DNA from: Nitrospirota bacterium
GTDB taxonomy: Bacteria > Nitrospirota > Nitrospiria > JACQBW01
DNA length: 64,000 bases
Direction: 5' to 3'
NCBI GenBank assembly: GCA_016194305.1
Contig: JACQBW010000001.1
Location: 1-64,000, forward strand
Shown piece after piece: positions 1-64,000 of this stretch (positions within the stretch are counted from its first letter, which is position 1; each line of letters opens with the position of its first letter). The notes beneath the pieces were generated by a model. That model worked only from the letters and a program-made list of their open reading frames with translations. It searched no databases and had not been told where the DNA came from. A program made the translations under genes and the position numbers.

Positions 1-2
1 CT

Positions 3-326
3 TCACTTGTTTCAATTGAAGATTTTCTAAAAATAGACCTGAGAGCAGGAAAAATTATATCGGCGGAAAGAGTCCCAAAATCAGACAAACTATTAAAACT
101 TCAAATCGATTTGGGCAGCGAAATCCGTCAGGTTGTTGCAGGCATCGGCAAACGGTATTCCCCGGAAGAATTAATCGGACTGACCATCATCGTTGTGGCC
201 AATCTGAATCCGGCAAAACTGATGGGAGTAGAATCAAACGGCATGATACTGGCTGCGGGAGGTAAAGAAGTCAGTTCCCTCGCTTCTTTTTTGTCGGAAG
301 TCGACCCGGGAGCAAAGATAAAATAG
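3..326 (+). CDS. metG: Methionyl-tRNA synthetase C-terminal tRNA-binding domain (partial, 5' end outside window)
   Basis: The reading frame is open from the first bases of the window, so this is the 3' end of a longer gene. The visible 107 residues form an OB-fold tRNA-binding/dimerisation domain. They open with an IEDFLKIDLRAGKI segment and carry LKLQIDLG, VVAGIGKRYSPEEL and LMGVESNGMILAA, the hallmarks of the MetRS C-terminal (Arc1p/EMAP-like) domain. In this family the domain binds tRNA and dimerises the enzyme. It could also be a free-standing MetRS beta subunit of about 110 residues, since the true start is not visible. It converges on rodZ with only 27 bp between the stop codons. Confidence 0.85.
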   Translation, partial: SLVSIEDFLKIDLRAGKIISAERVPKSDKLLKLQIDLGSEIRQVVAGIGKRYSPEELIGLTIIVVANLNPAKLMGVESNGMILAAGGKEVSSLASFLSEVDPGAKIK

Positions 327-353
327 GCAGGCTTCCCGTATTTCAGAACGAGA

Positions 354-1202
354 TTAATGCGTTTCTTCGAGCTTGATCCCTTTGACGATTTCTCCCTTTT
401 TGCCAAAGGGACCCAGAGCTTTTCCATTGAGAGTAAGTTGCACCCCTCCGGCATTCCCGATATTCAGAAGAAATCTCTTGTCGGCCTCAAGCGTAATTTT
501 GTCTTCGGGATGCAGTGAAAACTCCTTCGTGATCCCATCGTCCACCACCACACTGATCCAGGATCGCTCTGTGGCCTGAACCGTGAGCCGGAGGACCGGT
601 CCTTTTGGAACAGGTTTGTCTGTTTTCTCAACAAACGATCCTCCGAAAGAAGACGAGGTGGCTGTCGCCGGGGCGACCGCCTCGGGAACGGCCGGGCTTG
701 TTATTTTTGAAGAAAGGGCTTCTTCCTCTTTCAATTGAGTTTCCACATTATTTCGCTTGGCAAACAGAATAACCCCGCCGAGAACAATCACGGTACCGAT
801 GAGAAGATTAAAGAGAAAGCTCCGGCGGAATCCTCTTCTGGTTTCGTACAATGACTTGATTTTATCGAGCTGAATATTCGGCCAGCTATGCGGCGGTTCT
901 TCTCTCCCTGTCACCTGATTTTCGGCCATTGCCGGATTCATGGTCTCATGGCTAAATTTCCATTGTTGAAACCTTTCAAGCATTTCCATCTCGCTCAAAC
1001 CCAGTACTTTGGCGTAAGACCGGAGAAATCCCTTTATAAATACTTCGTTGGGTAACAATGAAAATTCTTCATTTTCCAGATACTCCAAATAGGCCAAACT
1101 TATCTTTGTTTTGGATGAAATATCTTGAAGGGTAAATCCAAGCTGTTCCCTGATTTTTTTCAGGTAATTTCCAATGCTCTCTCTCTTATCGTCGTCTTTC
1201 AA
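354..1202 (-). CDS. rodZ: RodZ-like cytoskeleton/cell-shape protein (HTH, TM, DUF4115)
   Basis: This 282-residue protein has RodZ architecture. Residues about 8-75 form a Cro/C1-type helix-turn-helix (IGNYLKKIREQLGFTLQDIS, then KTKISLAYLEYLE). One membrane helix lies near residues 128-148. A Pro/Ala/Thr/Ser-rich linker leads to a C-terminal DUF4115 beta domain (VQATERSWISVVVDDG). In the family the cytoplasmic HTH binds MreB and the periplasmic part helps organise cell-wall synthesis. The proposed start is TTG at 1202 with an AGGAGG about 12 nt upstream. It overlaps the end of the preceding TPR gene by 17 bp and is the last gene of the long tol-mutL-hfq run. Confidence 0.82.
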   Translation of the reverse strand: MKDDDKRESIGNYLKKIREQLGFTLQDISSKTKISLAYLEYLENEEFSLLPNEVFIKGFLRSYAKVLGLSEMEMLERFQQWKFSHETMNPAMAENQVTGREEPPHSWPNIQLDKIKSLYETRRGFRRSFLFNLLIGTVIVLGGVILFAKRNNVETQLKEEEALSSKITSPAVPEAVAPATATSSSFGGSFVEKTDKPVPKGPVLRLTVQATERSWISVVVDDGITKEFSLHPEDKITLEADKRFLLNIGNAGGVQLTLNGKALGPFGKKGEIVKGIKLEETH

Positions 1203-1938
1203 GGTATTTTTTTGCCTCCTTTGCCAATTCGCTTTCTGGAACGAGAGAAACTACTTTCTTAAATTCGTCTTCTGCTTTTGGATAGACCTTCTCCTTCCAG
1301 AAGAGTTCTCCTATCTTGAAGTGGGTCAGAGGATCTTCAGGAAACAGTTTGGAAGACTCTTCAAACGAACGCAAAGCCGATTTTTCATCGCCATTCTTCA
1401 GATAGACTTCTCCAAGAGAACGGTGCGCCAATGCATATCCGGGTTCAATGTTAATCGCTTCCTGAAATTCATTGATGGCTTCCTGAAATTTCTTCTGCTT
1501 CATATAAATTCCGCCGATATTAAAATGTACATACTGGGGAGTCTGATAAAGCTTGTTTCTTAATGCTTTTTGATAATACTTGAGCGCGGAATCCAGATCT
1601 CCTTTTGCCTCGTAGACCGTTCCCGCGTAATTATAGGCCTCGGAATAGCCGGGATCAATTTTAACAACCCGCTCAAACTCGGCTAGAGCTTCCGTGTTCT
1701 TCTTTTGAATATAATAGATATGTCCCAGTGCGTAATGGGCCAGCTTATCGCCAGGATTCAGCTCAATGGCTTTTTGAAATTCAAGAAAGGCGCCTTGAAT
1801 CGCGTTATCATTTAAATAGGAAATCCCGAGTTTATAATGCGCGGACCCCTCTTTTTCCTTGCTGACCGTCGGACCGGAAGTTGCGCATCCCAGGAAGAAC
1901 AGAAGCAATATGCCTGCACCCATACCAGTTTTTTTCAT
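1186..1938 (-). CDS. TPR-repeat outer-membrane lipoprotein (PilF/NlpI-like)
   Basis: A 250-residue protein with a lipoprotein signal peptide (MKKTGMGAG..., lipobox FLGC with the modified Cys at residue 18) followed by about six tetratricopeptide repeats of 34 residues (for example GSAHYKLGISYLNDN, AEFERVVKIDPGYSEAYNYAG, EFQEAINIEPGYALAHRSLG). TPR lipoproteins of this kind usually scaffold envelope complexes such as pilus secretins or cell-wall hydrolases; the actual partner is not evident. ATG 1938 is preferred over an ATG 24 nt upstream because it begins the signal peptide and has a TGAGG motif about 7 nt upstream. It starts 10 bp after the sugar-kinase stop codon. Confidence 0.82.
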   Translation of the reverse strand: MKKTGMGAGILLLFFLGCATSGPTVSKEKEGSAHYKLGISYLNDNAIQGAFLEFQKAIELNPGDKLAHYALGHIYYIQKKNTEALAEFERVVKIDPGYSEAYNYAGTVYEAKGDLDSALKYYQKALRNKLYQTPQYVHFNIGGIYMKQKKFQEAINEFQEAINIEPGYALAHRSLGEVYLKNGDEKSALRSFEESSKLFPEDPLTHFKIGELFWKEKVYPKAEDEFKKVVSLVPESELAKEAKKYLERRR

Positions 1939-1948
1939 TAATTCAGCC

Positions 1949-2857
1949 TCAGGGTATCTCAAAATGGGTTAGTTCCTTAAATGCCGATGACCGGGCCGCT
2001 ATTTCATCCTGTGTCAAGTCTCGAATGCGATCGAGACTGAAAGCTTCCACATTAAAAGAAGCCATTACGGAGCCGTATATGATCGCTCTTCGAAGATGGC
2101 GGTCATCAAATACACGTGATTTGGACAAATACCCCATCACACCTCCCGCAAACGTATCTCCCGCACCGGTCGGATCAAATATTTTCTCAAGGGGAAAAGC
2201 CGGAACTGCAAAAATGGTTTTCCCGTTAAACATGAGTGCTCCGTATTCACCTCTCTTAATGATGAGTGTTTTTGGTCCCATGGCGAGAATCATCCTCGCC
2301 GCATTGACGAGATTTGCTTCACCGGCCAGTTGTCTTGCCTCTCCATCGTTAATGAGAAGAAGATCGACTTTCTTAAGGATTCTAAGGAGGGCGCTTTTCT
2401 TCCCTTCGATCCAGTAATTCATGGTATCGCAGGCGACCCATTTCGGTTTACGGACCTGTTCCAAAACATCGTACTGGAGTTCAGGGTCGATATTGGCCAA
2501 AAATACGATTTCGGCATCTCGATAGCCCGGTGGCAGGTCCGGTTTAAACGACTGAAATACATTGAGGTGCGTTTCAAGTGTTTTGGCCTCATTGAGGGCA
2601 TAGCCATATTCTCCCTTCCATCGAAATGTCTTCCCTTCCACTTTCTGAAGGCCATCCAGGTTGACCCCTCTTTTTCTGAGAAAAGCGAGGTGTTCTTCTG
2701 GAAAATCGTTGCCGACGACGGCTACCAGATTCACGGGAGTAAAGTAGCTGGCTGAAGTGGCAAAAAACGTCGCAGAACCTCCCAAAGCATTTTCAACCGA
2801 ACCAAAGGGCGTTTTGACGGTATCGAAAGCTACGGAACCAATTACGAGTAGACTCAT
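1949..2857 (-). CDS. PfkB-family carbohydrate/nucleoside kinase
   Basis: A 302-residue ribokinase-fold protein. The N-terminal LGGSATFFATSASYF resembles PfkB signature 1 and FDPTGAGDTFAGGVMGYL near residue 240 is signature 2, with the catalytic Asp in GAGD. The family phosphorylates sugars or nucleosides with ATP. The substrate cannot be read from the sequence. The gene sits 16 bp downstream of mtnP in the same direction, so a role in the methylthioadenosine/adenosine salvage branch is possible, but this is inference. ATG 2857 has AAGGA about 10 nt upstream. Confidence 0.85.
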   Translation of the reverse strand: MSLLVIGSVAFDTVKTPFGSVENALGGSATFFATSASYFTPVNLVAVVGNDFPEEHLAFLRKRGVNLDGLQKVEGKTFRWKGEYGYALNEAKTLETHLNVFQSFKPDLPPGYRDAEIVFLANIDPELQYDVLEQVRKPKWVACDTMNYWIEGKKSALLRILKKVDLLLINDGEARQLAGEANLVNAARMILAMGPKTLIIKRGEYGALMFNGKTIFAVPAFPLEKIFDPTGAGDTFAGGVMGYLSKSRVFDDRHLRRAIIYGSVMASFNVEAFSLDRIRDLTQDEIAARSSAFKELTHFEIP

Positions 2858-2873
2858 CCAGGTGTTTTCCTTT

Positions 2874-3770
2874 TTATAAATATTTCTGAATCAGAGGATT
2901 CAGCTTCTTTTTAAGGTGAACCGTTATCTTCTTTTTCGAAGTAATGATGGCGTTCTTTAAAGCGGTGACACAGGTACATTTTCGCTCCCTGTCCAGCCCG
3001 GGAATCGCTTTTCTAATCAGGTTTTTGGATAACACGACATTTTGATTCAGAATCTTGATGACGCTCTCCACATTGACATGAGCCTCTTCTTCATGCCAAC
3101 AATCGTAGTCGGTGGCCAGTGCGATCGTCGAGTAACAAATTTCGGCCTCCCTGGAGAGCTTCGCTTCCGTCACATTCGTCATTCCGATAATATCGACTCC
3201 CCATTTTCGGTAAATCAGTGATTCTGCTTTACTGGAAAATTGAGGGCCTTCCATGCACAGATAGGTTCCTCCCCAATGTATCTGGGCACCGATCTGCTGT
3301 CCCGCATGAAAAAGCGACTTCGAAAGTTCCGGGCAGATGGGATGGGCGAACGAGACATGCGCCACAACGCCTTCTCCAAAAAAAGTGCTTCTTCGCTGTT
3401 TCGTATGATCAAAAAACTGATCGGGAATAACAAGATGGCCCGGCTCAATCACTTCCTTCATGCTTCCCACCGCGCTGACCGAAATGATTCTTTCCACTCC
3501 AAGCATTTTCATGCCAAAGATATTTGCCCGATAATTGATCTCTGAAGGAAGCCACTTATGTCCCTCTCCATGTCGGGCCAGAAATGCGACGCGTTGACCC
3601 TCCAGATTTCCGGTAACATAGGGACCTGAAGGAGATCCAAACGGCGTTTTAAGCGTGATTTTTTTTATCCCGGTCATCCCCTCCATGTCATAAAGACCGC
3701 TGCCGCCAATCACGCCTAATTTAACGTTCGATTTTCCAATAGCCAAAGCTTTGCCCTTTTTCCTTTCCAT
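2874..3770 (-). CDS. mtnP: S-methyl-5'-thioadenosine phosphorylase
   Basis: About 298 residues of the purine/MTA phosphorylase family. VGSMKEVIEPG and FFDHTKQR, a phosphate-binding GGSGLY near the start, MEGPQFSSKAES, and especially TDYDCWH mark an MTA phosphorylase rather than an inosine/guanosine enzyme, because the Asp residues of TDYDCW contact the adenine base. It splits methylthioadenosine, a by-product of polyamine synthesis, into adenine and methylthioribose-1-phosphate. I chose ATG 3770, which has AAGGAG about 12 nt upstream; an upstream TTG at 3791 is also open but that AAGGAG would then lie inside the gene. The extended Lys-rich C-terminus is longer than in typical members. Hfq ends just upstream. 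Confidence 0.9.
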   Translation of the reverse strand: MERKKGKALAIGKSNVKLGVIGGSGLYDMEGMTGIKKITLKTPFGSPSGPYVTGNLEGQRVAFLARHGEGHKWLPSEINYRANIFGMKMLGVERIISVSAVGSMKEVIEPGHLVIPDQFFDHTKQRRSTFFGEGVVAHVSFAHPICPELSKSLFHAGQQIGAQIHWGGTYLCMEGPQFSSKAESLIYRKWGVDIIGMTNVTEAKLSREAEICYSTIALATDYDCWHEEEAHVNVESVIKILNQNVVLSKNLIRKAIPGLDRERKCTCVTALKNAIITSKKKITVHLKKKLNPLIQKYL

Positions 3771-3793
3771 CCCGTTCACCCGCTCCTTCAATT

Positions 3794-4051
3794 TCAGGAT
3801 TGTAAAACACTCTTAATTTCTGAAATAGACGATTTTTCGTCCTGCTCTTTCAGAGCCTGAACCTCTTTTTGCGGTACAATCGAAACGATCGCATGTTTGT
3901 AAATCAGTTCCTGATGATCGTTCTTCAAAAATATCGAAAAACTGTCGAACCCCTTTATGGTTCCCTGAATGACGACCCCATTAATCAAATGAACGGTAAC
4001 AATAATTTTTTCTTTTCGAATCTGGTTAAGAAACATATCTTGTAAATTCAT
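3794..4051 (-). CDS. hfq: RNA chaperone Hfq
   Basis: An 85-residue Sm-like protein. QDMFLNQIRKEKIIVTVHLINGVVIQGTIKGFDSF matches Hfq Sm1 (with the distal-face and Phe contacts) and YKHAIVSIVP is Sm2, including the KH pair of the proximal U-binding pocket. Hfq hexamers match small RNAs to mRNAs. The C-terminal tail is short and acidic, unlike the long E. coli tail. The order mutL-miaA-hfq is the same as in enterobacteria, supporting the call. The gap to miaA is 39 bp, and GGAAGGA lies upstream of ATG 4051. Confidence 0.95.
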   Translation of the reverse strand: MNLQDMFLNQIRKEKIIVTVHLINGVVIQGTIKGFDSFSIFLKNDHQELIYKHAIVSIVPQKEVQALKEQDEKSSISEIKSVLQS

Positions 4052-4090
4052 ACGTGCTTTATTCCTTCCTGAAATGATTGATTGCCTGCT

Positions 4091-5041
4091 TCAACGACTC
4101 TGACAGTTTTGTGTGAAGAACAATTCCTGACGAAACTGTCTGACCCATTCGCCTGTTTGATCCTGATCTAACCATTGAATATTCCGATCCTTATTAAACC
4201 AAGTCATCTGTCGTTTGGCATAATTCCTGGTCTCTTGTTTGATCAGCTGAATCGCCTGTGGCCGCGAATATGACCCTTTGAGAAATGCACTGAGGGTATC
4301 ATAACCGAGGCTGCGCATTGCAGGAAGCTTTTCATGATATCCGTTTTTTATTAAACTTTCCACTTCTTCAATCCACCCATCTCGAATCATCTGATCCACT
4401 CTGGCCTCAATACGTCGATAAAGTGCGTTTCGCTCAATTCTTAAACCAATAATCCGAAAAGGGCGAGTTCCCACACGAAACCGGTGTTCGGAGTGAAAGG
4501 AGGAAAGGGGCCTTCCCGTCAAATAATAGACTTCGATTGCCCGAATGATTTTAGATAAATCATTCGGATGAATTCTTGATGATGAAAGAGCATCTGCTTC
4601 GCAAAGTTCCCGATACAAGACTCCCTTCGATTCCTCCTCCCGAAGGAGAAGGGTTTCCCTCAATTTCCGGTCGGCCGGAGGACCATCCCATAGTCCGTAC
4701 AGGACGGCTTTCACGTACAATCCCGTTCCCCCCGTGAGAATAAAAGGAGGAGAGCTAGCTCTATCTGTTTCTCTCCCCAGAATTTCCTCTACATTTTTTC
4801 TGTATTCTCCAACGCTGTAGGACCGATCAGGATCGATCAGATCAATCATATGATGTTTAACGCGATTCATTTCCTGAATGGAAGGTTTGGCCGTGCCTAT
4901 TGTCATTCCCCTGTAAATCAATCTCGAATCGGCGCTGATTATTTCAGACCCTGACTCATCGGCCAGTTCCATTGCCAAACGGCTCTTACCCGAGGCAGTA
5001 GGACCGACAATGACCAAGAGAGGAGAATTCATATTCTGCAA
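4091..5041 (-). CDS. miaA: tRNA dimethylallyltransferase
   Basis: A 316-residue MiaA. The P-loop GPTASGKS lies near residues 13-20, followed by ISADSRLIYRGMTIGTAKPS, HHMIDLIDPDRSYSVGEY, and the C-terminal ETRNYAKRQMTWFN. It transfers a dimethylallyl group to A37 of tRNAs reading UNN codons. TTG 5041 has GGAG about 8 nt upstream; ATG 5032 (MNSPLLVIVG) is the alternative and equally plausible by homology. The gene overlaps the end of mutL by about 13 bp, which suggests translational coupling. Confidence 0.93.
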   Translation of the reverse strand: MQNMNSPLLVIVGPTASGKSRLAMELADESGSEIISADSRLIYRGMTIGTAKPSIQEMNRVKHHMIDLIDPDRSYSVGEYRKNVEEILGRETDRASSPPFILTGGTGLYVKAVLYGLWDGPPADRKLRETLLLREEESKGVLYRELCEADALSSSRIHPNDLSKIIRAIEVYYLTGRPLSSFHSEHRFRVGTRPFRIIGLRIERNALYRRIEARVDQMIRDGWIEEVESLIKNGYHEKLPAMRSLGYDTLSAFLKGSYSRPQAIQLIKQETRNYAKRQMTWFNKDRNIQWLDQDQTGEWVRQFRQELFFTQNCQSR

Positions 5042-6780
5042 AACATTTTCTCCAGTTCAGTTAATCCTAAATGACGGGTAATCGGCCTTCCATGTGGACA
5101 GGTTGACGGATTTTCCAGTCGGGAGATTCCGGTAAAAAGAGCGGCGATTTCAGCATTTTCAAGCGATTGTCCCGCTTTAATCGCCGCATGACAAGCAATC
5201 GTCGCAAGGATGCTGTCACGCTTCGCTTTATCAGAAGAAAATCCCTGGAACAGGACGATCTCTTCAGTCAATTGCGTCAACAGGGATCTCATATCTGCTT
5301 TCAGGAGAAATTGGGGAAGAGACCGGACTACCACGGTATTTTCTCCATAGAAATCAAGCTCAATCCCTGTCTCCGTAAAAAGAGGTTGGTATTCTTTAAG
5401 GACCAGAAGATCCTTCAGGGTCATTTCGAAAGTGAGGGGGATCAAGAGGGATTCGGTCTGCTTGTCGTCGTTTTCGGATAGAGATCGATACTTCTCAAAT
5501 AATATCCGCTCATGGGCCGCATGTTGATCAATAATAAGAAGCTCGTCTCCGGACTGGATCAGGAGAAACATCGAGCGGAATTGTCCTAAAACTTTGAAAC
5601 AAGGCTCATGAATCAAATCTTTGTTTCTAAACAAATCAGGATCTGTTTCGGATTCAGGTAAGGGCTTGATACCGGAACGGATAATATATTCATTCTTCCC
5701 CTCCTTGATTTCAAAGGCCGTCATGCGATCCGGCGATATCATGCCTGCTATTTCCTTGTAAACAGGCTCATTCGATTGAGAGGAGAAAGCCCCTTGAACC
5801 AATGACCTCTTAACTCTCTTGTAAACCGATTGGTGAATAAGAGAAGAATCCGGAAATCTCACCTCCTTTTTGGAGGGATGAACATTGACATCCACCCGGG
5901 AAGGATCCATTTCAAGTAACAGAAAAAAGGCGGGATGTTGACCCTTCATCAGATGGGAGGAAAAAGCTTCATAGACGGCGTGGTGAATGACCTGATTTCG
6001 GATCGGTCGATGATTGATAAATAACTCCTGCATAGACCGATTCGGATAGGTGTGAGGCGGAAGCGTGACGTATCCTTCCATGCCAAACTCTGAATGATCC
6101 CCGTCCTGTATGGAAACCAGTTTCTCCAGTATTTCGCCGCCATAGATTTGATAAATGCGATCCTTAAAACTTTCAACGCCGGGAAGCCGAAACAATCTTT
6201 TATCGTGATGAATCAGTTCAAAACAGATTCTAAAGTGAGCCAACGCCAGCTGATTCACAACAGAAACAATCTGCGCCAACTCCGTTGAAGCGGAACGGAG
6301 AAACTTCTTTCTTGCCGGATAGTTTTCAAAAAGCTCCGATACCGAAATCTCGGTACCCGGAGCTCGTCCCATTTCTCTCTTAAACGTCATTTTTCCGGAA
6401 ACCAGCTCCAGCTCTATTCCCCTGCTTTCTCTCGATTGTGTTGAAAGGTGAATACGGGATACCGCGGCGATACTGGGCAGGGCTTCACCTCTGAACCCAA
6501 GTGATCGAATCGAATCCAGATCTTCTTCGGACGAAAGCTTGCTGGTGGCATGCCTCTCAAACGCCAGGTTGGCATCCTCGGGAGTCATGCCGTCTCCGTT
6601 ATCCGAAACAGAAATGAATCCCTTGCCGCCCTCCCTCACGCGGATGACGATTTCGGCGCTATTTGCGTCAATGGCATTATCCACCAGTTCCTTGACAATA
6701 GAAGCGGGACGCTCCACGACTTCGCCGGCCGCGATTCGATTGATAAGGGAAGTAGAAAGAATTTTAATCCTGGAAGACAT
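5029..6780 (-). CDS. mutL: DNA mismatch repair protein MutL (endonuclease type)
   Basis: A 583-residue MutL. The GHKL ATPase N-terminus shows LVDNAIDAN, DNGDGM, HATSKL and GFRGEAL. The C-terminal domain contains DQHAAHERILFE at about residues 418-429, the DQHA(X)2E(X)4E metal-binding endonuclease motif, plus ACHAAIK and CPHGRP near the end. By family knowledge this MutL nicks DNA itself, so the organism probably relies on MutL incision rather than a MutH/Dam system. MutS is not in the window. ATG 6780 lies 24 bp after cpoB. Confidence 0.95.
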   Translation of the reverse strand: MSSRIKILSTSLINRIAAGEVVERPASIVKELVDNAIDANSAEIVIRVREGGKGFISVSDNGDGMTPEDANLAFERHATSKLSSEEDLDSIRSLGFRGEALPSIAAVSRIHLSTQSRESRGIELELVSGKMTFKREMGRAPGTEISVSELFENYPARKKFLRSASTELAQIVSVVNQLALAHFRICFELIHHDKRLFRLPGVESFKDRIYQIYGGEILEKLVSIQDGDHSEFGMEGYVTLPPHTYPNRSMQELFINHRPIRNQVIHHAVYEAFSSHLMKGQHPAFFLLLEMDPSRVDVNVHPSKKEVRFPDSSLIHQSVYKRVKRSLVQGAFSSQSNEPVYKEIAGMISPDRMTAFEIKEGKNEYIIRSGIKPLPESETDPDLFRNKDLIHEPCFKVLGQFRSMFLLIQSGDELLIIDQHAAHERILFEKYRSLSENDDKQTESLLIPLTFEMTLKDLLVLKEYQPLFTETGIELDFYGENTVVVRSLPQFLLKADMRSLLTQLTEEIVLFQGFSSDKAKRDSILATIACHAAIKAGQSLENAEIAALFTGISRLENPSTCPHGRPITRHLGLTELEKMFCRI

Positions 6781-6804
6781 GGGTATCGCTGGTTTCCCGT
6801 TCGA

Positions 6805-7677
6805 TTATTTGATGGTTGTCAGTTTTTCCTTGGCCAGATTTGCCTCGTTGGACCTGGGATATTGTTCAATGACCTTTTTCAGGTAGGCTTTTCCTCTTGG
6901 TTTTTCTCCCATTTCGATATAGGCATAACCCTCTTTCAAAATGGAACTGGCCACTTTATCATGCTTTGGAAATTCCCTGGCCACCTTATCAAAATTTTCA
7001 ATCGCCTTTGGATATTCTTTCTTGCTGAAGAAACTCTCACCCAGCCAGTAGTATGCATTAGGCGCCAGAAGAGATGCCGGAAACTGTTGTGTAAAATTCT
7101 GGAATCCCAGCAGGGCAAGATCATAATTTCCTTTAACATAATCGTTGTAGGCCAGATTATATGCCTCCTGGGGCGTAATCGTGACATTGGAAGGGATCGT
7201 GTTTTCCTGACTCTTACCGGGAAGAATCAGTTTACCCTGATCATCGGGCAGAGTATCTGCGGGAGCTGTTTTAGCGGTCTGAACTGATTTTTCCAAAATA
7301 CCCAATCGACTTTCGAAATTTCCCATCCTGGAGTTCAGATCCGTCAAACGAAGCGACTGTTCCTCGGCCTTTTGGGAAAGATCGGATAAAGAATGGTTGT
7401 TCTCTTCAATCCTTCCCTGGACAGTCTGAATATCGACACCGATCTGATCCAGCTTCAAAAAAGCATCTCCCTGTTCCTTGGTGGTGGTCTGAGATTTGTC
7501 TTTTAATACCCTGTCATTGGCATCGAGTTTTAAATTGATCTGGGCCATTTTATCTTTCATCTGATCCAACTCCAGATGGAGATCGGTCAAATCGGATTGA
7601 AATGCACAACCCGCGCTGATCATTGCGATGCTGACCATAGCCATCGATTTTGAAATGATTTGAATTTTCCTTCTCAT
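6805..7677 (-). CDS. cpoB: Cell-division coordinator CpoB/YbgF, lipidated form
   Basis: A 290-residue YbgF/CpoB family protein. It has an N-terminal signal with lipobox ISAGC (Cys near residue 24), so it is predicted to be a lipoprotein, whereas E. coli CpoB is soluble. A long coiled-coil segment (about residues 30-130) is followed by three C-terminal TPRs (AYNLAYNDYVKGNYDLALLG, NAYYWLGESFFSKKEYPKA, ASSILKEGYAYIEMG). In the family it links Tol to peptidoglycan synthesis at the septum. It follows tolB by 34 bp, in the place where pal is normally found. Confidence 0.88.
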   Translation of the reverse strand: MRRKIQIISKSMAMVSIAMISAGCAFQSDLTDLHLELDQMKDKMAQINLKLDANDRVLKDKSQTTTKEQGDAFLKLDQIGVDIQTVQGRIEENNHSLSDLSQKAEEQSLRLTDLNSRMGNFESRLGILEKSVQTAKTAPADTLPDDQGKLILPGKSQENTIPSNVTITPQEAYNLAYNDYVKGNYDLALLGFQNFTQQFPASLLAPNAYYWLGESFFSKKEYPKAIENFDKVAREFPKHDKVASSILKEGYAYIEMGEKPRGKAYLKKVIEQYPRSNEANLAKEKLTTIK

Positions 7678-7711
7678 GGTACTCCCCTGAATATGAATAA
7701 AAGACCCTGCT

Positions 7712-8998
7712 TCAATGCCTGACCGGCGACCAGGCGGGATTTATAAAATTTCCGCTGCTTTGTGTAATCTTTTCGATTTCTGTTCCTTCCGAGGTCATCA
7801 TATATAGACTCTGTCTCCCGTCTCGATTCGAACTGAAAGTCAGATGTCTTCCGTCCGGCGACCAGACAGGACATTCGTCATCCACATTGAGAATCGAAGA
7901 AAGATTCATTTTCCTCTGGCCATCCGCTGAAATCAGACAAACATGAAGTTTTCCATCCGCCCTGCACGTGTAGGCTATCCAGTCCCCTTTGGGAGACCAG
8001 GACGGTGTCGTGTTGTAATCTCCTTCAAAAGTGAGCCGTCTCACATTACTCCCATCCTGGTTCATAATATAAATCTGGGGCGATCCGCCCCGGTCGGAAT
8101 TAAACACGATTTCTGCTCCCGTTGGAGAAAAGGATGGAGAAAGGTCATTGCCCTGGCTAAAAGTGAGCCTCTGCACATTCTTGCCCTCTTCCGTAGAGGT
8201 GAAAAGCTGAGTCTGGCCGTCAAGGCTTCTCGCAAAGACGATCCGTTTACCGTCAGGAAACCAGACTGCCGACAAATTCAACCCTCCGGAAGTGACTTTC
8301 CATCTTTTCGAGGTCGTGACATCCATAATCCAAATGTCCGGATTGCGGTCAATATACGAGGTATAAGATATTTTTTTTCCGTCCGGACTCCAGCGCGGAA
8401 AAAGATTGATCGTGTGATTCAAAGTCATGAGCCGGGCATTAAAACCATCGTAATCCATCCGGTAAATTTCTTTTGATCCTTTTGAATCCGAGACAAATGC
8501 GATTTCGGATTCTGCGATGCCGGGTTCCCCGGTCAATTGGAGGACAATCTTGTCCGACGCCCGGTGAGAAATCGGACGCAAATCTTTTATGGATCCGGCA
8601 AAGACCGTTTCCCAGATCCATTTTCCGGTTTTACCGTTAAAAAGGGAAAGGTCCATTTTAATTCTCTCCCCCTCTTTCTTCACTTTCCCGCTCAAAATAA
8701 TTTCCTGACGCTCCCCCGCAATTTTTTTTACTTCGTCGGGATTGAGAGCCAACGGCAGGGGCATATGGGAGAGATCAGTCAATTGAAATGCAAGTGACCG
8801 TTTCAAATCTGCGATCAGGACTTCTCTTAAAGTCTGAAGCTCCTGTTCGAGGCTTGACTCTGCCTGAAATCCGAGAACACCCAATGGCGTTCTCGGAGAT
8901 TCCATTCTTTCAATTTCGATGTGGACTTCACTTGCCAGAACAGGAATTTTCACAAAAAAAATAAAAAATGAAAACCACAAAAAAAATCGAACGATCAT
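7712..8998 (-). CDS. tolB: Tol-Pal system periplasmic beta-propeller TolB
   Basis: A 428-residue TolB. It has a signal peptide (about 22 residues ending near VLAS), an N-terminal alpha/beta domain, and a WD40-like propeller with repeated FPRWSPDGKKISYTS, SPSFSPTGAEIVFNS, TPSWSPKGDWIAYT and CPVWSPDGRHLTFSS blades. TolB normally binds Pal and TolA in the periplasm and works in outer-membrane constriction. It is 17 bp downstream of the TolA-like gene. No convincing ribosome-binding site precedes ATG 8998, so coupling to upstream translation is likely. Confidence 0.93.
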   Translation of the reverse strand: MIVRFFLWFSFFIFFVKIPVLASEVHIEIERMESPRTPLGVLGFQAESSLEQELQTLREVLIADLKRSLAFQLTDLSHMPLPLALNPDEVKKIAGERQEIILSGKVKKEGERIKMDLSLFNGKTGKWIWETVFAGSIKDLRPISHRASDKIVLQLTGEPGIAESEIAFVSDSKGSKEIYRMDYDGFNARLMTLNHTINLFPRWSPDGKKISYTSYIDRNPDIWIMDVTTSKRWKVTSGGLNLSAVWFPDGKRIVFARSLDGQTQLFTSTEEGKNVQRLTFSQGNDLSPSFSPTGAEIVFNSDRGGSPQIYIMNQDGSNVRRLTFEGDYNTTPSWSPKGDWIAYTCRADGKLHVCLISADGQRKMNLSSILNVDDECPVWSPDGRHLTFSSNRDGRQSLYMMTSEGTEIEKITQSSGNFINPAWSPVRH

Positions 8999-9015
8999 AT
9001 TAAAATCTCAGTCAT

Positions 9016-9735
9016 TTATGATCCTTTATTTTGTGAAAAAGTACAAGTAATTTCAACGGATAGAGATGGATAGTCCGCAGGGAGCTGGCCGAATCTGCGA
9101 GATTCAAATATCGCCCTCAGCGCAGCCATATCGAAGTAGGAATCTTTGGAACTTTTTACAATTTTAGGATTTTTGATGATACCGTTTTTAAGGACTTCAA
9201 ACGAGACCGTCACTTCTTTCGGAGTTCCGTTGAAAACAGGAGGATTGAAGTTCAGGTCGACTGTTCTCTTCATTCGTTCAACATAGGTCGGATCGATTTC
9301 AGACAGAGGCGCGATGTCAACTTTTTGAGGTTCGATCAACGGCTCCGGACTTCCTTTTTTTTCCTCGATCCGGGGAGGCTCCGGAGGTTCAATTTTCTTT
9401 TGAACCGGTTGTTCCATATCCGGGATATTTTTCGCCTTGGAAGGTATTCTCTTCGGCGGCGGGAGAACTGATTTGAATGCAGGCTTGTTACGTAACGGGG
9501 GCAGCGAAGCCACTTTCTTGGGCGGTAGGGGTATTTGAACCGGTTCTATCTTCTTTTTCGATTCGGGTTGATACCTGGAAAGATTCACCCACTGCACCGA
9601 GAGCGGCTTCGGCCTGGCAATAGGATGTTGCCATTTGAGAGTTTGAAAGAGATAAAGACTTGTCATAAGCAGGAAATGGAACACAATTGAAATGTAGACC
9701 ATCTGCTTCATGTGAAGTGACGTGAAAGTCATCAC
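9016..9735 (-). CDS. tolA: TolA/TonB-like energy-transducing protein
   Basis: A 239-residue protein with one N-terminal membrane helix (about residues 10-30), a Pro/Lys/Glu-rich periplasmic spacer (IPLPPKKVASLPPL, EPPEPPRIEEKK) and a C-terminal TonB/TolA fold (VTVSFEVLKNGIIKNPKIVK ... DMAALRAIFESRRFGQLPADY). It carries proton-motive energy from TolQR to the outer membrane. It overlaps tolR by 4 bp (ATGA type). The spacer is Pro-rich as in TonB rather than the long Ala-rich helix of enteric TolA, so TonB would also be a possible name, but the operon supports Tol. Confidence 0.85.
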   Translation of the reverse strand: MMTFTSLHMKQMVYISIVFHFLLMTSLYLFQTLKWQHPIARPKPLSVQWVNLSRYQPESKKKIEPVQIPLPPKKVASLPPLRNKPAFKSVLPPPKRIPSKAKNIPDMEQPVQKKIEPPEPPRIEEKKGSPEPLIEPQKVDIAPLSEIDPTYVERMKRTVDLNFNPPVFNGTPKEVTVSFEVLKNGIIKNPKIVKSSKDSYFDMAALRAIFESRRFGQLPADYPSLSVEITCTFSQNKGS

Positions 9736-10145
9736 GGTTTAGGAATCATATTTTCTGATTCTGTCACCATTCCGAGTCGTTCAATACCTGCCTTCTTGAT
9801 GATATCCATGACCTGTACCACAATGCCATAGGGGACATCCCGATCCGCCCTGAGGAACAGGTTCACATCGGGATTCTTGTCTTTAAGAGAAGTAAGCGAC
9901 CTTTCCAGTTCGCGCAGCGAAACGATTCTGGAATCCAGGTAAATTTGTCGATCTTTTAATACAGATACCGTCTTTCCTTCCTCAGATTTGATCGAGTTGA
10001 CTTCGGATTTGGGCAATTTCAGTGCAATGCCACGGTACAAAAGAGGAGCCGTGACCATAAATATAATCAAAAGGACCAGAACAACGTCGACCAGGGGAAC
10101 GACGTTGATTTCCGCCATATATTTTTTAGGTTCATTGAAATTCAT
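9732..10145 (-). CDS. tolR: Biopolymer transport protein TolR/ExbD
   Basis: A 137-residue ExbD/TolR protein. A single N-terminal helix contains the conserved INVVPLVDVVLVLLIIFM, in which the Asp (about residue 19) is the proton-relay residue. The periplasmic part includes VNLFLRADRDVPYGIVVQVMDIIKKAG. It forms the channel with TolQ and overlaps both neighbours by 4 bp. The start MNFNEPKKYMAEINVVP is typical. Confidence 0.93.
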   Translation of the reverse strand: MNFNEPKKYMAEINVVPLVDVVLVLLIIFMVTAPLLYRGIALKLPKSEVNSIKSEEGKTVSVLKDRQIYLDSRIVSLRELERSLTSLKDKNPDVNLFLRADRDVPYGIVVQVMDIIKKAGIERLGMVTESENMIPKP

Positions 10146-10846
10146 TTCGAGGCGGCATGAGATTGCGTTGAAGTCTTGGAATGTTCTTCAAAGAAAAGGA
10201 TCAGCTCTTCAGAAAACCCTTCCATCTGAGAATCCATGATTCGCAGGGAATTCAAGAAATAGTTATAGGCGATCACAGCGGGAATCGCGGTCAGCAAGCC
10301 AGCCGCAGTCGCGACAAGGGCCTCGGCGACGCCGGGTGCGACGGCGGCTATGTTAGCCGAGCCGATCTGACTGATGTTCTGAAATGCATCGATAATTCCC
10401 AGTACAGTTCCGAACAGACCGATAAACGGAGAAATATTTCCGATAATGGCGAAATAGGAAAGATAGCTTTCAAGAGAAACCAGCTCCTCGTTCCTGATTG
10501 TTTTAAGGACCCGGCCGAGGTTCCTGAAGACGGGTTCCGGCGTTGTCTCATGCCGGATATCTATTTCAAGCTGATCAGAAAGAATCCCTTTTCGCTGAAG
10601 TCTTTTGAGAGAACCCAGGTATAACATCGCAAGAGGGGATTCCTTGTGTCGGAGTGCCCCCTTTTTCAATGCAACAGGGTCTTCGCCTTTTTTAAAATCA
10701 TGAAGAAATAATCTTGTGGCCTTTTTGACTCGCGAAAATACACGAAATTTATAGAAAATTCCGGCCCATGAAAAGATCGAAAAGAAAAGAAGTATAATAA
10801 GGACGGTAAGGGTGATGTAAGAGGCAGTGAGGATTAAATCAACCAA
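10142..10846 (-). CDS. tolQ: Proton channel protein TolQ/ExbB
   Basis: A 234-residue MotA/TolQ/ExbB family protein with three membrane helices: about residues 8-30, SPFIGLFGTVLGIIDAFQNI (about 140-165) and VAPGVAEALVATAAGLLTAIPAVIAYN (about 175-200). The last contains the conserved Ala/Thr-rich proton path. It uses the proton motive force with TolR. The start is TTG 10846 with no strong ribosome-binding site. The gene begins 50 bp after tRNA-Asp on the same strand, with no clear terminator between, so read-through from the tRNA promoter is possible. Confidence 0.92.
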   Translation of the reverse strand: MVDLILTASYITLTVLIILLFFSIFSWAGIFYKFRVFSRVKKATRLFLHDFKKGEDPVALKKGALRHKESPLAMLYLGSLKRLQRKGILSDQLEIDIRHETTPEPVFRNLGRVLKTIRNEELVSLESYLSYFAIIGNISPFIGLFGTVLGIIDAFQNISQIGSANIAAVAPGVAEALVATAAGLLTAIPAVIAYNYFLNSLRIMDSQMEGFSEELILFFEEHSKTSTQSHAASK

Positions 10847-10896
10847 TATCTTCTCTGTCGGTAAACCTTATTCTCTAAACGGCTTCATTCATATGG

Positions 10897-10970
10897 CGGG
10901 GCCGACGAGGATCGAACTCGCGACCTCCGCCGTGACAGGGCGGCGCTCTAACCAGCTGAGCTACGGCCCC
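10897..10970 (-). tRNA. tRNA-Asp (anticodon GTC)
   Basis: A 74-nt cloverleaf. The acceptor GGGGCCG pairs with CGGCCCC, the D arm is GCTC...GAGC, the anticodon stem CCGCC/GGCGG encloses loop CTGTCAC (anticodon GTC), and the T arm is GCGAG-TTCGATC-CTCGT. The discriminator is G and CCA is not encoded. Confidence 0.97.
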
Positions 10971-11015
10971 GAAATTCCATGATAAACAAGCGTCTAAAAA
11001 CAGCAGTTAAACTGA

Positions 11016-11088
11016 TAGGCGGAACAGGGATTGAACCTGTGACCTTCGGCTTGTAAGGCCGACGCTCTGCCAACTGAGCTATCCGCCC
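11016..11088 (-). tRNA. tRNA-Val (anticodon TAC)
   Basis: A 73-nt cloverleaf. The acceptor GGGCGGA pairs with TCCGCCT (first pair G-U), the D arm is GCTC...GAGC, the anticodon stem TCGGC/GCCGA encloses CTTACAA (anticodon TAC), and the T arm is ACAGG-TTCAATC-CCTGT. The discriminator is A with no encoded CCA. It lies 45 bp upstream of tRNA-Asp in the same direction, so the two are probably one transcript. Confidence 0.97.
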
Positions 11089-11135
11089 GACAAGCCCCTT
11101 AAAGGGATTCAGGAGTTCAGAGTTTTCAAAACCTT

Positions 11136-11164
11136 TTGCATCTCGAATTTAAATTCGATAGAAT
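11136..11164 (+). promoter_or_regulatory. Promoter with a 16-bp palindromic operator-like spacer
   Basis: A good sigma-70-type promoter for the downstream propeller gene: -35 TTGCAT (11136-11141), exactly 17 bp, then -10 TAGAAT (11159-11164). The spacer holds a perfect 16-bp palindrome, TCGAATTTAAATTCGA (11143-11158), where a dimeric repressor could block RNA polymerase. The regulator is unknown. Confidence 0.5.
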
Positions 11165-11184
11165 ACTAACAATTTTATTTTTCA

Positions 11185-12342
11185 ATGTCAATCTTAATCA
11201 AATTTTTCAAGGTATTTACTCCCATTTTGAGACCTCTCGCAATCGCTTTTATCTTTATATTTCATTTGTTTTTTACCCTGCCGGTACAGAGTCAGGAGGA
11301 ACCCCGGCTTTCACCGGTTCCCCTCTTCACCAATTTTGACACCGGAGCAAATGTCCGGGCCCTTGCGATGGATGGCGAAACCCTCTGGATCGGGCTGTCA
11401 AACGGAATCATCAAATACGATACGGGTGCCAAAGGGGACAAAGACGCCTACGAAATCTATACAGTCCGATCGACAAACCATGCATTTTTGAGTAATGGAA
11501 TATTCAAAATCAAAATTGATGACAAAAATAATAAATGGTTCGCGACTTACGGAGGGGGACTGGTTGAGTTCAACGGCACCCTTTGGAGAGTCTTTACTCC
11601 TTATGGCATGGGTTCCACAGATTATGGAAAGGGCTGGACTCAGTTTAAAGAGGGCCATGGATTGGGAGATCTTTGGGCTTACGACATCCATTTTTCTAAA
11701 GATAAAATGTGGGTCGCCACCTGGAAAGGGGCTTCGGTTTTTAACGGCAGTTCATTTCAAACTTTTTCGACACAGGAAGGCCTCCCTGACAAATGGATCT
11801 ATGCCATTGGAGAGGAAAAGGATGGCTCACTCTGGTTCGGCACGGAAGGAGGCGTTTCTCACTACAAGGGCTCCCGCTGGATCAACTATAACCACCTCGA
11901 TGGACTAGGCAGCGAGATCAAGGATCCTGTCCTCTCTTCTCACGATGAAGGGAGCTCCTATCACCATTCCACATCGGGTAAATTGATCATGACTTCCAAT
12001 CCCAACTACGTCCTGACACTGGTCATTGACTCCGAAAATAATAAATGGTTTGGGACCTGGGGCGGCGGGATCAGTAAATTTGACGGGAAAAGCTGGAAAA
12101 ACTACACGCAATCGGACGGTTTGGGAGGAAATTTCATCAATGCTCTGGCATTTGACTCAGGAGGAAGACTCTGGGCAGGTACCAACGGGGGCGCAAGCTA
12201 CTTTGATGGGAAAATATGGAAAACCATCAATGAAAAGGATGGTCTTCTCAACAACAATGTATTCGCCATCGCGTTCGATCCTGCCGGAAATAAATATTTC
12301 GGAACGTGGAAGGGACTTTCCAAAATGGAACACTTTCCGTAA
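11185..12342 (+). CDS. Secreted two-component-regulator-propeller (Reg_prop) protein
   Basis: A 385-residue protein with a signal peptide (MSILIKFFK, hydrophobic core, cleavage near LPVQSQ). The rest is a beta-propeller of Reg_prop-type blades with recurring NNKWFATYGGGLVEFNG, GSLWFGTEGGVSHYKG, NNKWFGTWGGGISKFDG, RLWAGTNGGASYFDG and NKYFGTWKGLSKM. Such blades usually form the sensor of hybrid histidine kinases, but here no kinase or membrane anchor follows, so it is probably a free periplasmic or secreted propeller. No ligand can be predicted. There is no clear ribosome-binding site before ATG 11185. It converges on the following SDR gene with 15 bp between stops. Confidence 0.75.
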   Translation: MSILIKFFKVFTPILRPLAIAFIFIFHLFFTLPVQSQEEPRLSPVPLFTNFDTGANVRALAMDGETLWIGLSNGIIKYDTGAKGDKDAYEIYTVRSTNHAFLSNGIFKIKIDDKNNKWFATYGGGLVEFNGTLWRVFTPYGMGSTDYGKGWTQFKEGHGLGDLWAYDIHFSKDKMWVATWKGASVFNGSSFQTFSTQEGLPDKWIYAIGEEKDGSLWFGTEGGVSHYKGSRWINYNHLDGLGSEIKDPVLSSHDEGSSYHHSTSGKLIMTSNPNYVLTLVIDSENNKWFGTWGGGISKFDGKSWKNYTQSDGLGGNFINALAFDSGGRLWAGTNGGASYFDGKIWKTINEKDGLLNNNVFAIAFDPAGNKYFGTWKGLSKMEHFP

Positions 12343-12357
12343 CGAAGAAGATGCCGC

Positions 12358-13110
12358 TCAGGTATAAAGGGACTTCCCCCCATCCACGGTAAAAATCTGC
12401 CCGGTAATATATTCCCCTTTTGTCGCCAGATAAACGACCAGATCGGATACCTCTTCGGGTCTCCCATATCGTCTGAGGGGAATTTTAGTCAGCGGTGGGG
12501 GCGGAAATACTTTTTCAAGAATCGGATCAGGGATTTCAATATAACCTGGAGCAACGGCATTCACCCGGACATGGGGAGCCAATCCCTTGGCAAGGCATTT
12601 TGTCAACATAATCACCCCCGCCTTCGACACGCTGTAAGGCGTTTCATTGACCCAGGGCTGGACTCCTCCCAGCGAGGCGATGTTGATGATGATTCCTGAA
12701 CGTCGATTCATCATATGCGCGCCGACTTCACGGGAACAAAGAAAGGTTCCTTTCAGATTGGTATCGATGGTCTTGTCCCAAATCGATTCCGTCAGTTTTT
12801 CAAAAGGTATTTGAGAGAAGATTGCGGCATTGTTGACGAGGAGATCGATGGATCCGAAATGATCCAGCGTTTTCTTAACCAGGCCATGAACCTGATCAGA
12901 GTTGGATACATCCGCTCCATAGGTCATCACCCGTCTTCCCATCTCCCTGATTTCGGATGCGGTCTTTTGTGCGGAGCCTTCGGATTGGAAATAATTGACC
13001 ATGACGTCAAAACCCTCTTTGGCAAGAGCCAAACTGATATTGCGTCCCAGTCTTCTGCCGCCTCCCGTGACTAAAGCTGTTTTTCTCGCTCCTGACATGA
13101 TTTTACTCAC
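12358..13110 (-). CDS. Short-chain dehydrogenase/reductase (FabG/pteridine-reductase-like)
   Basis: A 250-residue classical SDR. TGGGRRLGRNIS near residue 15 has the RxGR form of cofactor loop seen in NADP-dependent pteridine-reductase-like members. NNAAIF, a Ser near INIASLGG and the catalytic YSVSK complete the active site; the C-terminus GQIFTVDGG is family-typical. The substrate is unknown. The start is GTG 13110 or ATG 13098; neither has a strong ribosome-binding site. The gene follows the flavin reductase by 10 bp and is probably co-transcribed with it. Confidence 0.85.
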   Translation of the reverse strand: MSKIMSGARKTALVTGGGRRLGRNISLALAKEGFDVMVNYFQSEGSAQKTASEIREMGRRVMTYGADVSNSDQVHGLVKKTLDHFGSIDLLVNNAAIFSQIPFEKLTESIWDKTIDTNLKGTFLCSREVGAHMMNRRSGIIINIASLGGVQPWVNETPYSVSKAGVIMLTKCLAKGLAPHVRVNAVAPGYIEIPDPILEKVFPPPPLTKIPLRRYGRPEEVSDLVVYLATKGEYITGQIFTVDGGKSLYT

Positions 13111-13120
13111 TTTTCGCTAG

Positions 13121-13813
13121 CTAATAATTTAATAAAATTTGCTCCGGTTTCAATCCCACCCGGATTAATTCCTCCCTGCTTTGATCGATCATCTCTTTCA
13201 TTCCGACAAGAAGGGCGACGCACTTTTCAGGATCAGGAATGGCATCGGAAAAATGGGACTGAACAAAACCCGTTCTCCCCGCCCACTCTGAATCGGGGGT
13301 TGTGACGGTCAGGAAGACCTGAATATCTTTCTTACGCAGGTCCCGAATTTCGTCCCGGTAGCAGAGATGGGCAGGTGTCAGCGCACCATAGTAAAGGTGA
13401 ACATACCGGAAGTCAGATCTTCGCCTGACAATGGAACGAAAAACCGAACGGAGCGGCGCAATGCCGGTTCCGACCCCGATCAAAAGAAGATGCTTCCCTT
13501 TGTATTGATCGATTGGAAAACCCTTTCCCTGGGGTCCCTCAACCCAAAGACTCTCTCCCGGCTTCATACCAACCAGCTTCTCCCCGATTCCTGCTGATTT
13601 CTTAATCAGGAATTCCAGGCTTCCTTCGTCTTCAGGCGCCGATGAAATGGCGAAATAGGCACCCTTGTCGACTCCGGTCAGGAAAAGCGTCACAAATTGC
13701 CCGGTCATAAACTTAAACGAATCAGATGGATTTTTCCATTCCAGTTTAAGATGACAGATCGTCCCGTCGTAGTACGGATGAATCTCCCTGACGCTCATCT
13801 CAATCTTTGCCAT
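13121..13813 (-). CDS. Ferredoxin-NADP reductase-type FAD oxidoreductase
   Basis: A 230-residue FNR-fold protein. The N-terminal FAD barrel contains GQFVTLFL and AYFAISSAP (a variant of RxYS/T), and the NAD(P) domain contains LLIGVGTGIAPLRSVFRSI and YYGALTPAHLCYRDE. There is no plant-type 2Fe-2S cysteine cluster, so it needs an external electron carrier or acts as a domain-only flavin reductase. It shuttles electrons between NAD(P)H and an iron-sulfur or haem partner; the partner is not evident here. Confidence 0.82.
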   Translation of the reverse strand: MAKIEMSVREIHPYYDGTICHLKLEWKNPSDSFKFMTGQFVTLFLTGVDKGAYFAISSAPEDEGSLEFLIKKSAGIGEKLVGMKPGESLWVEGPQGKGFPIDQYKGKHLLLIGVGTGIAPLRSVFRSIVRRRSDFRYVHLYYGALTPAHLCYRDEIRDLRKKDIQVFLTVTTPDSEWAGRTGFVQSHFSDAIPDPEKCVALLVGMKEMIDQSREELIRVGLKPEQILLNY

Positions 13814-13895
13814 AACCGGCTTTCTCGAAGCGTTAATATTTGACGGATAAATTGCCGTTTGAATATAACATGAATAAAAGCAATTTTTCTACCCC

Positions 13896-13926
13896 TTGAC
13901 TTTGGGAAATTCGGGATTACTGATAA
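13896..13926 (+). promoter_or_regulatory. Possible promoter of the hsp20 gene
   Basis: TTGACT (13896-13901) and TGATAA (13921-13926) are 19 bp apart upstream of hsp20. The CCCCTTGACTTT context also looks somewhat like a heat-shock -35 (CTTGAAA). The call is weak because the spacing is long. Confidence 0.25.
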
Positions 13927-13969
13927 GTACAAGGTGGAAACATTTCAAATTTAATATGGAGGAATCAAA

Positions 13970-14419
13970 ATGACACTTATAAAATGGTCCCCTTTCAGAG
14001 AGTTGACCGCTCTTCAGGGGAGAATGAATAAATTTATGGAAGATCCTTTTCTCAGCCTGCCCATTGCCTTTGAGAAGGGTGAAGGAGTCGACTGGGTACC
14101 CTCGGTCGATATTTTTGAAAAAGAGAACGCCCTTGTCTTAAGGGCCGAACTTCCAGATATGGAAATGTCGGATATCGACATTAGCGTCGATGCCAATACG
14201 CTCCAGATTAAGGGAAACAGGAAACTGGCGCATGAGGATAAGAAAGAGAATTATCACCGTATTGAACGCGTCTATGGCGCATTTAGCCGTACTTTTACGA
14301 TTCCGGATTTTGTTTCTCTGGATAAAATCGAAGCAACTTATGATAAGGGTGTCCTAACGATAACCTTGCCTAAGAAAGAGGAAGTTAAACCGAAAAAAAT
14401 CAAGATCGATATAAAATAA
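13970..14419 (+). CDS. Small heat-shock protein, Hsp20 family
   Basis: A 149-residue alpha-crystallin-domain protein. The N-terminus is MTLIKWSPFRELTALQGRMNKF. The crystallin domain starts at WVPSVDIFEKENALVLRAELP and ends with YDKGVLTITLPKKEE, and a Lys-rich KPKKIKIDIK tail carries the I-x-I motif that docks neighbouring subunits. It is an ATP-independent holdase against aggregation. A strong GGAGGA lies upstream of ATG 13970. Its neighbour is an RpoH-like sigma factor. Confidence 0.93.
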   Translation: MTLIKWSPFRELTALQGRMNKFMEDPFLSLPIAFEKGEGVDWVPSVDIFEKENALVLRAELPDMEMSDIDISVDANTLQIKGNRKLAHEDKKENYHRIERVYGAFSRTFTIPDFVSLDKIEATYDKGVLTITLPKKEEVKPKKIKIDIK

Positions 14420-14560
14420 GAACAGTCTATCGAGTTTAAATCCTGACCGATGACAAGGGGTGAATTGCCCCCGACGGACGCCTCCTTTTTTGAGCTCTTC
14501 AGAAGCGGATCGCCAGGCTGGTGTCGGACGCGGTCATGAACCCCTTATCGGCGGCTCAGG

Positions 14561-15457
14561 TTATTCAGAAATCAGCTTAAAGTCTTTGATCTCCTTTGCC
14601 ATATAGCGCTTCATATTCTTCAGGATCTTTTCCTCAAGCTGGCGCGCCCTTTCTTTGGAAATATGGTTCTTTTTGGCAATTTCAAGGAGTGTTAACGGCT
14701 CTTCCGACAGAATCCGGGACTGAAGAATTTCCTGATCTCTTGCATTGAGCGTCTCCTGAAAGGAAAGGAGTTTTTCATGAAAGAGACTTTTTAATTCTTC
14801 GCCGGCAATCTGGTCATCCAGCATCTCCTCTCCTGAAGGAAGATTGGCTCCAACCGCTTCTTCGCTCTCGTCATGTGCGGGCGCATCAAGGGAAACCTCC
14901 CAACTCCCCATTCTCTGATCCATCTCGACGACCTCTTTCTCTTTTACTTGAAGCGTCTCCGCTAGAAGTTTGACGTCGGGATCGTAACCCAGGGCACGAA
15001 GCTTTTGTTTTTCCTTCTGGAGATTGTAGAAAAGTTTTCTTTGCGCCTGGGTCGTTCCCACCTTCACCAGGCGAAAGTTATTAATGATATGCCGAAGGAT
15101 AAATGCCCTGATCCACCAGGCAGCATAAGTTCCGACCCGGATCCCCTTGTAGGGATCAAATTTCTTGATGGCCACCATCAAGCCAATATTGCCTTCCTGA
15201 ATCAGATCCATGACGGGAAAAGAACCCTGCCGGTATTCCATGGCAATAAAATAAACCATTCTTAAATGTGAAAGGATCAATTTTGATATGGCATCCGTAT
15301 CGCCCTGCTCTCGATAGCGTCGCGCCAGATCGACCTCTTCCTCGCGGGATAAAAAGGGATATTTCCGGATTTCAGACAGGTATTTTTTGAGCGGGTCAAA
15401 GGGAACAACACCACGATCCTCTTCCGCAACGGGATCTAAAATCGGTAGCCCGCTCAT
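14561..15457 (-). CDS. rpoH: RNA polymerase sigma factor, RpoH (sigma-32)-like
   Basis: About 298 residues of a group-3 sigma-70 family factor. Region 1.2/2 begins at DPLKKYLSEIRKYPFLSREEEVDLARRY. Region 2 has DLIQEGNIGLMVAIKKFDPYKGIRVGTYAAWWIRA, and region 4.2 has TLLEIAKKNHISKERARQLEEKI. QRKLFYNLQK matches the RpoH box, which argues for a heat-shock factor rather than a housekeeping one. I chose ATG 15457 because AAGGA sits 6 nt upstream. An upstream ATG 15481 and GTG 15490 are also in frame, but a candidate -10 (TAAAAT, 15496-15491) would place transcription start too close for them unless leaderless. Confidence 0.85.
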   Translation of the reverse strand: MSGLPILDPVAEEDRGVVPFDPLKKYLSEIRKYPFLSREEEVDLARRYREQGDTDAISKLILSHLRMVYFIAMEYRQGSFPVMDLIQEGNIGLMVAIKKFDPYKGIRVGTYAAWWIRAFILRHIINNFRLVKVGTTQAQRKLFYNLQKEKQKLRALGYDPDVKLLAETLQVKEKEVVEMDQRMGSWEVSLDAPAHDESEEAVGANLPSGEEMLDDQIAGEELKSLFHEKLLSFQETLNARDQEILQSRILSEEPLTLLEIAKKNHISKERARQLEEKILKNMKRYMAKEIKDFKLISE

Positions 15458-15538
15458 TTCATGTCCTTCAAGATCATCCATAATATGCACATTTTACCAT
15501 ATCCAAATGGTACGAATCGAAGCAAAAATGGGGACAAT

Positions 15539-15567
15539 TTGTCTTCCCTCTCCTCCTGGGCTATAAT
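15539..15567 (+). promoter_or_regulatory. Promoter of polX, placing transcription start at the ATG
   Basis: TTGTCT (15539-15544), 17 bp, TATAAT (15562-15567). The polX ATG begins only 7 nt after the -10 box, so transcription should start at or next to the A of the start codon, giving a leaderless mRNA. There is no usable ribosome-binding site. Confidence 0.55.
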
Positions 15568-15573
15568 AGGGCC

Positions 15574-17304
15574 ATGAATTTAAAACAAGAGATCATTGAT
15601 TTACTGGAATTGATCGGCACTTATCTGGAATTGAAGGGAGAAAACCCGTTTAAGGTCAGGGCCTTTCAAAATGCTGCGCGAACGATCTCGCTTCTTTCGG
15701 GAGATCTCAGAGAAATGATTCTAGCCGGAACATTGAAAGAAGAAAAGGGAATCGGAGCGGCTCTCTTTGAGACCATTCATGAATTCGTGACGACAGGGAG
15801 TTCATCGGTGCTCCAGTCGCTTGAAGTTTCAATTCCTTCAGGACTGCTTGAAATGAAAAAGATCGAAGGGCTCGGTCCAAAAAAAATCAAAGCGATCCAT
15901 GAGAAACTTGGGATCACCACGATCGGAGAACTGGAATATGCCTGTCAGGAGAATCGCCTGTTGACGCTTGAAGGTTTTGGCCGCAAGAGCCAGGACAATA
16001 TTCTGAAAGGAATTGAAAATCTTAAAAAAGGAAAAGAGTTTTTTCATTTTGATCAAGCGTGGACGGAGGCAGAAGCGGTTCGTAAACAACTTCACGCGAC
16101 TCAACTCTTTGATGCGATTGAAATTGGCGGAAGTCTCCGAAGGCGAAGAGAGGTGATCAGAAATATCAATCTGGTTTCATCATCCCGCCAGCTGGAAAGA
16201 GCTCTGGTAGCGTTTTCTCAACTGTCCCAGGTCGAATCGATACGTTCTCACGAAGCAACACGGGTTTCGGCCGTCCTGAAATCCGGACTGGGCGTTGAGC
16301 TCGATGTCGTCTCTCCTGAAAATTATCCGTTCGCACTTCAATATCTAACCGGAAGCAAAGAACATAATATCCGATTGCAGGAAATTGCCAGAAAAAAAGG
16401 TTTCCTGCTCAGCCCAAATGGCCTATTTAAGGAAAACTTGCCGGTTTCCTGCCAATCTGAAAAGGAGATTTACTCGAATTTGGGACTCGACCCTATTCCG
16501 CCGGAATTACGCGAAGATCGCGGAGAATTTGAAGCCGCAGGTAAAAGGTGTCTTCCCCGCCTGGTCGAATCGGATGAGATAAGAGGAATATTTCACCTTC
16601 ATACCACCCGCAGCGACGGAAGAAATACCTTGGAGGAAATGGTCAACGAGGCGGCCAGGGCGGGGTATCAATATGTGGGTATTTCTGATCATAGCCAGTC
16701 CGCGTTTTATGCCCATGGACTGAAAGAAGAAGATATCCGGCAACAACATGCCGACATCGACCGGCTTCAGAAAACCTTTCCCAAAATCCGGATTTTTAAA
16801 GGGATCGAATCGGATATCCTCGAAGAAGGTGATCTGGACTACCCTGAAGAACTACTCGCCTCGTTTGACTTCATTATTGGATCCATTCATAGCCGGTTTA
16901 AAATGACCGAAACAGAAATGACAAAACGGTTATTACGGGCGATGGATAATCCCTATTTGACGATTCTAGGGCATATGACCGGACGACTCCTCCTTTCACG
17001 CGAGGCCTATTCCTTCGACCTTGACGCCGTATTTCAAAAGGCGAAAGAGAAGAACGTCATTATTGAACTGAATGCCAATCCCCATCGATTGGATATCGAC
17101 TGGAAAGACTGCAAAAAATTGAAGGAATATGGACTCCAGGTCAGCATTAATCCCGACGCACATGCGATCGAACATATTTATTTTACCGGGTATGGCGTAG
17201 GAATAGCCCGAAAGGGATGGTTGACTTCCAGAGAGGTATTTAATACTCTCCCTCTCGGAGAAATGGAAAAAATGCTCGCGTCACGGCGTCCGGTTCACGG
17301 TTGA
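15574..17304 (+). CDS. polX: PolX-family protein: PHP exonuclease with degenerate polymerase site
   Basis: A 576-residue protein with PolX order: N-terminal 8-kDa helix-hairpin-helix region (GENPFKVRAFQNAARTI), a second hairpin (IEGLGPKKIKAIHEKLGI), fingers/palm, and a C-terminal PHP domain. The PHP metal motifs are intact: HLHTTRSDG (residues 341-349), GISDHS, GIESDILEEG, GSIHSRF, LGHMTGR, IELNANPHR and NPDAHAIEHI. In the palm, the usual GDxD is RNINLV: both catalytic Asp positions are Asn (197 and 199), and the third region reads VELDVV. Nucleotidyl transfer is therefore unlikely, while 3'-5' exonuclease or phosphoesterase activity should remain. It is read divergently from rpoH. Confidence 0.9.
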   Translation: MNLKQEIIDLLELIGTYLELKGENPFKVRAFQNAARTISLLSGDLREMILAGTLKEEKGIGAALFETIHEFVTTGSSSVLQSLEVSIPSGLLEMKKIEGLGPKKIKAIHEKLGITTIGELEYACQENRLLTLEGFGRKSQDNILKGIENLKKGKEFFHFDQAWTEAEAVRKQLHATQLFDAIEIGGSLRRRREVIRNINLVSSSRQLERALVAFSQLSQVESIRSHEATRVSAVLKSGLGVELDVVSPENYPFALQYLTGSKEHNIRLQEIARKKGFLLSPNGLFKENLPVSCQSEKEIYSNLGLDPIPPELREDRGEFEAAGKRCLPRLVESDEIRGIFHLHTTRSDGRNTLEEMVNEAARAGYQYVGISDHSQSAFYAHGLKEEDIRQQHADIDRLQKTFPKIRIFKGIESDILEEGDLDYPEELLASFDFIIGSIHSRFKMTETEMTKRLLRAMDNPYLTILGHMTGRLLLSREAYSFDLDAVFQKAKEKNVIIELNANPHRLDIDWKDCKKLKEYGLQVSINPDAHAIEHIYFTGYGVGIARKGWLTSREVFNTLPLGEMEKMLASRRPVHG

Positions 17305-17352
17305 ACCACCTTTTTTGAATCGTTACGGGGCCAAATCGCGCTTTGCTTAATT

Positions 17353-17745
17353 TCAGTTAAGCTCTGACATAAGCATCTTGATAAGAGGGCTGGTAGCCGG
17401 AGGAAATGTAAATTCATCCATCCGGGATTTTTCTATCCAGAGATATTCGTCACACTCCAGCGCCTGACAGGTTCCGCTCTTCCATTCGCAGAAATAAAAA
17501 TGAAGCTCTACCGTCCGATCAGGATACCGGTACGTGACCGCGATGGCCTCCTCCCCCACTTTGATCCCGATACCCAGTTCCTCACGGACCTCCCGGATGA
17601 GCGTATCGGTTAGCTCTTCCTTTTCATTCTTCTTCCCACCGGGAAATTCCCAGTATCGACCCAGATGGACATTCTTCTTCCTCCGCGAAATGAGAATTTT
17701 CCCTTCCTGGATAATGATGGCCGCCGCGACAACCTGAGTACTCAT
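17353..17745 (-). CDS. (d)NTP pyrophosphohydrolase, MutT/Nudix family
   Basis: A 130-residue Nudix hydrolase with a perfect box, GX5EX7REVREELGI (GKKNEKE...REVREELGI). Upstream WEFPGGK and short length match the MutT (8-oxo-dGTP) subgroup. It cleanses oxidised nucleotides or hydrolyses a related substrate. Its ATG directly follows the thrB stop codon (no gap), so it is probably translationally coupled to thrB. A repair role would fit the nearby polX, ligA and nth genes. Confidence 0.87.
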   Translation of the reverse strand: MSTQVVAAAIIIQEGKILISRRKKNVHLGRYWEFPGGKKNEKEELTDTLIREVREELGIGIKVGEEAIAVTYRYPDRTVELHFYFCEWKSGTCQALECDEYLWIEKSRMDEFTFPPATSPLIKMLMSELN

Positions 17746-18672
17746 TTATCCCTTGATCTTTCGAGCCCCCAAAACATCCATTTGGGTAATGGTAATAACA
17801 CAATCCAGACCCTTCTTCTGAAATTCTGTTTTCATCGCTTGACCAATGTCTTCACCCAAAGTACTCCGGTCCGTCACTGCAAAAAGAGTGGACCCTGCAC
17901 CGCTGATCGAACAGCCTAAAGCACCTTTGGCGAGGGCCGCTTTTTTTACCTCATAAAAACCCGGAATGAGCTTTGCCCGAAACGGTTCAACGACCACATC
18001 AGAAATGGACCTTCCAAAAAGCGCCGGATCTTTGTTACAGATTCCGAGCACCATTGCACAACTGTTTGACATATTCTGAACCCACCTGCGCATCTCAATT
18101 TTCTTTGGAAGGATTTTCCTCGCCTTTCTTGTCAACAAAGGAAAATCGGGTGTCGCCAGAACAACGGTCAGTTCCTTTAAAACTCCAATTTTAATCACTT
18201 TTTGCTCTTCGGGACGTGCCAGAACAACCCCTCCATAAAGAGAAGCACCAATATTGTCCATAAAGGTTCCTCCGGAAACATACGTTTCGGCTTCCAATGA
18301 AAGGTGAAGAAGCTCTTCTTTGCTTAATCTGTCTCCAAAAAGAGCGTTCGCCGCAACGGCACCTGCAACAGCACTGGCGGCACTGCTCCCTAATCCATTT
18401 CCCGGTATATTCTTATGTATTCGCAGATCGATTGATTTGGCAATCCCGAGTCTTTCCAGCACTTTCCTGGCCGCGATACCGGCTGTGTTTTTATCTGCAT
18501 CGTAGGGCAGTTTGCCGGAATCACCGCTGATCTCCAGAATCCGGATCCTCTTCTCTCTATTCTTGCCGGCCCAAACGGTGTCCCCTATCTTTTTGACCGC
18601 CATCCCCAGCGTATCAAAACCGGGACCGATATTCCCCACTGACGCCGGCGCAAAGACCCTGATTTCTTTCAT
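17746..18672 (-). CDS. thrB: Homoserine kinase
   Basis: A 308-residue GHMP kinase. The N-terminus IRVFAPASVGNIGPGFDTLGMAV is diagnostic for ThrB; the ATP-binding IPGNGLGSSAASAVAGAVAANAL lies near residue 88 and CSISGAGSTLFAV near the end. It phosphorylates homoserine in threonine synthesis. Other thr genes are not in the window. Confidence 0.94.
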   Translation of the reverse strand: MKEIRVFAPASVGNIGPGFDTLGMAVKKIGDTVWAGKNREKRIRILEISGDSGKLPYDADKNTAGIAARKVLERLGIAKSIDLRIHKNIPGNGLGSSAASAVAGAVAANALFGDRLSKEELLHLSLEAETYVSGGTFMDNIGASLYGGVVLARPEEQKVIKIGVLKELTVVLATPDFPLLTRKARKILPKKIEMRRWVQNMSNSCAMVLGICNKDPALFGRSISDVVVEPFRAKLIPGFYEVKKAALAKGALGCSISGAGSTLFAVTDRSTLGEDIGQAMKTEFQKKGLDCVITITQMDVLGARKIKG

Positions 18673-18767
18673 CTTTACCTGTCACTTCAAGTTTGTCCAA
18701 TAACGTCCGATCGTCCGCCTCAAATTTCCGGAACGATCAATTCTGTCGCGCCGATTATATCATAAGT

Positions 18768-18796
18768 TTGCAAAAAGAGCCGATTTTGAATATAAT
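18768..18796 (+). promoter_or_regulatory. Promoter of the NFU gene
   Basis: TTGCAA (18768-18773), 17 bp, TATAAT (18791-18796), an almost ideal sigma-70 promoter. Its expected transcription start near 18803 lies downstream of the ATG at 18799, so the real start of the gene must be the next in-frame ATG at 18820. Confidence 0.6.
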
Positions 18797-18819
18797 TAAT
18801 GGAACCGGGAGATTTGAAA

Positions 18820-19053
18820 ATGGAAACAGTCATTGAAACAGAAATGGTGGAAAAGGCGCTCGATACCATACGTCCCGCGCTGGCTCGAGACGGAGGAAAC
18901 ATTTTATTGGTCGGTATTGAAGGGGCCACCATTAAAGTCAAACTTGTGGGCGCCTGCCATGGATGCCCCAGTTCCGGTTACACCTTGAGACTCGGGGTTG
19001 AGAAAAGATTGAAGGAAATTATCCCGGCCATCCAGGAAATCGTCCATATCTAG
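18820..19053 (+). CDS. NifU C-terminal-domain (NFU) iron-sulfur scaffold protein
   Basis: A 77-residue stand-alone NFU domain: VEKALDTIRPALARDGGNILLVG, then GACHGCPSSGYTLRLGVEKRLKE. The CxxC (C-H-G-C) binds a transient 4Fe-4S cluster that is passed to client enzymes. The start ATG 18820 is chosen because GGGAG (18807-18811) is 8 nt upstream and the promoter rules out the ATG at 18799. Possible local clients are the ferredoxin at 26.4 kb and endonuclease III, which is inference only. Confidence 0.92.
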   Translation: METVIETEMVEKALDTIRPALARDGGNILLVGIEGATIKVKLVGACHGCPSSGYTLRLGVEKRLKEIIPAIQEIVHI

Positions 19054-19145
19054 TACTAATCTGCCAATCAAAAAGCAAGGTCTGTATTCTGCCTGTCACT
19101 CCCCGGACGCTTCTCCGTCCCGGCAATGTTTGTATTCGGCCATCC

Positions 19146-20768
19146 TTAACAGCAAGGCAAAGATTTCTCGGACGGATTCATTTCTTTTAAATAATTTTTG
19201 ACTTCCATTTCGCGTCGTTCCTCATTCCACTCCAGTTTTTTTCCCATGATTTCGGAAAGTTCCCTCAGGACTCTCGGATCGGTCAACCCTCCCAGGGCAA
19301 GCAATGTGCGTCTTCGCAAGAAATCGGAGAGCGTCAATGCCATTTCACAATCCATGGCATAGTGAATTTCGGCAAAAATATTGGCGTATTCAGGACTGAT
19401 TTTCTCTCCCAGCATCCGGTCCTTTTCGGCCCGATCAAGAATCTCCGGAGCCCGATTCCCGTATTGGCTTATCAAATGGATGACAATCGGATGTGCAAGT
19501 TGAAAACGGTCTGACCATCGCTGGGCATTTTTTCTGCGGTAATCCGGGAACGAGGTTCTGAATCTTCCACCATAAAGCGGTTCGGTCGCCGTTGAACATC
19601 CTCCCAAATCGGTTCGCGCCAGGCGTTTTCCGACAAGATCAACCACTTTTTCAGCGGTGCTGCGATACGTTGTCATTTTTCCTCCCGCGATGGAAATCAT
19701 TCCGGAAGGACTTTCAACGATTTTGACCCTGCGTGTCACACCGGAGGGACGGGAGCCTGATATATTAAGGAGCGGCCTGACACCCGAAAAAATGGAAACG
19801 ATATCCTCTTTTTTTATTAAGAGTCCGGGGAAAACTTTCCGTGTTTCTCCCAATAAATAGTTAACCTCTTCCGGAAGGGGATGAACGTCCGAAGGGTCTC
19901 CGGAAAAGTCCAGGTCGGTGGTTCCAATTAAAGTATTTCCGTGCCACGGGATGACGAAAAATATGCGGTCCTCTTCCTCAGGTGAAACAACCACTGCATA
20001 ATCCTTCGATATTTCCGGAACAATGAGATGCGTTCCCTGCGTCATTCTAATCCGAACGGGCCGTTTATCCCCTCCCTTTTCAGCAATTTCCGTCACCCAG
20101 GGTCCCCCGGCGTTTACGAAAACGCCTCCATAAACTTCTGCGCTTCCCCCATACAGCTGGTCAGTCAGGACAACTGAAACAAGTCGTCTCCCATTCGATC
20201 GGAACTGGTCGGCCTGGACATAGTTTAAGACTGTCGCACCGTGAGATTTGGCGTCAAGGATATTTTCAAGAACCACTCTGGCATCGTTCATCTGGGAATC
20301 GTAATAAATCCCCCCCCCTTTCAATCCTTCGGACTTTAGACCCGGAATGCAGCGTAACATTTCTTCTTTCAGGATGACACGGAATCTCTTTTTATTTCTG
20401 AAAAGAGAAAGCAGGTCATAAAGCCATAACCCGGCCCGGATTTTCCAAAGAGGCCTCGGACCACGGTCGTAGACCGGAAACAGAAAAGGGAGAGGATGGA
20501 CCAGATGCGGCGCAATCTTTTCAAGAATAAAGCGCTCCCGGAGCGATTCGAAAACCAGGCCGAACTCCCCCTGCTCGAGATACCTTATTCCACCGTGGGC
20601 AATTTTCGACGTCCTGCTAGACGTTCCGCTTCCGAAATCTCCTTTATCGACAAGCAGGGATTTCAACCCTCTCAGCGCGCCGTCTCGGACAATCCCCGCG
20701 CCCACGGCCCCTCCGCCAATCACAATGAGATCGAACTGCGTCTTGTTCAAATGGCTGATTCTGTTCAT
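19146..20768 (-). CDS. glpD: FAD-dependent glycerol-3-phosphate dehydrogenase
   Basis: About 540 residues of the GlpD/GlpA family. FDLIVIGGGAVGAGIVRDGALRG is the FAD dinucleotide motif, followed by DFGSGTSSRTSKIAHGGIRYLEQ, GTHLIVPE, and GTTDLDFSGDP, and a C-terminal helical domain (DCEMALTLSDFLRRRT). It oxidises glycerol-3-phosphate to dihydroxyacetone phosphate at the membrane and feeds electrons to quinone. The start is probably ATG 20768 (MNRISHLNKTQFDLIV). A TTG at 20795 is in frame but would overlap the divergent promoter space. Confidence 0.92.
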   Translation of the reverse strand: MNRISHLNKTQFDLIVIGGGAVGAGIVRDGALRGLKSLLVDKGDFGSGTSSRTSKIAHGGIRYLEQGEFGLVFESLRERFILEKIAPHLVHPLPFLFPVYDRGPRPLWKIRAGLWLYDLLSLFRNKKRFRVILKEEMLRCIPGLKSEGLKGGGIYYDSQMNDARVVLENILDAKSHGATVLNYVQADQFRSNGRRLVSVVLTDQLYGGSAEVYGGVFVNAGGPWVTEIAEKGGDKRPVRIRMTQGTHLIVPEISKDYAVVVSPEEEDRIFFVIPWHGNTLIGTTDLDFSGDPSDVHPLPEEVNYLLGETRKVFPGLLIKKEDIVSIFSGVRPLLNISGSRPSGVTRRVKIVESPSGMISIAGGKMTTYRSTAEKVVDLVGKRLARTDLGGCSTATEPLYGGRFRTSFPDYRRKNAQRWSDRFQLAHPIVIHLISQYGNRAPEILDRAEKDRMLGEKISPEYANIFAEIHYAMDCEMALTLSDFLRRRTLLALGGLTDPRVLRELSEIMGKKLEWNEERREMEVKNYLKEMNPSEKSLPCC

Positions 20769-20804
20769 CGTTCGCAAGATATGATACGATTCCAAAAAGC
20801 TGAC

Positions 20805-21707
20805 ATGAGAAAATCACTCCTAAAAATAGAGATGGCCCGGCGGATGAATCAATGGTACCGTGAATTCAATTTTCGCTCACCTTTGCTCAGTGATCCCATC
20901 CAGATCGTTCATCGGTATCAGAAACCCGAAGAGATCGAACTGGCCGGATTTATCAGCAGCACGCTCGCATTTGGGAAAATCGATCTGTTTAGAGTCATCA
21001 TTCAGAAAATACTGGATATGGGGAAGGGGAATCTTAAACAATTTATCCTGGATTTCAATCCTTCTAAAGATCAAAAACTGTTTAAGAATCTTTATTATCG
21101 CGTCTGGAAAGAGAAGGACCTTGTTTGTTTGATCTATGCCCTGCAAGTTCTTCTCATCCGATATGCTTCTCTTGAAAATCTTTTTCTTGAACTAACGAAT
21201 CCGGTAGACGATCATTTTGAGTCCGCCATGAACGCCTTTTCGCGTGAATTTATTCGATTCGATCCGTCACCGGTGTATGGAATCAATCATTTTCCGAAAA
21301 GTTTCAAACTTTTTGTCCCTTCACCACGGAACGGAAGCGCATGCAAACGCTTCTGCCTTTTCCTTCGGTGGATGATCAGGAAAGATGACATTGACCGCGG
21401 AATATGGCAGCGCCTTTCACCGTCGAAACTCATTATCCCCCTCGATACCCACATCTTTAAGATGGCCTGTTTTCTTAAATTAACCCGGCTTAACACGCCA
21501 GGCTGGAAAATGGCCAGAGAGATCACCGCATCGCTTAAGGAAATCGATCCGGAGGATCCGCTGAAATTTGATTTTCCTCTCTGTCATTTCAGTATTCAAA
21601 ACCAGTGCCCGTCGGGCGAAGACCCCAAACAGTGCGACCTCTGCTCGTCGAGAAAAAAATGCTATTTTGAACCGAAAATTCGCCGGGTTCGTAAAACAAG
21701 GAACTGA
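20805..21707 (+). CDS. TIGR02757/DUF2400 family protein
   Basis: About 300 residues matching the TIGR02757 family of unknown function: PIQIVHRYQKPEEIELAGFISSTLAFGKIDLF, the central FRWMIRKDDIDRGIW-like segment (here LFLRWMIRKDDIDRGIW), LIIPLDTHIF, and a C-terminal cysteine group (CPSGEDPKQCDLCSSRKKC) that could bind a metal or iron-sulfur cluster. The fold is thought to be related to helix-hairpin-helix DNA glycosylases, which is general family knowledge and not proof of function. The open frame extends upstream across glpD; ATG 20805 is the most likely start by homology. Confidence 0.8.
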   Translation: MRKSLLKIEMARRMNQWYREFNFRSPLLSDPIQIVHRYQKPEEIELAGFISSTLAFGKIDLFRVIIQKILDMGKGNLKQFILDFNPSKDQKLFKNLYYRVWKEKDLVCLIYALQVLLIRYASLENLFLELTNPVDDHFESAMNAFSREFIRFDPSPVYGINHFPKSFKLFVPSPRNGSACKRFCLFLRWMIRKDDIDRGIWQRLSPSKLIIPLDTHIFKMACFLKLTRLNTPGWKMAREITASLKEIDPEDPLKFDFPLCHFSIQNQCPSGEDPKQCDLCSSRKKCYFEPKIRRVRKTRN

Positions 21708-21712
21708 TCGAT

Positions 21713-22639
21713 TCAGCCGCTCTGGAGCTGCTTTAATTTCTCGTACAGTTCCTTTTCCTTTTCGGTTATTTTTTCCGGGAGCATTATCTGCAAAGCAACG
21801 TACAAATCGCCCCTTTCTCCCTTTTTCCTGATGAGGCCCTTTTCTTTCAATCTTAACTTTTGTCCGCCCTGGCTCCCCGGAGGAATCCTCAATTTAACCG
21901 GTTCGTCCAATGTGGCAACTTGAATATGGGTCCCCAAGACCGCATCCCAGGGGAAAATCGGTTGAATGACAGTCACATCATCCCCTTCAACCACGAAAGC
22001 GGGATGGGGTTTTATTTTAATGTTCAAATAAAGATCTCCGGGACGATCACCATCAGGAAAACCCTGTCCGGTCAGGCGGATTTTAGATCCTTCGCGGACC
22101 CCGGGCGGTACTTTGACCTCCAGATTCTTCCGGTTGTGCCCGATTTCGACAAATATTTTTTTCAAGCCTCCTCGATGGGCCTCCTCAAGAGAAAGGGTCA
22201 TCTCCGCCTGAATATCCTCTCCTTTCCGGGGCCGGGTCTGGCTGGATGCACTTCGATGGCCTCCCGTTCTTCCTCCCTGTCCCCCAAAAATGGCTTCAAA
22301 GAAATCGCTGAATCCTCCCATCCCTCCAAAATCTGTCCCAAAATCAGCCCCGCGGAACGGACCTTGTCCGTCGTGGCCTGGAGGAGGCGTGAAATCCATT
22401 CCCTCGCGGTAATTCGCACCCAGGAGATCATATTTTTTTCGTTTTTCAGGATCGCTCAGAACTTCGTTCGCTTCATTCAGTTCTTTAAATTTTTCTTCGG
22501 ACGATTTCTTTTGCGCAGGCGAAACAAGATCCGGGTGATACTTCCGCGCAAGTTTTCGAAAAGCCGATTTAATATCCTGCGGAGTGGCCGTTTTGGGAAC
22601 GCCGAGTACTTCGTAATAGTCTCTAAATTTCAATGTCAT
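21713..22639 (-). CDS. DnaJ/CbpA-type co-chaperone lacking the zinc finger
   Basis: A 308-residue class-B J protein. The J domain is at residues 4-70 with HPD in KYHPDLV, then a G/F-rich linker (GAN...[18 protein letters not shown]), then C-terminal domains I and II ([46 protein letters not shown]). No CxxCxGxG repeats are present, so it is the CbpA type rather than canonical DnaJ. It stimulates DnaK ATPase. AAGGAAGG lies upstream of ATG 22639. Confidence 0.92.
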
Positions 22640-22671
22640 GCGCCTTCCTTATTTTGCTACGTGAAATTCTA

Positions 22672-24804
<2,133 letters not shown>

Positions 24805-24821
24805 TTAACGAGGAGCCCTTT

Positions 24822-25646
24822 ATGAAAAACTGGATTAAAGTCGGCTATGTTCAAACGCATCCGAAGTTTGGCGAAAAAAAGGCCAACGTAGATCAGGCGC
24901 TCGAAATGCTCTCTACCGAATCTGCAGACCTGATGGTTCTACCGGAGCTTTTTAATTCGGGTTACCAGTTCACTTCCAAATCCGAGGCGGCGGGCCTGGC
25001 GGAAGAAATCCCTTCGGGATATACCACCCGGAGGCTCATTAAGCTGGCCCGTGAGAAGAGAATGTATCTCGTCGCAGGAATTGCTGAAAAGAAAGGAAGA
25101 CACCTTTACAATTCCGCGATCCTCGTCGGTCCCGCGGGTTTTATCGATGTTTACCGTAAAATCCACCTCTTTTACGAAGAAAAACTCTGGTTTACGGCAG
25201 GGAACAAGCAGATCAAGGCGTATGATATCGGCAAAGCCCGAATCGGAATTATGATCTGCTTCGACTGGTTTTTTCCGGAGATATCCAGAATTCTTGCGCT
25301 GCTCGGCGCCGAAATTATCTGCCATCCTTCCAATCTGGTTTTGCCCCATTGTCCCCAGGCAATGATTACCCGAAGTCTTGAAAACAGGGTCTATTCTGTC
25401 ACGGCTAACCGGGTCGGGTTCGAGGAAAGGGACGAAAAGGAACGGCTCTCTTTTATCGGATTCAGCCAGATCGTCTCACCCAAAGGGGAGGTCCTTCATC
25501 GGGCCTCCGGGGAAAAGCTGGCGCTTCAGGTTCTCGAGATTAACCCGCTTGAGGCTAGGAAAAAATCAATTAATCGATATAATCATCTTTTTGAAGACCG
25601 GCGCCCGGATTTCTACCAAACGCTTCTTAAACCCGTTGAAGAGTAA
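24822..25646 (+). CDS. Carbon-nitrogen hydrolase (nitrilase superfamily)
   Basis: A 274-residue CN-hydrolase with the Glu-Lys-Cys triad: Glu42 in LPELFNSGY, Lys113 in YRKIHLF, and Cys146 in MICFDWFFPE. It hydrolyses a C-N bond in an amide or carbamoyl compound. The PELFNSGYQF signature is close to the N-carbamoylputrescine amidase/beta-ureidopropionase group, so a polyamine or pyrimidine role is possible but unproven. GAGGAG lies 6 nt before ATG 24822. The gene is divergent from ligA. Confidence 0.87.
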   Translation: MKNWIKVGYVQTHPKFGEKKANVDQALEMLSTESADLMVLPELFNSGYQFTSKSEAAGLAEEIPSGYTTRRLIKLAREKRMYLVAGIAEKKGRHLYNSAILVGPAGFIDVYRKIHLFYEEKLWFTAGNKQIKAYDIGKARIGIMICFDWFFPEISRILALLGAEIICHPSNLVLPHCPQAMITRSLENRVYSVTANRVGFEERDEKERLSFIGFSQIVSPKGEVLHRASGEKLALQVLEINPLEARKKSINRYNHLFEDRRPDFYQTLLKPVEE

Positions 25647-25678
25647 CCTCACGTCATTACCTTCCCTGACAGGCCCCA

Positions 25679-26335
25679 TTGGATAATGCCGGAATCAATC
25701 AAGTTGTATCGATTCTGAAGAAGGAGATCAGAAAATGGAAGGTTCCGATTGTCGGAGTGATCGCAAACGAATCCCGTGACCCTTATCTCATTCTGATCTC
25801 CACAGTACTGAGTTTAAGAACAAAAGACAAAACCACTCATGAGGCTTCCAGGAGACTCTTTGCTCTCGCCACAACCCCCCGGGAAATGGTCAAACTCACT
25901 GAAAAACAGATTGAAACGGCTATTTACCCCGTCGGATTTTACAAGACCAAAGCAAGATCCATTCTTCATCTTTCCCATGATTTGATCCAGAGATTTCATT
26001 CAAGAGTTCCCGACCGGATGGAATCGCTGCTCACGTTAAAAGGGGTCGGCCGAAAAACGGCCAATCTGGTGCTCACATTGGGATATGATCAATTTGGAAT
26101 CTGTGTCGATATCCACGTTCACCGCATTTCAAACAGACTAGGCTACATCAAGACAAAAAGTCCGGATGAAAGCGAGTTCGCGCTTCGGCAATGCCTCCCC
26201 AGGCGGCACTGGAAAATCTACAATGATCTTCTGGTTACTTTTGGACAAAATCTTTGCAAACCCGTTTCCCCTTACTGCTCTCTCTGTAAACTTTCCTCAC
26301 TTTGTGAACGCCACGGAGTTCTCTCCTCGAGATAA
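25679..26335 (+). CDS. nth: Endonuclease III (DNA glycosylase/AP lyase)
   Basis: A 218-residue Nth. The helix-hairpin-helix LLTLKGVGRKTANLVLTLG contains the catalytic Lys and CVDIHVHRISNRLG contains the catalytic Asp. The C-terminal iron-sulfur loop is C-x6-C-x2-C-x5-C (CKPVSPYCSLCKLSSLC). It removes oxidised pyrimidines and cleaves the abasic site. The only in-frame start candidate before the conserved region is TTG 25679, with a weak upstream site. It lies 33 bp after the CN-hydrolase and is probably in the same transcript. Confidence 0.92.
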   Translation: MDNAGINQVVSILKKEIRKWKVPIVGVIANESRDPYLILISTVLSLRTKDKTTHEASRRLFALATTPREMVKLTEKQIETAIYPVGFYKTKARSILHLSHDLIQRFHSRVPDRMESLLTLKGVGRKTANLVLTLGYDQFGICVDIHVHRISNRLGYIKTKSPDESEFALRQCLPRRHWKIYNDLLVTFGQNLCKPVSPYCSLCKLSSLCERHGVLSSR

Positions 26336-26357
26336 AGAATAACCTCATTTTCACGGG

Positions 26358-26385
26358 TTTACGAATAGACAAACTCTGGTAAAAT
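26358..26385 (+). promoter_or_regulatory. Possible promoter of the small ferredoxin gene
   Basis: TTTACG (26358-26363), 16 bp, TAAAAT (26380-26385). The ATG at 26393 is 8 nt after the -10 box and no ribosome-binding site is visible, so the mRNA may be leaderless, as for polX. Confidence 0.35.
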
Positions 26386-26392
26386 TAAAAGT

Positions 26393-26674
26393 ATGAGTCA
26401 GGTCATAGGACTATCCCGGGAAACGGTCACAATTTCAATTATGGGCAAGAGTTATCAGGTTGCTAAAGACAAACTTCTGTATGTCTTCCAGGACCTCGAT
26501 CTTCTCCGGGCCCGAAACAAATTCTGCTGGAACGGCGAGTGTAAGAACTGCACCATCTCCTTTTCCACTTCTTCAGACCCGGCCGTCATCATCACGGAAA
26601 GAGCCTGCCAAACAACCGCATCAGAAGGACTTCGCGTCGTTGAGATGCCAGAGGCATTCTATCTTGCAAAATAA
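26393..26674 (+). CDS. Small 2Fe-2S ferredoxin-like protein
   Basis: A 93-residue protein with cysteines 45, 50, 53 and 72 in a C-x4-C-x2-C-x18-C arrangement (FCWNGECKNC...RAC), the plant-type 2Fe-2S ferredoxin motif, although the final spacing is short. It is a soluble single-electron carrier. The partner is not known; the FNR-type reductase at 13.1 kb lacks its own cluster and would be a candidate by inference. It converges on glgB. Confidence 0.82.
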   Translation: MSQVIGLSRETVTISIMGKSYQVAKDKLLYVFQDLDLLRARNKFCWNGECKNCTISFSTSSDPAVIITERACQTTASEGLRVVEMPEAFYLAK

Positions 26675-26698
26675 TCCTGAACCTTGCCTCAGGGATTA
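26672..26698. terminator. Hairpin between convergent ferredoxin and glgB genes
   Basis: TAATCCTGA (26672-26680) pairs with TCAGGGATTA (26689-26698) with one bulged G and an 8-nt loop. It includes the stop codons of both convergent genes. There is no long U-run on either side, so termination is plausible rather than certain. Confidence 0.4.
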
Positions 26699-28639
26699 AC
26701 CGATTTTCCTGTTTTTGAAAAAGAGAATGCTTAAGGGAGGGAGAGAAACGGAAATTGAATTGTTCCTCCCATGGAAAGGAAGCGGTTCGGAGTCGACACC
26801 GCCGAGATTGCCCAGATTGCTTCCGCCATAAGAAGCAGCGTCACTATTTAAAACTTCAATCCAGAATCCTTCTCTCGGGACCCCGACCCGATAGTGAAAG
26901 CGCGGGACCGGTGTGAAATTACAAATAATCAGCGAAACCGTCTCCTGGCTCGGACCCAACCGCGCAAAACAGATCACGCTCTCTTCCCAATCGAGGAAAT
27001 CGATCCATTCGAAACCGCTCGATTGGTGATCCCACTCAAAAAGCGACGGTTCGTTCCGGTAATGGTGATTTAAATCTTTTACCCAGCGCTGGACGCCCTG
27101 ATGGGGACTGAATTCGAGAAGATTCCAGTCGAGACTCTCGTCATGGTTCCATTCTTTCCATTGACCCCATTCGCTTCCCATAAACAGCGTCTTCTTCCCG
27201 GGATGGGCGAAAAGGTAACCCAGCAAAAGTCTCAAGTTGGAAAATTTTTCCACATCCGTTCCCGGCATTTGATCCAGGAGCGAGCGTTTTCCATGAACCA
27301 CCTCGTCGTGCGACAAGGGAAGGACAAAGTTCTCCGAAAACGCATACAGGATACTGAATGTCAGCTGGTTTTGATGATGTTTCCGGTAGAGAGGGTCCCT
27401 GGAAAAATAGCTTAAGGTATCATTCATCCACCCCATATTCCATTTCATTCCGAAGCCGAGTCCTCCTAAATAGGTTGGCTTTGAGACCATCGGCCATGCT
27501 GTAGATTCCTCCGCAATGGTCTGGACATCCGGAAATCTCCGATAGACCTCTTCATTGAGGCGCTTCATGAGAGAAATCGCCTCCAGATTTTCATTTCCGC
27601 CGAACAAATTGGGAATCCACTCTCCCTCGCTCCTTCCATAATCAAGATAGAGCATTGAGGCGACCCCGTCTATTCTCAGTCCGTCAACATGGTACTTCTC
27701 CAGCCAAAAGAGCGCGCTGCTTACCAGGAACGACCGGACTTCATTTCTCCCGTAATTAAAAATGGCACTTTTCCAATGAGGGTGAAACCCCTTTCTGGGA
27801 TCCGCATGTTCATAAAGGTGGGTTCCGTCAAAATAGGCGAGACCATGGAGGTCAGCGGGGAAATGAGCGGGAACCCAGTCGAAGATCACTCCTATCCCCG
27901 CTTGATGGAGCGTATTCACAAGGTACATCAAATCGTCCGGATTCCCGTACCGGGAGGTCGGCGCGAAATATCCCGTCGTTTGATAACCCCATGAACCGTA
28001 AAAAGGATGTTCCGTCAAAGGAAGAAATTCGACATGTGTAAACCCCATTTCCTTGACGTAGCGGGTCAGATCATCGGCCAATTCGCGATAAGTTAAAAAA
28101 CGATTTCCCTCGCCGGGAACACGCTTCCACGATCCGGCATGAACTTCATAAATCGACAGCGGGGCGTGATGCGAATTCGCCGATTTCCGGTTTGTCATCC
28201 AATCCTGATCACTCCATTGAAATGTGCTGTCCCAAAATACGGAAGCGGTTTTGGGTGGAGGCTCGGAATAAAACGCAAACGGATCTCCTTTATCCGATTC
28301 ATAGAAAAGATGTGATTTCGATACAATATGATATTTATAGAGAGCCCCTCTCTGAATGCCCGGGTAGAAACCCTCCCAGATTCCGGACGAATCCCATCGA
28401 ACCCTGAGCGGATGCGAAATAGGATTCCATCCGTTAAAATCTCCCACGACTGAAACCTCGCTTGCGTTAGGAGCCCATACCGCAAAATAGACCCCTTCGA
28501 GGTCATCAATCGTCATGGGATGACTGCCTAATTTATCGAAGAGACTGAAATGGTGTCCTTCTTTAAAGAGATGGATATCGAAATCCGTAAAGAGGCTGAC
28601 CTGTTTCATTCCGGGTGGCGTCTGAATCAATTTTTCCAT
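26696..28639 (-). CDS. glgB: 1,4-alpha-glucan branching enzyme
   Basis: About 647 residues. An N-terminal CBM48 domain (GVYFAVWAPNASEVSVVGDFNGW) is followed by a GH13 barrel: VEFLPLTEHPFYGSWGYQ, nucleophile Asp in GLRIDGVASMLY, acid/base Glu in TIAEESTAW, and PLSHDEVVHGK, with a C-terminal beta domain. It makes alpha-1,6 branches in glycogen. ATG 28639 (MEKLIQTPPG) overlaps the glgC end by 13 bp and is better than the 105-nt longer open frame, whose extra part is Arg-rich and overlaps glgC coding sequence. Confidence 0.94.
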   Translation of the reverse strand: MEKLIQTPPGMKQVSLFTDFDIHLFKEGHHFSLFDKLGSHPMTIDDLEGVYFAVWAPNASEVSVVGDFNGWNPISHPLRVRWDSSGIWEGFYPGIQRGALYKYHIVSKSHLFYESDKGDPFAFYSEPPPKTASVFWDSTFQWSDQDWMTNRKSANSHHAPLSIYEVHAGSWKRVPGEGNRFLTYRELADDLTRYVKEMGFTHVEFLPLTEHPFYGSWGYQTTGYFAPTSRYGNPDDLMYLVNTLHQAGIGVIFDWVPAHFPADLHGLAYFDGTHLYEHADPRKGFHPHWKSAIFNYGRNEVRSFLVSSALFWLEKYHVDGLRIDGVASMLYLDYGRSEGEWIPNLFGGNENLEAISLMKRLNEEVYRRFPDVQTIAEESTAWPMVSKPTYLGGLGFGMKWNMGWMNDTLSYFSRDPLYRKHHQNQLTFSILYAFSENFVLPLSHDEVVHGKRSLLDQMPGTDVEKFSNLRLLLGYLFAHPGKKTLFMGSEWGQWKEWNHDESLDWNLLEFSPHQGVQRWVKDLNHHYRNEPSLFEWDHQSSGFEWIDFLDWEESVICFARLGPSQETVSLIICNFTPVPRFHYRVGVPREGFWIEVLNSDAASYGGSNLGNLGGVDSEPLPFHGRNNSISVSLPPLSILFFKNRKIG

Positions 28640-29886
28640 TCGACTCTCTCTTCCAGGTTTCTCTCGCATCGACTCCCGATAGGGACAACGACGACTCCGT
28701 TTTCCGAGACGGCATAGTTCTTTTTGTCTTTTTCGAGATCCCACCCTATTTTCTCGTTCGACGGAATAACGACTCCCTTTTCAATGATACAACGTTTCAG
28801 CTGCGCTCCGGCCTTGACTCGGACACCTGAAAATAGAATCGAATCTTCAATGACCGCTCCGTCTTCGACCCAGACATCAGGACCCAGAATGGAATGGGAA
28901 ATCCTCGCCCCGACAATCAGATCTCCTCCTGAAAGCAGCGTGTTGGTTCCCGAAACAGGTTCCCCGGTGGGAGAAGCCACGTTTCTGGCCGGAGGATATT
29001 GGCCATGATAGGTACGGATGGGCCAATCCTTCTGGTAGAGATTTAAGGGGGGCATTGGCTTGAGCAGATCCATGTTTGCTTCATAGTAAGCATCGAGGGA
29101 ACCGACATCCCTCCAATAACCGTCCTGAATAATCCGATCCGCCATTCCACCAAATCGATAAGCGCCAACGGAATTCGTGGCAACGATACTGGGAAGAATA
29201 TCTTTGCCAAAATCGTTCCAGGGAGGAGAGACTTTGGAAGATTTGTCCAGAATGCTGAGGAGAAATTTTCGGTTAAAAATATAAATTCCCATCGAGGCCA
29301 GTGCCTGGGTCGGATCGCCGCGCATCGGATGGAGTTCCCCTGATTTTTCGTAAAATCGCCGAATCCGATTTTGATCATCTGTCTCCAGGACTCCAAAAGA
29401 TCTTCCTTCAGAGACGGGAACGGGAACCGTTCCCACAGTGACATCCAAATTGCGGCGAACATGCTCCTCCAGCATTCTCGCATAATCCATTCGGTAAATA
29501 TGATCCCCTGCCAAAATCAGAACAAAATCAGCGTCGCTCCGTTCTAAAAGAAACCGGTTTTGATTGATCGCATCCGCCGTCCCGGCATACCAACCCTCTC
29601 CAATCCGCATCTGGGCCGGAACCGTTGTTATAAATTCATTGATTTCAGGATTAAAGATAGCCCACCCGTCTCTCACATGTTTCTGCAATGAGTGGGATTT
29701 ATACTGAGTGAGAATCAAGATTCTGCGAAGGCCTGAATGAAGACAGTTTGAAAGAGTAAAATCGATGATTCGATAAATACCGCCAAACGGAACCGCCGGC
29801 TTTGCCCGGTCAGAAGTCAAAGGAAAGAGTCGGGAACCGGTTCCTCCAGCTAAAATAAAGGTGAGTGTCTTTTCTACGATTTCCAC
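28627..29886 (-). CDS. glgC: Glucose-1-phosphate adenylyltransferase (ADP-glucose synthase)
   Basis: About 419 residues. TFILAGGTGSRLFPLTSDRAKPAVPFGGIYRIIDF is the substrate loop, with GDHIYRMDY, GYWRDVGSLDAYYEAN, and a C-terminal left-handed beta-helix (IEDSILFSGVRVKAGAQLKRCIIEKGV). It commits glucose-1-phosphate to glycogen and is allosterically regulated in the family. GTG 29886 is favoured over TTG 29907 because AAGGGG lies just upstream of the GTG. It is co-directional with glgB and divergent from glgP. Confidence 0.94.
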   Translation of the reverse strand: MEIVEKTLTFILAGGTGSRLFPLTSDRAKPAVPFGGIYRIIDFTLSNCLHSGLRRILILTQYKSHSLQKHVRDGWAIFNPEINEFITTVPAQMRIGEGWYAGTADAINQNRFLLERSDADFVLILAGDHIYRMDYARMLEEHVRRNLDVTVGTVPVPVSEGRSFGVLETDDQNRIRRFYEKSGELHPMRGDPTQALASMGIYIFNRKFLLSILDKSSKVSPPWNDFGKDILPSIVATNSVGAYRFGGMADRIIQDGYWRDVGSLDAYYEANMDLLKPMPPLNLYQKDWPIRTYHGQYPPARNVASPTGEPVSGTNTLLSGGDLIVGARISHSILGPDVWVEDGAVIEDSILFSGVRVKAGAQLKRCIIEKGVVIPSNEKIGWDLEKDKKNYAVSENGVVVVPIGSRCERNLEERVEWKN

Positions 29887-30070
29887 GACGCCCCTTTTGC
29901 AGGACAACGAAAATGTTTCTTATACCCTTAATTTACAGAAAAAATGCGATAAATTCAACACTTTGTCTATCGACCTCTTTCCTACCGGACAAGAACTGTG
30001 TTAAAATGTCCTGAGATAACATTCGGTCATCCCTAAACAATTTAAAGAATAGATTTCCAGAGCAAGCGAT

Positions 30071-32560
30071 TTGACCCCAGAATCAGAAAATCTTCATTCC
30101 CTGTCTCCGAAAATCGGAGATGATCCGGCTTCCGTAAAACGATCCCTGGGCAAGCATATCGTCCTATCCATGGGCAAAGATCCCGTATCGGCGACCGAAC
30201 ATGACTGGTATACCAGCACCGTTTATATGTTGCGGGACCGGCTGATTCAGCGCTGGATCGAAACCATTCCCCAGTACCAGAAGAGCGACGCTAAAATCGT
30301 CTATTATCTTTCACTTGAATTCCTGGTCGGGAGATCTTTGACAAATGGTCTTCTGAATATGGGTCTTCATGAAGTCACGCGCAAGGTGTTAAATGAAATG
30401 GGTAACCAGCTCGAACATCTTTGCGAGGTTGAAGTGGAGGCGGCACTGGGAAACGGTGGTCTGGGCAGGCTTGCAGCCTGTATGCTTGATTCCATGATTA
30501 CGCTTCGGCTTCCCAGTTATGGCTATGGCATACGATATGAATATGGCATGTTCAAACAGAAGATTGAACAGGGATGTCAGGTGGAACATCCGGAGAACTG
30601 GCTTAGAATCGGGAATCCCTGGGAATTTCAGCATTCTGAAGTACTCTATTCGGTTAAATTCTTTGGCCGTGTTCAAAAATCAACGGACGCGGCAGGCCAG
30701 ATCCGGCATCATTGGGTTGATGCGGACGAAGTCATGGCAATGGCTTACGACATCCCGATTCCGGGATATGGACCCCATTCCAATGTGAGTGTGTTGAGAC
30801 TCTGGTCCGCAAAATCCTCACGCGACTTTGACCTGAAATACTTCAACGAAGGGAACTACATAAAAGCGGTTGAAGACAAGGTTGAAACCGAAAACATCTC
30901 AAAGGTCCTATATCCAAGTGATTCCACGCATGTGGGACGCGAACTCCGGTTTAAACAGCAATACTTTTTCGTCAGCGCGGCCCTTCAGGATATCCTTCAC
31001 CGTTTTATGCAAAACCACACCTCGCTGGAACAGTTTCCGGAAAAAGTGGCGATTCAGCTGAATGACACCCACCCTTCAATCGGAATTCCCGAACTCATGC
31101 GAATATTGATCGATGACCACCAGCTTGAATGGGAAAATGCGTGGTCAATTACTTCCAGGACTTTCGCATACACCAATCACACTTTACTCCCCGAGGCGCT
31201 GGAAACCTGGCCCGTCCACCTGTTTGAATCACTCCTTCCGAGACACCTTCAAATCATTTACGATATCAACGACCGCTTCCTGAAGGAAGTTTCGCTTCAA
31301 TACCCGGGGAATAAAGAACTCATCAAACGGATTTCCATCATCCAGGAAGAGGGAGAACGACGGGTCCGGATGGCCCATCTCGCAGTCGTGGGGAGCCACA
31401 AAGTAAACGGCGTTTCAAAACTTCACACCCGCCTGATGAAAGAGACGATCTTTGCCGATTTCTACCGGTTTTATCCTGATCGATTTCTCAGTATTACCAA
31501 CGGGATCACGCCGCGGCGCTGGCTCAATCAATCCAATCCCCGTTTGTCACAGCTCATTTCCTCCCGAATCGGAGAGAGGTGGAAAACTCATCTCGAAGAA
31601 TTGAAACAACTCATTCCTCTTGCAGATGATCCGGAATTTTCCCAGGCGTTTTGGGAAGTAAAAATGTCAAATAAAACGAAGCTGGCCGGATTGATTAAAA
31701 AGAATCTGGGTATAGAGGTCAATGTCGATTCGCTGTTTGATATTCAAGTGAAAAGGCTTCACGAATATAAACGGCAATTGCTGAATATTCTCCATCTGAT
31801 TACTCTTTATAACCGGATTCGGTCCAATCCCTTGATATCCAGGCTTCCCCGAACCGTGATTTTTGGCGGAAAAGCCGCTCCTGATTACACCTATGCCAAA
31901 CTCATTATCAATCTTATCCATAATGTGGCAGATATTATCAATCATGATCCTCTGATCCAGGACCGGCTCAAGGTGGTGTTTATTCCTAACTATGACGTTT
32001 CGACCGCTGAAGATATCATTCCGGCCTGCGAACTTTCCGAACAGATTTCCACAGCCGGAACCGAAGCTTCGGGTACGGGAAATATGAAAATGGCACTCAA
32101 TGGCGCTTTAATCATTGGAACTCTGGATGGGGCAAATATTGAAATACTTGAAGAAGTCGGAGAGGAAAATATCTTTATATTTGGATTGACGGCCGACCGG
32201 ATTGGCAAACTTCGTAAGGAAGGTTACGACCCCAATGTGTATTACAATGCCAATCCTGAACTGAAGCAGGTGTTGGACATGATCGGCTCCGGTTTCTTTT
32301 CTCCCGGGTCGTCGGATCGTTTTCGGCCCATTGTCGACTCCTTGTTGCGGGGAGGCGACCGCTATTTTCTCCTGGCTGACTTTGAATCGTATGTGGCCTG
32401 TCAGGAGCGTGTCGAAACAGTTTATCAGAACCGGCGCGAATGGATACGTCGGTCCATTCTGAATACGGCAAACATGGGAAAATTTTCGAGTGATCGTGTC
32501 GTGCAGGAGTATGCCGAAAAAATCTGGAACGTTCGTCCCTATTCAGCTCCCCCTTCTTGA
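30071..32560 (+). CDS. glgP: Glycogen/alpha-glucan phosphorylase
   Basis: An 829-residue GT35 phosphorylase. It has YYLSLEFLVGRSL, LGNGGLGRLAACMLDS, VQLNDTHPSI, and the pyridoxal-phosphate site EASGTGNMKMALNGALIIGTLDGANIEI, whose Lys in NMKM forms the Schiff base. It releases glucose-1-phosphate from glycogen ends. The start is TTG 30071 with no clear ribosome-binding site; the conserved N-terminal region begins about 25 residues later, so the exact start is uncertain. Its last 18 bp overlap the end of malQ on the other strand. Confidence 0.94.
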   Translation: MTPESENLHSLSPKIGDDPASVKRSLGKHIVLSMGKDPVSATEHDWYTSTVYMLRDRLIQRWIETIPQYQKSDAKIVYYLSLEFLVGRSLTNGLLNMGLHEVTRKVLNEMGNQLEHLCEVEVEAALGNGGLGRLAACMLDSMITLRLPSYGYGIRYEYGMFKQKIEQGCQVEHPENWLRIGNPWEFQHSEVLYSVKFFGRVQKSTDAAGQIRHHWVDADEVMAMAYDIPIPGYGPHSNVSVLRLWSAKSSRDFDLKYFNEGNYIKAVEDKVETENISKVLYPSDSTHVGRELRFKQQYFFVSAALQDILHRFMQNHTSLEQFPEKVAIQLNDTHPSIGIPELMRILIDDHQLEWENAWSITSRTFAYTNHTLLPEALETWPVHLFESLLPRHLQIIYDINDRFLKEVSLQYPGNKELIKRISIIQEEGERRVRMAHLAVVGSHKVNGVSKLHTRLMKETIFADFYRFYPDRFLSITNGITPRRWLNQSNPRLSQLISSRIGERWKTHLEELKQLIPLADDPEFSQAFWEVKMSNKTKLAGLIKKNLGIEVNVDSLFDIQVKRLHEYKRQLLNILHLITLYNRIRSNPLISRLPRTVIFGGKAAPDYTYAKLIINLIHNVADIINHDPLIQDRLKVVFIPNYDVSTAEDIIPACELSEQISTAGTEASGTGNMKMALNGALIIGTLDGANIEILEEVGEENIFIFGLTADRIGKLRKEGYDPNVYYNANPELKQVLDMIGSGFFSPGSSDRFRPIVDSLLRGGDRYFLLADFESYVACQERVETVYQNRREWIRRSILNTANMGKFSSDRVVQEYAEKIWNVRPYSAPPS

Positions 32561-34063
32561 CGCAGGTGACCGCCCGGAGGTCCAGGTCATTGCGGCCAAA
32601 TCTTTGAATGCCAGGGAGTCCAGCTGTTCCGGAAGAAGCCGCCATTCCCAGTTTCCATCGAGACTCCCGGGTAAATTCATTCTCGCCCCTTCACCCAGTC
32701 CCAGAATATCCTGCATCGGAATAATAACGGCATCGGCAACCGACATCATCGCCAGGCGAATCATTTCCAGATGAACCGTTTCCTCCGTAGGCGTCCTTCC
32801 GAGATAGGCGGAGAGCCTCGTCCGGTCCGCGATACCAGCCTCTTTTTTGAACCATTCCCGGACCGTACTGGTATCATGGGTTCCAGTGTACACCACCGCA
32901 TTTCTGCTGTAATTGTGCGGCAAAAAAGGATGGCTCGGAAGATTTTCTCCAAAGGCAAACAGAAGGACTTTCATTCCGGGAATTTTAAAACGCTCCATCA
33001 CCTCGGTCACATCTGGCGTGATGACGCCCAGGTCTTCAGCGATAATACAAGGATTCGAAAAGTGGCTTAAAAGGATTCGAAAAAATTCATCCGAGGGAGC
33101 AGGCACCCATTCGCCCCGTTCCGCCGTCGTTTGACCGGCGAGGACGCTCCAATAGGCGACATACCCCCTGAAATGATCAAGCCGGACCATATCAAAAAGA
33201 CTCAAATTATGCGCCAATCTTTGAATCCACCAGGAATAGTGGGTCGCTTTAATCGCCTCCCACTCATAGACGGGATTGCCCCAAAGTTGACCGGTCTTGG
33301 AAAAGTAATCGGGTGGAACGCCGGCTACCCGTAAGGGGCGCCTGTTTGCGTCGAGCTGAAAAATTCCCGAATGGGTCCAGACGTCCGCGCTGTCATACTG
33401 CACATAAATTGGAACGTCGCCGAAAATCCGGATCTCCTTCTGATTACAATATTGCTTTAAGGCGTACCATTGTTTGAAAAAGAGGAACTGGACCATTTTT
33501 TCAAAGACGATTTGATCCTCGAATTTCTCGCGGTATCGCTCCAGTTCCCTGGGATCCCTGTTGACGAGCTCTTCTGTAAAATGATTCCATGGCTTTCCCT
33601 GGAAATGCGCTTTTAAAACTTTAAAGAGTGCGTAATTTTCCAGCCACTCCGCTTGCTGATCACAAAAGGCGTTAAAATCCTTTCCTTTTTCAAATGAAGC
33701 GCGGTTTTTCTGATAGACAAGGTCAAGCATCTTCCGTTTCAGGCCAGTCGCCGTTTTAAAGTCCACTTTCTGAACCGAAGTGCTCGAAAAGGAAAGGAGG
33801 TCGGATCTGGAAAGAAATCCCTCGTTCTCGAGCAGTTCAGGACTGATCAGAAGCGCGTTTCCTGCAAAAGCGGATTCACTGCTGTAGGGCGAGTTGCAGT
33901 TCGAAATCGATGTTGGATTAACGGGAAGGACTTGCCAGATACACTGCTTCGACTCAGCGAGAAGATCTGCGAACTGATAGGCAGAAGGTCCCAGATCTCC
34001 GATACCATAAAGAGAGGGAAGGGAAGTGATATGGAGAAGAATTCCGCTTTTTCGACTGTTCAT
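32543..34063 (-). CDS. malQ: 4-alpha-glucanotransferase (amylomaltase)
   Basis: A 506-residue GH77 enzyme. It shows SGILLHITSLPSLYGIGDLG, WQVLPVNPTSISN, SPYSSESAFAGN, DVPIYVQYDSADVW, catalytic Asp in DMVRLDHFRGYVAYW, Glu in IIAEDLGVITPDV, and YTGTHDTSTVREW. It redistributes glucan segments and recycles short maltodextrins left by GlgP. It converges with glgP with overlapping 3' ends. Confidence 0.94.
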   Translation of the reverse strand: MNSRKSGILLHITSLPSLYGIGDLGPSAYQFADLLAESKQCIWQVLPVNPTSISNCNSPYSSESAFAGNALLISPELLENEGFLSRSDLLSFSSTSVQKVDFKTATGLKRKMLDLVYQKNRASFEKGKDFNAFCDQQAEWLENYALFKVLKAHFQGKPWNHFTEELVNRDPRELERYREKFEDQIVFEKMVQFLFFKQWYALKQYCNQKEIRIFGDVPIYVQYDSADVWTHSGIFQLDANRRPLRVAGVPPDYFSKTGQLWGNPVYEWEAIKATHYSWWIQRLAHNLSLFDMVRLDHFRGYVAYWSVLAGQTTAERGEWVPAPSDEFFRILLSHFSNPCIIAEDLGVITPDVTEVMERFKIPGMKVLLFAFGENLPSHPFLPHNYSRNAVVYTGTHDTSTVREWFKKEAGIADRTRLSAYLGRTPTEETVHLEMIRLAMMSVADAVIIPMQDILGLGEGARMNLPGSLDGNWEWRLLPEQLDSLAFKDLAAMTWTSGRSPASRRGS

Positions 34064-34106
34064 CCGGCTCTTTTCGTATAAGGGACAGCGTTTCCACTTC
34101 GCACGA

Positions 34107-36527
34107 TTAGAAACTTTTTACCCGGAGACTTCGACCCAATTGCTTAAATGATTTGATCCAGCGTTTCGCCAGGATTTCGCCATCCCGGACCCGCTTTTCC
34201 ATCTTGGGCATCATTTTTTTCCCAATCGAAAAATAGAGGTTTTGCGATTTCCATAAATTCAGGTTCAAATGAAGAGAGGTCAGGATTTTAAGCAATTTAT
34301 CCGTGGAATCGAGTAGCTGGACCCCGTCCGGATGGACGGACAGTTTTTTTAAGTCTCCCTCGATCCGCTCCGTGACCATCATTTCAATTTCAGGTTTGTC
34401 CAATTCTCCCGGCCACTGCTTCATTTCCTGAATCAGGCTTTCCAAATGTACAAAATCCGTTTCACGGGGCTGAAGGGCTTTCCGCAAGGCCACGTTTATT
34501 AAATACTCTTGTGCGGCCAGGAAGGGTCTGGGAAGAGATATCTGGAGATTCTTTAGAAGAGAGACCATTGGAATGGTCTCTTTATGAATTTGTCCGTAAA
34601 GAGATGCGAATCCTTCATAAGACCTTTTCAAAATTGAATTCAATATTTTTTTCTGATCATCTTTGAACAGGTTGAAAATAGAATAATTATTTTTGCCAAA
34701 AAAATCATAGAGAAGGCGAGATGCTTCCGAAAGGTCTCCTTTCGCAAAGGAGGCCTCCATTTCGATACAAACGTCTGAAAAATGACCCTCCTCTACTGAC
34801 GAAGTGACGCCGCAGATCAAATGATGGCCCCCCAGATCCAGAATCGAATATCCTATATTTTCCTCTTCCCATGTCAATTCGGAGGAGACGCGGCACATTC
34901 CGGTGACCCACCTCAATCTGCCCAGTGCAGAGCGCCTTATTTCATGATTGTGCAGAGAGTAAAAGTAGAATTTTGAATGTTCCTGGTGGGGATCAAAAAG
35001 CGACAGAAGGGCATGATGGGCGCCGGCCTTCTTCAAATCGATCCGGGAGGGCTTTACGAATTTCTCATAGATGATCGCGCCATCCCCTTCCAGGAGGCTC
35101 GGTGCATTCCTCAGATATTCGACAAATTTCGGTTCCAGGGCCACGGATTTGATCTCTTCGGCAAGCTGAATGGCTCTGCACGCGTACTGCATGATCTGTA
35201 CCGACTCAATTCCGGAGATATCATCGAAAAACCATCCACAGCTCGTGTACATCAGCATGGCATATCTTTGCATTTCGAGGAGCCGGAGTGTCCGGGACAT
35301 TTCAGCTTCGTCGAGCATCCTGACTTGATGCCTTCTCAGGAACCGCTCACTTTCGACCCGCGATCGATGGGCGATCACTTCAATATACTCATCTCGCGCT
35401 TCCCAGGGATTCCGGAGCATGTCCGACGCCCCTTCTTCATAGATAGCCGCGGCTTGATCCCGGAGCCAGTCCATCCCTTCCCGGAGGGGAGCTCTCCATG
35501 GCTGTTTGCCTCCGGGGAATTTCCCGATATTGCAGCCGCAATTACTCCGCCATCTTTCTACCCCATGTGAACAGCTCCATGAACTTTTTTCGATAATTTC
35601 AATCATCTGAGACGGAGGATTCTTGGCGAGATATTCGCCATAATTGGTTAATTTCGCGATGTTCTTCGACTCAATTGTAAAAAGAGTATAGGCAAGGGCC
35701 ATATCGGCGTGGGGCTGATGGTGTCCGAAAGTTTCTCCATCCGTCGCTATGTGAACAATCTGAGGACGATTCCTTTCTTCGCGAAAAGCGCCTGAGAGCT
35801 TGGAAGCAAATAAATCCCCGCTGCTCAGGAGATTCCCAAACGCGACTTCCCGGGAAATCGGTCCGTCGTAGAAAAATATGTTGATTGATTTTCCGGACGG
35901 CAGTTTACAAAGGTAGGGCATCGAAGGATCAATTTCTCCCTCCTTGACCTCTTTCCATTCTCCCTCCGATATGGGCTTGACCTTGCCGGCCTGATGAGGG
36001 GATAGAATCGTAAAAAGAATTCCGAATTCGGCAAGAACTTCCAGCGTCTCCAGATCGACTGCCGTTTCAGGAAGCCACATTCCTTCAGGATAACGCTCGA
36101 ACCTCCTGACAAAATCCTTGATTCCCCAGCGGGTCTGAGTCAATTTATCGCGTCTGTTCGCAAGTGGCATAATCATATGATTATAAATCTGGGCCATGGC
36201 TGAACCATGACCCGAGAATCTTTTCGCGCTGATCCGGTCGGCTTCCAGAATCGCCTGGTACACCTCCGGCTGGCGGCGCTCTATCCAGGACAGGAGGGTC
36301 GGACCAAAATTAAAATTAATCTTCGCGTAATTATTGACAATGTCGATGATAGACCCATCTGTTCCCAGGATGCGGGAAGCAGAGTTCGGAGCATAACATT
36401 CTGCCGTAATCCTTTCGTTCCAGTCATGGTAAGGATGCGCAGATTCCTGGAGCTCAATCTCCTCAAACCAGGGATTTTCCCGGGGAGGCTGGTAGAAATG
36501 TCCATGTATGCAGATATATTTGTCCAT
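34107..36527 (-). CDS. GH57 family protein with DUF3536 (glucan-processing candidate)
   Basis: An 806-residue protein. The N-terminal half is a GH57-like barrel: CIHGHFYQPPRENPWFEEIE, ITAECYAPNSASRIL, GHGSAMAQIYNHMIMPLANRRD, FERYPEGMWLPETAVDLETLEVLA, and IATDGETFGHHQPHADMALA. The remainder matches DUF3536 (SWSCSHGVERWRSNCGCN, MLMYTSCGWFFDDISGIE). GH57 members act on alpha-glucans as amylases, branching enzymes or transferases. The position between malQ and glgA supports that role, but the exact reaction is unknown. The candidate acid residue is Glu in LPETAVD. ATG 36527 begins the conserved motif directly. Confidence 0.85.
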   Translation of the reverse strand: MDKYICIHGHFYQPPRENPWFEEIELQESAHPYHDWNERITAECYAPNSASRILGTDGSIIDIVNNYAKINFNFGPTLLSWIERRQPEVYQAILEADRISAKRFSGHGSAMAQIYNHMIMPLANRRDKLTQTRWGIKDFVRRFERYPEGMWLPETAVDLETLEVLAEFGILFTILSPHQAGKVKPISEGEWKEVKEGEIDPSMPYLCKLPSGKSINIFFYDGPISREVAFGNLLSSGDLFASKLSGAFREERNRPQIVHIATDGETFGHHQPHADMALAYTLFTIESKNIAKLTNYGEYLAKNPPSQMIEIIEKSSWSCSHGVERWRSNCGCNIGKFPGGKQPWRAPLREGMDWLRDQAAAIYEEGASDMLRNPWEARDEYIEVIAHRSRVESERFLRRHQVRMLDEAEMSRTLRLLEMQRYAMLMYTSCGWFFDDISGIESVQIMQYACRAIQLAEEIKSVALEPKFVEYLRNAPSLLEGDGAIIYEKFVKPSRIDLKKAGAHHALLSLFDPHQEHSKFYFYSLHNHEIRRSALGRLRWVTGMCRVSSELTWEEENIGYSILDLGGHHLICGVTSSVEEGHFSDVCIEMEASFAKGDLSEASRLLYDFFGKNNYSIFNLFKDDQKKILNSILKRSYEGFASLYGQIHKETIPMVSLLKNLQISLPRPFLAAQEYLINVALRKALQPRETDFVHLESLIQEMKQWPGELDKPEIEMMVTERIEGDLKKLSVHPDGVQLLDSTDKLLKILTSLHLNLNLWKSQNLYFSIGKKMMPKMEKRVRDGEILAKRWIKSFKQLGRSLRVKSF

Positions 36528-36651
36528 ATTAATTCGCTGTTTCGACTTTTAAGCGGTCCGTCCCTTCGACTGAAATTAAAACTTTCCTCTTAAAATAATA
36601 ACATATCTCCAGATTTACGGTCGTATTTTATGATGAAGCTCACATGAACCA

Positions 36652-37635
36652 TCAGGTCAGAGAAGAGGGCTTGAGGCAGGCAGGCGCTATACCGATCTTC
36701 TGAAGTGTTTCCAAAACCCTCATTCCGCTGCCCCAGTCGTTCCAGAGAACGCCCCTGACATGAATCACAAGAAGACGGGAAGGAAATTTTTCCAGGACCT
36801 GTTGCGAAATCGTAGCCTGTTCCATCTCCTGATACTCCTGCAGAATGACTTCGCTCTCCTCGGGTTTACCGATCGCCTGAATGATTTTCCCGAAGCGGCG
36901 ATGGAGGTCCGGCAATGCATCCTTCACCAGTTTCAAGAGTGTCGAACATCGGGTAATCAAGACCAGCGTATTCCAGAGATAGCCCTGACTTAAAAAAGTC
37001 TCTGCAGATTTTCGGTCGGGCTTCTCATGAAATTTTTCCACTCTGTTAATTTCAAATCCTTTGATACTTGAAACCCTTTCACCCGTCTGGATCCATCCAT
37101 ATTCCGTCTCCGGCGCGTCCGGCTGTACACCCAAAAGGAGCACTTTGTCCGGAAAACTCTGAATCGCCCTGCTGGCATATTCAATATGTTCCATAAAGTG
37201 ATCTTCCTCCAGAATAAAATGATCGGATGGGAAGACGGCCACAGTGCATTCGGGATTTTTCTTATAAATATAGGAAAGCGGAAGCAGAATTCCAGGAGCG
37301 GTTTCACGATTAATTGGTTGAAAAATGAGTGTTCCGGACGGTCGATCCTTCAATTGTTCCTGAAATGCCGGTTGGTGTTTTGGGTCAACAACCACCAGCA
37401 ATTTGTCTCGAGCGATCAGCCTCTCCACTCTATCAAGAGTATGTTGAATCATGGTGCGTTTCCCGGTAAATGCGACGAATTGTTTAGGATGACTTGTCCC
37501 GTATTGATTCTTAATATATTCGACCATACGGGTTCCATGACCAGCGGCCAACACAATACCATGTAAGTCGACTTCAAAATGTGGGAGTAAAATATTGACG
37601 GACAGGTCAGATTTCAGGTGATACGGAGTCGGCAT
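36652..37635 (-). CDS. Mannose-1-phosphate guanylyltransferase-like nucleotidyltransferase
   Basis: About 327 residues with a ManC-type nucleotidyltransferase domain: HGIVLAAGHGTRM, HPKQFVAFTGKRTMIQHTLDR, AVFPSDHFI, EYGWIQTGE, VEKFHEKPDRKSAETFLSQGYLWNT. It should form a nucleotide sugar such as GDP-mannose. The C-terminal phosphomannose-isomerase domain of long ManC proteins is absent. An N-terminal stretch of about 30 residues precedes the loop, longer than usual. ATG 37635 is preferred because GGAAGGG lies just upstream; the frame also opens at 37662. Confidence 0.8.
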   Translation of the reverse strand: MPTPYHLKSDLSVNILLPHFEVDLHGIVLAAGHGTRMVEYIKNQYGTSHPKQFVAFTGKRTMIQHTLDRVERLIARDKLLVVVDPKHQPAFQEQLKDRPSGTLIFQPINRETAPGILLPLSYIYKKNPECTVAVFPSDHFILEEDHFMEHIEYASRAIQSFPDKVLLLGVQPDAPETEYGWIQTGERVSSIKGFEINRVEKFHEKPDRKSAETFLSQGYLWNTLVLITRCSTLLKLVKDALPDLHRRFGKIIQAIGKPEESEVILQEYQEMEQATISQQVLEKFPSRLLVIHVRGVLWNDWGSGMRVLETLQKIGIAPACLKPSSLT

Positions 37636-37757
37636 GTCTCCCTTCCCGATGAATAAGACCAAATAAGTATAAAAATATAGGTTATATAAAGCAAATATTT
37701 AATAACTTTTAAAAATCAGCATCGCGATATTCAAGAAACTTAACGCTTAACTTGAAA

Positions 37758-37786
37758 TTGCGTTCAATCACCTATTCGACTATACT
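37758..37786 (+). promoter_or_regulatory. Promoter of the glucokinase gene
   Basis: TTGCGT (37758-37763), 17 bp, TATACT (37781-37786), upstream of glk. The -35 box overlaps a small inverted repeat, TTGAA-N6-TTCAA (37752-37767), which could be an operator. Confidence 0.4.
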
Positions 37787-37826
37787 CCCTCTGAAAAGAG
37801 GCACGAACCCGGAACAAAAGATCACC

Positions 37827-38819
37827 ATGATATTAGCTGGAGATATCGGAGGCACAAAAGTGGACCTCGCTTTCTTTCAGTCCGACGGGAAGAAATTGAC
37901 GGAGGTACGGCAAGAAACTTTTCGAAGCAGGGAATTCGGCTCTCTGGACGAGGTCATTCAGAAGTTTTGTCTGAATGAACTGCCCCGAATTCAAAAGGCC
38001 TGTTTTGGCGTGGCAGGTCCCGTAGTGGACGGGCGCTGCGAGACGACGAATCTTCCCTGGGTTGTTGACGCCGAAGAAATGAAACATCGGTTTTCAATTC
38101 AATCTCTGTTTTTGTTGAACGATCTGGAAGCAATGGCCTACGGGACTGGCATTCTGGCTGAACATGAAACCGTCATTCTCAACCCGGGAATTCCCCGTAG
38201 TACGGGAAACCGCTGCGTCATTGCAGCCGGTACCGGACTAGGTGAAGCGATCCTTTTCTGGGACGGGACCCGATTCCAGCCTTCGGCCACAGAAGGGGGA
38301 CACTCAGATTTTGCACCTCGAAATGAAATCGAATGGGAACTACTGAAATTTCTGATGGATCAATATCCCAGAGTCAGTTTTGAAAGAGTGCTTTCAGGAC
38401 CTGGAATTTTAAACATTTACCGTTTTTTAACACTGCGTCGCGAAGGTGAAGAGCCTTCCTGGCTGAAGGAATCGCTTGAAAAAGAGGATCCTGCCAGCGT
38501 CATTTCAAAAGCAGCACTTGAATTGAAATCTGAGCTTTGCATCAAAACGATCGATTTGTTTGTTTCAATTTATGGGGCGGAAGCGGGAAATCTCGCATTA
38601 AAGACGATGGCAACGGGGGGTGTCTTTATAGGCGGGGGAATCGGAACAAAAATTTTGAAAAAACTGAGGGAAGGAGAGTTCGTCCGATCCTTTGTCAACA
38701 AAGGCCGGATGTCCTCTTTAATAAAGCGCATGCCTCTCAAAGTGATTATCAATGAAAAAACCGCTCTTCTGGGAGCGGCTCATTATGCTGACGACTTCAA
38801 TTTAGCCAGGGCAATTTGA
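37827..38819 (+). CDS. glk: Glucokinase (ROK-unrelated, E. coli Glk type)
   Basis: About 330 residues of the PF02685 family: ILAGDIGGTKVDLAFFQ phosphate loop, CFGVAGPVVDGRCETTNLPWVVD, LLNDLEAMAYG, IAAGTGLGEAILFWDG, and EGGHSDFAPRNEIEW. It phosphorylates glucose with ATP and so recovers free glucose released by MalQ or GH57 activity. ATG 37827 (MILAGDIGG) is the natural start; the frame is open 75 nt further but that part covers the promoter. The 3' end overlaps glgA by 37 bp on the opposite strand. Confidence 0.92.
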   Translation: MILAGDIGGTKVDLAFFQSDGKKLTEVRQETFRSREFGSLDEVIQKFCLNELPRIQKACFGVAGPVVDGRCETTNLPWVVDAEEMKHRFSIQSLFLLNDLEAMAYGTGILAEHETVILNPGIPRSTGNRCVIAAGTGLGEAILFWDGTRFQPSATEGGHSDFAPRNEIEWELLKFLMDQYPRVSFERVLSGPGILNIYRFLTLRREGEEPSWLKESLEKEDPASVISKAALELKSELCIKTIDLFVSIYGAEAGNLALKTMATGGVFIGGGIGTKILKKLREGEFVRSFVNKGRMSSLIKRMPLKVIINEKTALLGAAHYADDFNLARAI

Positions 38820-40252
38820 TAAAGCTTTTCATACTCTTTTGCGGAACGATCCCATGAAAAATCCGCCGACATCGCGGTTTGAACCAGATTATTCCAGTTT
38901 GGCCTGTCTTGATAATAAGATAAAGCAAGACGGAGTGCCGTCAGGAGAGAATGCGAAGAGGCGGTTTCAAACTGGAAACCATTGGCGGCGTGTCTCATAA
39001 GATTTTTCGGTGTGGCATCCATAATGGTATCGGCAAGACCGCCTGTTTTTCTCACTAAAGGAATTGCTCCATAGCGAAGGGCATAGATTTGACTCAATCC
39101 GCAGGGCTCGAAAATGGAGGGCATCAGGAAGAGATCTGAACCCGCCATAACACGGTGGGAAAATTTATCATCGAAGGTAAGATGGACAGAAAGTTTATCT
39201 CGACATTTCTCGCTCGCTTTCTTGAATTGAGCTTCCAGTTCCGGTTCACCGACTCCCAAAACGACCATTTGAAGGTTAAGCGAGGTCAGTTCCTCGATCA
39301 CTTCAAGTACCAGAGCCATTCCTTTTTGATGGGTAAGTCTTGAAACAATTCCGATCAAGAGAACATCCTTTTCCGGAAATTTGCATTTTCGTTGAAGGGA
39401 ATTTTTACAAACCCTCTTCCCTTCCATCGATTTGGGGCTATAGCCACGGCTGAGCGATCGATCATTCGCCGGGTTCCATTTCTGATAATCCGCCCCGTTC
39501 AAGATCCCGTACAAATCGTCCTGGCGCTGGCGGATGAGGCCCTCCAGGCCGCATCCGAATTCGGGTTCCAGTATTTCCTTGCTATAAGTCGGACTGACGG
39601 TATTCAATAGATCCGCAAAAACAATCCCGGACTTGAGAAAATTAATCTTCCCGTAAAATTCCAATGTGTCGGAAGTAAAGTACGATTCCGGAAGTCCCAG
39701 AATGGGGAATACAGATTTTTGAAAAACACCCTGGAAAGCAAGGTTATGGATGGTAAAAAGCGTGCCCGTCATAAGATAAAAGGGATCCCTGGCAAGGTCC
39801 GCCTTCCGGTACGCCAGTGCAAGCGCCGTCTGCCAATCGTTGAAATGAAGGATGTCGGGATGCCAGTTTTGAAGTTTGGGAACTTCCAGAAGGGCCTTGC
39901 AGAATAGCGCAAAAGCCTCCGGATTGTCGGGATAGTCTTTTCCATTTTCCTGGTATGGCGCATCACGCCGTGAAAAAAAGGGCGTTGAGAGAAAGTAGAC
40001 TTCAAGGGAACTGTTCGGCAGCATTCCGTTCCAGAGCGTTATCCGATGATTTTTTTCTCCCATCGGTACGGTAAACTCTTTTAATCTTTTGAGCCCCCAT
40101 TCAACCTCTGAAATCATGCCATATTTCGGCATGATGATTTTCACATCGTGTCCCAGACGTTCGAGAGCAGGCGGAAGGGAACCTGCCACATCAGCCAGTC
40201 CGCCCGTCTTGGCAAATGGCTCCACTTCCGAAGCCGCAAATAAAACTCTCAT
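38783..40252 (-). CDS. glgA: Glycogen synthase (ADP-glucose type)
   Basis: About 489 residues of GT5. MRVLFAASEVEPFAKTGGLADVAGSLP contains the ADP-glucose-binding KTGGL, followed by LHFNDWQTALA, FTIHNLAFQG, SPTYSKEI, and FLMPSIFEPCGLSQIYALRYGAIPLVRKTGGLADT, with the second KTGGL. It extends glycogen using ADP-glucose from GlgC. ATG 40252 is chosen by homology and a GAGGGG about 11 nt upstream; the open frame begins 84 nt earlier. Confidence 0.95.
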   Translation of the reverse strand: MRVLFAASEVEPFAKTGGLADVAGSLPPALERLGHDVKIIMPKYGMISEVEWGLKRLKEFTVPMGEKNHRITLWNGMLPNSSLEVYFLSTPFFSRRDAPYQENGKDYPDNPEAFALFCKALLEVPKLQNWHPDILHFNDWQTALALAYRKADLARDPFYLMTGTLFTIHNLAFQGVFQKSVFPILGLPESYFTSDTLEFYGKINFLKSGIVFADLLNTVSPTYSKEILEPEFGCGLEGLIRQRQDDLYGILNGADYQKWNPANDRSLSRGYSPKSMEGKRVCKNSLQRKCKFPEKDVLLIGIVSRLTHQKGMALVLEVIEELTSLNLQMVVLGVGEPELEAQFKKASEKCRDKLSVHLTFDDKFSHRVMAGSDLFLMPSIFEPCGLSQIYALRYGAIPLVRKTGGLADTIMDATPKNLMRHAANGFQFETASSHSLLTALRLALSYYQDRPNWNNLVQTAMSADFSWDRSAKEYEKLYQIALAKLKSSA

Positions 40253-40479
40253 CTTTTTTTTGACCCCTCGCGCGACAAGATCATTATTTTTGCCTTTCCC
40301 TTCTGTCACAAAAAGGGGGATGATCCGCAGAGTCATTGCGGACCTATCCCCCTACCGACACCCTCTCCCATTTCGGATTAAGGCGTTATGCTTTCACCTT
40401 TCGTCGCGGTCCTGTCAGGAAAAAGGTCCATACCACAAAACCCACTCATAGCATATTCCCTTTTCCCACGCAAAGGATA

Positions 40480-40662
40480 TCATGAACCCCTTCTTTCAAT
40501 ATAGAGCTTTATTTTCTTTACGCAAAAATATCCCGGAACAAATATCATTGCGGCAAACAATAGACCGTAGAAAGGGGCGAGAGGATCATTTTTTCCAAAA
40601 AAATAGACATAACTGTCAATCACAATTGTGTAAAAAAGCAATATCTTGATCTTTAGCCACAT
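40480..40662 (-). CDS. Small two-helix membrane protein, unknown
   Basis: A 60-residue predicted protein with two hydrophobic stretches (about residues 4-22 and 30-49) and a basic C-terminus (KKIKLYIERRGS), giving a two-helix inner-membrane topology. I do not recognise a family. It is supported by a GAGG motif 8 nt before ATG 40662. The gene lies between glgA and the H1-like fusion gene in the same direction. Confidence 0.45.
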   Translation of the reverse strand: MWLKIKILLFYTIVIDSYVYFFGKNDPLAPFYGLLFAAMIFVPGYFCVKKIKLYIERRGS

Positions 40663-40750
40663 GGTTAAGCCTCAAACTATCCCCGGTACCGGGAGAGAAC
40701 CGGTCGAATCTCAATCCGGCCTCAAACAAGATTCGTTTACCCGGTCACGA

Positions 40751-41353
40751 TTATTCCGCCTTTCTGTAGACACGATCATGCTCTCGTACCATATCCCTTA
40801 CCTTGACACCGACAGTCTGACCTGTTTCGGCGGTTTCAATATTTTGATGTTCAATTTCAATGGACTCTACCACCTGTTCAAAGTCCGTCGTGTGTCCTTT
40901 GATATGAATTGTATCCCCCACACGGAGATAACCGGTATCCAGCTCAATGATGGCGACATTGGAATGATTATAATAGTGAACCACTTTTCCAATTAAGACT
41001 CCCGTTGACGCGGGTATTGGAAATCCGTTGCCCGGTAAAGCCGTGGTCACGGTCACGATCGTTTCTTCAATGATGGCCACCGGTCGCGCGGCAGAAACAG
41101 GCTTGTTTTTGGTCGCGGATGGCTTGACTGGCTTCACGATCGTTTTTTTCTTTTGGGTCGTTGGTGCGGTCTTTTTCCGGGTCGCAGGTTTTTTCGCCTT
41201 TTGCTTTGGAGCAGCCTTTCGCGCCTTTTTCGCCGTGGTCACCTTTTTTGCCGCCTTCCCGACCGCTTTCTTTTTTCGGGCAGTCGTTGTCACCTTTTTC
41301 CTGGCGGCCGGCTTTTTCTTGACCTTCTTTGCAGATTTTGATTTAGCTTTCAT
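40751..41353 (-). CDS. Histone-H1-like basic tail fused to EF-Tu-like beta-barrel
   Basis: A 200-residue fusion. Residues 1-95 are almost only Lys, Ala, Thr, Pro and Arg with AAKKVTTAKKARKAAPK-like repeats, as in bacterial H1-like DNA-binding proteins. Residues about 120-200 match a translation-factor domain-2 barrel: GVLIGKVVHYYNHSNVAIIELDTG, LRVGDTIHIKGHTTDFEQVVESIEIEH, GQTVGVKVRDMVREHDRVYR. Stand-alone versions of the barrel are annotated as translation elongation factor-like proteins of unknown function. The basic tail should bind DNA or rRNA. ATG 41353 has an excellent AGGAGG 8 nt upstream, and the frame is intact. Confidence 0.8.
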   Translation of the reverse strand: MKAKSKSAKKVKKKPAARKKVTTTARKKKAVGKAAKKVTTAKKARKAAPKQKAKKPATRKKTAPTTQKKKTIVKPVKPSATKNKPVSAARPVAIIEETIVTVTTALPGNGFPIPASTGVLIGKVVHYYNHSNVAIIELDTGYLRVGDTIHIKGHTTDFEQVVESIEIEHQNIETAETGQTVGVKVRDMVREHDRVYRKAE

Positions 41354-41366
41354 GACAACCCCTCCT

Positions 41367-42035
41367 TTATGATTGATATTGTAATGCCCGCTCGATTCGA
41401 TGTTGATCGAACCACCAGGCCCATACGGGAAATAACCAGGTCATTAAAGTGCCCATTGCAATCGCGGTTGTGCTGGGCGGCGGGGGAGCAAAGAGACTTC
41501 CCGCATAGCCAAAAATGAGAAAAAGGGCGAAACTCCAGAACCCGTATTTTCCGATCCTGTCTTGAGGTGCAGTCACACGAAGATAAATCATCATGCCGGT
41601 TAGAAAAAGAAAGTTTTCGAGGAGAAAAGTAAGGGTCACATGATTCCAGAGTCCACCTCCGACTAAAATCGCGCTTCCCGGGTAGAGCGGGAGGTCAGGT
41701 CGATGCACGATGGCATCCAGCAGCCAGTGGCTGACGACTCCGATCCAGATCCAGAGCGTTCCGGAAATGTAACGGGTGACACTGAAATAAAATCCCGCAA
41801 AAAGTGAGGCCCAGACGAGGGTGGCGAGAAGGCTGTGAGAATAGGGATAGTCGAAAAAATCCAGCGGAGTCACAGCCGTGTTTCCTGGATCAATCCTGAC
41901 ATGTTCCCAGCCGAACAAGAGAAATATCGGCCAAATCAGATCCAAAAAAATGGGTGCCGCGATCAGAAGTCCCAGAGAGGTTTTCGGTGCAAACTTTTTG
42001 GCAGCCAAACCCACGGCATAATGACCTATAAACAT
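41367..42035 (-). CDS. Membrane-bound metal-dependent hydrolase-like protein (YdjM family)
   Basis: About 222 residues with five or six membrane helices. FIGHYAVGLAAKK, PYSHSLLATLVW, and VVSHWLLDAIVHRPDLP place His and Asp residues as in the YdjM/DUF457 family, which is linked in some members to phage or envelope functions but remains poorly defined. ATG 42035 is preferred over 42071 because the YdjM motif begins at once and AGGAG lies about 10 nt upstream. It is 13 bp upstream of the H1-like fusion gene and probably co-transcribed. Confidence 0.72.
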   Translation of the reverse strand: MFIGHYAVGLAAKKFAPKTSLGLLIAAPIFLDLIWPIFLLFGWEHVRIDPGNTAVTPLDFFDYPYSHSLLATLVWASLFAGFYFSVTRYISGTLWIWIGVVSHWLLDAIVHRPDLPLYPGSAILVGGGLWNHVTLTFLLENFLFLTGMMIYLRVTAPQDRIGKYGFWSFALFLIFGYAGSLFAPPPPSTTAIAMGTLMTWLFPVWAWWFDQHRIERALQYQS

Positions 42036-42152
42036 GATAGGCACGCTCCTCTCCGATCCGCTTTTGTCCAAAACGAATTATAATCAAAATGACTTTATAG
42101 AGCAATATCAGGCAAATCAAGTCTATTCTCATGGACCGTTGTCAAGAGGTTT

Positions 42153-42701
42153 TTAATCCAGTTGAATCCTGGGAGTTTCCAAACCGAGAATGGGACATTC
42201 TCCACGACCGAAAGGAAGAAGATATACGGTCATTTCCTTCAAGAATCGATTCACTTCGATGCCCATCCATTTCTTTCCATGAAACGGTTTAAGCTGAACC
42301 GACGCCGCCTTCCAGAGTTTTTCTGCTGAATTTCTTTCTCGAATGTGGAGTTTTAAAAGCATCGCCGTAATCTGAATGAGTCCTTGAATGAATTGGGCCG
42401 GTTCTGCTTCGGGGGCATGCCTGATCCAGAGACCTTCCCACGATTCATGGGCTTCCCAAAAATAAAATCGGTTAAAAAGATCTACCCCTTGAAGGTAGAT
42501 TTCCAGCGTCTCCCATTGTTCCGGGGACCAATTGAGCGGGCTTGATAATCGGCCCGTATTGTAGCTGTGACCTTTTGGATCACGTGTGGGGTGGGGATAT
42601 AGCCCGGGGACAAATCGGTACGCCGGAAGAGAGCGATTCGATGCATACCAGGGAAGATGCGTCTGATCAGGAGGCTCAGGAATAGGAAAAACAGATCCCA
42701 T
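42153..42701 (-). CDS. DUF309 domain protein
   Basis: A 182-residue protein whose central part is the all-helical DUF309: YLQGVDLFNRFYFWEAHESWEGLWI, then FIQGLIQITAMLLKLHIRE and LKPFHGKKWMGIEV. The conserved E-A-H-E motif suggests metal binding or catalysis, but no function is established. An N-terminal Pro-rich stretch (PPDQTHLPWYASNRSLPAYRF) of about 55 residues precedes the domain. The last visible feature is GRGECPILG near the end. Confidence 0.78.
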   Translation of the reverse strand: MGSVFPIPEPPDQTHLPWYASNRSLPAYRFVPGLYPHPTRDPKGHSYNTGRLSSPLNWSPEQWETLEIYLQGVDLFNRFYFWEAHESWEGLWIRHAPEAEPAQFIQGLIQITAMLLKLHIRERNSAEKLWKAASVQLKPFHGKKWMGIEVNRFLKEMTVYLLPFGRGECPILGLETPRIQLD

Positions 42702-42730
42702 AAACAGATTTTGGCTTTCGATATAAAACT

Positions 42731-43495
42731 CTATTTGGCGGTATAACCTCCATCGATCACCAGTTCACTCCCCGTGACGAACTTGGCCTCTTCGGACGCG
42801 AGATAGAGTATCCCGTAAGCGATATCATCCGCTTCACCGATATGACCAAGCGGATGCAGGTCATCGGCAAATTTCCGGGTTTCTTCCACATTGCCCTTGG
42901 ACTTGAAGAAATTCTCCACCATGGGAGTCCAAATGAATCCGGGATGAACAGAGTTGACACGAATTTTATTCTTGGCGTAAAGCAGAGCATCCGTTTTTGA
43001 CATCAGCCTGACAGCCCCTTTCGAGGCATGGTAAGGTGGAACGTCTGCCCCCCCGACAAGCCCGTAAATGGAGGAGAGATTGACGATACTCCCCCCTCCT
43101 TTTTTCATAAAGGGAATTGCATGTTTGGTACAAAAGAAAACGCCTTTCACATTGACGGCCATTACCCTGTCCCATTCTTCCGAGGTCACTTCGTGGGTGG
43201 GTTTATCTGTTCCTGAAATACCGGCATTATTGACCAGAATATCGATTTTTCCAAAGGCTTTTTGAATTTCCGAGAAAGTTTTCTTGACCTCATTTTCATT
43301 CGAAACGTCTAATAACCAGAACTTCGCAACGCCTTTGGCTCGATCAATTTCTTCGACAACCTTTAAACCCTCTTTTTCCAGAACGTCTGTTACTGCAACT
43401 TTGGCCCCTTCTTTTGCAAGAAGCAGAGCCGTGGCACGCCCTATGCCCAGCGACCCTCCTGTCACAATCGCCGTCTTCCCTTCCACTCGTTTCAT
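42731..43495 (-). CDS. Short-chain dehydrogenase/reductase, NAD(H)-type
   Basis: A 254-residue classical SDR with TGGSLGIGRATALLLA, Asp at the end of beta-2 (VAVTDVLEKEG), which favours NAD over NADP, NNAGISG, Ser in NLSSIYG, catalytic YHASK, and GSELVIDGGYTAK at the C-terminus. It resembles cyclohexanol/3-hydroxy steroid-type or glucose dehydrogenase-like SDRs. The substrate is unknown. AAAGGTG lies 6 nt before ATG 43495. Confidence 0.85.
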   Translation of the reverse strand: MKRVEGKTAIVTGGSLGIGRATALLLAKEGAKVAVTDVLEKEGLKVVEEIDRAKGVAKFWLLDVSNENEVKKTFSEIQKAFGKIDILVNNAGISGTDKPTHEVTSEEWDRVMAVNVKGVFFCTKHAIPFMKKGGGSIVNLSSIYGLVGGADVPPYHASKGAVRLMSKTDALLYAKNKIRVNSVHPGFIWTPMVENFFKSKGNVEETRKFADDLHPLGHIGEADDIAYGILYLASEEAKFVTGSELVIDGGYTAK

Positions 43496-43865
43496 TTCAG
43501 CACCTTTCCAAATTTCTCAAAAATGGTTTGAATCCAGGATTTCTTAATTGCCTGCCTCTATCTCTTAAAATGAGCAATATCGGTACCAATTGAAATCGTT
43601 CCAGCATGGGAATCTGCTGAAGGTCATTTATACACATAAAAACAATGAGTTTAAGGCCTGGATTCCAATTGCAGCACTCAATGGATTTCTTTTTACTTTA
43701 AAGTGTTCTCTGAAAATGTCCTGTTCATTTGACAGAAAAACAGGAACGGGTGTCGTTTCAATTGAAATGTTTGAAATTATCAGCTCCTCCACTCTGTCTA
43801 AGTATTTAGCCAGGGTAAGGGCTTGGCTGTACAGGTCATCATCGAAGCACCCGCCTCAAAACCTT
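43496..43865. other. Intergenic stretch without a supported gene; nested inverted repeat
   Basis: This 370-bp gap upstream of the SDR gene and downstream of pfkA holds no protein I can support. An open frame of about 100 codons on the plus strand has no recognisable family and no ribosome-binding site. CCTGTT-N13-AACAGG (43720-43744) encloses CTGT-N7-ACAG, so the site can pair in two ways. It could be a regulator site for the SDR gene or a terminator after pfkA. Confidence 0.4.
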
Positions 43866-44837
43866 TCAACGGGCCAGAATTTGAGCCCATTTCATCCACC
43901 GTAAATCCAGTGGTTTTGGCACCGAGGACATTTTCAAAAGAGGCGTTGAAACAATCTCCCCATTGACCAGGCCAATCAGGTTTCCCCGCTTTCCCTCCAT
44001 CAAAGATTCTACCGCAGCCACCCCCATGCGGGTTGCCAGGAGCCGGTCGAATGCGCTCGGCGAACCGCCCCTCTGGACATGACCCAGCGTGGTGACTCGG
44101 AGTTCAAATCCGATGCGCTGATGATGTTCCTTGAAATAGGCCGCAATTTCGGCCGCTTTGAAGCGTACTCCTTCCGCAACGACCGCAATCGCATGGGCTT
44201 TTCCCCGATCGTAAGCCGCACGAAGTTCGGATGCAATCACTTCCGGTTCGAACGGAACTTCCGGAATGGCGACCACTTCGGCGCCTCCCGCAATGCCGAT
44301 CATCAGGGCCAGATATCCACAGTTCCTTCCCATCACTTCCACGAGAAAGGCCCTATTGTGAGATGACGCCGTGGTTTTAATTCGATCGACCGCCTCCAAC
44401 GCGGTATTGATCGCCGTATCGACGCCAATAGAGATGTCGCACCCCGGCAGATCATTATCAATGGTTGACGCTACGCCAACCACAGGAAACCCCTCGCGCG
44501 AAAGCGCCAGGGCGCCCTGCTGCGATCCGTTTCCTCCAATGACGACCAGCGCTTCCACTTCATTCTTTTCGAGAACGTTCAGCGCTTTTCGCCGGCCCGA
44601 ATCCGTTTCAAATTCCGGACAACGGGCACTTCCCAGAATGGTCCCGCCCCTTTCGATAATTCCACCCACGTCCCGGTCCCCGAGGTGTCTTAACTCCCCC
44701 TTGATCAAACCCGAAAATCCATGGCAAAATCCGACAACTTCTATCCCCTCAGCCGCTGAAATTCGGGTCACCGCACGGATCGCGGCATTCATTCCCGGAG
44801 AATCCCCACCGCTTGTCAGAATGCCAATTTTTTTCAT
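43866..44837 (-). CDS. pfkA: 6-phosphofructokinase (variant active site)
   Basis: A 323-residue PfkA-family protein: ILTSGGDSPGMNAAIRAV, IVGSARCPEF-like ILGSARCPEFE, catalytic STIDNDLPGCDISIGVDTA with Asp residues near 127 and 129, VEVMGRNCGYLAL, and LGHVQRGGSPSAFDR. The ATP/Mg motif is GGNGS instead of GGDGS: residue 103 is Asn rather than Asp. Gly at 104 agrees with ATP, not pyrophosphate, as phosphoryl donor. It phosphorylates fructose-6-phosphate in glycolysis and completes the path from the glycogen genes. Confidence 0.9.
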   Translation of the reverse strand: MKKIGILTSGGDSPGMNAAIRAVTRISAAEGIEVVGFCHGFSGLIKGELRHLGDRDVGGIIERGGTILGSARCPEFETDSGRRKALNVLEKNEVEALVVIGGNGSQQGALALSREGFPVVGVASTIDNDLPGCDISIGVDTAINTALEAVDRIKTTASSHNRAFLVEVMGRNCGYLALMIGIAGGAEVVAIPEVPFEPEVIASELRAAYDRGKAHAIAVVAEGVRFKAAEIAAYFKEHHQRIGFELRVTTLGHVQRGGSPSAFDRLLATRMGVAAVESLMEGKRGNLIGLVNGEIVSTPLLKMSSVPKPLDLRWMKWAQILAR

Positions 44838-44876
44838 CGTCGAATTATTCCCTGTGATATGTCGGCAATAGAGGCA

Positions 44877-46013
44877 TCATGATTTAAATCCTATGGATTC
44901 TTCAAAAGAAAGAAGCGACTGGTTTCGACGCAGAAACAACCGGTCAAGGAGAATCTTGTCCACAAACCATCTTTTTGACATCAAGTATCTGGAAGTGATA
45001 GCGGTGATCCACCCAGGGAACTGTTCTGTCGCCTGACCTCGTTCTCCGAACCGATGCAGAATTTTTGAATCATAAGATGCCAGCGATGCCTGATTGTAGT
45101 CTCCATTGGATTCAATAATCGTTTCCGCCGCAAAAAGCGCGGACTCAATGGCCGGCCGGATTCCCTCCCCGCTCTCCGCATAAGCCAGTCCGGCGGAATC
45201 GCCAATGAGCAATACGCCGTCTCCGGAAAGGTCACGATGCGAATGGGAATTCAGAATATAGGAATGTCCCTTGAAGACATATTCCTTGTCCTGCGGAATC
45301 TTCTTGGTTTGCTTCAACTGAAGAAGAAAATTTTCCATATGACGAGAAAAGTTCGACCGGTCTTCCCTTCCCAGCCCGACATTTAAATAAGCTCCCTTCT
45401 TAAAACACCATCCGTAACCCTTTAAATCATCTGAAAAATAGAGCTCGGGACTCTCGGAATGAATGGCGTAATCCCCGTCTTTTTCCGGATCAATGAAGAA
45501 TTCAGCCTCCTGGGCAATGACGACCTCTTTGTGATCGTCCCGCTCTTTCCCAAGGTATCGTGCGACGGGACAGTGATGTCCTCCCGCTCCGATCAGGAGC
45601 GGAGTCTTGATTCGGCCATTGATGATCCAGTCGGATCCTTCCCGACGAATATCATGAACCGACTCACCCAGGCAAAGCTCTGCGTTGGACCGATGCAATA
45701 AATATTCGTCAAATTCATATCGGCGAATGCCGTAACTGACTGCATAAGGATACTGAATTTCAACCGGAGAACCACTCATCGACGAAACCTGAAAACCGGT
45801 AATCGCCTGAAACACTCTCTGTTGACGATACGCTTCCCGATCCAGTGCCAGGAGTTCCACGACAGCGGGTGTAATCCACCCCGCGCAAACTTTATCGCGC
45901 GGAAAAACAGCCCGATCCATCAGAACGACCTGAAAGCCTGCCTTTTTCAGGCGCCACGCGGCGGTGGACCCGGCAGGTCCACCGCCAACAATTACAGCAT
46001 CTCGCGCATCCAT
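44877..46013 (-). CDS. FAD-dependent oxidoreductase, geranylgeranyl-reductase-like
   Basis: A 378-residue flavoprotein: AVIVGGGPAGSTAAWRLKKAGF (FAD Rossmann motif), DKVCAGWITP (a PxxYxWxFP-like family position around the substrate), and GVLLIGDSAGLAYAESGEGIRPAIESALFAAE (the second FAD contact). The family includes geranylgeranyl and halogenase-like enzymes that reduce or oxidise lipids. It overlaps the end of the cyclopropane synthase gene by 22 bp, so action on the same lipid chains is a fair inference. Confidence 0.82.
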   Translation of the reverse strand: MDARDAVIVGGGPAGSTAAWRLKKAGFQVVLMDRAVFPRDKVCAGWITPAVVELLALDREAYRQQRVFQAITGFQVSSMSGSPVEIQYPYAVSYGIRRYEFDEYLLHRSNAELCLGESVHDIRREGSDWIINGRIKTPLLIGAGGHHCPVARYLGKERDDHKEVVIAQEAEFFIDPEKDGDYAIHSESPELYFSDDLKGYGWCFKKGAYLNVGLGREDRSNFSRHMENFLLQLKQTKKIPQDKEYVFKGHSYILNSHSHRDLSGDGVLLIGDSAGLAYAESGEGIRPAIESALFAAETIIESNGDYNQASLASYDSKILHRFGERGQATEQFPGWITAITSRYLMSKRWFVDKILLDRLFLRRNQSLLSFEESIGFKS

Positions 46014-47311
46014 GAATGTTCCCGTTCTCCGGCATTCAACCGGTAGAGGTGTTCTCTGGACCAGGGAATTTCGTTGTAACGTCCGCGAGTAAAAAGGATC
46101 TGGAACAATTGAAGGGTTCCAGTTCGGAAGGAGACGAGTGAGCCGGCAAGATAGAACCGCCAGGCTCTCATGAAAGTCTCATCAAACAGGTTGGAAACTT
46201 CTTTCGACGCGCCTTCATAACGAGCGAGCCAATGTTCCAGAGTTTTGGCATAATGAAGGCGGAGATTTTCGATATCCAAAACAGAAAAATCCTGCGGTTC
46301 AAATATATCCATCATTTCTCTCAGCGTCGGGGGGTATCCTCCTGGAAATATCCTCCGCTCAATCCAGCCCCCAATCGGACCCGCAACATTACGACCTATT
46401 GAATGAATCAAGCCCCGACCGGTGGAAAGAAGTACTTTGTCGATGATCGTTCCCAATTGACGGTAATTTTCTCTGCCGACATGCTCCAGCATCCCGATGG
46501 AAACGAAGGCATCGCATTGTCCCTTGATATTTCGATAGTCGTCCTCGATAAACTCGACCTGGTGGCTCATCCTCTCATTTTCGGCACGTTGACGTGCGTA
46601 AGTGATCTGTTCATGAGAAATATTGTATGCTTGGACTTTCACACCGTAATGGCGGGCCATATGCAATGCCAGCCCACCCCAGCCGCATCCGGCTTCGATG
46701 ACGGTATCACCCGGCTTGAGCAGAAGTTTACGGCAGACATGATCCATTTTAGCCACCTGGGCATCCTCAAGTGTCATTTCCGGATCCGGGAAGTAGCCCG
46801 AGGTATAGTTCATATTCTTGTCCAGCCAAAGACGGTAAAAGGAATTTCCAATATCATAATGGTGATGAATATTCTCCCGGGATTTTTCCAGACTATTCGA
46901 GATCCGATACAGGCTCCGCGGGAGAAATCCCTCTGCTTTGTAACTGGAAAGGGCACGATAAATAATTTCCAGGAACGAAACAAGATCGCCCTCTACTTCC
47001 AGTCTTCGGGTACTATAAGCATCCCCGAAATAGAGCTCGGGATCCGCAAATACCCGGAATGCCATCGCTGGATCATGGAAGGTCACGGTACCAAGAGGGT
47101 AACATCCTTTGGGAACAATTGAACTTCCGTCCCAAAAGAGAACACGGATAGGAGGGTTATTGATTCGGTTCAAAAGTTTTTGAACAAGCCATTTCGCAAG
47201 CGAAAGAGAGAGTCGACCGGCGCGATTCTTCCCTTTTAATAAAGCCGGCATGGGTTTATCGGGGTTGTTCCCGGAGTGACCCCTTATCCACCGACCAGAA
47301 ACTCCGTTCAT
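45992..47311 (-). CDS. cfa: Cyclopropane-fatty-acyl-phospholipid synthase family methyltransferase
   Basis: A 439-residue CFA synthase: an N-terminal domain of about 120 residues, HHYDIGNSFYRLWLDKNMNYTSGYFP, the SAM-binding VIEAGCGWGGLALHMA, YNISHEQITYARQRA, FVSIGMLEHVGRENY, and RIFPGGYPPTLREMM. It adds a methylene group across unsaturated lipid double bonds, usually as cells enter stationary phase. Related branches make methoxy-mycolic-type or other methylated lipids. GGAG lies 8 nt before ATG 47311. Confidence 0.92.
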   Translation of the reverse strand: MNGVSGRWIRGHSGNNPDKPMPALLKGKNRAGRLSLSLAKWLVQKLLNRINNPPIRVLFWDGSSIVPKGCYPLGTVTFHDPAMAFRVFADPELYFGDAYSTRRLEVEGDLVSFLEIIYRALSSYKAEGFLPRSLYRISNSLEKSRENIHHHYDIGNSFYRLWLDKNMNYTSGYFPDPEMTLEDAQVAKMDHVCRKLLLKPGDTVIEAGCGWGGLALHMARHYGVKVQAYNISHEQITYARQRAENERMSHQVEFIEDDYRNIKGQCDAFVSIGMLEHVGRENYRQLGTIIDKVLLSTGRGLIHSIGRNVAGPIGGWIERRIFPGGYPPTLREMMDIFEPQDFSVLDIENLRLHYAKTLEHWLARYEGASKEVSNLFDETFMRAWRFYLAGSLVSFRTGTLQLFQILFTRGRYNEIPWSREHLYRLNAGEREHSWMREML

Positions 47312-47486
47312 TTTCCATTCTCCAAAAATAAGTCGGGTTGTGGAAATGCCTATAAGTTAATTATCTAATATCTCTTCAAATAAAAACAATGAATTTCCCG
47401 TACGCCGATTCAATCCCGGAGTGCGAGTCTAGTATTCCTGCGGTCCTCTCACCGGACACCGTTTCAATGAATGCAACAATAAGCGA

Positions 47487-48329
47487 TCATGGCCGGTGCA
47501 GAATCTCCACCAATCGGGTCATGACCACTACCGCATCCGGTTGATGTTGCTGAGAATATACGGATATTAAATTTCGAAGCATTCTTTCCAAAATCGCTCT
47601 GTTTCCAGTAACTTGCAAATAGTTTTCCCGGTATCCGTATCCGGAATTTGTCAGAAAAACAATGCATTCTTCTTTTGTAACGAGCTTTCCTCCATTAAAG
47701 GGATCGATGAAAAGAGATTCCCCTTCACCGGTATATGTCACGATAAAATGGCCCGGCATGCCAACCGGGTAAAAGGGTAAATTCAATCGCCTGGCAATCA
47801 ATACGAGCAACAATGAAAGTGTGATCGGTAAACCTGTCTTTCTGTCCATGACTGCAGGAAGATAGCTGTTATCGGGGTCATGGTAATTTTCACGATTTCC
47901 GGTAAACCCCAGTTTTTGGAAAAAGGTGTTGAGTACGATCTGATATTTCTTTTTTCCTGAACGATCTCTTTTTAATGCCTGTGAAATGTCGTCTGCCCAT
48001 TGATTCAAGATGAGTCGATAGCTCTCGCTGTTCAAATGGGGGAAAGCGTATGTGGAAATGAGAAAAGCGCCTTCCTCCAAATTGACCTCGTTAGGTTCGG
48101 AACAAAACACGATCCACTTTCTGTTCAGTACATCGATTCGGATGTTTTCCAAAAGAGAAGCGGCTTCCTTCTGAATCTTAAGATCGGCGTGGGACAAAGC
48201 CTCTATCAAGAACGGCAACATGTCTGAGTGTAACTCGATTAATCGTCTTTTGATCAAACTCAGATTCCGGTCGTCGGTTTCTGAAAGGAGGGAAATGAGC
48301 GCTTTGATTTCGGTTTCAATCGGATTCAT
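47487..48329 (-). CDS. SirB1-like transglutaminase-superfamily protein
   Basis: A 280-residue protein of the SirB1/transglutaminase-like family. The N-terminal helices (LLSETDDRNLSLIKRRLIEL, HADLKIQKEAASLLENI) are followed by the conserved core GLPITLSLLLVLIARRLNLPFYPVGMPGHFIVTY and FIDPFNGGKLVTKEECIVFL, then a short TPR-like tail. The catalytic Cys of true transglutaminases is not seen in the core, so it is probably a binding protein. The gene overlaps the aminopropyltransferase-like gene by 4 bp. Confidence 0.8.
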   Translation of the reverse strand: MNPIETEIKALISLLSETDDRNLSLIKRRLIELHSDMLPFLIEALSHADLKIQKEAASLLENIRIDVLNRKWIVFCSEPNEVNLEEGAFLISTYAFPHLNSESYRLILNQWADDISQALKRDRSGKKKYQIVLNTFFQKLGFTGNRENYHDPDNSYLPAVMDRKTGLPITLSLLLVLIARRLNLPFYPVGMPGHFIVTYTGEGESLFIDPFNGGKLVTKEECIVFLTNSGYGYRENYLQVTGNRAILERMLRNLISVYSQQHQPDAVVVMTRLVEILHRP

Positions 48330-49048
48330 TTTGATTTCATGTTGGCCCGAAGACGGGTCACAATGGATCGAAATTTTATTTCATGCTGGTCCTGAAGTGC
48401 GGAGGCACGCGCCCGGAGTTCAGCTCTTTTCGGTAACTTGTCCTGTTTCAAGGCAAAGCTGATAAAGTTATCGTCGTTTTCAGTTTTGACTGTGAAAACC
48501 TTATTGGCGAACACTTTGGAAAGCCGGCCCAGGTAAGTCTGCATTTGGGACTCGCTTTTTAAAAGGTTTACGACAAGGACTCCCTTATCTCGCAATGACT
48601 GAAAGCAATGCGTATAGAATCGCTTGCTGCTCAAGTTTCGAGGCAGACCGTAGGCATCATAGCCGTCAACCATAATCACATCGGCGCTCTCCTGACACCT
48701 TTCCATGTACTCCGCTCCGTCTGCATGAACAACATCGAAGCGGTCGTCGTCCGAAGGAATTTCAAAATCGTCTCGAAGTGCGATGACTTCTTTCTCTATT
48801 TCGACTGTTGTGATCCTGCAATCTGGAAAATATCGAAAACAGTACTTGGATAACGACCCGCCGCCAAGTCCAACAATGAGGATACGGCGTGGAATGGGGA
48901 ACAACAGGAGGAATCCCATCATCGTTTGAGTGTAACCCAATTCCAGCTCGAACGGGGCATTTTTGCGCATGGTGCTCTGCAGCGTCGAGGCAGTGAACTG
49001 AATCGATTTTACTTCATCATCTTCGTAAATGAGTGGCCTGGACGTCAT
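48326..49048 (-). CDS. Spermidine-synthase-like (aminopropyltransferase-fold) protein
   Basis: About 240 residues with the SpeE fold: RRILIVGLGGGSLSKYCFRYFPD, VEIEKEVIALRDDF, FDVVHADGAEYMER, and DVIMVDGYDAYGLPRNLSSKRFYTHCF. The aspartates binding decarboxylated SAM are conserved, but the N-terminal substrate-gating region of true spermidine synthase is missing and the position expected to read DxxDP-like reads DGYDAYG. It may be a SAM methyltransferase-like relative. ATG 49048 has GGAG 5 nt upstream; a GTG at 49063 is less likely. Confidence 0.78.
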   Translation of the reverse strand: MTSRPLIYEDDEVKSIQFTASTLQSTMRKNAPFELELGYTQTMMGFLLLFPIPRRILIVGLGGGSLSKYCFRYFPDCRITTVEIEKEVIALRDDFEIPSDDDRFDVVHADGAEYMERCQESADVIMVDGYDAYGLPRNLSSKRFYTHCFQSLRDKGVLVVNLLKSESQMQTYLGRLSKVFANKVFTVKTENDDNFISFALKQDKLPKRAELRARASALQDQHEIKFRSIVTRLRANMKSK

Positions 49049-49125
49049 GCTCTCTCTCCGCACTCTTTCAACTGGAACAACCCCTGAAATACCGTCCGTA
49101 CCTGGTGAATATCTTCATTTCCGGA

Positions 49126-49554
49126 TTAACGATTCCTCTTTTCTCGTTCCTGATGATGAAAATGCCTTCGAACCTTCGCGGCAATTTGACGGTGGGTCAT
49201 TTTGTCAATGGTTTCCAATGCGACAATCCGGCTTTCCATCTTCTCTTTTACGAGGAGTTTTTTCAGCGCAGTCTTGGCCTCTCCCGGACCAAAAATGAAA
49301 ATGGACTCCGCGTCACCGATCGAGGCAGCAACCGCACCATAGTATATATTAAGATGCCCGGTATATTTTCTCTGGCGCCGATTGTCTGCGGGTACCTGCT
49401 GTGATTCAAAAGGCATGACGGCACGTACACCTCCGGAGCGGCCCGGTTGTTTCTCAACATGGGATATCACCAGCCCCATCTCCTCTCCTTTATCCGAAAT
49501 CGTAACGACAATCGCTTTTCTCTGGTCGATCCATAATCCCACCTTTGTTCGCAT
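49126..49554 (-). CDS. eRF1-domain-like (baeRF/host-attachment-like) small protein
   Basis: A 142-residue protein: MRTKVGLWIDQRKAIVVTI, QQVPADNRRQRKYTGHLNIYY, ESIFIFGPGEAKTALKKLLV, and ETIDKMTHRQIAAKVRRHFH. This resembles the eRF1 middle/C-terminal-like proteins common beside universal-stress and hibernation genes, sometimes named host attachment or translational machinery proteins. The GPGEAK and DKMT motifs are family-typical. The function is unknown; a link to stalled ribosomes is speculative. GGGAG lies 6 nt before ATG 49554. Confidence 0.7.
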   Translation of the reverse strand: MRTKVGLWIDQRKAIVVTISDKGEEMGLVISHVEKQPGRSGGVRAVMPFESQQVPADNRRQRKYTGHLNIYYGAVAASIGDAESIFIFGPGEAKTALKKLLVKEKMESRIVALETIDKMTHRQIAAKVRRHFHHQEREKRNR

Positions 49555-49750
49555 TCAATTCTCCCTGGTTTCCCGAAATCGTGGTTTAAATTAGAGACTC
49601 TTTTGGAATTTGCAGTTAGAGTATAGAAATGATATCGATCCCTTTTCAAGGAAATTCATAGTCCAAAATTAGAAGATGATCTCTTCAAATAATACGGCTA
49701 TAATTTCAATTTTATTGTCCGACCCTTTTTCCCGGTTTAAGGCGATTCGA

Positions 49751-50752
49751 ATGAAAGCTATGGTAATCCAAAATCGGTCTCCAATCGAAAACAGACCCCT
49801 TCAGCTCGTCGAATTACCGAACCCCGTGCCGGGAGCAGGCGAAGTCCTGGTCCGGGTTGAGGTGTGTGGCATTTGTCGAACGGACCTCCATGTGATCGAA
49901 GGGGAACTGCCTGCCTGCTCTTCAACTCTCGTCCCAGGTCATCAGATTGTCGGTCATATTGCCGGACTGGGCCCCGATGCGACTCGATTCAGACAGGAAG
50001 ACCGGGTGGGTATCGCCTGGCTGAACCGATCTTGCGGCATCTGTCCCTATTGCAGAAAAAAACAGGAAAATCTTTGCGATAATCCCCGTTTCACTGGATA
50101 CCATGTCAATGGCGGTTATGCAGAATACGTCGTGGCTCCGGAAGCGTTTATTTATCCCCTGCCTCCTGCGCTCTCTTCGACGGAATGTGCTCCCCTCCTC
50201 TGTGCGGGCATCATCGGATATCGTGCTTATACCCGATCTGAAATCAAAAGAGGGGAACGATTAGGTCTATACGGGTTTGGTGCTTCGGCCCACGTGGTAA
50301 TACAGATAGCCCAATATTATGGATGCGAAGTCTACGTTTCAACGCGTGGTGAAAAACATCGCGAATTGGCCTCTCGACTCGGGGCGACCTGGGTCGGAGA
50401 CGCACAAGAAACCCCGCCTCAAAAATTGAATGGCGCCATAGTCTTTGCTCCGGCGGGCGAGCTCGTTCCCTTTGCACTCAGTTCATTGGACAAGGGAGGG
50501 ACCTTGGCGCTCGCAGGCATTTATATGAGCCAGATCCCGCCTTTGGACTATGAAAGACACCTCTTTCTTGAAAAAAAACTCTGCAGTGTGACTGCCAATA
50601 CGAGGGAAGACGGAGAGGCTCTTTTTCAACTTGCCAAAGAAGTGCCGATTAAAGTTCATACGGAACTTTTTCCGCTGGAACAAGCAAATGAGGCGCTATA
50701 TCAGCTCAAGTGCGATGGCATTCAGGGCGCCGGAGTTCTCAGAGTTCGGTAA
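49751..50752 (+). CDS. Zinc-dependent alcohol dehydrogenase
   Basis: A 333-residue medium-chain dehydrogenase. The catalytic zinc region is VCGICRTDLHVIEGE...PGHQIVG. The structural zinc loop has four Cys (SCGICPYCRKKQENLC). The NAD domain has LGLYGFGASAHVVIQIA. It oxidises or reduces alcohols and aldehydes in the cytoplasm. ATG 49751 (MKAMVIQ) is chosen by homology with AAGG about 8 nt upstream; the longer frame adds 25 hydrophobic residues. It is convergent with mgtA. Such an enzyme is often found in anaerobic or stress gene clusters. Confidence 0.88.
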   Translation: MKAMVIQNRSPIENRPLQLVELPNPVPGAGEVLVRVEVCGICRTDLHVIEGELPACSSTLVPGHQIVGHIAGLGPDATRFRQEDRVGIAWLNRSCGICPYCRKKQENLCDNPRFTGYHVNGGYAEYVVAPEAFIYPLPPALSSTECAPLLCAGIIGYRAYTRSEIKRGERLGLYGFGASAHVVIQIAQYYGCEVYVSTRGEKHRELASRLGATWVGDAQETPPQKLNGAIVFAPAGELVPFALSSLDKGGTLALAGIYMSQIPPLDYERHLFLEKKLCSVTANTREDGEALFQLAKEVPIKVHTELFPLEQANEALYQLKCDGIQGAGVLRVR

Positions 50753-50808
50753 AGCCAGATCTCCGAGTGACCGAATTGAGCTGTTTTCAATATGCGGCAT
50801 AGCTTTGG

Positions 50809-53346
50809 TCAACTCCAAGCGGCGGCTCGCGACCTCCGATAGAAGAACCTCTTGACCCCTTCGACTGCAAATAGATAAAGAAATACCATTCCCCCAAGAA
50901 TTCCAAAAAATGAAATGGACAGTGGCTGAAATCCAAGATATCCAGCGACGGGAAGATACGGCAGGGCGACAGCAAGCGCAACCACCGACAGGGAGGTGGT
51001 TGTAAGCAGCAGGCTCGGGTGACTTGAGAACATATTCCGCCGGGTACGAATTACAAAGATCACCAACACCTGGGTAGCAAGCGATTCAACAAACCAGCCG
51101 GTATGAAAAAGTGCCTCATTCGCATGAAAAATTGTGAGCATGACATAAAATGTCATAAAATCGAATATTGAGCTTACTGGCCCGACCCACATCATGAAGT
51201 TTCGGATAAAACCCATGTCCCACTCCCTGGGGAGTGCCAGGTCCTCATCATCTACGTTGTCCATGGGAATGGGAAATTCAGAGATGTCGTAGAGCATATT
51301 GTTCAGGAGGATCTGAGTCGGCAGCATGGGAAGAAAGGGCAAAAACAATGTGGCCGAAGCCATGCTAAACATGTTTCCGAAGTTGGAACTTGTCCCCATC
51401 ATAATGTACTTAAGAACATTTTGGAAAGTACGTCGTCCTTCGCGAATCCCTTTAAACAGCACACCCAAATCTTGTTCGAGCATCACCATGTCGGCCGCCT
51501 GTTTTGCAACATCTACCGCGGTATCCACCGATATACCCACATCTGCAGACTGCAGGGAAGGGGCATCGTTGATGCCATCTCCCAGGAAACCCACCACATG
51601 TCCTCGCCTCTTCAAGGCGAGAATAATGCGATTTTTCTGAGCCGGATTGACCCTGCAAAACAGCCTTACACTCTCGACTCGCGCGAGCAAGGCATCATCG
51701 TTCAAATTTTGAATTTCGGTTCCGGTAAGGACACCTGTAACCGGAATGCCGATCTCCTTGCAAACATGGCGCGTCACCAGTTCGTTGTCGCCGGTGAGAA
51801 TCTTGATATTGACTTTTGATTTCTCCAGATCGGCAACGGCTTGTATCGCACTGGTCTTGGGGGGATCAAGAAAAGCCGCAAACCCTGCGAAGACAAGCTC
51901 GGTTTCGTCACTGACAATGGCATGGGGATGGTCAAGCGGTACCGGGCGCCAGGCTATGCCCAGTACCCGATACCCTTCCTTGCTCAATTCTTCAAAAAGA
52001 TTTCCGATCTTCTTTCGGGCTCCGGCTTCCAGTTCAATCAGGAACCCCTGTTTGTCTTCGTATGTGACACAGAGGCGGAGAATATCCTCGGGAGCGCCTT
52101 TTACTGTCAGCATGCGCACGCCGTTGCCCTGAACCAAGACCGAGATCCGGCGTCGTTCAAAATCAAAAGGAACCTCATCGATTTTCTCCCACTGGCTTAC
52201 ACTAACTTCCTGATGCATCAGGATGGCCTCATCGAGCGGGTTTTTGAGGCCGGTTTCGAAATAACTATTAAGATAAGCCAGCTCAAGAACGCGATGACTA
52301 TTTTGTCCGGAATGATCAACGTGCCGTTCGAGCCGAATGCGCGCCTCCGTAAGTGTGCCGGTTTTGTCCGTGCACAACACATCCATTGCTCCCAGGTCCT
52401 GGATCGCTGCCAGTCGTTTGACAATGACCTGTATAGAGGCCATTCGCAAAGCACCTCGGGCCAAAGTAACGGACACAATCATCGGAAGCAGTTCCGGAGT
52501 AAGGCCTACGGCAAGAGCCACGGCAAACAGGAAGGTTTCCAGAAGAGGCCGGTGAAATAGGGCAGTAACAAGCAGAACGAAAAGGACCAATAATAAAGTC
52601 AGACGTAGAATCAGGACGCCGAACTCTCTCGTTCCACGGTCGAAAGCGGTCGGCGGTGGTTTGGTCAGCAAGGACTCGGCAATTTGGCCTAAAGTTGTAG
52701 CGGTCCCGGTGCGACATACGATTACTCTGGCAACGCCACTGATTACGGACGTCCCCATCAACACGGTATTCGAGGAAGCATCAACGACAGCTTCAACGGA
52801 CGGCAAATCGCCGCATTGCTTTTCCACGGGAAACGGTTCCCCGGTGAGCAAAGCCTGATTGACGAACAGGTCCTTGGCTTCAATAATTCGGCCATCGGCA
52901 GGCACAAGATCACCTGCGGAGAGAACCAACACATCGCCTTCCACCAATTCCGTGATCGGAATTTTTTTTTGGATGCCTTGTCGTGTGACTGTAGCACGCA
53001 CCGTAACCTGTTCCATCAGGCGTTCAGCCGCTCGGCCAGCCCGGTGCTCCTGCACAAAATCAAAGGTCACGCTCATGAGGATGATCCCGGAAATGATCAG
53101 GAAACTGGCTGTATCGCCAGTCAACGCGGAAACACCACTTGCCAAAAACAGCAAGATTACCAATGGATTCCGGAAGCGAGAAAGAAACTCGACGACAAGC
53201 GCACGACGCCGTTTAGGGCGCAACCGATTTGGCCCGTTAGTTCGCAGACGAAATGCGGCCTGCGCATCACTGAGTCCATTCAAGTCGGTGTCGAGCGCTT
53301 CGATCAATTGGGAAAGAGGCTGCCCCATATCCGATGCTATCTTCAT
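50809..53346 (-). CDS. mgtA: Mg2+-translocating P-type ATPase (MgtA/MgtB-like)
   Basis: An 845-residue P-type ATPase. It has an N-terminal cation-ATPase domain, LTGEPFPVEKQ (actuator loop, TGE at 168-170), GLTPELLPMIV in the ion-binding helix, phosphorylated Asp327 in CTDKTGTLT, TVKGAPEDIL, and GDGINDAPSLQSADVGISVD. The C-terminal signature SSNFGNMFSMASATLFLPFLPMLPTQILLNNMLYD plus NVDDEDL is diagnostic for MgtA. It imports magnesium with ATP. It is the last gene of a minus-strand series starting at groEL. No leader sensor was identified. Confidence 0.93.
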   Translation of the reverse strand: MKIASDMGQPLSQLIEALDTDLNGLSDAQAAFRLRTNGPNRLRPKRRRALVVEFLSRFRNPLVILLFLASGVSALTGDTASFLIISGIILMSVTFDFVQEHRAGRAAERLMEQVTVRATVTRQGIQKKIPITELVEGDVLVLSAGDLVPADGRIIEAKDLFVNQALLTGEPFPVEKQCGDLPSVEAVVDASSNTVLMGTSVISGVARVIVCRTGTATTLGQIAESLLTKPPPTAFDRGTREFGVLILRLTLLLVLFVLLVTALFHRPLLETFLFAVALAVGLTPELLPMIVSVTLARGALRMASIQVIVKRLAAIQDLGAMDVLCTDKTGTLTEARIRLERHVDHSGQNSHRVLELAYLNSYFETGLKNPLDEAILMHQEVSVSQWEKIDEVPFDFERRRISVLVQGNGVRMLTVKGAPEDILRLCVTYEDKQGFLIELEAGARKKIGNLFEELSKEGYRVLGIAWRPVPLDHPHAIVSDETELVFAGFAAFLDPPKTSAIQAVADLEKSKVNIKILTGDNELVTRHVCKEIGIPVTGVLTGTEIQNLNDDALLARVESVRLFCRVNPAQKNRIILALKRRGHVVGFLGDGINDAPSLQSADVGISVDTAVDVAKQAADMVMLEQDLGVLFKGIREGRRTFQNVLKYIMMGTSSNFGNMFSMASATLFLPFLPMLPTQILLNNMLYDISEFPIPMDNVDDEDLALPREWDMGFIRNFMMWVGPVSSIFDFMTFYVMLTIFHANEALFHTGWFVESLATQVLVIFVIRTRRNMFSSHPSLLLTTTSLSVVALAVALPYLPVAGYLGFQPLSISFFGILGGMVFLYLFAVEGVKRFFYRRSRAAAWS

Positions 53347-53464
53347 TAGCTCGATCTTGGGAAATAAGGGGAAACGGGTGCAAGAGATTTGGATTTATAG
53401 AAACGTAACTTTACCGATCAATACCGATCGAAAGACAATTTGTTCATTCAAGAGGATCCATCCT

Positions 53465-54013
53465 TCATTGCGACTGTTTTTCTGAAACTTCGACGAAACT
53501 GGCCTGAGGACCCTTTTCACCTGATTCTTCCACAAATTGCACTTCCTCCCCTATTTTTAAGCGGTCAAACTCGGCATTTAGAAGACTATTTCGATGGAAA
53601 TAAAAGGTTCGCCCGTCTTCCGAATCCAAAAAACCGTATCCCTTCAAAGAAAATAATTGGGTGATCCGCCCAGGCAAAGTGAGGTTCTCATGGGTTTTCA
53701 CAATACCGCGCTGACGCCGGGCAAATTGCTCTAAATTGCGCCGGGCGGCGTCAAATGCATCTCGAATGGCCACATAGACATCTTCGTTGGCCTTTTGCGT
53801 GATGACTAATTCCTTACCAGGTACCGTGATATCAATTCTTACTTCGTACAAAATCCCCTTATGATGATGCCGGTGGGGCGCTTCCACTACCACCCGGCAG
53901 CCGGTAATCTTATCGTAAAGAGAATCAAGCCCGGCAGCCTTTTCCCGTATATCCATCTCCGCCGCTTCCGAAAGTGACATGTTTCGAACTGTAAGCTGTA
54001 ATGGCATATTCAT
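53465..54013 (-). CDS. Ribosome hibernation factor (HPF/RaiA) fused to a cold-shock domain
   Basis: A 182-residue two-domain protein. Residues 1-105 form the S30AE/HPF fold (LQLTVRNMSLSEAAEMDIREKAAGLDSLYDKITGCRVVVEAPHR, then DVYVAIRDAFDAARRNLEQFARRQRG). Residues 115-180 form an OB-fold cold-shock domain (GRITQLFSLKGYGFLDSEDGRTFYFHRNSLL) with RNA-binding aromatic residues. The HPF part should bind the 30S decoding site in resting cells; the cold-shock part could bind rRNA or mRNA. AGGAGG lies 7 nt before ATG 54013. Confidence 0.88.
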   Translation of the reverse strand: MNMPLQLTVRNMSLSEAAEMDIREKAAGLDSLYDKITGCRVVVEAPHRHHHKGILYEVRIDITVPGKELVITQKANEDVYVAIRDAFDAARRNLEQFARRQRGIVKTHENLTLPGRITQLFSLKGYGFLDSEDGRTFYFHRNSLLNAEFDRLKIGEEVQFVEESGEKGPQASFVEVSEKQSQ

Positions 54014-54096
54014 GCGAAAGCCTCCTCATTTTTGTTCAATCAATATGTCCCGGTTATGAACGATGCGCCTGAGAAAAACCACATGTTGCCTTTGAT

Positions 54097-54507
54097 TTAC
54101 ATCGTGGGAACTTGATTCCTTCCTTTCTCTGCTTCTTCAAATTTCTCCATCTTTTCTAAACACGGAACACAGTAACGAACTACCGGGTCGACCGTGAGGC
54201 GTTTTGACGGAATTTTGGTTCCACAGCTTTCACAGAGGCCATATTTCCCTTCTTCGAGCCGGCGAAATGCGTCCGAAATGTTCTTATAATTCAGGTACCG
54301 CCTCTCCAGAATTTTTCGATCAAATCCTTCGCTCATCTCTTGCGACGCCAAATCTCCGAAATCCATTGGACGATCTAATTTATTGATCAGAGAAGGATCC
54401 ATTTCTCTCCCCAGCTCCTTTTCAATTTCGATCATCTCCTTTTCCCGTAACCCATGGAGCCTTTTGTGCAATGTTTGTTGACGCTTTGAGGTCATCGTGT
54501 TTTTCAT
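54097..54507 (-). CDS. TraR/DksA C4-type zinc-finger protein
   Basis: About 136 residues. An N-terminal coiled coil (TLHKRLHGLREKEMIEIEKELGREMDPSL) precedes the C-terminal four-cysteine zinc finger CESCGTKIPSKRLTVDP...YCVPC (CxxC-x17-CxxC). DksA relatives bind in the RNA-polymerase secondary channel and adjust transcription during starvation with ppGpp. The coiled-coil tip has DPSL rather than the DxxDxA of E. coli DksA, so its activity may differ. ATG 54507 is chosen because GGAGG lies 4 nt upstream. Confidence 0.85.
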   Translation of the reverse strand: MKNTMTSKRQQTLHKRLHGLREKEMIEIEKELGREMDPSLINKLDRPMDFGDLASQEMSEGFDRKILERRYLNYKNISDAFRRLEEGKYGLCESCGTKIPSKRLTVDPVVRYCVPCLEKMEKFEEAEKGRNQVPTM

Positions 54508-54530
54508 TTCTCCTCCCAATAAGTAATCTG

Positions 54531-56162
54531 CTAATACATTCCACCCATTTCTCCCCCCATCCCCGGTGACAGCATTGCCCCTGTTTTTTCTTCAGGCACT
54601 TCAACAATCAGAACTTCAGTCGTTAACATGAGGCTGGAAACGGAAGCGGCGTTTTGCAATGCGCTCCGGGTCACTTTGGACGGGTCGATAATACCCGATG
54701 CCACCATGTCAACATATTGTCCTGTTGCAGCATTAAATCCATAGTTTCCTTTTCCGTTCTTGACATGATCCACCACCGTCGAGCTTTCATATCCCGCATT
54801 GAGAATAATCTGCCGTATCGGCTCTTCCAGAGCTCTTCTCACAATGCTGACACCCCACTGTTGGTCTCCCTCAAGTTTGAGTTTTTCCAAAGCTGAAATA
54901 CACCGGACAAGCGCCACACCCCCTCCCGGAACGATTCCTTCCTCAACTGCGGCTTTGGTTGCGTGAAGGGCGTCTTCCACCCGGGCTTTCTTTTCCTTCA
55001 TTTCCGTCTCAGTAGTCGCCCCGACTTTAATTACGGCGATCCCACCTATTATTTTGGCAAGACGCTCCTGAAGCTTTTCACGGTCATAATCCGAAACAGT
55101 CTCCTCAATCTGGGCTTTAATCTGTTTAACCCTGGCTTCAATCTGCGCAGGATTGCCCGCGCCTTCTACGAGTGTCGTACTCTCTTTGGTCACGGTAATT
55201 CTTTTTGCCTTTCCAAGGTCCGTCAATTTTACATTTTCCAGTTTCAATCCAAGATCTTCAGAAATGACCTTGCCTCCTGTCAGCACGGCAATGTCTTCCA
55301 GAGTTTCCTTTCTCCGGTCTCCAAAACCTGGCGATTTGACCGCCGCGCATTTGAGGCTCCCTCTTAATTTATTGACCACAAGTGTTGCCAGAGCTTCTCC
55401 CTCGACTTCTTCAGCAATGATCAGGAAAGGTCTGCCCATTTGGGAAATTTGTTCTAAAATAGGAACCAGGTCACTCATCGAACTGATCTTTTTCTCACTA
55501 TTCAGGACAAAAGCGTCTTCTAGAACAGTCTCCATTCTTTCCGCATCGGTAAGAAAATAGGACGAAATATACCCCCGGTCAAATTGCATTCCTTCAACCA
55601 CATCAAGGGAGGTGGTCATACTCTTGGCCTCTTCAACTGTAATGACACCATCTTTTCCAACTTTCTCCATGGCATCAGAAATTAAATCTCCAATGGTTTT
55701 GTCATTATTGGCGGAGATGGACCCGATCTGGGCGATCTCTTTCTTGGTCTTGCACGGTTTGCTGATTTTCTTAAGCTCTTCCACAATGAGTTCAACCGCA
55801 TGATTAATTCCCCGTTTGATCTCCATGCTATTGGCTCCGGATGCGGTATGTTTCAGCCCTTCTCTGAAAATAGCCTGCGCCAGGACAGTAGCGGTTGTGG
55901 TCCCGTCACCGGCCACGTCGCTGGTTTTGCTGGCCACCTCTCTGACCAGTTGAGCACCCATGTTTTCATAGGGGTCTTTAAGCTCTATTTCTTTGGCCAC
56001 AGTGACCCCGTCGTTACAGATTAAAGGGGCGCCAAATTTCTTTTCAATCATGACGGTTCTCCCTCCAGGGCCCAGGGTGGCTTTGACCGCGTTTGACAAT
56101 TGGTTTACCCCTCTCAAGACTGAAGCCCTGGCTACTTCACCAAAGAGAATCTGTTTTGGCAT
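54531..56162 (-). CDS. groEL: Chaperonin GroEL (without adjacent groES)
   Basis: A 543-residue Hsp60: [22 protein letters not shown]-site [60 protein letters not shown], and the flexible [10 protein letters not shown] tail. GGGAGG lies 7 nt upstream. No groES precedes it and no CIRCE element (TTAGCACTC-N9-GAGTGCTAA) was seen, so it differs from an ordinary groESL operon and is probably a stress-linked second chaperonin. Its 5' end overlaps a decayed zinc-ribbon gene. Confidence 0.95.
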
Positions 56163-56337
56163 GGTTTAACCTCCCATGATACGTCCTGATAAAATTCCGT
56201 AGACTCAGAAACTTCGCCACAAATTAAACAACGCCATTCCGGGAAACTGAATTTACCAGTGCCATCTCTTAAATCAAGGAACTCTTCTAAAATCATCTGG
56301 CCTTCGCATCTTACACCTTTCTGTCTATCCTAACCAT
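56132..56337 (-). pseudogene. Decayed paralogue of the zinc-ribbon miniprotein
   Basis: On the minus strand just upstream of and running into groEL, the reading frame from ATG 56296 gives MILEEFLDLRDGTGKFSFPEWRCLICGEVSES, clearly related to the intact miniprotein at 61164-61364 (QMIEEQFLDLRDDTGKMTF...WHCLNCGDV). Just upstream the frame gives RCEGQM, but the first Cys of the expected CxxC pair falls in another frame (TGTAAGATGCGA) and an in-frame TAG lies above it. At least one indel has broken the N-terminal half of the zinc ribbon. An alternative is a shortened but still expressed peptide. Confidence 0.55.
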
Positions 56338-56631
56338 GATGTACTGCAATACCGATGCCTTTGAAGAAAGGCACCTGTATTCAACCAGGCTTAAAATGCC
56401 ATTACTCTAAAAAAACAATGTGTTGGCTGTGATAGCGACCAGAAAAAATGTGTCGGGCCTATGAATATTCGTCCTGGCAGCCGGAATTAAACTGTCTAAT
56501 CAATTTGACAGCAAAACCGGATTCAAAATTATTTTTATTGATATGCCTGAGTATACGTGCTTCTTTAGATTATCCAGTTTTCTAGACACCTCATGGTGTA
56601 TTGTTTCACTGTCAGGTTGGAATATATTGAT
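56338..56631. other. Intergenic region with inverted repeat CTGTC-N10-GACAG
   Basis: The stretch between the decayed miniprotein and the kinase-like gene contains the inverted repeat CTGTC (56492-56496) and GACAG (56507-56511), with TTGACA at 56505-56510 that could be a -35 box. No good -10 box follows. I see no other gene. Confidence 0.35.
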
Positions 56632-57678
56632 ATGAAAAAGATAACCAGTCAAAAACACTGCGGTTCCGAAATAACGTTAGAATCCAAGTTAGAATTTCTA
56701 AAGCACCCGGAAAACTATCCAGACGACCCGGGCAAAATAGAAATTGTGGAGACACATATGTCGTGGGTGTTCCTGACGAAAGGTCATGCCTACAAGTTAA
56801 AAAAACCGGTTAGATATGAGTTTCTTGACTTCAGCACCGTCGACGCACGGCATCACAATTGCGAGGAAGAATTAAGGTTGAATCGTCGTTTGGCGCGCGA
56901 CGTTTACATCGGGGTATTGGCGCTTACCGCCGATGCAGCGGGCAAATTACACTTCGGCGGGGAATCAACACCCATTGACTGGCTGGTCAAAATGCGTCGC
57001 CTTCCTGCGGAAAAAATGCTCGACTATGTTATAAAAACTCGAACCGTCCGCAATAGAGATGTTGCCCGGACAATCTTGATCCTATCTCATTTCTATAAGG
57101 GATCTTCTCCCGTCGAGATGAGCCGGTCCGAATACAGACAGAACTTCGAATCAAATATACAGGCAAGTTATCAGGAAATCACATCACCTGCCTATGGGAT
57201 GCCCGGCGAATTGGCATCAGGCGTCTGCGCGGCACAAATGAAATTTCTGAGGCGAGAAATCGAAATGTTCGACAGGCGCGTTCAAGAAGGAAGAATTGTC
57301 GAGGGGCATGGCGATTTGAGACCAGAACACATTTGCCTTGAAACCGAACCCGTCATTATCGATTCCCTGGAGTTTAATCGGGAGTTCAGAATTCTCGATC
57401 CGGCGGATGAACTCTCTTTTCTGGCACTGGAATGCGAGGTGCTCGGTGCCCTGCCGCCTTTAATAAACCTTATTTTTAAAACCTATGCCCGGATCACGGG
57501 TGACATTCCACCTGAAAAATTAGTCCAATTCTATATGAGTCATCGGGCCAGTCTGAGGGCCAAACTGGCCATATGGCACCTCCGGGAACCTAAAATACAG
57601 AATATTTCGAAATGGCTCTCCCAGACACGGAAATATCTCGATCTGGCCGCTGAGCATATTGGAAAAGCGAATGCGTGA
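56632..57678 (+). CDS. COG2187 aminoglycoside-phosphotransferase-like protein
   Basis: About 348 residues. ETHMSWVFLTKGHAYKLKKPVRYEFLDFSTVDAR...CEEELRLNRRLARDVYIGVLAL is the COG2187 N-terminal module. A kinase-like active loop reads VEGHGDLRPEHICLETEPVIIDSLEFNREFRILDPADELSFLALECE (HGD plus Asp in DSLEF). In M. tuberculosis Rv2004c a similar module is joined to a C-terminal P-loop kinase, which is absent here. The substrate is unknown; the aminoglycoside name reflects only the fold. ATG 56632 (MKKITSQ) is the likely start. Confidence 0.8.
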   Translation: MKKITSQKHCGSEITLESKLEFLKHPENYPDDPGKIEIVETHMSWVFLTKGHAYKLKKPVRYEFLDFSTVDARHHNCEEELRLNRRLARDVYIGVLALTADAAGKLHFGGESTPIDWLVKMRRLPAEKMLDYVIKTRTVRNRDVARTILILSHFYKGSSPVEMSRSEYRQNFESNIQASYQEITSPAYGMPGELASGVCAAQMKFLRREIEMFDRRVQEGRIVEGHGDLRPEHICLETEPVIIDSLEFNREFRILDPADELSFLALECEVLGALPPLINLIFKTYARITGDIPPEKLVQFYMSHRASLRAKLAIWHLREPKIQNISKWLSQTRKYLDLAAEHIGKANA

Positions 57679-57739
57679 GTTTCCTGATCGATTGCATCAG
57701 CGGACATAAAGAGAACTGGTTCTCCCTTAACCTCGATGG

Positions 57740-58726
57740 TCAAGCCTCGAGTAATTCGACAAGGGAACCGCCGGAGTGAATTCTTTTAATGGCTTCGGCA
57801 AACAATGCCGCAGCATCCAGAACCACCACTTTATGTTTGAGAAAGGCAGGTTCAAATCTGGAAGGGAGGATCGTGTTTGTTATCACGACCTTCTCCAGAT
57901 ACGAATCTGCGAGAACATGGCTGGCATCACCGACAAATATCCCGTGCGAGGCGGCTGCATAGATTTTTGAAGCCTCCAGCTCATGACTTGCCTTAGCCGC
58001 CCGTGCCAGAGTTCCTCCGGTGCTGATTAAATCATCAATGATAATAATCACTCGGCTTCCAATTTCGCCCACAAGTGCTTCACCGCTCACAATCCCTTTA
58101 CTCCGGAATTTTTCTAGATAAGCAATGGATACTGTTTTGTCCAGAACTTCGCTTAGCACCTTTCTGAACTGCTCAGCACGCTTGATACCTCCCACATCCG
58201 GCGACATCACAACGACTTCGGCATCCTTCACCAGCGGGGCGAAATACTGGACGAACAGCTTCCTTGCCTCCAAGTGGTCTGATTGGCAACGAAAGGCATT
58301 CTGATAGGCCGCGAGATTGTGAACATCCAGGGTGACGACATGATCTGTTCCTACCGCTTCAAGGAGAGTGCTGATGTAGCGAGTTGTCACAGGATCACGG
58401 GACTGGGATTTTTGATCCTTCCGCGAATATCCCAAATATGGGACAACAGCAGTGACTTTCCCGGCAGAAGAGTCTCTGATAGCACCTATGAAAAATAGAA
58501 GCCTGCAGAGCTTATCATTGACGCTCTGGGACTGATCACTGTGAAGAGACTGGATAACAAAGACGTCTTGACCCCGCACATTAACGAGCGGCCGGGACTT
58601 ATGTTCTCCATCTTCAAACTCCCGTTCTTCATGCTCGCTCAAGGGGATACCAAGATGCGCACTGACCTTTTCTCCAAAGGCACGGCTCGACTTGAGAGCA
58701 AATAAAGTGATCTTTTCAATGCCCAT
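57740..58726 (-). CDS. Atypical ribose-phosphate pyrophosphokinase (PRPP synthetase)
   Basis: A 328-residue Prs family protein: [26 protein letters not shown] (substrate loop), [28 protein letters not shown], and the PRPP-binding [31 protein letters not shown] replaces the usual DLHAxQIQGFF, and the phosphate-binding region has [13 protein letters not shown]. It should make PRPP from ribose-5-phosphate and ATP but belongs to a divergent clade, probably a second Prs specific to this stress block. It converges on the COG2187 gene. Confidence 0.87.
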
Positions 58727-59027
58727 CGTAAGTTTCCATCACTATGCCTGTCAGAATGAATCGCGTTTCTGAGTGTCTTTTAACACAGTAAAAAATAAGA
58801 ATCAAATAGATCCTCCTCGATGCTTACCCATTCCCCTTCTAAATTGAAAATGAAATGACTGTTTGTGTTGATTCCCCTTTTTCTTCTTTGTTACTCTGAA
58901 AAAGGGATCGAATCCCGTTGGAAACAAAATACCCTATTGAAACAGAATTTCAAGATTCAAAAAAATACTTCAGAGATCTGAATTTGTCATTCCGGCCCTT
59001 ATTTAAATACCGGGAAAAGGAGCTTCC
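58727..59027. other. Divergent promoter region with several inverted repeats
   Basis: Between prs (minus) and the hydrolase (plus) lie three repeats: CCCTTTTTC...GAAAAAGGG (58875-58906, 9-bp stem), GGGAT-CGA-ATCCC (58904-58916), and TTGAAA-CAGAA-TTTCAA (58937-58953). One or more could be regulator sites. No gene is supported here; a plus-strand AAGGAG at 59017-59022 serves the following gene. Confidence 0.45.
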
Positions 59028-59672
59028 ATAAAAGAGAAGATATCGGAAGAAAAAGTCACCATCAATATAGCTGATATTTCCCTTGAGGGATCGCTCTGGC
59101 TCCCACAGGAAACAAAAGGAGTCGTCCTTTTTTCTCATGGGAGTGGAAGCAGCCGCTTCAGCCCCCGGAACAATTTTGTAGCCAAACTCCTCCGTCAATC
59201 GGGAATTGGGACTCTTTTATTCGATCTTTTAACGGAGGAGGAGGATATCGCCTATCGAAACCGATTTAATATTTCTCTGTTAACCGAACGTCTGATCGGG
59301 GCCACCTATTGGGTCACAAAACGGCAAAGGCCGAAGCCATTTTCCATCGGGTATTTTGGAGCAAGCACTGGTGCTGCGGCAGCTCTCGAAGCAGCGGCAA
59401 AACTTCCTGTGGAAATCAGAGCCGTTGTGTCCCGGGGTGGACGGCCCGATCTGGCAATGGAATTGCTCCCTTTTGTAAAAGCACCCTCCCTCTTTATTGT
59501 GGGAAGCCTGGACGATCAAGTGATCGACCTTAACCGGGTGGCCTATGATCAGCTCTCCTGTAAAAAAGAAATGGTCATTGTCCCTGGAGCAACTCATCTT
59601 TTCGAAGAGCCTGGGACTTTGGAACAGGTGGCGGAGCTGGCCACCCAATGGTTTACCCACTATTTGATCTAG
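59028..59672 (+). CDS. Dienelactone-hydrolase-like alpha/beta hydrolase with an apparent AUA start
   Basis: A 214-residue alpha/beta hydrolase. The frame is open from a TAA at 59004 to the stop at 59670-59672 and contains ISLEGSLWLPQETKGVVLFSHGSGSS, nucleophile GYFGASTGAAAA, Asp in IVGSLDDQVID and His in VPGATHLF, forming a complete triad. No ATG, GTG or TTG occurs in the first half; the first in-frame one is GTG 59409. AAGGAG (59017-59022) is 5 nt before ATA AAA GAG AAG (59028), exactly where homologues would begin MKEK. Either AUA is used as a start or the ATG was lost recently. Confidence 0.72.
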   Translation: MKEKISEEKVTINIADISLEGSLWLPQETKGVVLFSHGSGSSRFSPRNNFVAKLLRQSGIGTLLFDLLTEEEDIAYRNRFNISLLTERLIGATYWVTKRQRPKPFSIGYFGASTGAAAALEAAAKLPVEIRAVVSRGGRPDLAMELLPFVKAPSLFIVGSLDDQVIDLNRVAYDQLSCKKEMVIVPGATHLFEEPGTLEQVAELATQWFTHYLI

Positions 59673-59864
59673 AATCACGATGGGTTCGGGATTTTTCTAA
59701 AGATAATTTTTCCAAAACAAACTTGTACCCAATTTGTTGCTTTTGAATTTTGAAGATGCTTAAATGTCGCTTAAATCTAGCATTCACTTATCGCCATAGT
59801 CGAAAATCTTTATCCTGCTCCCTCGGATTAAAAGAAAAGGAAACGGAGTCGACCGTGTTAATTG

Positions 59865-60494
59865 ATGTTTAAAAACAGAGAGCATGCGGCCCAACTGCTT
59901 GCCCAAAGACTGATCAAATACCGGGGCAAAAACCCTTTGGTGCTCGCCATTCCACGTGGAGCCGTTCCAATGGCCAAGACCATTTCAGATGCACTCGATG
60001 GGGAATTGGATATCGTTCTGGTCCACAAATTGCGCGCCCCTAATCAACCTGAGCTGGCAATCGGTTCAATTGATGAAAATGGACATGTTTATATCGGCGC
60101 CCATGCGGCCCTGGTCGGAGCCGACGAGTCCTATTTGAAGAAAGAAACCGAAGAACAGCTTAAAATACTCAAACAGCGCAGAAAGCAATATCGACCCGTT
60201 CATATTCCGTTCAACCCGACTAATCGGATCATTATTGTCGTAGATGATGGGCTTGCAACGGGTTCAAGCATGATCGCCGCTCTCAGATCGCTTGAGAAAG
60301 AAAAACCTGAAAAACTGGTCGCGGCCATGGCTGTGGCCTCTTTTGAAGGACTTCAAAATATAAAAACCTATGCCGACGAAGTGGAATGTCTGTTGGTACC
60401 TGAAGAATTTTATTCTGTGGGACAGTTTTTTGAAGATTTTGAACAGGTCACCGACGAAGAGGTGATCCGGATTCTTAACGAAAACCCAGCATGA
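59865..60494 (+). CDS. Phosphoribosyltransferase-fold protein
   Basis: A 209-residue type-I PRTase-like protein: FKNREHAAQLLAQRLIKY, NPLVLAIPRGAVPMAKTISDAL, DIVLVHKLRAPNQPELAIGSID, and the PRPP loop RIIIVVDDGLATGSSMIAAL. In M. tuberculosis Rv0571c a PRTase and a dienelactone hydrolase are one polypeptide; here they are two adjacent genes. It probably uses PRPP made by the neighbouring Prs. ATG 59865 (MFKNREHA) is taken; a TTG 3 nt earlier is in frame. Confidence 0.85.
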   Translation: MFKNREHAAQLLAQRLIKYRGKNPLVLAIPRGAVPMAKTISDALDGELDIVLVHKLRAPNQPELAIGSIDENGHVYIGAHAALVGADESYLKKETEEQLKILKQRRKQYRPVHIPFNPTNRIIIVVDDGLATGSSMIAALRSLEKEKPEKLVAAMAVASFEGLQNIKTYADEVECLLVPEEFYSVGQFFEDFEQVTDEEVIRILNENPA

Positions 60495-60499
60495 GGGGT

Positions 60500-61162
60500 T
60501 TAATAATAGTGACGAACACCGAAAATGAGTGAAAGAGCACATGCACTATTATCCGTCGAAGGTTCGGCAGGAAATCCCGGAATATTCCCGATCACATCGG
60601 ATTTGCCATCGTTCATCTTTAAATCAAATTCGGCGTTGTATACCAGGTCGGGAGTCGCAAAATAATCAATACCGATCCCTCCTTTAAGAGCAAGCGTATC
60701 TTTGGGTTCCATTCTGCAGGGTGAACAGGTGGCACTCAGATCATTGCTTTCTTTAAATGAATTGAGATTGATCCCTACGCCCAGCAGTCCATAAGGCAAA
60801 AGCGGGCCCCTTGGACCGGGATGAAACTCCATCACAGGAATGATTGAAATGGTTGTTTCCTCGCCATAAATGAAATCCGAAGCATTATTCGTGATCGTGT
60901 GTTTCTCCCATTCAATATGTAATCCGGCAGAAAACCTGTTCGTCAGCCCGTAAGTGACTGTTCCGTTGAAGAGAGGGCCTGCTTCTCCCTGGGTTTCATC
61001 AGAGAGTTTTTGCACGTAAATGGAAGGTCCAAGCCTCAATCCGACTCCCCAACTTCCTTCAGTCCCTGCCGCAAAGACCATTGAAGCCATGCACATTAGA
61101 ATCAGAGCCAGACAGCCTGTAATAATGCAAGTCGAAGAATCAACTATTCTATCCGTATTCAA
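60500..61162 (-). CDS. Predicted outer-membrane beta-barrel protein, unknown
   Basis: A 220-residue protein with a signal peptide (about residues 1-32, core ITGCLALILMCMASMVFA) and alternating short beta segments: WGVGLRLGPSIYVQKL, NGTVTYGLTNRFSAGLHIEWEK, LLPYGLLGVGINLNSF, LKGGIGIDYFATPDLVYNAEFDLKMN, and ALSLIFGVRHYY ending in aromatic residues as porin-like barrels do. Two cysteines (SATCSPCR) may form a loop disulfide. The start is TTG 61162, immediately after the zinc-ribbon stop. I do not recognise a named family. Confidence 0.65.
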   Translation of the reverse strand: MNTDRIVDSSTCIITGCLALILMCMASMVFAAGTEGSWGVGLRLGPSIYVQKLSDETQGEAGPLFNGTVTYGLTNRFSAGLHIEWEKHTITNNASDFIYGEETTISIIPVMEFHPGPRGPLLPYGLLGVGINLNSFKESNDLSATCSPCRMEPKDTLALKGGIGIDYFATPDLVYNAEFDLKMNDGKSDVIGNIPGFPAEPSTDNSACALSLIFGVRHYY

Positions 61163-61163
61163 T

Positions 61164-61364
61164 TTAGTTTACGCCAACGACATATTTTCGGCTTCTCGAG
61201 GGGAATGGGGAAGTCTGCTGTTTTCGGTGTGCCTGAATGATGGGATCCGTCACATCCCCGCAATTAAGACAGTGCCACCCATAAAAGGTCATTTTTCCCG
61301 TATCGTCCCTCAGGTCCAGAAACTGCTCTTCAATCATCTGTCCTTGGCATCTTGAACATTGCAT
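61164..61364 (-). CDS. Zinc-ribbon miniprotein (CxxC...CxxC)
   Basis: A 66-residue protein: MQCSRCQGQMIEEQFLDLRDDTGKMTFYGWHCLNCGDVTDPII. Two CxxC pairs 27-30 residues apart should bind one zinc. The remainder is a basic tail (RKQQTSPFPSRSRKY). AAGGAG lies 8 nt before ATG 61364. The function is unknown; similar small ribbon proteins act in transcription or ribosome association. A degenerate copy lies upstream of groEL. It is followed at once by the barrel gene in the same direction. Confidence 0.8.
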   Translation of the reverse strand: MQCSRCQGQMIEEQFLDLRDDTGKMTFYGWHCLNCGDVTDPIIQAHRKQQTSPFPSRSRKYVVGVN

Positions 61365-61814
61365 CGAAATGACTCCTTCTCAAAATTTCTATCATGATTG
61401 AACTCATTGATGAAAAGAGATTTCTTGTTTCAATTATGAATTATTGCAAGTCAAATGCCAGTACCTGAAATTGAAAATCATTCCGGACCCCGGGAATAAA
61501 ACTTTCCTGTTTAATTACAAACTCTTATCGAAAAACAACTCAAAAAGAAACGGGTCACATTCCGATTGTTTATCGAGCGGTGAAAGAGACAAACTGTAAA
61601 AATATTTTGACAATGCTTCGCACATACGATCCAAAATCATTGAAAGCATTGAAAGTTTAAGAATGGGGGTGTGATTAGACACTTAAACAGCGTCAAAAGC
61701 GGGGACCGGCTTGTTGATACCGCGCCCTCTTTTAACAGGAGCAAGTCCTTCCTGCCAGGCGCGCTTTTCATGATCGAAAGGACCATGACTGAAGCAGGGT
61801 GATCTTGCCCTTTT
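61365..61814. other. Intergenic region with an in-frame extension of the Sel1 gene
   Basis: The 450-bp gap has no supported gene. On the minus strand the Sel1 frame continues without interruption for 43 codons after its TAA (61814 down to the next TAA at 61683-61685), reading FDHEKRAWQEGLAPVKRGRG. It may be a remnant of a longer C-terminus. CTGT-N11-GACA (61594-61612) resembles the inverted repeat near 56.5 kb. Confidence 0.35.
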
Positions 61815-64000
61815 TTAGTGAGGGGAAGGATTTTGCGTTCGACGAATACTTAATCGTCTGAAGTTGTTTTGTCCATCCATGTTTTTTTGTTCTGCCGCCT
61901 TACGGTACCACTTTAAGGCCTCCGCTTCATCTTTAGCTACCCCGTAGCCATTTTCAAGAAACAAACCGAGCATGACCTGCCCATTGGGGTCACCCTGCTC
62001 TGCTGATTTGCGAAGCCACTTCACCGCTTCAACTTTATCCTTGTCCACGCCGAGTCCTTTTGCGTACATCAATCCGAGAAAATATTGTCCAACAGGATCT
62101 CCCTGAGAGGCTGCTTTTAGGTACCATTTCGCGGCTTCGGCTTCATTCTTGACTGCCCCCAGGCCACTGCGATACATCCCGGCGAGAATGACAGCTCCCT
62201 TATTGTTTCCCTGCTCTGCTGATTTGCGAAGCCACTTCACGGCTTCAGCATCGTCTTTAGGTACACCGAGGCCATCATGATACATATTTGCCAGGTTCAC
62301 TTGCCCATTGGGGTCACCCTGCTCTGCTGATTTGCGAAACCACTTCACCGCCGCGGTATCATCTTTCGCCACACCCAGGCCATGATGATACATGACGCCA
62401 AGATTAAATTGCGCACCGGAGTGACCCTGATCGGCAGCCTTTCCATACCACTTCATCGCTTCAGCCTCATTTTTAACAACCCCAAGGCCATTTTGATACA
62501 TCCCCGCGAGGATAACAGCTCCCTTAATATTTCCCTGCTCTGCTGACTTGCGAAGCCACTTCACCGCTTCAGCATCGTCTTTGGCCACCCCGAGACCATT
62601 GTGATACATGAGGGCGAGGTTAAATTGCCCATCGGAGGTACCCTGGTCGGCTGACTTGCGAAGCCACTTCACCGCTTCGGCTTCGTCTTTGGTGATTCCA
62701 AGACCTTGAGAATACATGACGCCGAGATTAAATTGCGCACCCGGGTTACCCTGATCAGCCGCCTTGCGATACCACCTCACCGCCTCGGCCGCATCTTTGG
62801 TCACTCCGAGGCCACTTTGAAACATTAAACCAAGATTAAATTGGCCATCGGAATTACCCTGCTCAGCTGCTTTGCGATACCACTTGGCCGCCTCAGCCTC
62901 ATCTTTATCCACACCGAGACCATGATGATACATGGCGCCCAGGTCAAATTGCACTTTCGGGTCACCTTGCGCGGTTGCTTTACGATACCACCGCATCGCT
63001 TCGGAATCATTCTTGGCCACCCCAAGGCCATTATGATACATGATGCCAAGGTTCATTTGCCCATAGGGATTACCCTGGGCAGCTACCTTTCGGTACCAAT
63101 TGACCGCCTCGGCATCATCTTTAGCAACCCCTAATCCATTGTGATACATGACGCCCAGATTAAATTCCGCACTGGGAGTACCCTGATCCGCCGCCTTGCG
63201 ATACCACTTGACCGCTTCCGCATCATCCTTGGCCACTCCGAGGCCATTATGATACATGACGCCGAGGTTAAATTGCCCGATGGCAACACCCTGCTCTGCT
63301 GCTTTGCGATACCACTTGACCGCTTCGGCCTCGTCCTTCGTTATACCAAGACCTTGAGAATACATTGCGCCAAGATAAACTTGCCCATTGGGGTCACCTT
63401 GCTCAGCAGCTTTGCGAAACCACTTCACCGCTTCAGTATCGCTCTTTTCAACTTCCGCGCCGAGTTGATAAATTTTCCCCAGCAAAACCTGCGATTCAGA
63501 ATCTCCATTCAGGGCATTATTCGAAATAGTTTTTAAAAGTCCTCGATTGCTATCCCAAAATTTACCCATCTCCCTGCGGAATTCCCATAAAATGGGATTA
63601 TTCCTCCAATTCCATAAGCGGTTGCTGGAAAAAATAAAATCATTAATATGAACAGGCACATAATTCCAATTCAATTTATTATAAACGACCAATACTCCCA
63701 CCATTTGAATAAAAACAGACCCGATAAAGAAGAGGTAGAATCCTGTCCAGACGAGAGATTTGTAAGAATATTTGCTCAATAGGGGAATTGACAGGAGCAG
63801 TAACATGGGTTGTATCTCTGAAAGATATCGAGGCCCAAAACTGTCACCTCCCCACCAATATTTGTATTTTGAATACAAGGTAATCTGTAATAAGACAAAA
63901 ATAAATAACACACTAAAAAACGACAAATGAGTATGTTTGTCTCGGACAGCCTTGTAAAAACCAAAAACACCCAAAATGGCCAGTGGAAAATAGATGAAAA
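61815..64000 (-). CDS. Membrane protein fused to 15 Sel1 repeats (5' end outside window)
   Basis: The frame is open to the right edge, so the start is not visible; TTG 63974 is only an internal codon and residues before it (IYFPLAILGV) look like another membrane helix. The visible N-terminal part has at least four hydrophobic stretches and WWGGDSFGPRYLSEIQP, reminiscent of polytopic glycosyltransferase-like proteins. About 540 residues of Sel1-like repeats follow (GxMYxxGLGVxKDxAEAVKWYRKAAEQG). Sel1 repeats mediate protein binding. The C-terminal side should lie in the periplasm or cytoplasm depending on topology. Confidence 0.85.
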   Translation of the reverse strand, partial: FIYFPLAILGVFGFYKAVRDKHTHLSFFSVLFIFVLLQITLYSKYKYWWGGDSFGPRYLSEIQPMLLLLSIPLLSKYSYKSLVWTGFYLFFIGSVFIQMVGVLVVYNKLNWNYVPVHINDFIFSSNRLWNWRNNPILWEFRREMGKFWDSNRGLLKTISNNALNGDSESQVLLGKIYQLGAEVEKSDTEAVKWFRKAAEQGDPNGQVYLGAMYSQGLGITKDEAEAVKWYRKAAEQGVAIGQFNLGVMYHNGLGVAKDDAEAVKWYRKAADQGTPSAEFNLGVMYHNGLGVAKDDAEAVNWYRKVAAQGNPYGQMNLGIMYHNGLGVAKNDSEAMRWYRKATAQGDPKVQFDLGAMYHHGLGVDKDEAEAAKWYRKAAEQGNSDGQFNLGLMFQSGLGVTKDAAEAVRWYRKAADQGNPGAQFNLGVMYSQGLGITKDEAEAVKWLRKSADQGTSDGQFNLALMYHNGLGVAKDDAEAVKWLRKSAEQGNIKGAVILAGMYQNGLGVVKNEAEAMKWYGKAADQGHSGAQFNLGVMYHHGLGVAKDDTAAVKWFRKSAEQGDPNGQVNLANMYHDGLGVPKDDAEAVKWLRKSAEQGNNKGAVILAGMYRSGLGAVKNEAEAAKWYLKAASQGDPVGQYFLGLMYAKGLGVDKDKVEAVKWLRKSAEQGDPNGQVMLGLFLENGYGVAKDEAEALKWYRKAAEQKNMDGQNNFRRLSIRRTQNPSPH
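61881..63506 (-). repeat. 15 tandem Sel1 repeat units of about 108 bp
   Basis: Within the Sel1 gene, 15 consecutive units of 36 residues (first unit 38) repeat the pattern GQFNLGVMYHNGLGVAKDDAEAVKWYRKAADQG with variable second positions. Neighbouring units are very similar at DNA level, so unit number could change by recombination and could also be misassembled. Confidence 0.85.

Follow-up and report, generated by a model that had tools for sequence, protein, structure and literature searches.

The polX locus

The window, the 64,000-nucleotide stretch of Nitrospirota DNA analyzed here, carries a polX gene on the forward strand at positions 15574-17304. The gene encodes a 576-amino-acid protein, and the ORF contains no frameshift or internal stop. 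Domains are arranged in the order 8 kDa/HhH, thumb, palm, fingers, and PHP, with the palm at approximately residues 151-253 (16024-16332, forward strand) and the PHP domain at approximately residues 331-576 (16564-17301, forward strand). The protein was assigned to PolX by a full-length match to the NCBIfam PolX equivalog PRK08609 (511 bits, cut-off of 426), and it also matched the Pfam families HHH_8, HHH_5, DNA_pol_B_thumb, and PHP. The AlphaFold2 model of the window PolX had a mean pLDDT of 92.6 and a pTM of 0.77. The best solved folds identified by Foldseek were those of T. thermophilus PolX (3AUO and 3AU2), followed by D. radiodurans PolX. The palm fold was predicted with high confidence, including strands E197-203 and E240-246 (pLDDT about 93-97).

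Two reverse-strand genes flank polX and served as synteny anchors. A sigma-70 family gene (14561-15490), encoding regions 1.2, 2, and 4, is divergent from polX and separated from it by an 83-bp gap. This divergent layout is kept in the sister genus described below, and common regulation of the two genes is possible. On the other side, a Nudix (MutT-like) gene (17353-17745) is convergent with polX. The two genes adjoin in the window, unlike in the sister genus, where ~3.6 kb carrying several ORFs lies between polX and the Nudix gene (L113:5082-8713). One short ORF in this segment (8008-8343, reverse strand) resembles a PemK/MazF-type toxin by eye.

Replacement of the catalytic triad

The original prediction, made from the window sequence, was that asparagine, encoded by AAT codons, had replaced both aspartates of the GDxD polymerase motif. 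Translation and alignment with Thermus PolX, one of the checks suggested with that prediction, confirmed the replacements. Positions 16162-16170 (forward strand) read AAT ATC AAT and encode Asn197-Ile198-Asn199. Asn197 (16162-16164) is at the first catalytic Asp, corresponding to T. thermophilus D198, and Asn199 (16168-16170) is at the second, corresponding to D200. The motif call was correct for these two residues and incomplete for the triad, since it overlooked the replacement of the third catalytic Asp by E242 (16297-16299). The adjacent Arg is D244, and E242-L243-D244 (GAG CTC GAT, 16297-16305, forward strand) thus replaces the conserved D-L-R. This region reads GVELDVV, and the third-ligand motif is VELD in the window compared with VDLR in T. 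thermophilus and in the sister orthologue. N197/N199 and E242/D244 lie on the expected palm strands of the AlphaFold2 model.

Canonical PolX proteins were defined by three acidic palm triad residues, which were present in 143 of the 161 aligned PolX proteins. The window PolX, with N/N/E, is not among them and belongs with the altered-triad proteins. Compared with the sister gene, the codon changes are two GAT>AAT, one GAT>GAG, and one AGA>GAT. A sequencing or assembly error was ruled out by the intact ORF, the several independent codon changes, and the synteny with the sister genus.

The prediction also stated that every PHP metal ligand is kept, and this held: all nine ligands (HHHEHHEDH) are present, at residues 341, 343, 373, 412, 439, 467, 498, 528, and 530.

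Timing of the triad loss

The nearest relative compared, G002, belongs to another genus of the same family, and its PolX (L002) is 66% identical to the window PolX. It contains KDID and VDLR, and thus a canonical D/D/D triad. SDR, ferredoxin-reductase-like, sigma-70, Nudix, ThrB-like, and GlpD genes flank polX in both genomes. The survey of close relatives that had been proposed with the original prediction therefore showed that the Asn pair is missing from the syntenic sister orthologue. In a tree built without the palm columns, the window and sister PolX proteins paired with 100/100 support. Because the syntenic sister orthologue keeps D/D/D, the loss appears local to the window lineage, and the simplest reading of these sequences is that the triad was lost on the window's own branch after its split from the sister genus.

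Domain-specific acceleration of the palm

Unique changes were counted at alignment columns with a conservation of 80% or more across close canonical PolX proteins. In the palm (30 columns), 11 changes were unique to the window PolX and one to the sister. The corresponding counts were six and two for the fingers (43 columns), one and one for the thumb (30 columns), two and three for the 8 kDa domain (35 columns), and four and three for the PHP domain (102 columns). Within the window PolX, the palm differed from the PHP domain with a Fisher p of about 1e-5, or 4e-4 when the three triad columns were left out. Identity between the window and sister proteins was 44% in the palm and 73% in the PHP domain. 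Among 116 canonical pairs whose PHP identity was similar, none had a palm identity that low, and altered pairs averaged 39%, although these pairs have common ancestry and the counts are descriptive rather than independent trials. Only the palm is clearly accelerated by these counts, which indicates relaxed selection on the palm but not on the nuclease half.

Palm changes of this kind could also be the first sign of a dying gene, with the whole of polX being lost, and no PolX match was found in G001, the other genome of the same family (82% complete). We consider this explanation very improbable. The ORF is full length and retains all nine PHP ligands, its PHP, thumb, and 8 kDa domains have evolved as slowly as those of the canonical sister, and equally altered PolX proteins are maintained in entire families of the class.

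An intact dNTP pocket

The dNTP-phosphate binding motif GSLRR (residues 186-190; 16129-16143, forward strand) and the dNTP pocket motif of the fingers, YLTGSKEHN (residues 257-265; 16342-16368, forward strand), are both intact. The latter keeps the steric gate Y, the GS cis-peptide, K262, and N265 (residue roles taken from PMC9226535). Alignment with canonical relatives revealed no deletions in the palm or fingers. All six pocket elements were kept in only two of 18 altered PolX proteins, the window PolX and L160, and 16 of the 17 altered proteins other than the window PolX had an incomplete pocket. Because its pocket is fully intact, unlike those of these 16, the window PolX looks like an early stage of decay.

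In the window PolX, all 10 conserved pocket columns were unchanged, whereas changes occurred at eight of 40 other conserved palm and fingers columns and at all three triad columns. Together with the finding that T. thermophilus PolX binds dNTP without DNA (PMC9226535), this distribution could suggest that the dead palm keeps its pocket under selection as a sensor, in which bound dNTP, or its absence, would determine whether or at what sites the PHP domain trims ends. We give this idea a slim chance. Selective retention was not significant when pocket and other columns were compared (p = 0.18, ranging from 0.05 to 0.30 by threshold), and the phosphate-bound metal, an aid in holding dNTP, would be weakened. 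Recent loss explains the intact pocket adequately, and as well as a sensor does. Continued nucleotide binding by the pocket is possible, judging from the residues retained.

Retention of every dNTP-pocket residue also bears on whether the polymerase site has been rebuilt, with E242 and D244, and perhaps N197 and N199, binding metal for weak or Mn2+-dependent synthesis and the pocket kept in use. Replacing D with E is a conservative change at the third position, D244 provides a new acid two residues on, and E242 and D244 are on the same face of strand 240-246. Asn can serve as a weak metal ligand. Given these acidic and Asn residues, some residual polymerase activity is conceivable. A rebuilt site is nevertheless unlikely in our estimation, as palm evolution appears relaxed rather than compensating and the acid at 244 is not common to altered relatives. 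In addition, D. radiodurans PolX is inactive and binds no metal despite having two acids (AEE), and one triad mutation is enough to kill B. subtilis PolX (PMC9226535).

Altered PolX proteins across Nitrospirota

Altered triads accompanied by an intact PHP site were found within Nitrospirota in two further groups of the class, in a comparison that left out the antisense translations L129 and L131. One group (L013-L016 and L022) has a palm insert of 3-10 residues, and another joins families f2 and f14 (L135, L137-L141, L143, L144, and L152). A palm-free tree of 58 proteins had at least seven changes of triad status, with some deep forks weakly supported. The tree, with at least seven such changes and these weak forks, suggests that the triad was lost several times independently within this Nitrospirota class. 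A single ancient loss common to the altered PolX proteins of the class is contradicted by these changes and by the canonical sister of the window PolX (100/100). A motif scan of genome contigs (fingers plus PELRE) favors canonical proteins and was kept out of the frequencies.

Other PolX proteins departed from the canonical sequence in different ways. L008 and L012 (family f9), which are sister to altered-triad proteins, have a D/D/D triad, but their dNTP pocket is changed (TGSKDYH/TGSKEYH), and Tyr or His replaces the Arg that follows the third Asp. They possibly represent a pocket-first route of decay. The order of decay thus does not seem to be fixed, since in this clade the pocket is altered in members that still have D/D/D, whereas in the window lineage the triad was lost first. 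A sub-clade comprising L158-L160 and L023-L025 (G042, G044, G012, G007, and G016) has QxQ in place of the PHP HxH (QQHEHHEDH), and its polymerase triad is mostly canonical. L160 (G042, C5:254949-256649) combines an N/D/D triad with the QQ PHP site, so both of its active sites look compromised from the sequence. One genome, G173, encodes both an altered PolX (S/E/R, L143) and a canonical one (D/D/D, L154). Many Nitrospiria genomes have ORFs of ~150-270 amino acids (for example, L029 and L030) that match only PolX residues ~5-155 (8 kDa plus HhH), as if these formed a stand-alone DNA-binding module.

Repair genes in the window genome

The window genome (2.27 Mb in 37 contigs) is about 95% complete and encodes a single PolX. 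Ku, the LigD phosphoesterase (PE) domain, and exonuclease III (ExoIII) were not found in this ~95% complete assembly. Endonuclease IV (Nfo) and Pol I are present, and LigA is encoded in the window at 22672-24768. Given the completeness, Ku, ExoIII, and a second PolX are likely to be absent. A division of labor with a second, canonical PolX was rejected, as the genome has only one PolX.

The literature suggests a role in NHEJ for noncanonical PolX. Its co-occurrence with NHEJ genes is a statistical tendency and not an obligatory trait. Because Ku and the LigD PE domain are absent, NHEJ end processing is not supported as the role of PolX in the window genome. Across Nitrospirota, Ku was found in three of 15 genomes with an altered PolX and in seven of 42 with a canonical PolX, indicating no enrichment (p = 0.71). 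With Nfo present and ExoIII absent, PolX could have a place in the processing of 3' ends or AP sites.

Predicted function of the window PolX

It was originally predicted that the protein had lost DNA synthesis and kept the exonuclease/phosphoesterase. The N/N/E triad, the relaxed palm, the constrained PHP domain, and the behavior of tested relatives support this, and the window PolX most likely no longer polymerizes DNA and retains its PHP nuclease. D. radiodurans PolX (AEE) and D. gobiensis PolX (ARE) are polymerase-dead, Mn2+-dependent 3'-5' exonucleases, and B. subtilis PolX becomes polymerase-dead and exonuclease-positive when one triad residue is mutated (PMC9226535).

We consider it highly probable that the palm site was lost in this lineage specifically and that the protein is a PHP 3'-end nuclease with its X-family domains as an end platform. 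The nucleotidyltransferase (palm) active site would have been lost after the split from the sister genus, and PolX would work as a PHP-domain, Mn2+-dependent 3'-5' exonuclease or 3'-end-cleaning enzyme, possibly also cutting AP sites. The 8 kDa, thumb, and fingers domains would be retained for binding DNA at nicks, gaps, or frayed ends and delivering the 3' terminus to the PHP active site, with gap filling left to Pol I and sealing left to LigA. Within this scheme, our best guess is that the PHP domain cleans 3' ends, and we infer that the X-family part serves as a platform for DNA ends. The original prediction included the idea that the X-family scaffold may now only position DNA ends; this idea is not new and is close to a proposal made in PMC9226535.

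Comparison with known PolX proteins

A polymerase-dead PolX with a kept PHP domain is an already published phenomenon. Noncanonical proteins make up ~27% of prokaryotic PolX and were tested biochemically in Deinococcus (Prostova et al. 2022, PMC9226535). The dNTP-pocket residues are degraded in most of them, and dNTP-site substitutions and palm or fingers deletions are frequent but not obligatory. The main text of that study does not mention Nitrospira or Nitrospirota. In a published survey, conservation was higher for the PHP site (95%) than for the polymerase site (75%); the survey-level account giving these figures describes no intermediates with an intact dNTP pocket. New here are the lineage-local loss, the palm-specific acceleration, the intact dNTP pocket, and the repeated loss of the triad in one class. 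The predicted inactivated PolX and its syntenic canonical orthologue form a matched natural pair, which makes the order of polymerase-site decay testable, as well as the use of the X-family domains to the PHP nuclease. Repeated triad loss in one class with no link to NHEJ speaks against the view that such proteins are generally kept for NHEJ.

The window PolX resembles the described noncanonical PolX proteins (PMC9226535) in its altered triad, in its intact HHHEHHEDH site, in the conservation of the 8 kDa and thumb domains, and in its five-domain layout. It differs from them in that its palm and fingers are free of deletions and its dNTP pocket is complete, in the apparently recent and lineage-specific nature of the loss, and in a genome without NHEJ genes. 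D. radiodurans PolX (PDB 2W9M) has a related fold and is a polymerase-dead PHP exonuclease, as is predicted for the window PolX; its triad is AEE rather than NNE, its palm is shortened by a 7-residue deletion, and its dNTP site is degraded (PMC9226535). Both T. thermophilus PolX (PDB 3AU2/3AUO), at 37% identity, and the sister orthologue, at 66%, share the domains, dNTP pocket, and PHP fold of the window PolX, and both have D/D/D where the window PolX has N/N/E.

Follow-up and report, generated by a model that had tools for sequence, protein, structure and literature searches.

The locus examined here lies in a 64,000-nt stretch of DNA from a Nitrospirota bacterium (GCA_016194305.1, JACQBW010000001.1, positions 1–64,000; hereafter, the window), and raises the question of whether the genes of the block at 49126–61364 belong to one resting-state set and, if so, which known system is its closest relative. 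Nitrospirota is a phylum whose members are mostly uncultured and environmental. In the best reading, the block is a patchwork of a native core and a horizontally acquired COG2187-Prs pair, with no local regulator. It is probably a reduced and rearranged Nitrospirota version of the low-oxygen or resting-state set represented by the Burkholderia lxa locus and the DosR and OsdR regulons. The original prediction, made from sequence, had compared it to the DosR regulon of mycobacteria; its list of gene families was confirmed, except that the identity of an eRF1-like protein could not be shown.

The zinc alcohol dehydrogenase (ADH; 49676..50752, + strand) was confirmed by profile (TIGR02822, 400 bits). 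Its class relatives, with up to 68 % identity, align mostly from residue ~22–25, and the true start is probably near 49751. The P-type ATPase (50809..53346, − strand) is of the Mg2+-translocating, MgtA type (TIGR01524, 907 bits, cut-off 611); a CtpF-type Ca2+ ATPase, the parallel originally drawn, is ruled out by a score of 404 bits against the PMR1-type Ca2+ model, below its cut-off of 798. The following gene (53465..54013, − strand) codes for a two-domain protein in which an HPF/RaiA (S30AE) domain (PF02482, E = 8.5e-14) is followed by a fused cold-shock domain at the C-terminus (PF00313), a family found across the class and designated here HPF-CSD; the profile match upholds its assignment to HPF/RaiA, with the NCBIfam yfiA model scoring 27.8, under its cut-off of 40.9. 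A DksA/TraR-type zinc-finger protein (54097..54519, − strand), identified by a profile match, retains four cysteines and a DxxDxA-like stretch, DFGDLA, and its gene adjoins that for HPF-CSD in three relatives.

The GroEL gene of the block (54531..56162, − strand; TIGR02348, 832 bits) is indeed a solo copy, since the genome contains two other groEL genes, on contigs C3 and C5, each with an accompanying groES that is absent here. In the tree, it groups with the copy G001_C50 (support 94/97), and is a native duplicate. Upstream of it there is a degenerate zinc-ribbon relic (56132..56330, − strand), which has lost its first CxxC and a clear start and resembles by eye the product of the ORF at the other end of the block (61164..61364, − strand). 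The latter encodes a 66-aa zinc-ribbon protein with a paralog in the same genome, at C11:7920 (54 % identity, L038:7920), that adjoins an Hsp20-USP (universal stress protein) cluster, and homologs lie close to HPF-CSD in four of the compared loci.

The COG2187 kinase-like protein (56593..57678, + strand) did not match any Pfam or NCBIfam model, and its identity comes from tblastn to annotated aminoglycoside-phosphotransferase/AAA proteins, with 38–46 % identity to plasmid copies; its HGDL...IIDSLEF motif is whole. It is a stand-alone protein, and the proposed likeness to Rv2004c would extend to the family but not to the AAA half, which is missing here. The neighboring gene (57740..58726, − strand), convergent and separated by ~60 bp, codes for a second, atypical ribose-phosphate diphosphokinase (Prs; TIGR01251, 264 bits), as anticipated, the housekeeping copy of the genome being on contig C15. 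This protein has 45–52 % identity to Prs from plasmids, and no more than 40 % to the housekeeping Prs of the class. In trees with midpoint rooting only, COG2187 falls in a clade of plasmid sequences (support 100/100) and Prs groups with the plasmid set (95/99); both topologies are near-congruent, with the window sequence falling between P. phymatum and the other plasmids. No COG2187 homolog was found at E ≤ 1e-52 in 395 other Nitrospirota genomes. The COG2187-Prs pair looks to have been acquired horizontally.

Rv0571c is a fusion of a phosphoribosyltransferase (PRTase) and a dienelactone hydrolase (DLH). The two adjacent genes of the block were proposed as its parallel, and in three class relatives PRTase and DLH likewise share one open frame. 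The DLH-type alpha/beta hydrolase (59025..59672, + strand; start codon unsure, with no ATG) was below threshold in Pfam (DLH, E = 0.003), and has full-length relatives in the class with 53–76 % identity, the closest of which is situated between GroEL and HPF-CSD in its genome. The PRTase (59862..60494, + strand; Pfam, 70 bits) has the PRPP loop VVDDGLATGSS, and its relatives adjoin HPF-CSD in five genomes. At the opposite end, the product of the 142-aa ORF (49126..49554, − strand) has relatives only on cyanobacterial plasmids (64, 46, and 38 %) and none in 57 class relatives. Its proposed eRF1-like identity was not sustained: Pfam, NCBIfam, a PDB sequence search, and an hmmsearch over the compared loci gave no match, hhalign against true baeRF_family12 proteins gave 1.4 %, and the single-sequence AlphaFold model (pLDDT 45) was unusable as a fold. 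If it were eRF1-like, a hibernation role next to HPF would fit with Balon and Rv2629, of the aeRF1-like type. Genes for Balon often adjoin RaiA; nevertheless, Balon has three domains, sequences below 300 aa were left out of that study (PMC10901736), and neither the sequence nor the fold tests gave a tie with the 142-aa protein.

CtpF and Rv0079 are DosR targets. The DosR label is, however, the weaker part of the original prediction, and membership of the block in such a regulon is not supported, because there is no excess of DosR boxes in the window (23 matches with up to three mismatches, versus 24.6 expected), no DosR/DosS-type gene among the window ORFs scanned, an ATPase of the MgtA type, and a COG2187 protein without its AAA half. 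The absence of USPs from the window had been correctly noted; no Crp/Fnr gene was found among the scanned ORFs either, and a GAF-PAS hybrid kinase without a DNA-binding domain is outside the window at C1:66240. The block itself lacks USP, Hsp20, and regulator genes. Outside the window, USP-domain matches number five in the genome, at four places, and USP, Hsp20, and BCAM0308 genes are found on C11, where Hsp20 and USP lie together in a cluster of their own, C23, C3, and C37 (lxa_BCAM0308, NF040826, at C37:86561), with an additional Hsp20 at position 13970 of the window. The parallels with the M. tuberculosis regulon are by function only, and involve Rv0079 (a ribosome-associated factor), Rv0571c (PRTase), Rv2004c, and Rv1997; unlike the block, that regulon includes DosR/DosS, a nitroreductase, and USPs, and its ATPase is of a different class. 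Its genes are spread over nine blocks (PMC5309233). In S. coelicolor, USPs and an alcohol dehydrogenase are clustered in SCO0167–SCO0219 under a DevR-like regulator (PMC5069765), but the nitrate reductase and OsdRK of this region are missing from the block.

The lxa locus is a nearer relative than the DosR regulon, because class relatives have lxa_BCAM0308 beside the PRTase gene in 18 of the 27 genomes having both. According to PMC6127331, this locus is activated by low oxygen, its proteins increase during chronic infection, and it is a clustered survival set with a zinc ADH (BCAM0299), an MBL-superfamily protein (BCAM0300), BCAM0308, a phosphofructokinase, a heat shock protein, and six USPs. 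The block too has a zinc ADH; yet it lacks USP, Hsp20, and BCAM0308, and contains genes beyond the lxa content listed there, namely the solo GroEL, the COG2187-Prs pair, the Mg2+ ATPase, and HPF-CSD. In Bradyrhizobium, Prs, USP, host-attachment, PEP-synthase, and PFK-type proteins go up in microoxia (PMC6515984). Published work shows related sets from Burkholderia, Bradyrhizobium, and mycobacteria to be induced at low oxygen; by analogy, the genes of the block would be co-expressed, with low oxygen as a common trigger in the Nitrospirota organism.

The same module could instead be triggered by starvation or stationary phase, via the stringent response and a group-2 sigma factor. The stringent response would suit the DksA-like and HPF genes, the window has a group-2 sigma factor gene (14561–15490) beside an Hsp20 gene (13970–14419) and a glycogen metabolism cluster (26.7–40.3 kb), and neither FNR nor DosR boxes are in excess. 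Against this, the related sets of Burkholderia and Bradyrhizobium respond to oxygen, and two of the plasmid clusters described below contain Crp/Fnr regulators, making starvation a rather unlikely trigger.

A chance neighborhood of unrelated stress and housekeeping genes is very improbable, even though the strands are mixed, GroEL and ADH are common families, and no shared promoter motif was found: matches to the FNR, DosR, and sigma-54 consensus sequences are at or under chance, and in a search for dyads over 11 intergenic regions none recurred exactly in more than two, nor was there a common palindrome. The families of the block cluster more than by chance, because in the 57 class relatives, excluding the window genome, pairs of them lie close far more often than predicted by random placement. 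Thus, a distance of up to 15 kb separates HPF from DLH in 8 of 24 genomes (0.23 expected), PRTase from DLH in 7 of 26 (0.28 expected), and HPF from PRTase in 5 of 31 (0.32 expected), rising to 16 of 31 within 100 kb (2.15 expected); HPF and the Mg2+ ATPase are within 30 kb in 7 of 18 genomes (0.35 expected), a linkage that stems from one family. With one genome per family, the p-values were only ~0.002–0.06 for the best pairs, and most of 80 HPF-CSD loci, including those from other phyla, have few or none of the block families nearby. A 3.6-Mb genome from another family, G007, carries genes for COG2187, lxa_BCAM0308, PRTase, DLH, a Prs-type protein, DksA, HPF-CSD, and a P-type ATPase in ~42 kb, and several class relatives have USP and Hsp20 near block families.

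A further argument against chance is that plasmids from another phylum carry the same combinations. Most block families recur within ~30 kb on proteobacterial plasmids, alongside USPs, with clusters from Sinorhizobium, Ensifer, Bosea, and Azospirillum containing overlapping subsets of solo GroEL, COG2187, Prs, PRTase, ADH, Mg2+ ATPase, and HPF. The gene order of the window, GroEL(−)/COG2187(+)/Prs(−), is conserved on plasmids of S. fredii, S. sojae, and E. adhaerens, and in S. fredii and E. adhaerens a USP gene occupies the gap. An A. brasilense plasmid has homologs of MgtA (58 %), ADH (49 %), COG2187 (45 %), Prs (52 %), PRTase (40 %), and HPF (54 %) within 30 kb, together with USPs and Hsp20, and C. 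oxalaticus has PRTase, GroEL, lxa_BCAM0308-like, DLH, DksA, and COG2187 genes in 12 kb. A plasmid cluster from S. fungicidicus, with a COG2187-AAA protein, ADH, NAPRT, and a P-type ATPase, resembles the S. coelicolor OsdR region. The plasmid clusters differ from the block in having USPs between or beside the genes and a GroEL from another lineage. The idea of a portable resting-state module is therefore well supported by this co-clustering, seen both among class relatives and, with USPs, on plasmids of Alpha- and Betaproteobacteria.

It is slightly less probable still that the whole block was acquired in one piece from a proteobacterial plasmid, as the nesting of COG2187 and Prs with or among plasmid copies might suggest: GroEL is 84 % identical to the Nitrospirota copy with which it groups, versus 49–56 % to those from plasmids, HPF-CSD, DLH, and PRTase are nearer to class relatives, a repeat search found no repeats flanking the block, and the ORFs scanned include no integrase. 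A nucleotide-salvage or defence island, with the PRTase, Prs, hydrolase, and small proteins, is the least credible alternative, since the PADLOC matches (PRTase, E = 1.8e-5, and the cold-shock domain) are weak, partial, and generic, and USP, Hsp20, P-type ATPases, and Lon-like proteases are among the neighboring genes in relatives. The Rfam scan identified two tRNAs and nothing else, and a search of viral contigs found no relative.

Under the patchwork reading, the native core would comprise HPF-CSD, the DksA-like protein, the duplicated solo GroEL, DLH, and PRTase, joined later by the COG2187-Prs pair through horizontal transfer, and a factor encoded elsewhere would control the block. From what is known of these families, a failure of respiration or energy would be the starting event, upon which HPF-CSD would park and protect ribosomes, the DksA-like protein would lower rRNA transcription, and the ATPase would keep up cytosolic Mg2+ and, with it, ribosome stability. 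The solo GroEL may hold proteins that are unfolding, ADH may serve as an outlet for reducing equivalents, the extra Prs and the PRTase/hydrolase pair may remake nucleotides from PRPP and bases freed by RNA turnover, and COG2187 may phosphorylate some small molecule.

Genes for ribosome hibernation, chaperones, Mg2+, and PRPP are usually studied singly. That they cluster together time and again in Nitrospirota, Alpha-, and Betaproteobacteria, with solo GroEL recruited independently and COG2187 and Prs apparently co-transferred, argues for one shared physiological state. More tentatively, and with less than even chances, this could be one mobile set in distant phyla whose parts are swapped independently, with COG2187-Prs moving as a unit, the solo GroEL coming from host stock, and the host's own oxygen or energy sensor as regulator; in that case, the substrates on which COG2187 and Prs act during stasis would be linked within PRPP metabolism. 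From the joint clustering, the uncharacterized COG2187 family gains a concrete partner, Prs, and a testable setting, and the rhizobia and Azospirillum with the plasmid-borne set are hosts open to genetics.

A possible outlying member of the block is a 6-phosphofructokinase gene (43866..44837, − strand; PF00365, 362 bits), whose homologs, with 68–69 % identity, are situated 7–8 kb from HPF-CSD in two relatives.

Profile matches firmly identified seven gene families in the survival block (49126-61364), which lies on contig C1 (window, C1:1-64000) of a Nitrospirota genome of 2.27 Mb (37 contigs, 95% complete): alcohol dehydrogenase (ADH), P-type ATPase, a protein with S30AE and cold-shock domains (HPF-CSD), DksA-like protein, GroEL, ribose-phosphate diphosphokinase (Prs) and phosphoribosyltransferase (PRTase). 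The dienelactone-hydrolase-type hydrolase (DLH) gave a weak Pfam match and is recognized by strong full-length relatives within the class. The COG2187 protein was assigned by similarity to annotated relatives and shows an intact HGDL...IIDSLEF stretch in its sequence. Two points depart from the original prediction: the P-type ATPase belongs to the Mg2+ class and not with CtpF, and the 142-aa "eRF1-like" product (49126-49554) could not be linked to any eRF1-like family. Relatives of the latter were found only on cyanobacterial plasmids (L170, L171), one adjoining a recombinase and a transposase, and another near phosphoketolase and polyphosphate kinase (PPK2) genes. A small zinc-ribbon family has an intact copy at 61164-61364, a degenerate one at 56132-56330, upstream of GroEL, and a paralog adjoining Hsp20-USP elsewhere in the genome (L038:7920-8120).

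The expected co-occurrence in other genomes was borne out when seven families were mapped across 58 complete sets of contigs from the class and linkage was scored with the window genome excluded, using gene positions from search tables and uniform random placement as the null; contig breaks make the counts conservative. Pairs lay within 15 kb in 8/24 genomes for HPF-DLH (0.23 expected), 7/26 for PRTase-DLH (0.28) and 5/31 for HPF-PRTase (0.32), the last pair rising to 16/31 within 100 kb (2.15), and HPF-MgATPase lay within 30 kb in 7/18 genomes (0.35), all seven from one family. Since related genomes are not independent, we also sampled one genome per family, with median p values of about 0.002-0.06 for the best pairs.

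GroEL, DLH and HPF-CSD are consecutive in the closest relative, G001, and HPF-CSD adjoins PRTase in five genomes (G046, G044, G004, G042, G050) and DksA in three (G012, G016, G007). PRTase and DLH form a single open reading frame in three genomes (G042:C1:909479-910864, G036:C1:1677339, G020:C1:7392), echoing the Rv0571c fusion. The lxa_BCAM0308 family (NF040826), an NCBIfam family named for the Burkholderia locus, occurs in 28/58 class genomes and 0/14 controls, adjoining PRTase in 18 of the 27 genomes having both. Among fetched HPF-CSD neighbourhoods, USP-family genes occurred in about ten other genomes and PAS kinases in several relatives. The module did not show up around most of 80 HPF-CSD loci from a species-genome collection, so HPF-CSD by itself does not define it. 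Partial second HPF copies with an internal TAG were seen at G036:C1:110708 and G050:C1:141947.

Searches of plasmids by tblastn with COG2187, HPF-CSD and PRTase led to annotated clusters, chosen from the best matches as illustrations and not as a frequency estimate. Plasmid pSF45436d of S. fredii, typed conjugative, carries a baeRF_family12 protein, USP, Hsp20, glucokinase, ppsA, an ATPase inhibitor, groL(-), USP(+), COG2187(+) and prs(-); the window has the identical order, GroEL(-), COG2187(+), Prs(-), without the USP. The A. brasilense cluster (ca. 30 kb) contains Mg2+ ATPase, ADH, USPs, COG2187, Prs, NAPRT, BCAM0308, Hsp20, PRTase, ppsA, HPF and a Crp/Fnr gene, and that of C. oxalaticus (12 kb) PRTase, NAPRT, GroEL, BCAM0308-like, DLH, DksA-like and COG2187.

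In maximum-likelihood trees, the window Prs grouped with nine plasmid Prs (95/99), apart from Nitrospirota housekeeping Prs, and the window COG2187 with ten stand-alone plasmid copies (100/100), apart from Nitrospirota COG2187 proteins. Under midpoint rooting, both trees placed P. phymatum outermost, then the window, then the remaining plasmid copies (forks beside the window, 87/83 and 94/88), and no second genome among 396 sampled Nitrospirota had COG2187 at E<=1e-52. The simplest reading of these sequences is a joint gain of COG2187 and Prs by horizontal transfer, its direction not being proven. The window GroEL grouped with the copy in the G001 cluster (94/97); it shares 79% identity with the copy on contig C3 of its own genome and 49-56% with plasmid GroELs. 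As predicted, it is solo: GroES adjoins the C3 and C5 GroELs, and neither the window copy nor the plasmid ones. Allied with the G001 and C3 copies yet solo like those of plasmids, it was apparently recruited independently. The individual families, and gene sets of this general kind, are already known; we found no description of the set in Nitrospirota, the apparent joint COG2187-Prs gain, the independent solo GroEL, or such a set without local USPs and regulator.

The set is dispersed in this genome, with USP, Hsp20 and lxa_BCAM0308 on other contigs: USP matches sit on C11, C23 and C3, a row on C11 contains the zinc-ribbon paralog, Hsp20, USP and an MBL exonuclease-type protein, and on C37 a P-type ATPase adjoins lxa_BCAM0308. 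This resembles the spread of the DosR regulon over nine blocks (PMC5309233).

What is known of these families, together with the literature (PMC6127331, PMC6515984, PMC5069765, PMC10901736), leads us to infer that the block encodes a resting-state programme, which would combine ribosome parking, lowered rRNA synthesis, Mg2+ retention, holding of proteins, redox disposal and PRPP-based salvage, with oxygen loss or starvation as candidate triggers. No regulator was identified: known motifs (FNR, DosR and sigma-54 boxes) were at or below chance and a de novo search of intergenic regions yielded no motif. Two candidate regulators lie beyond the block: a GAF-PAS hybrid histidine kinase just past the window (C1:66240-68261; L036:4240-6261) and a group-2 sigma-70 factor with regions 1.2, 2 and 4 (14561-15490), possibly a stress regulator, which adjoins an Hsp20 gene (13970-15490 together). 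Upstream of the block lies a glycogen/starch cluster (26696-40336; branching enzyme, GlgC-type, phosphorylase, 4-alpha-glucanotransferase, GH57, glucokinase and starch synthase), and a Sel1-repeat protein (61815-63998) has 15 Sel1 stretches with a repeat period of 108 nt.
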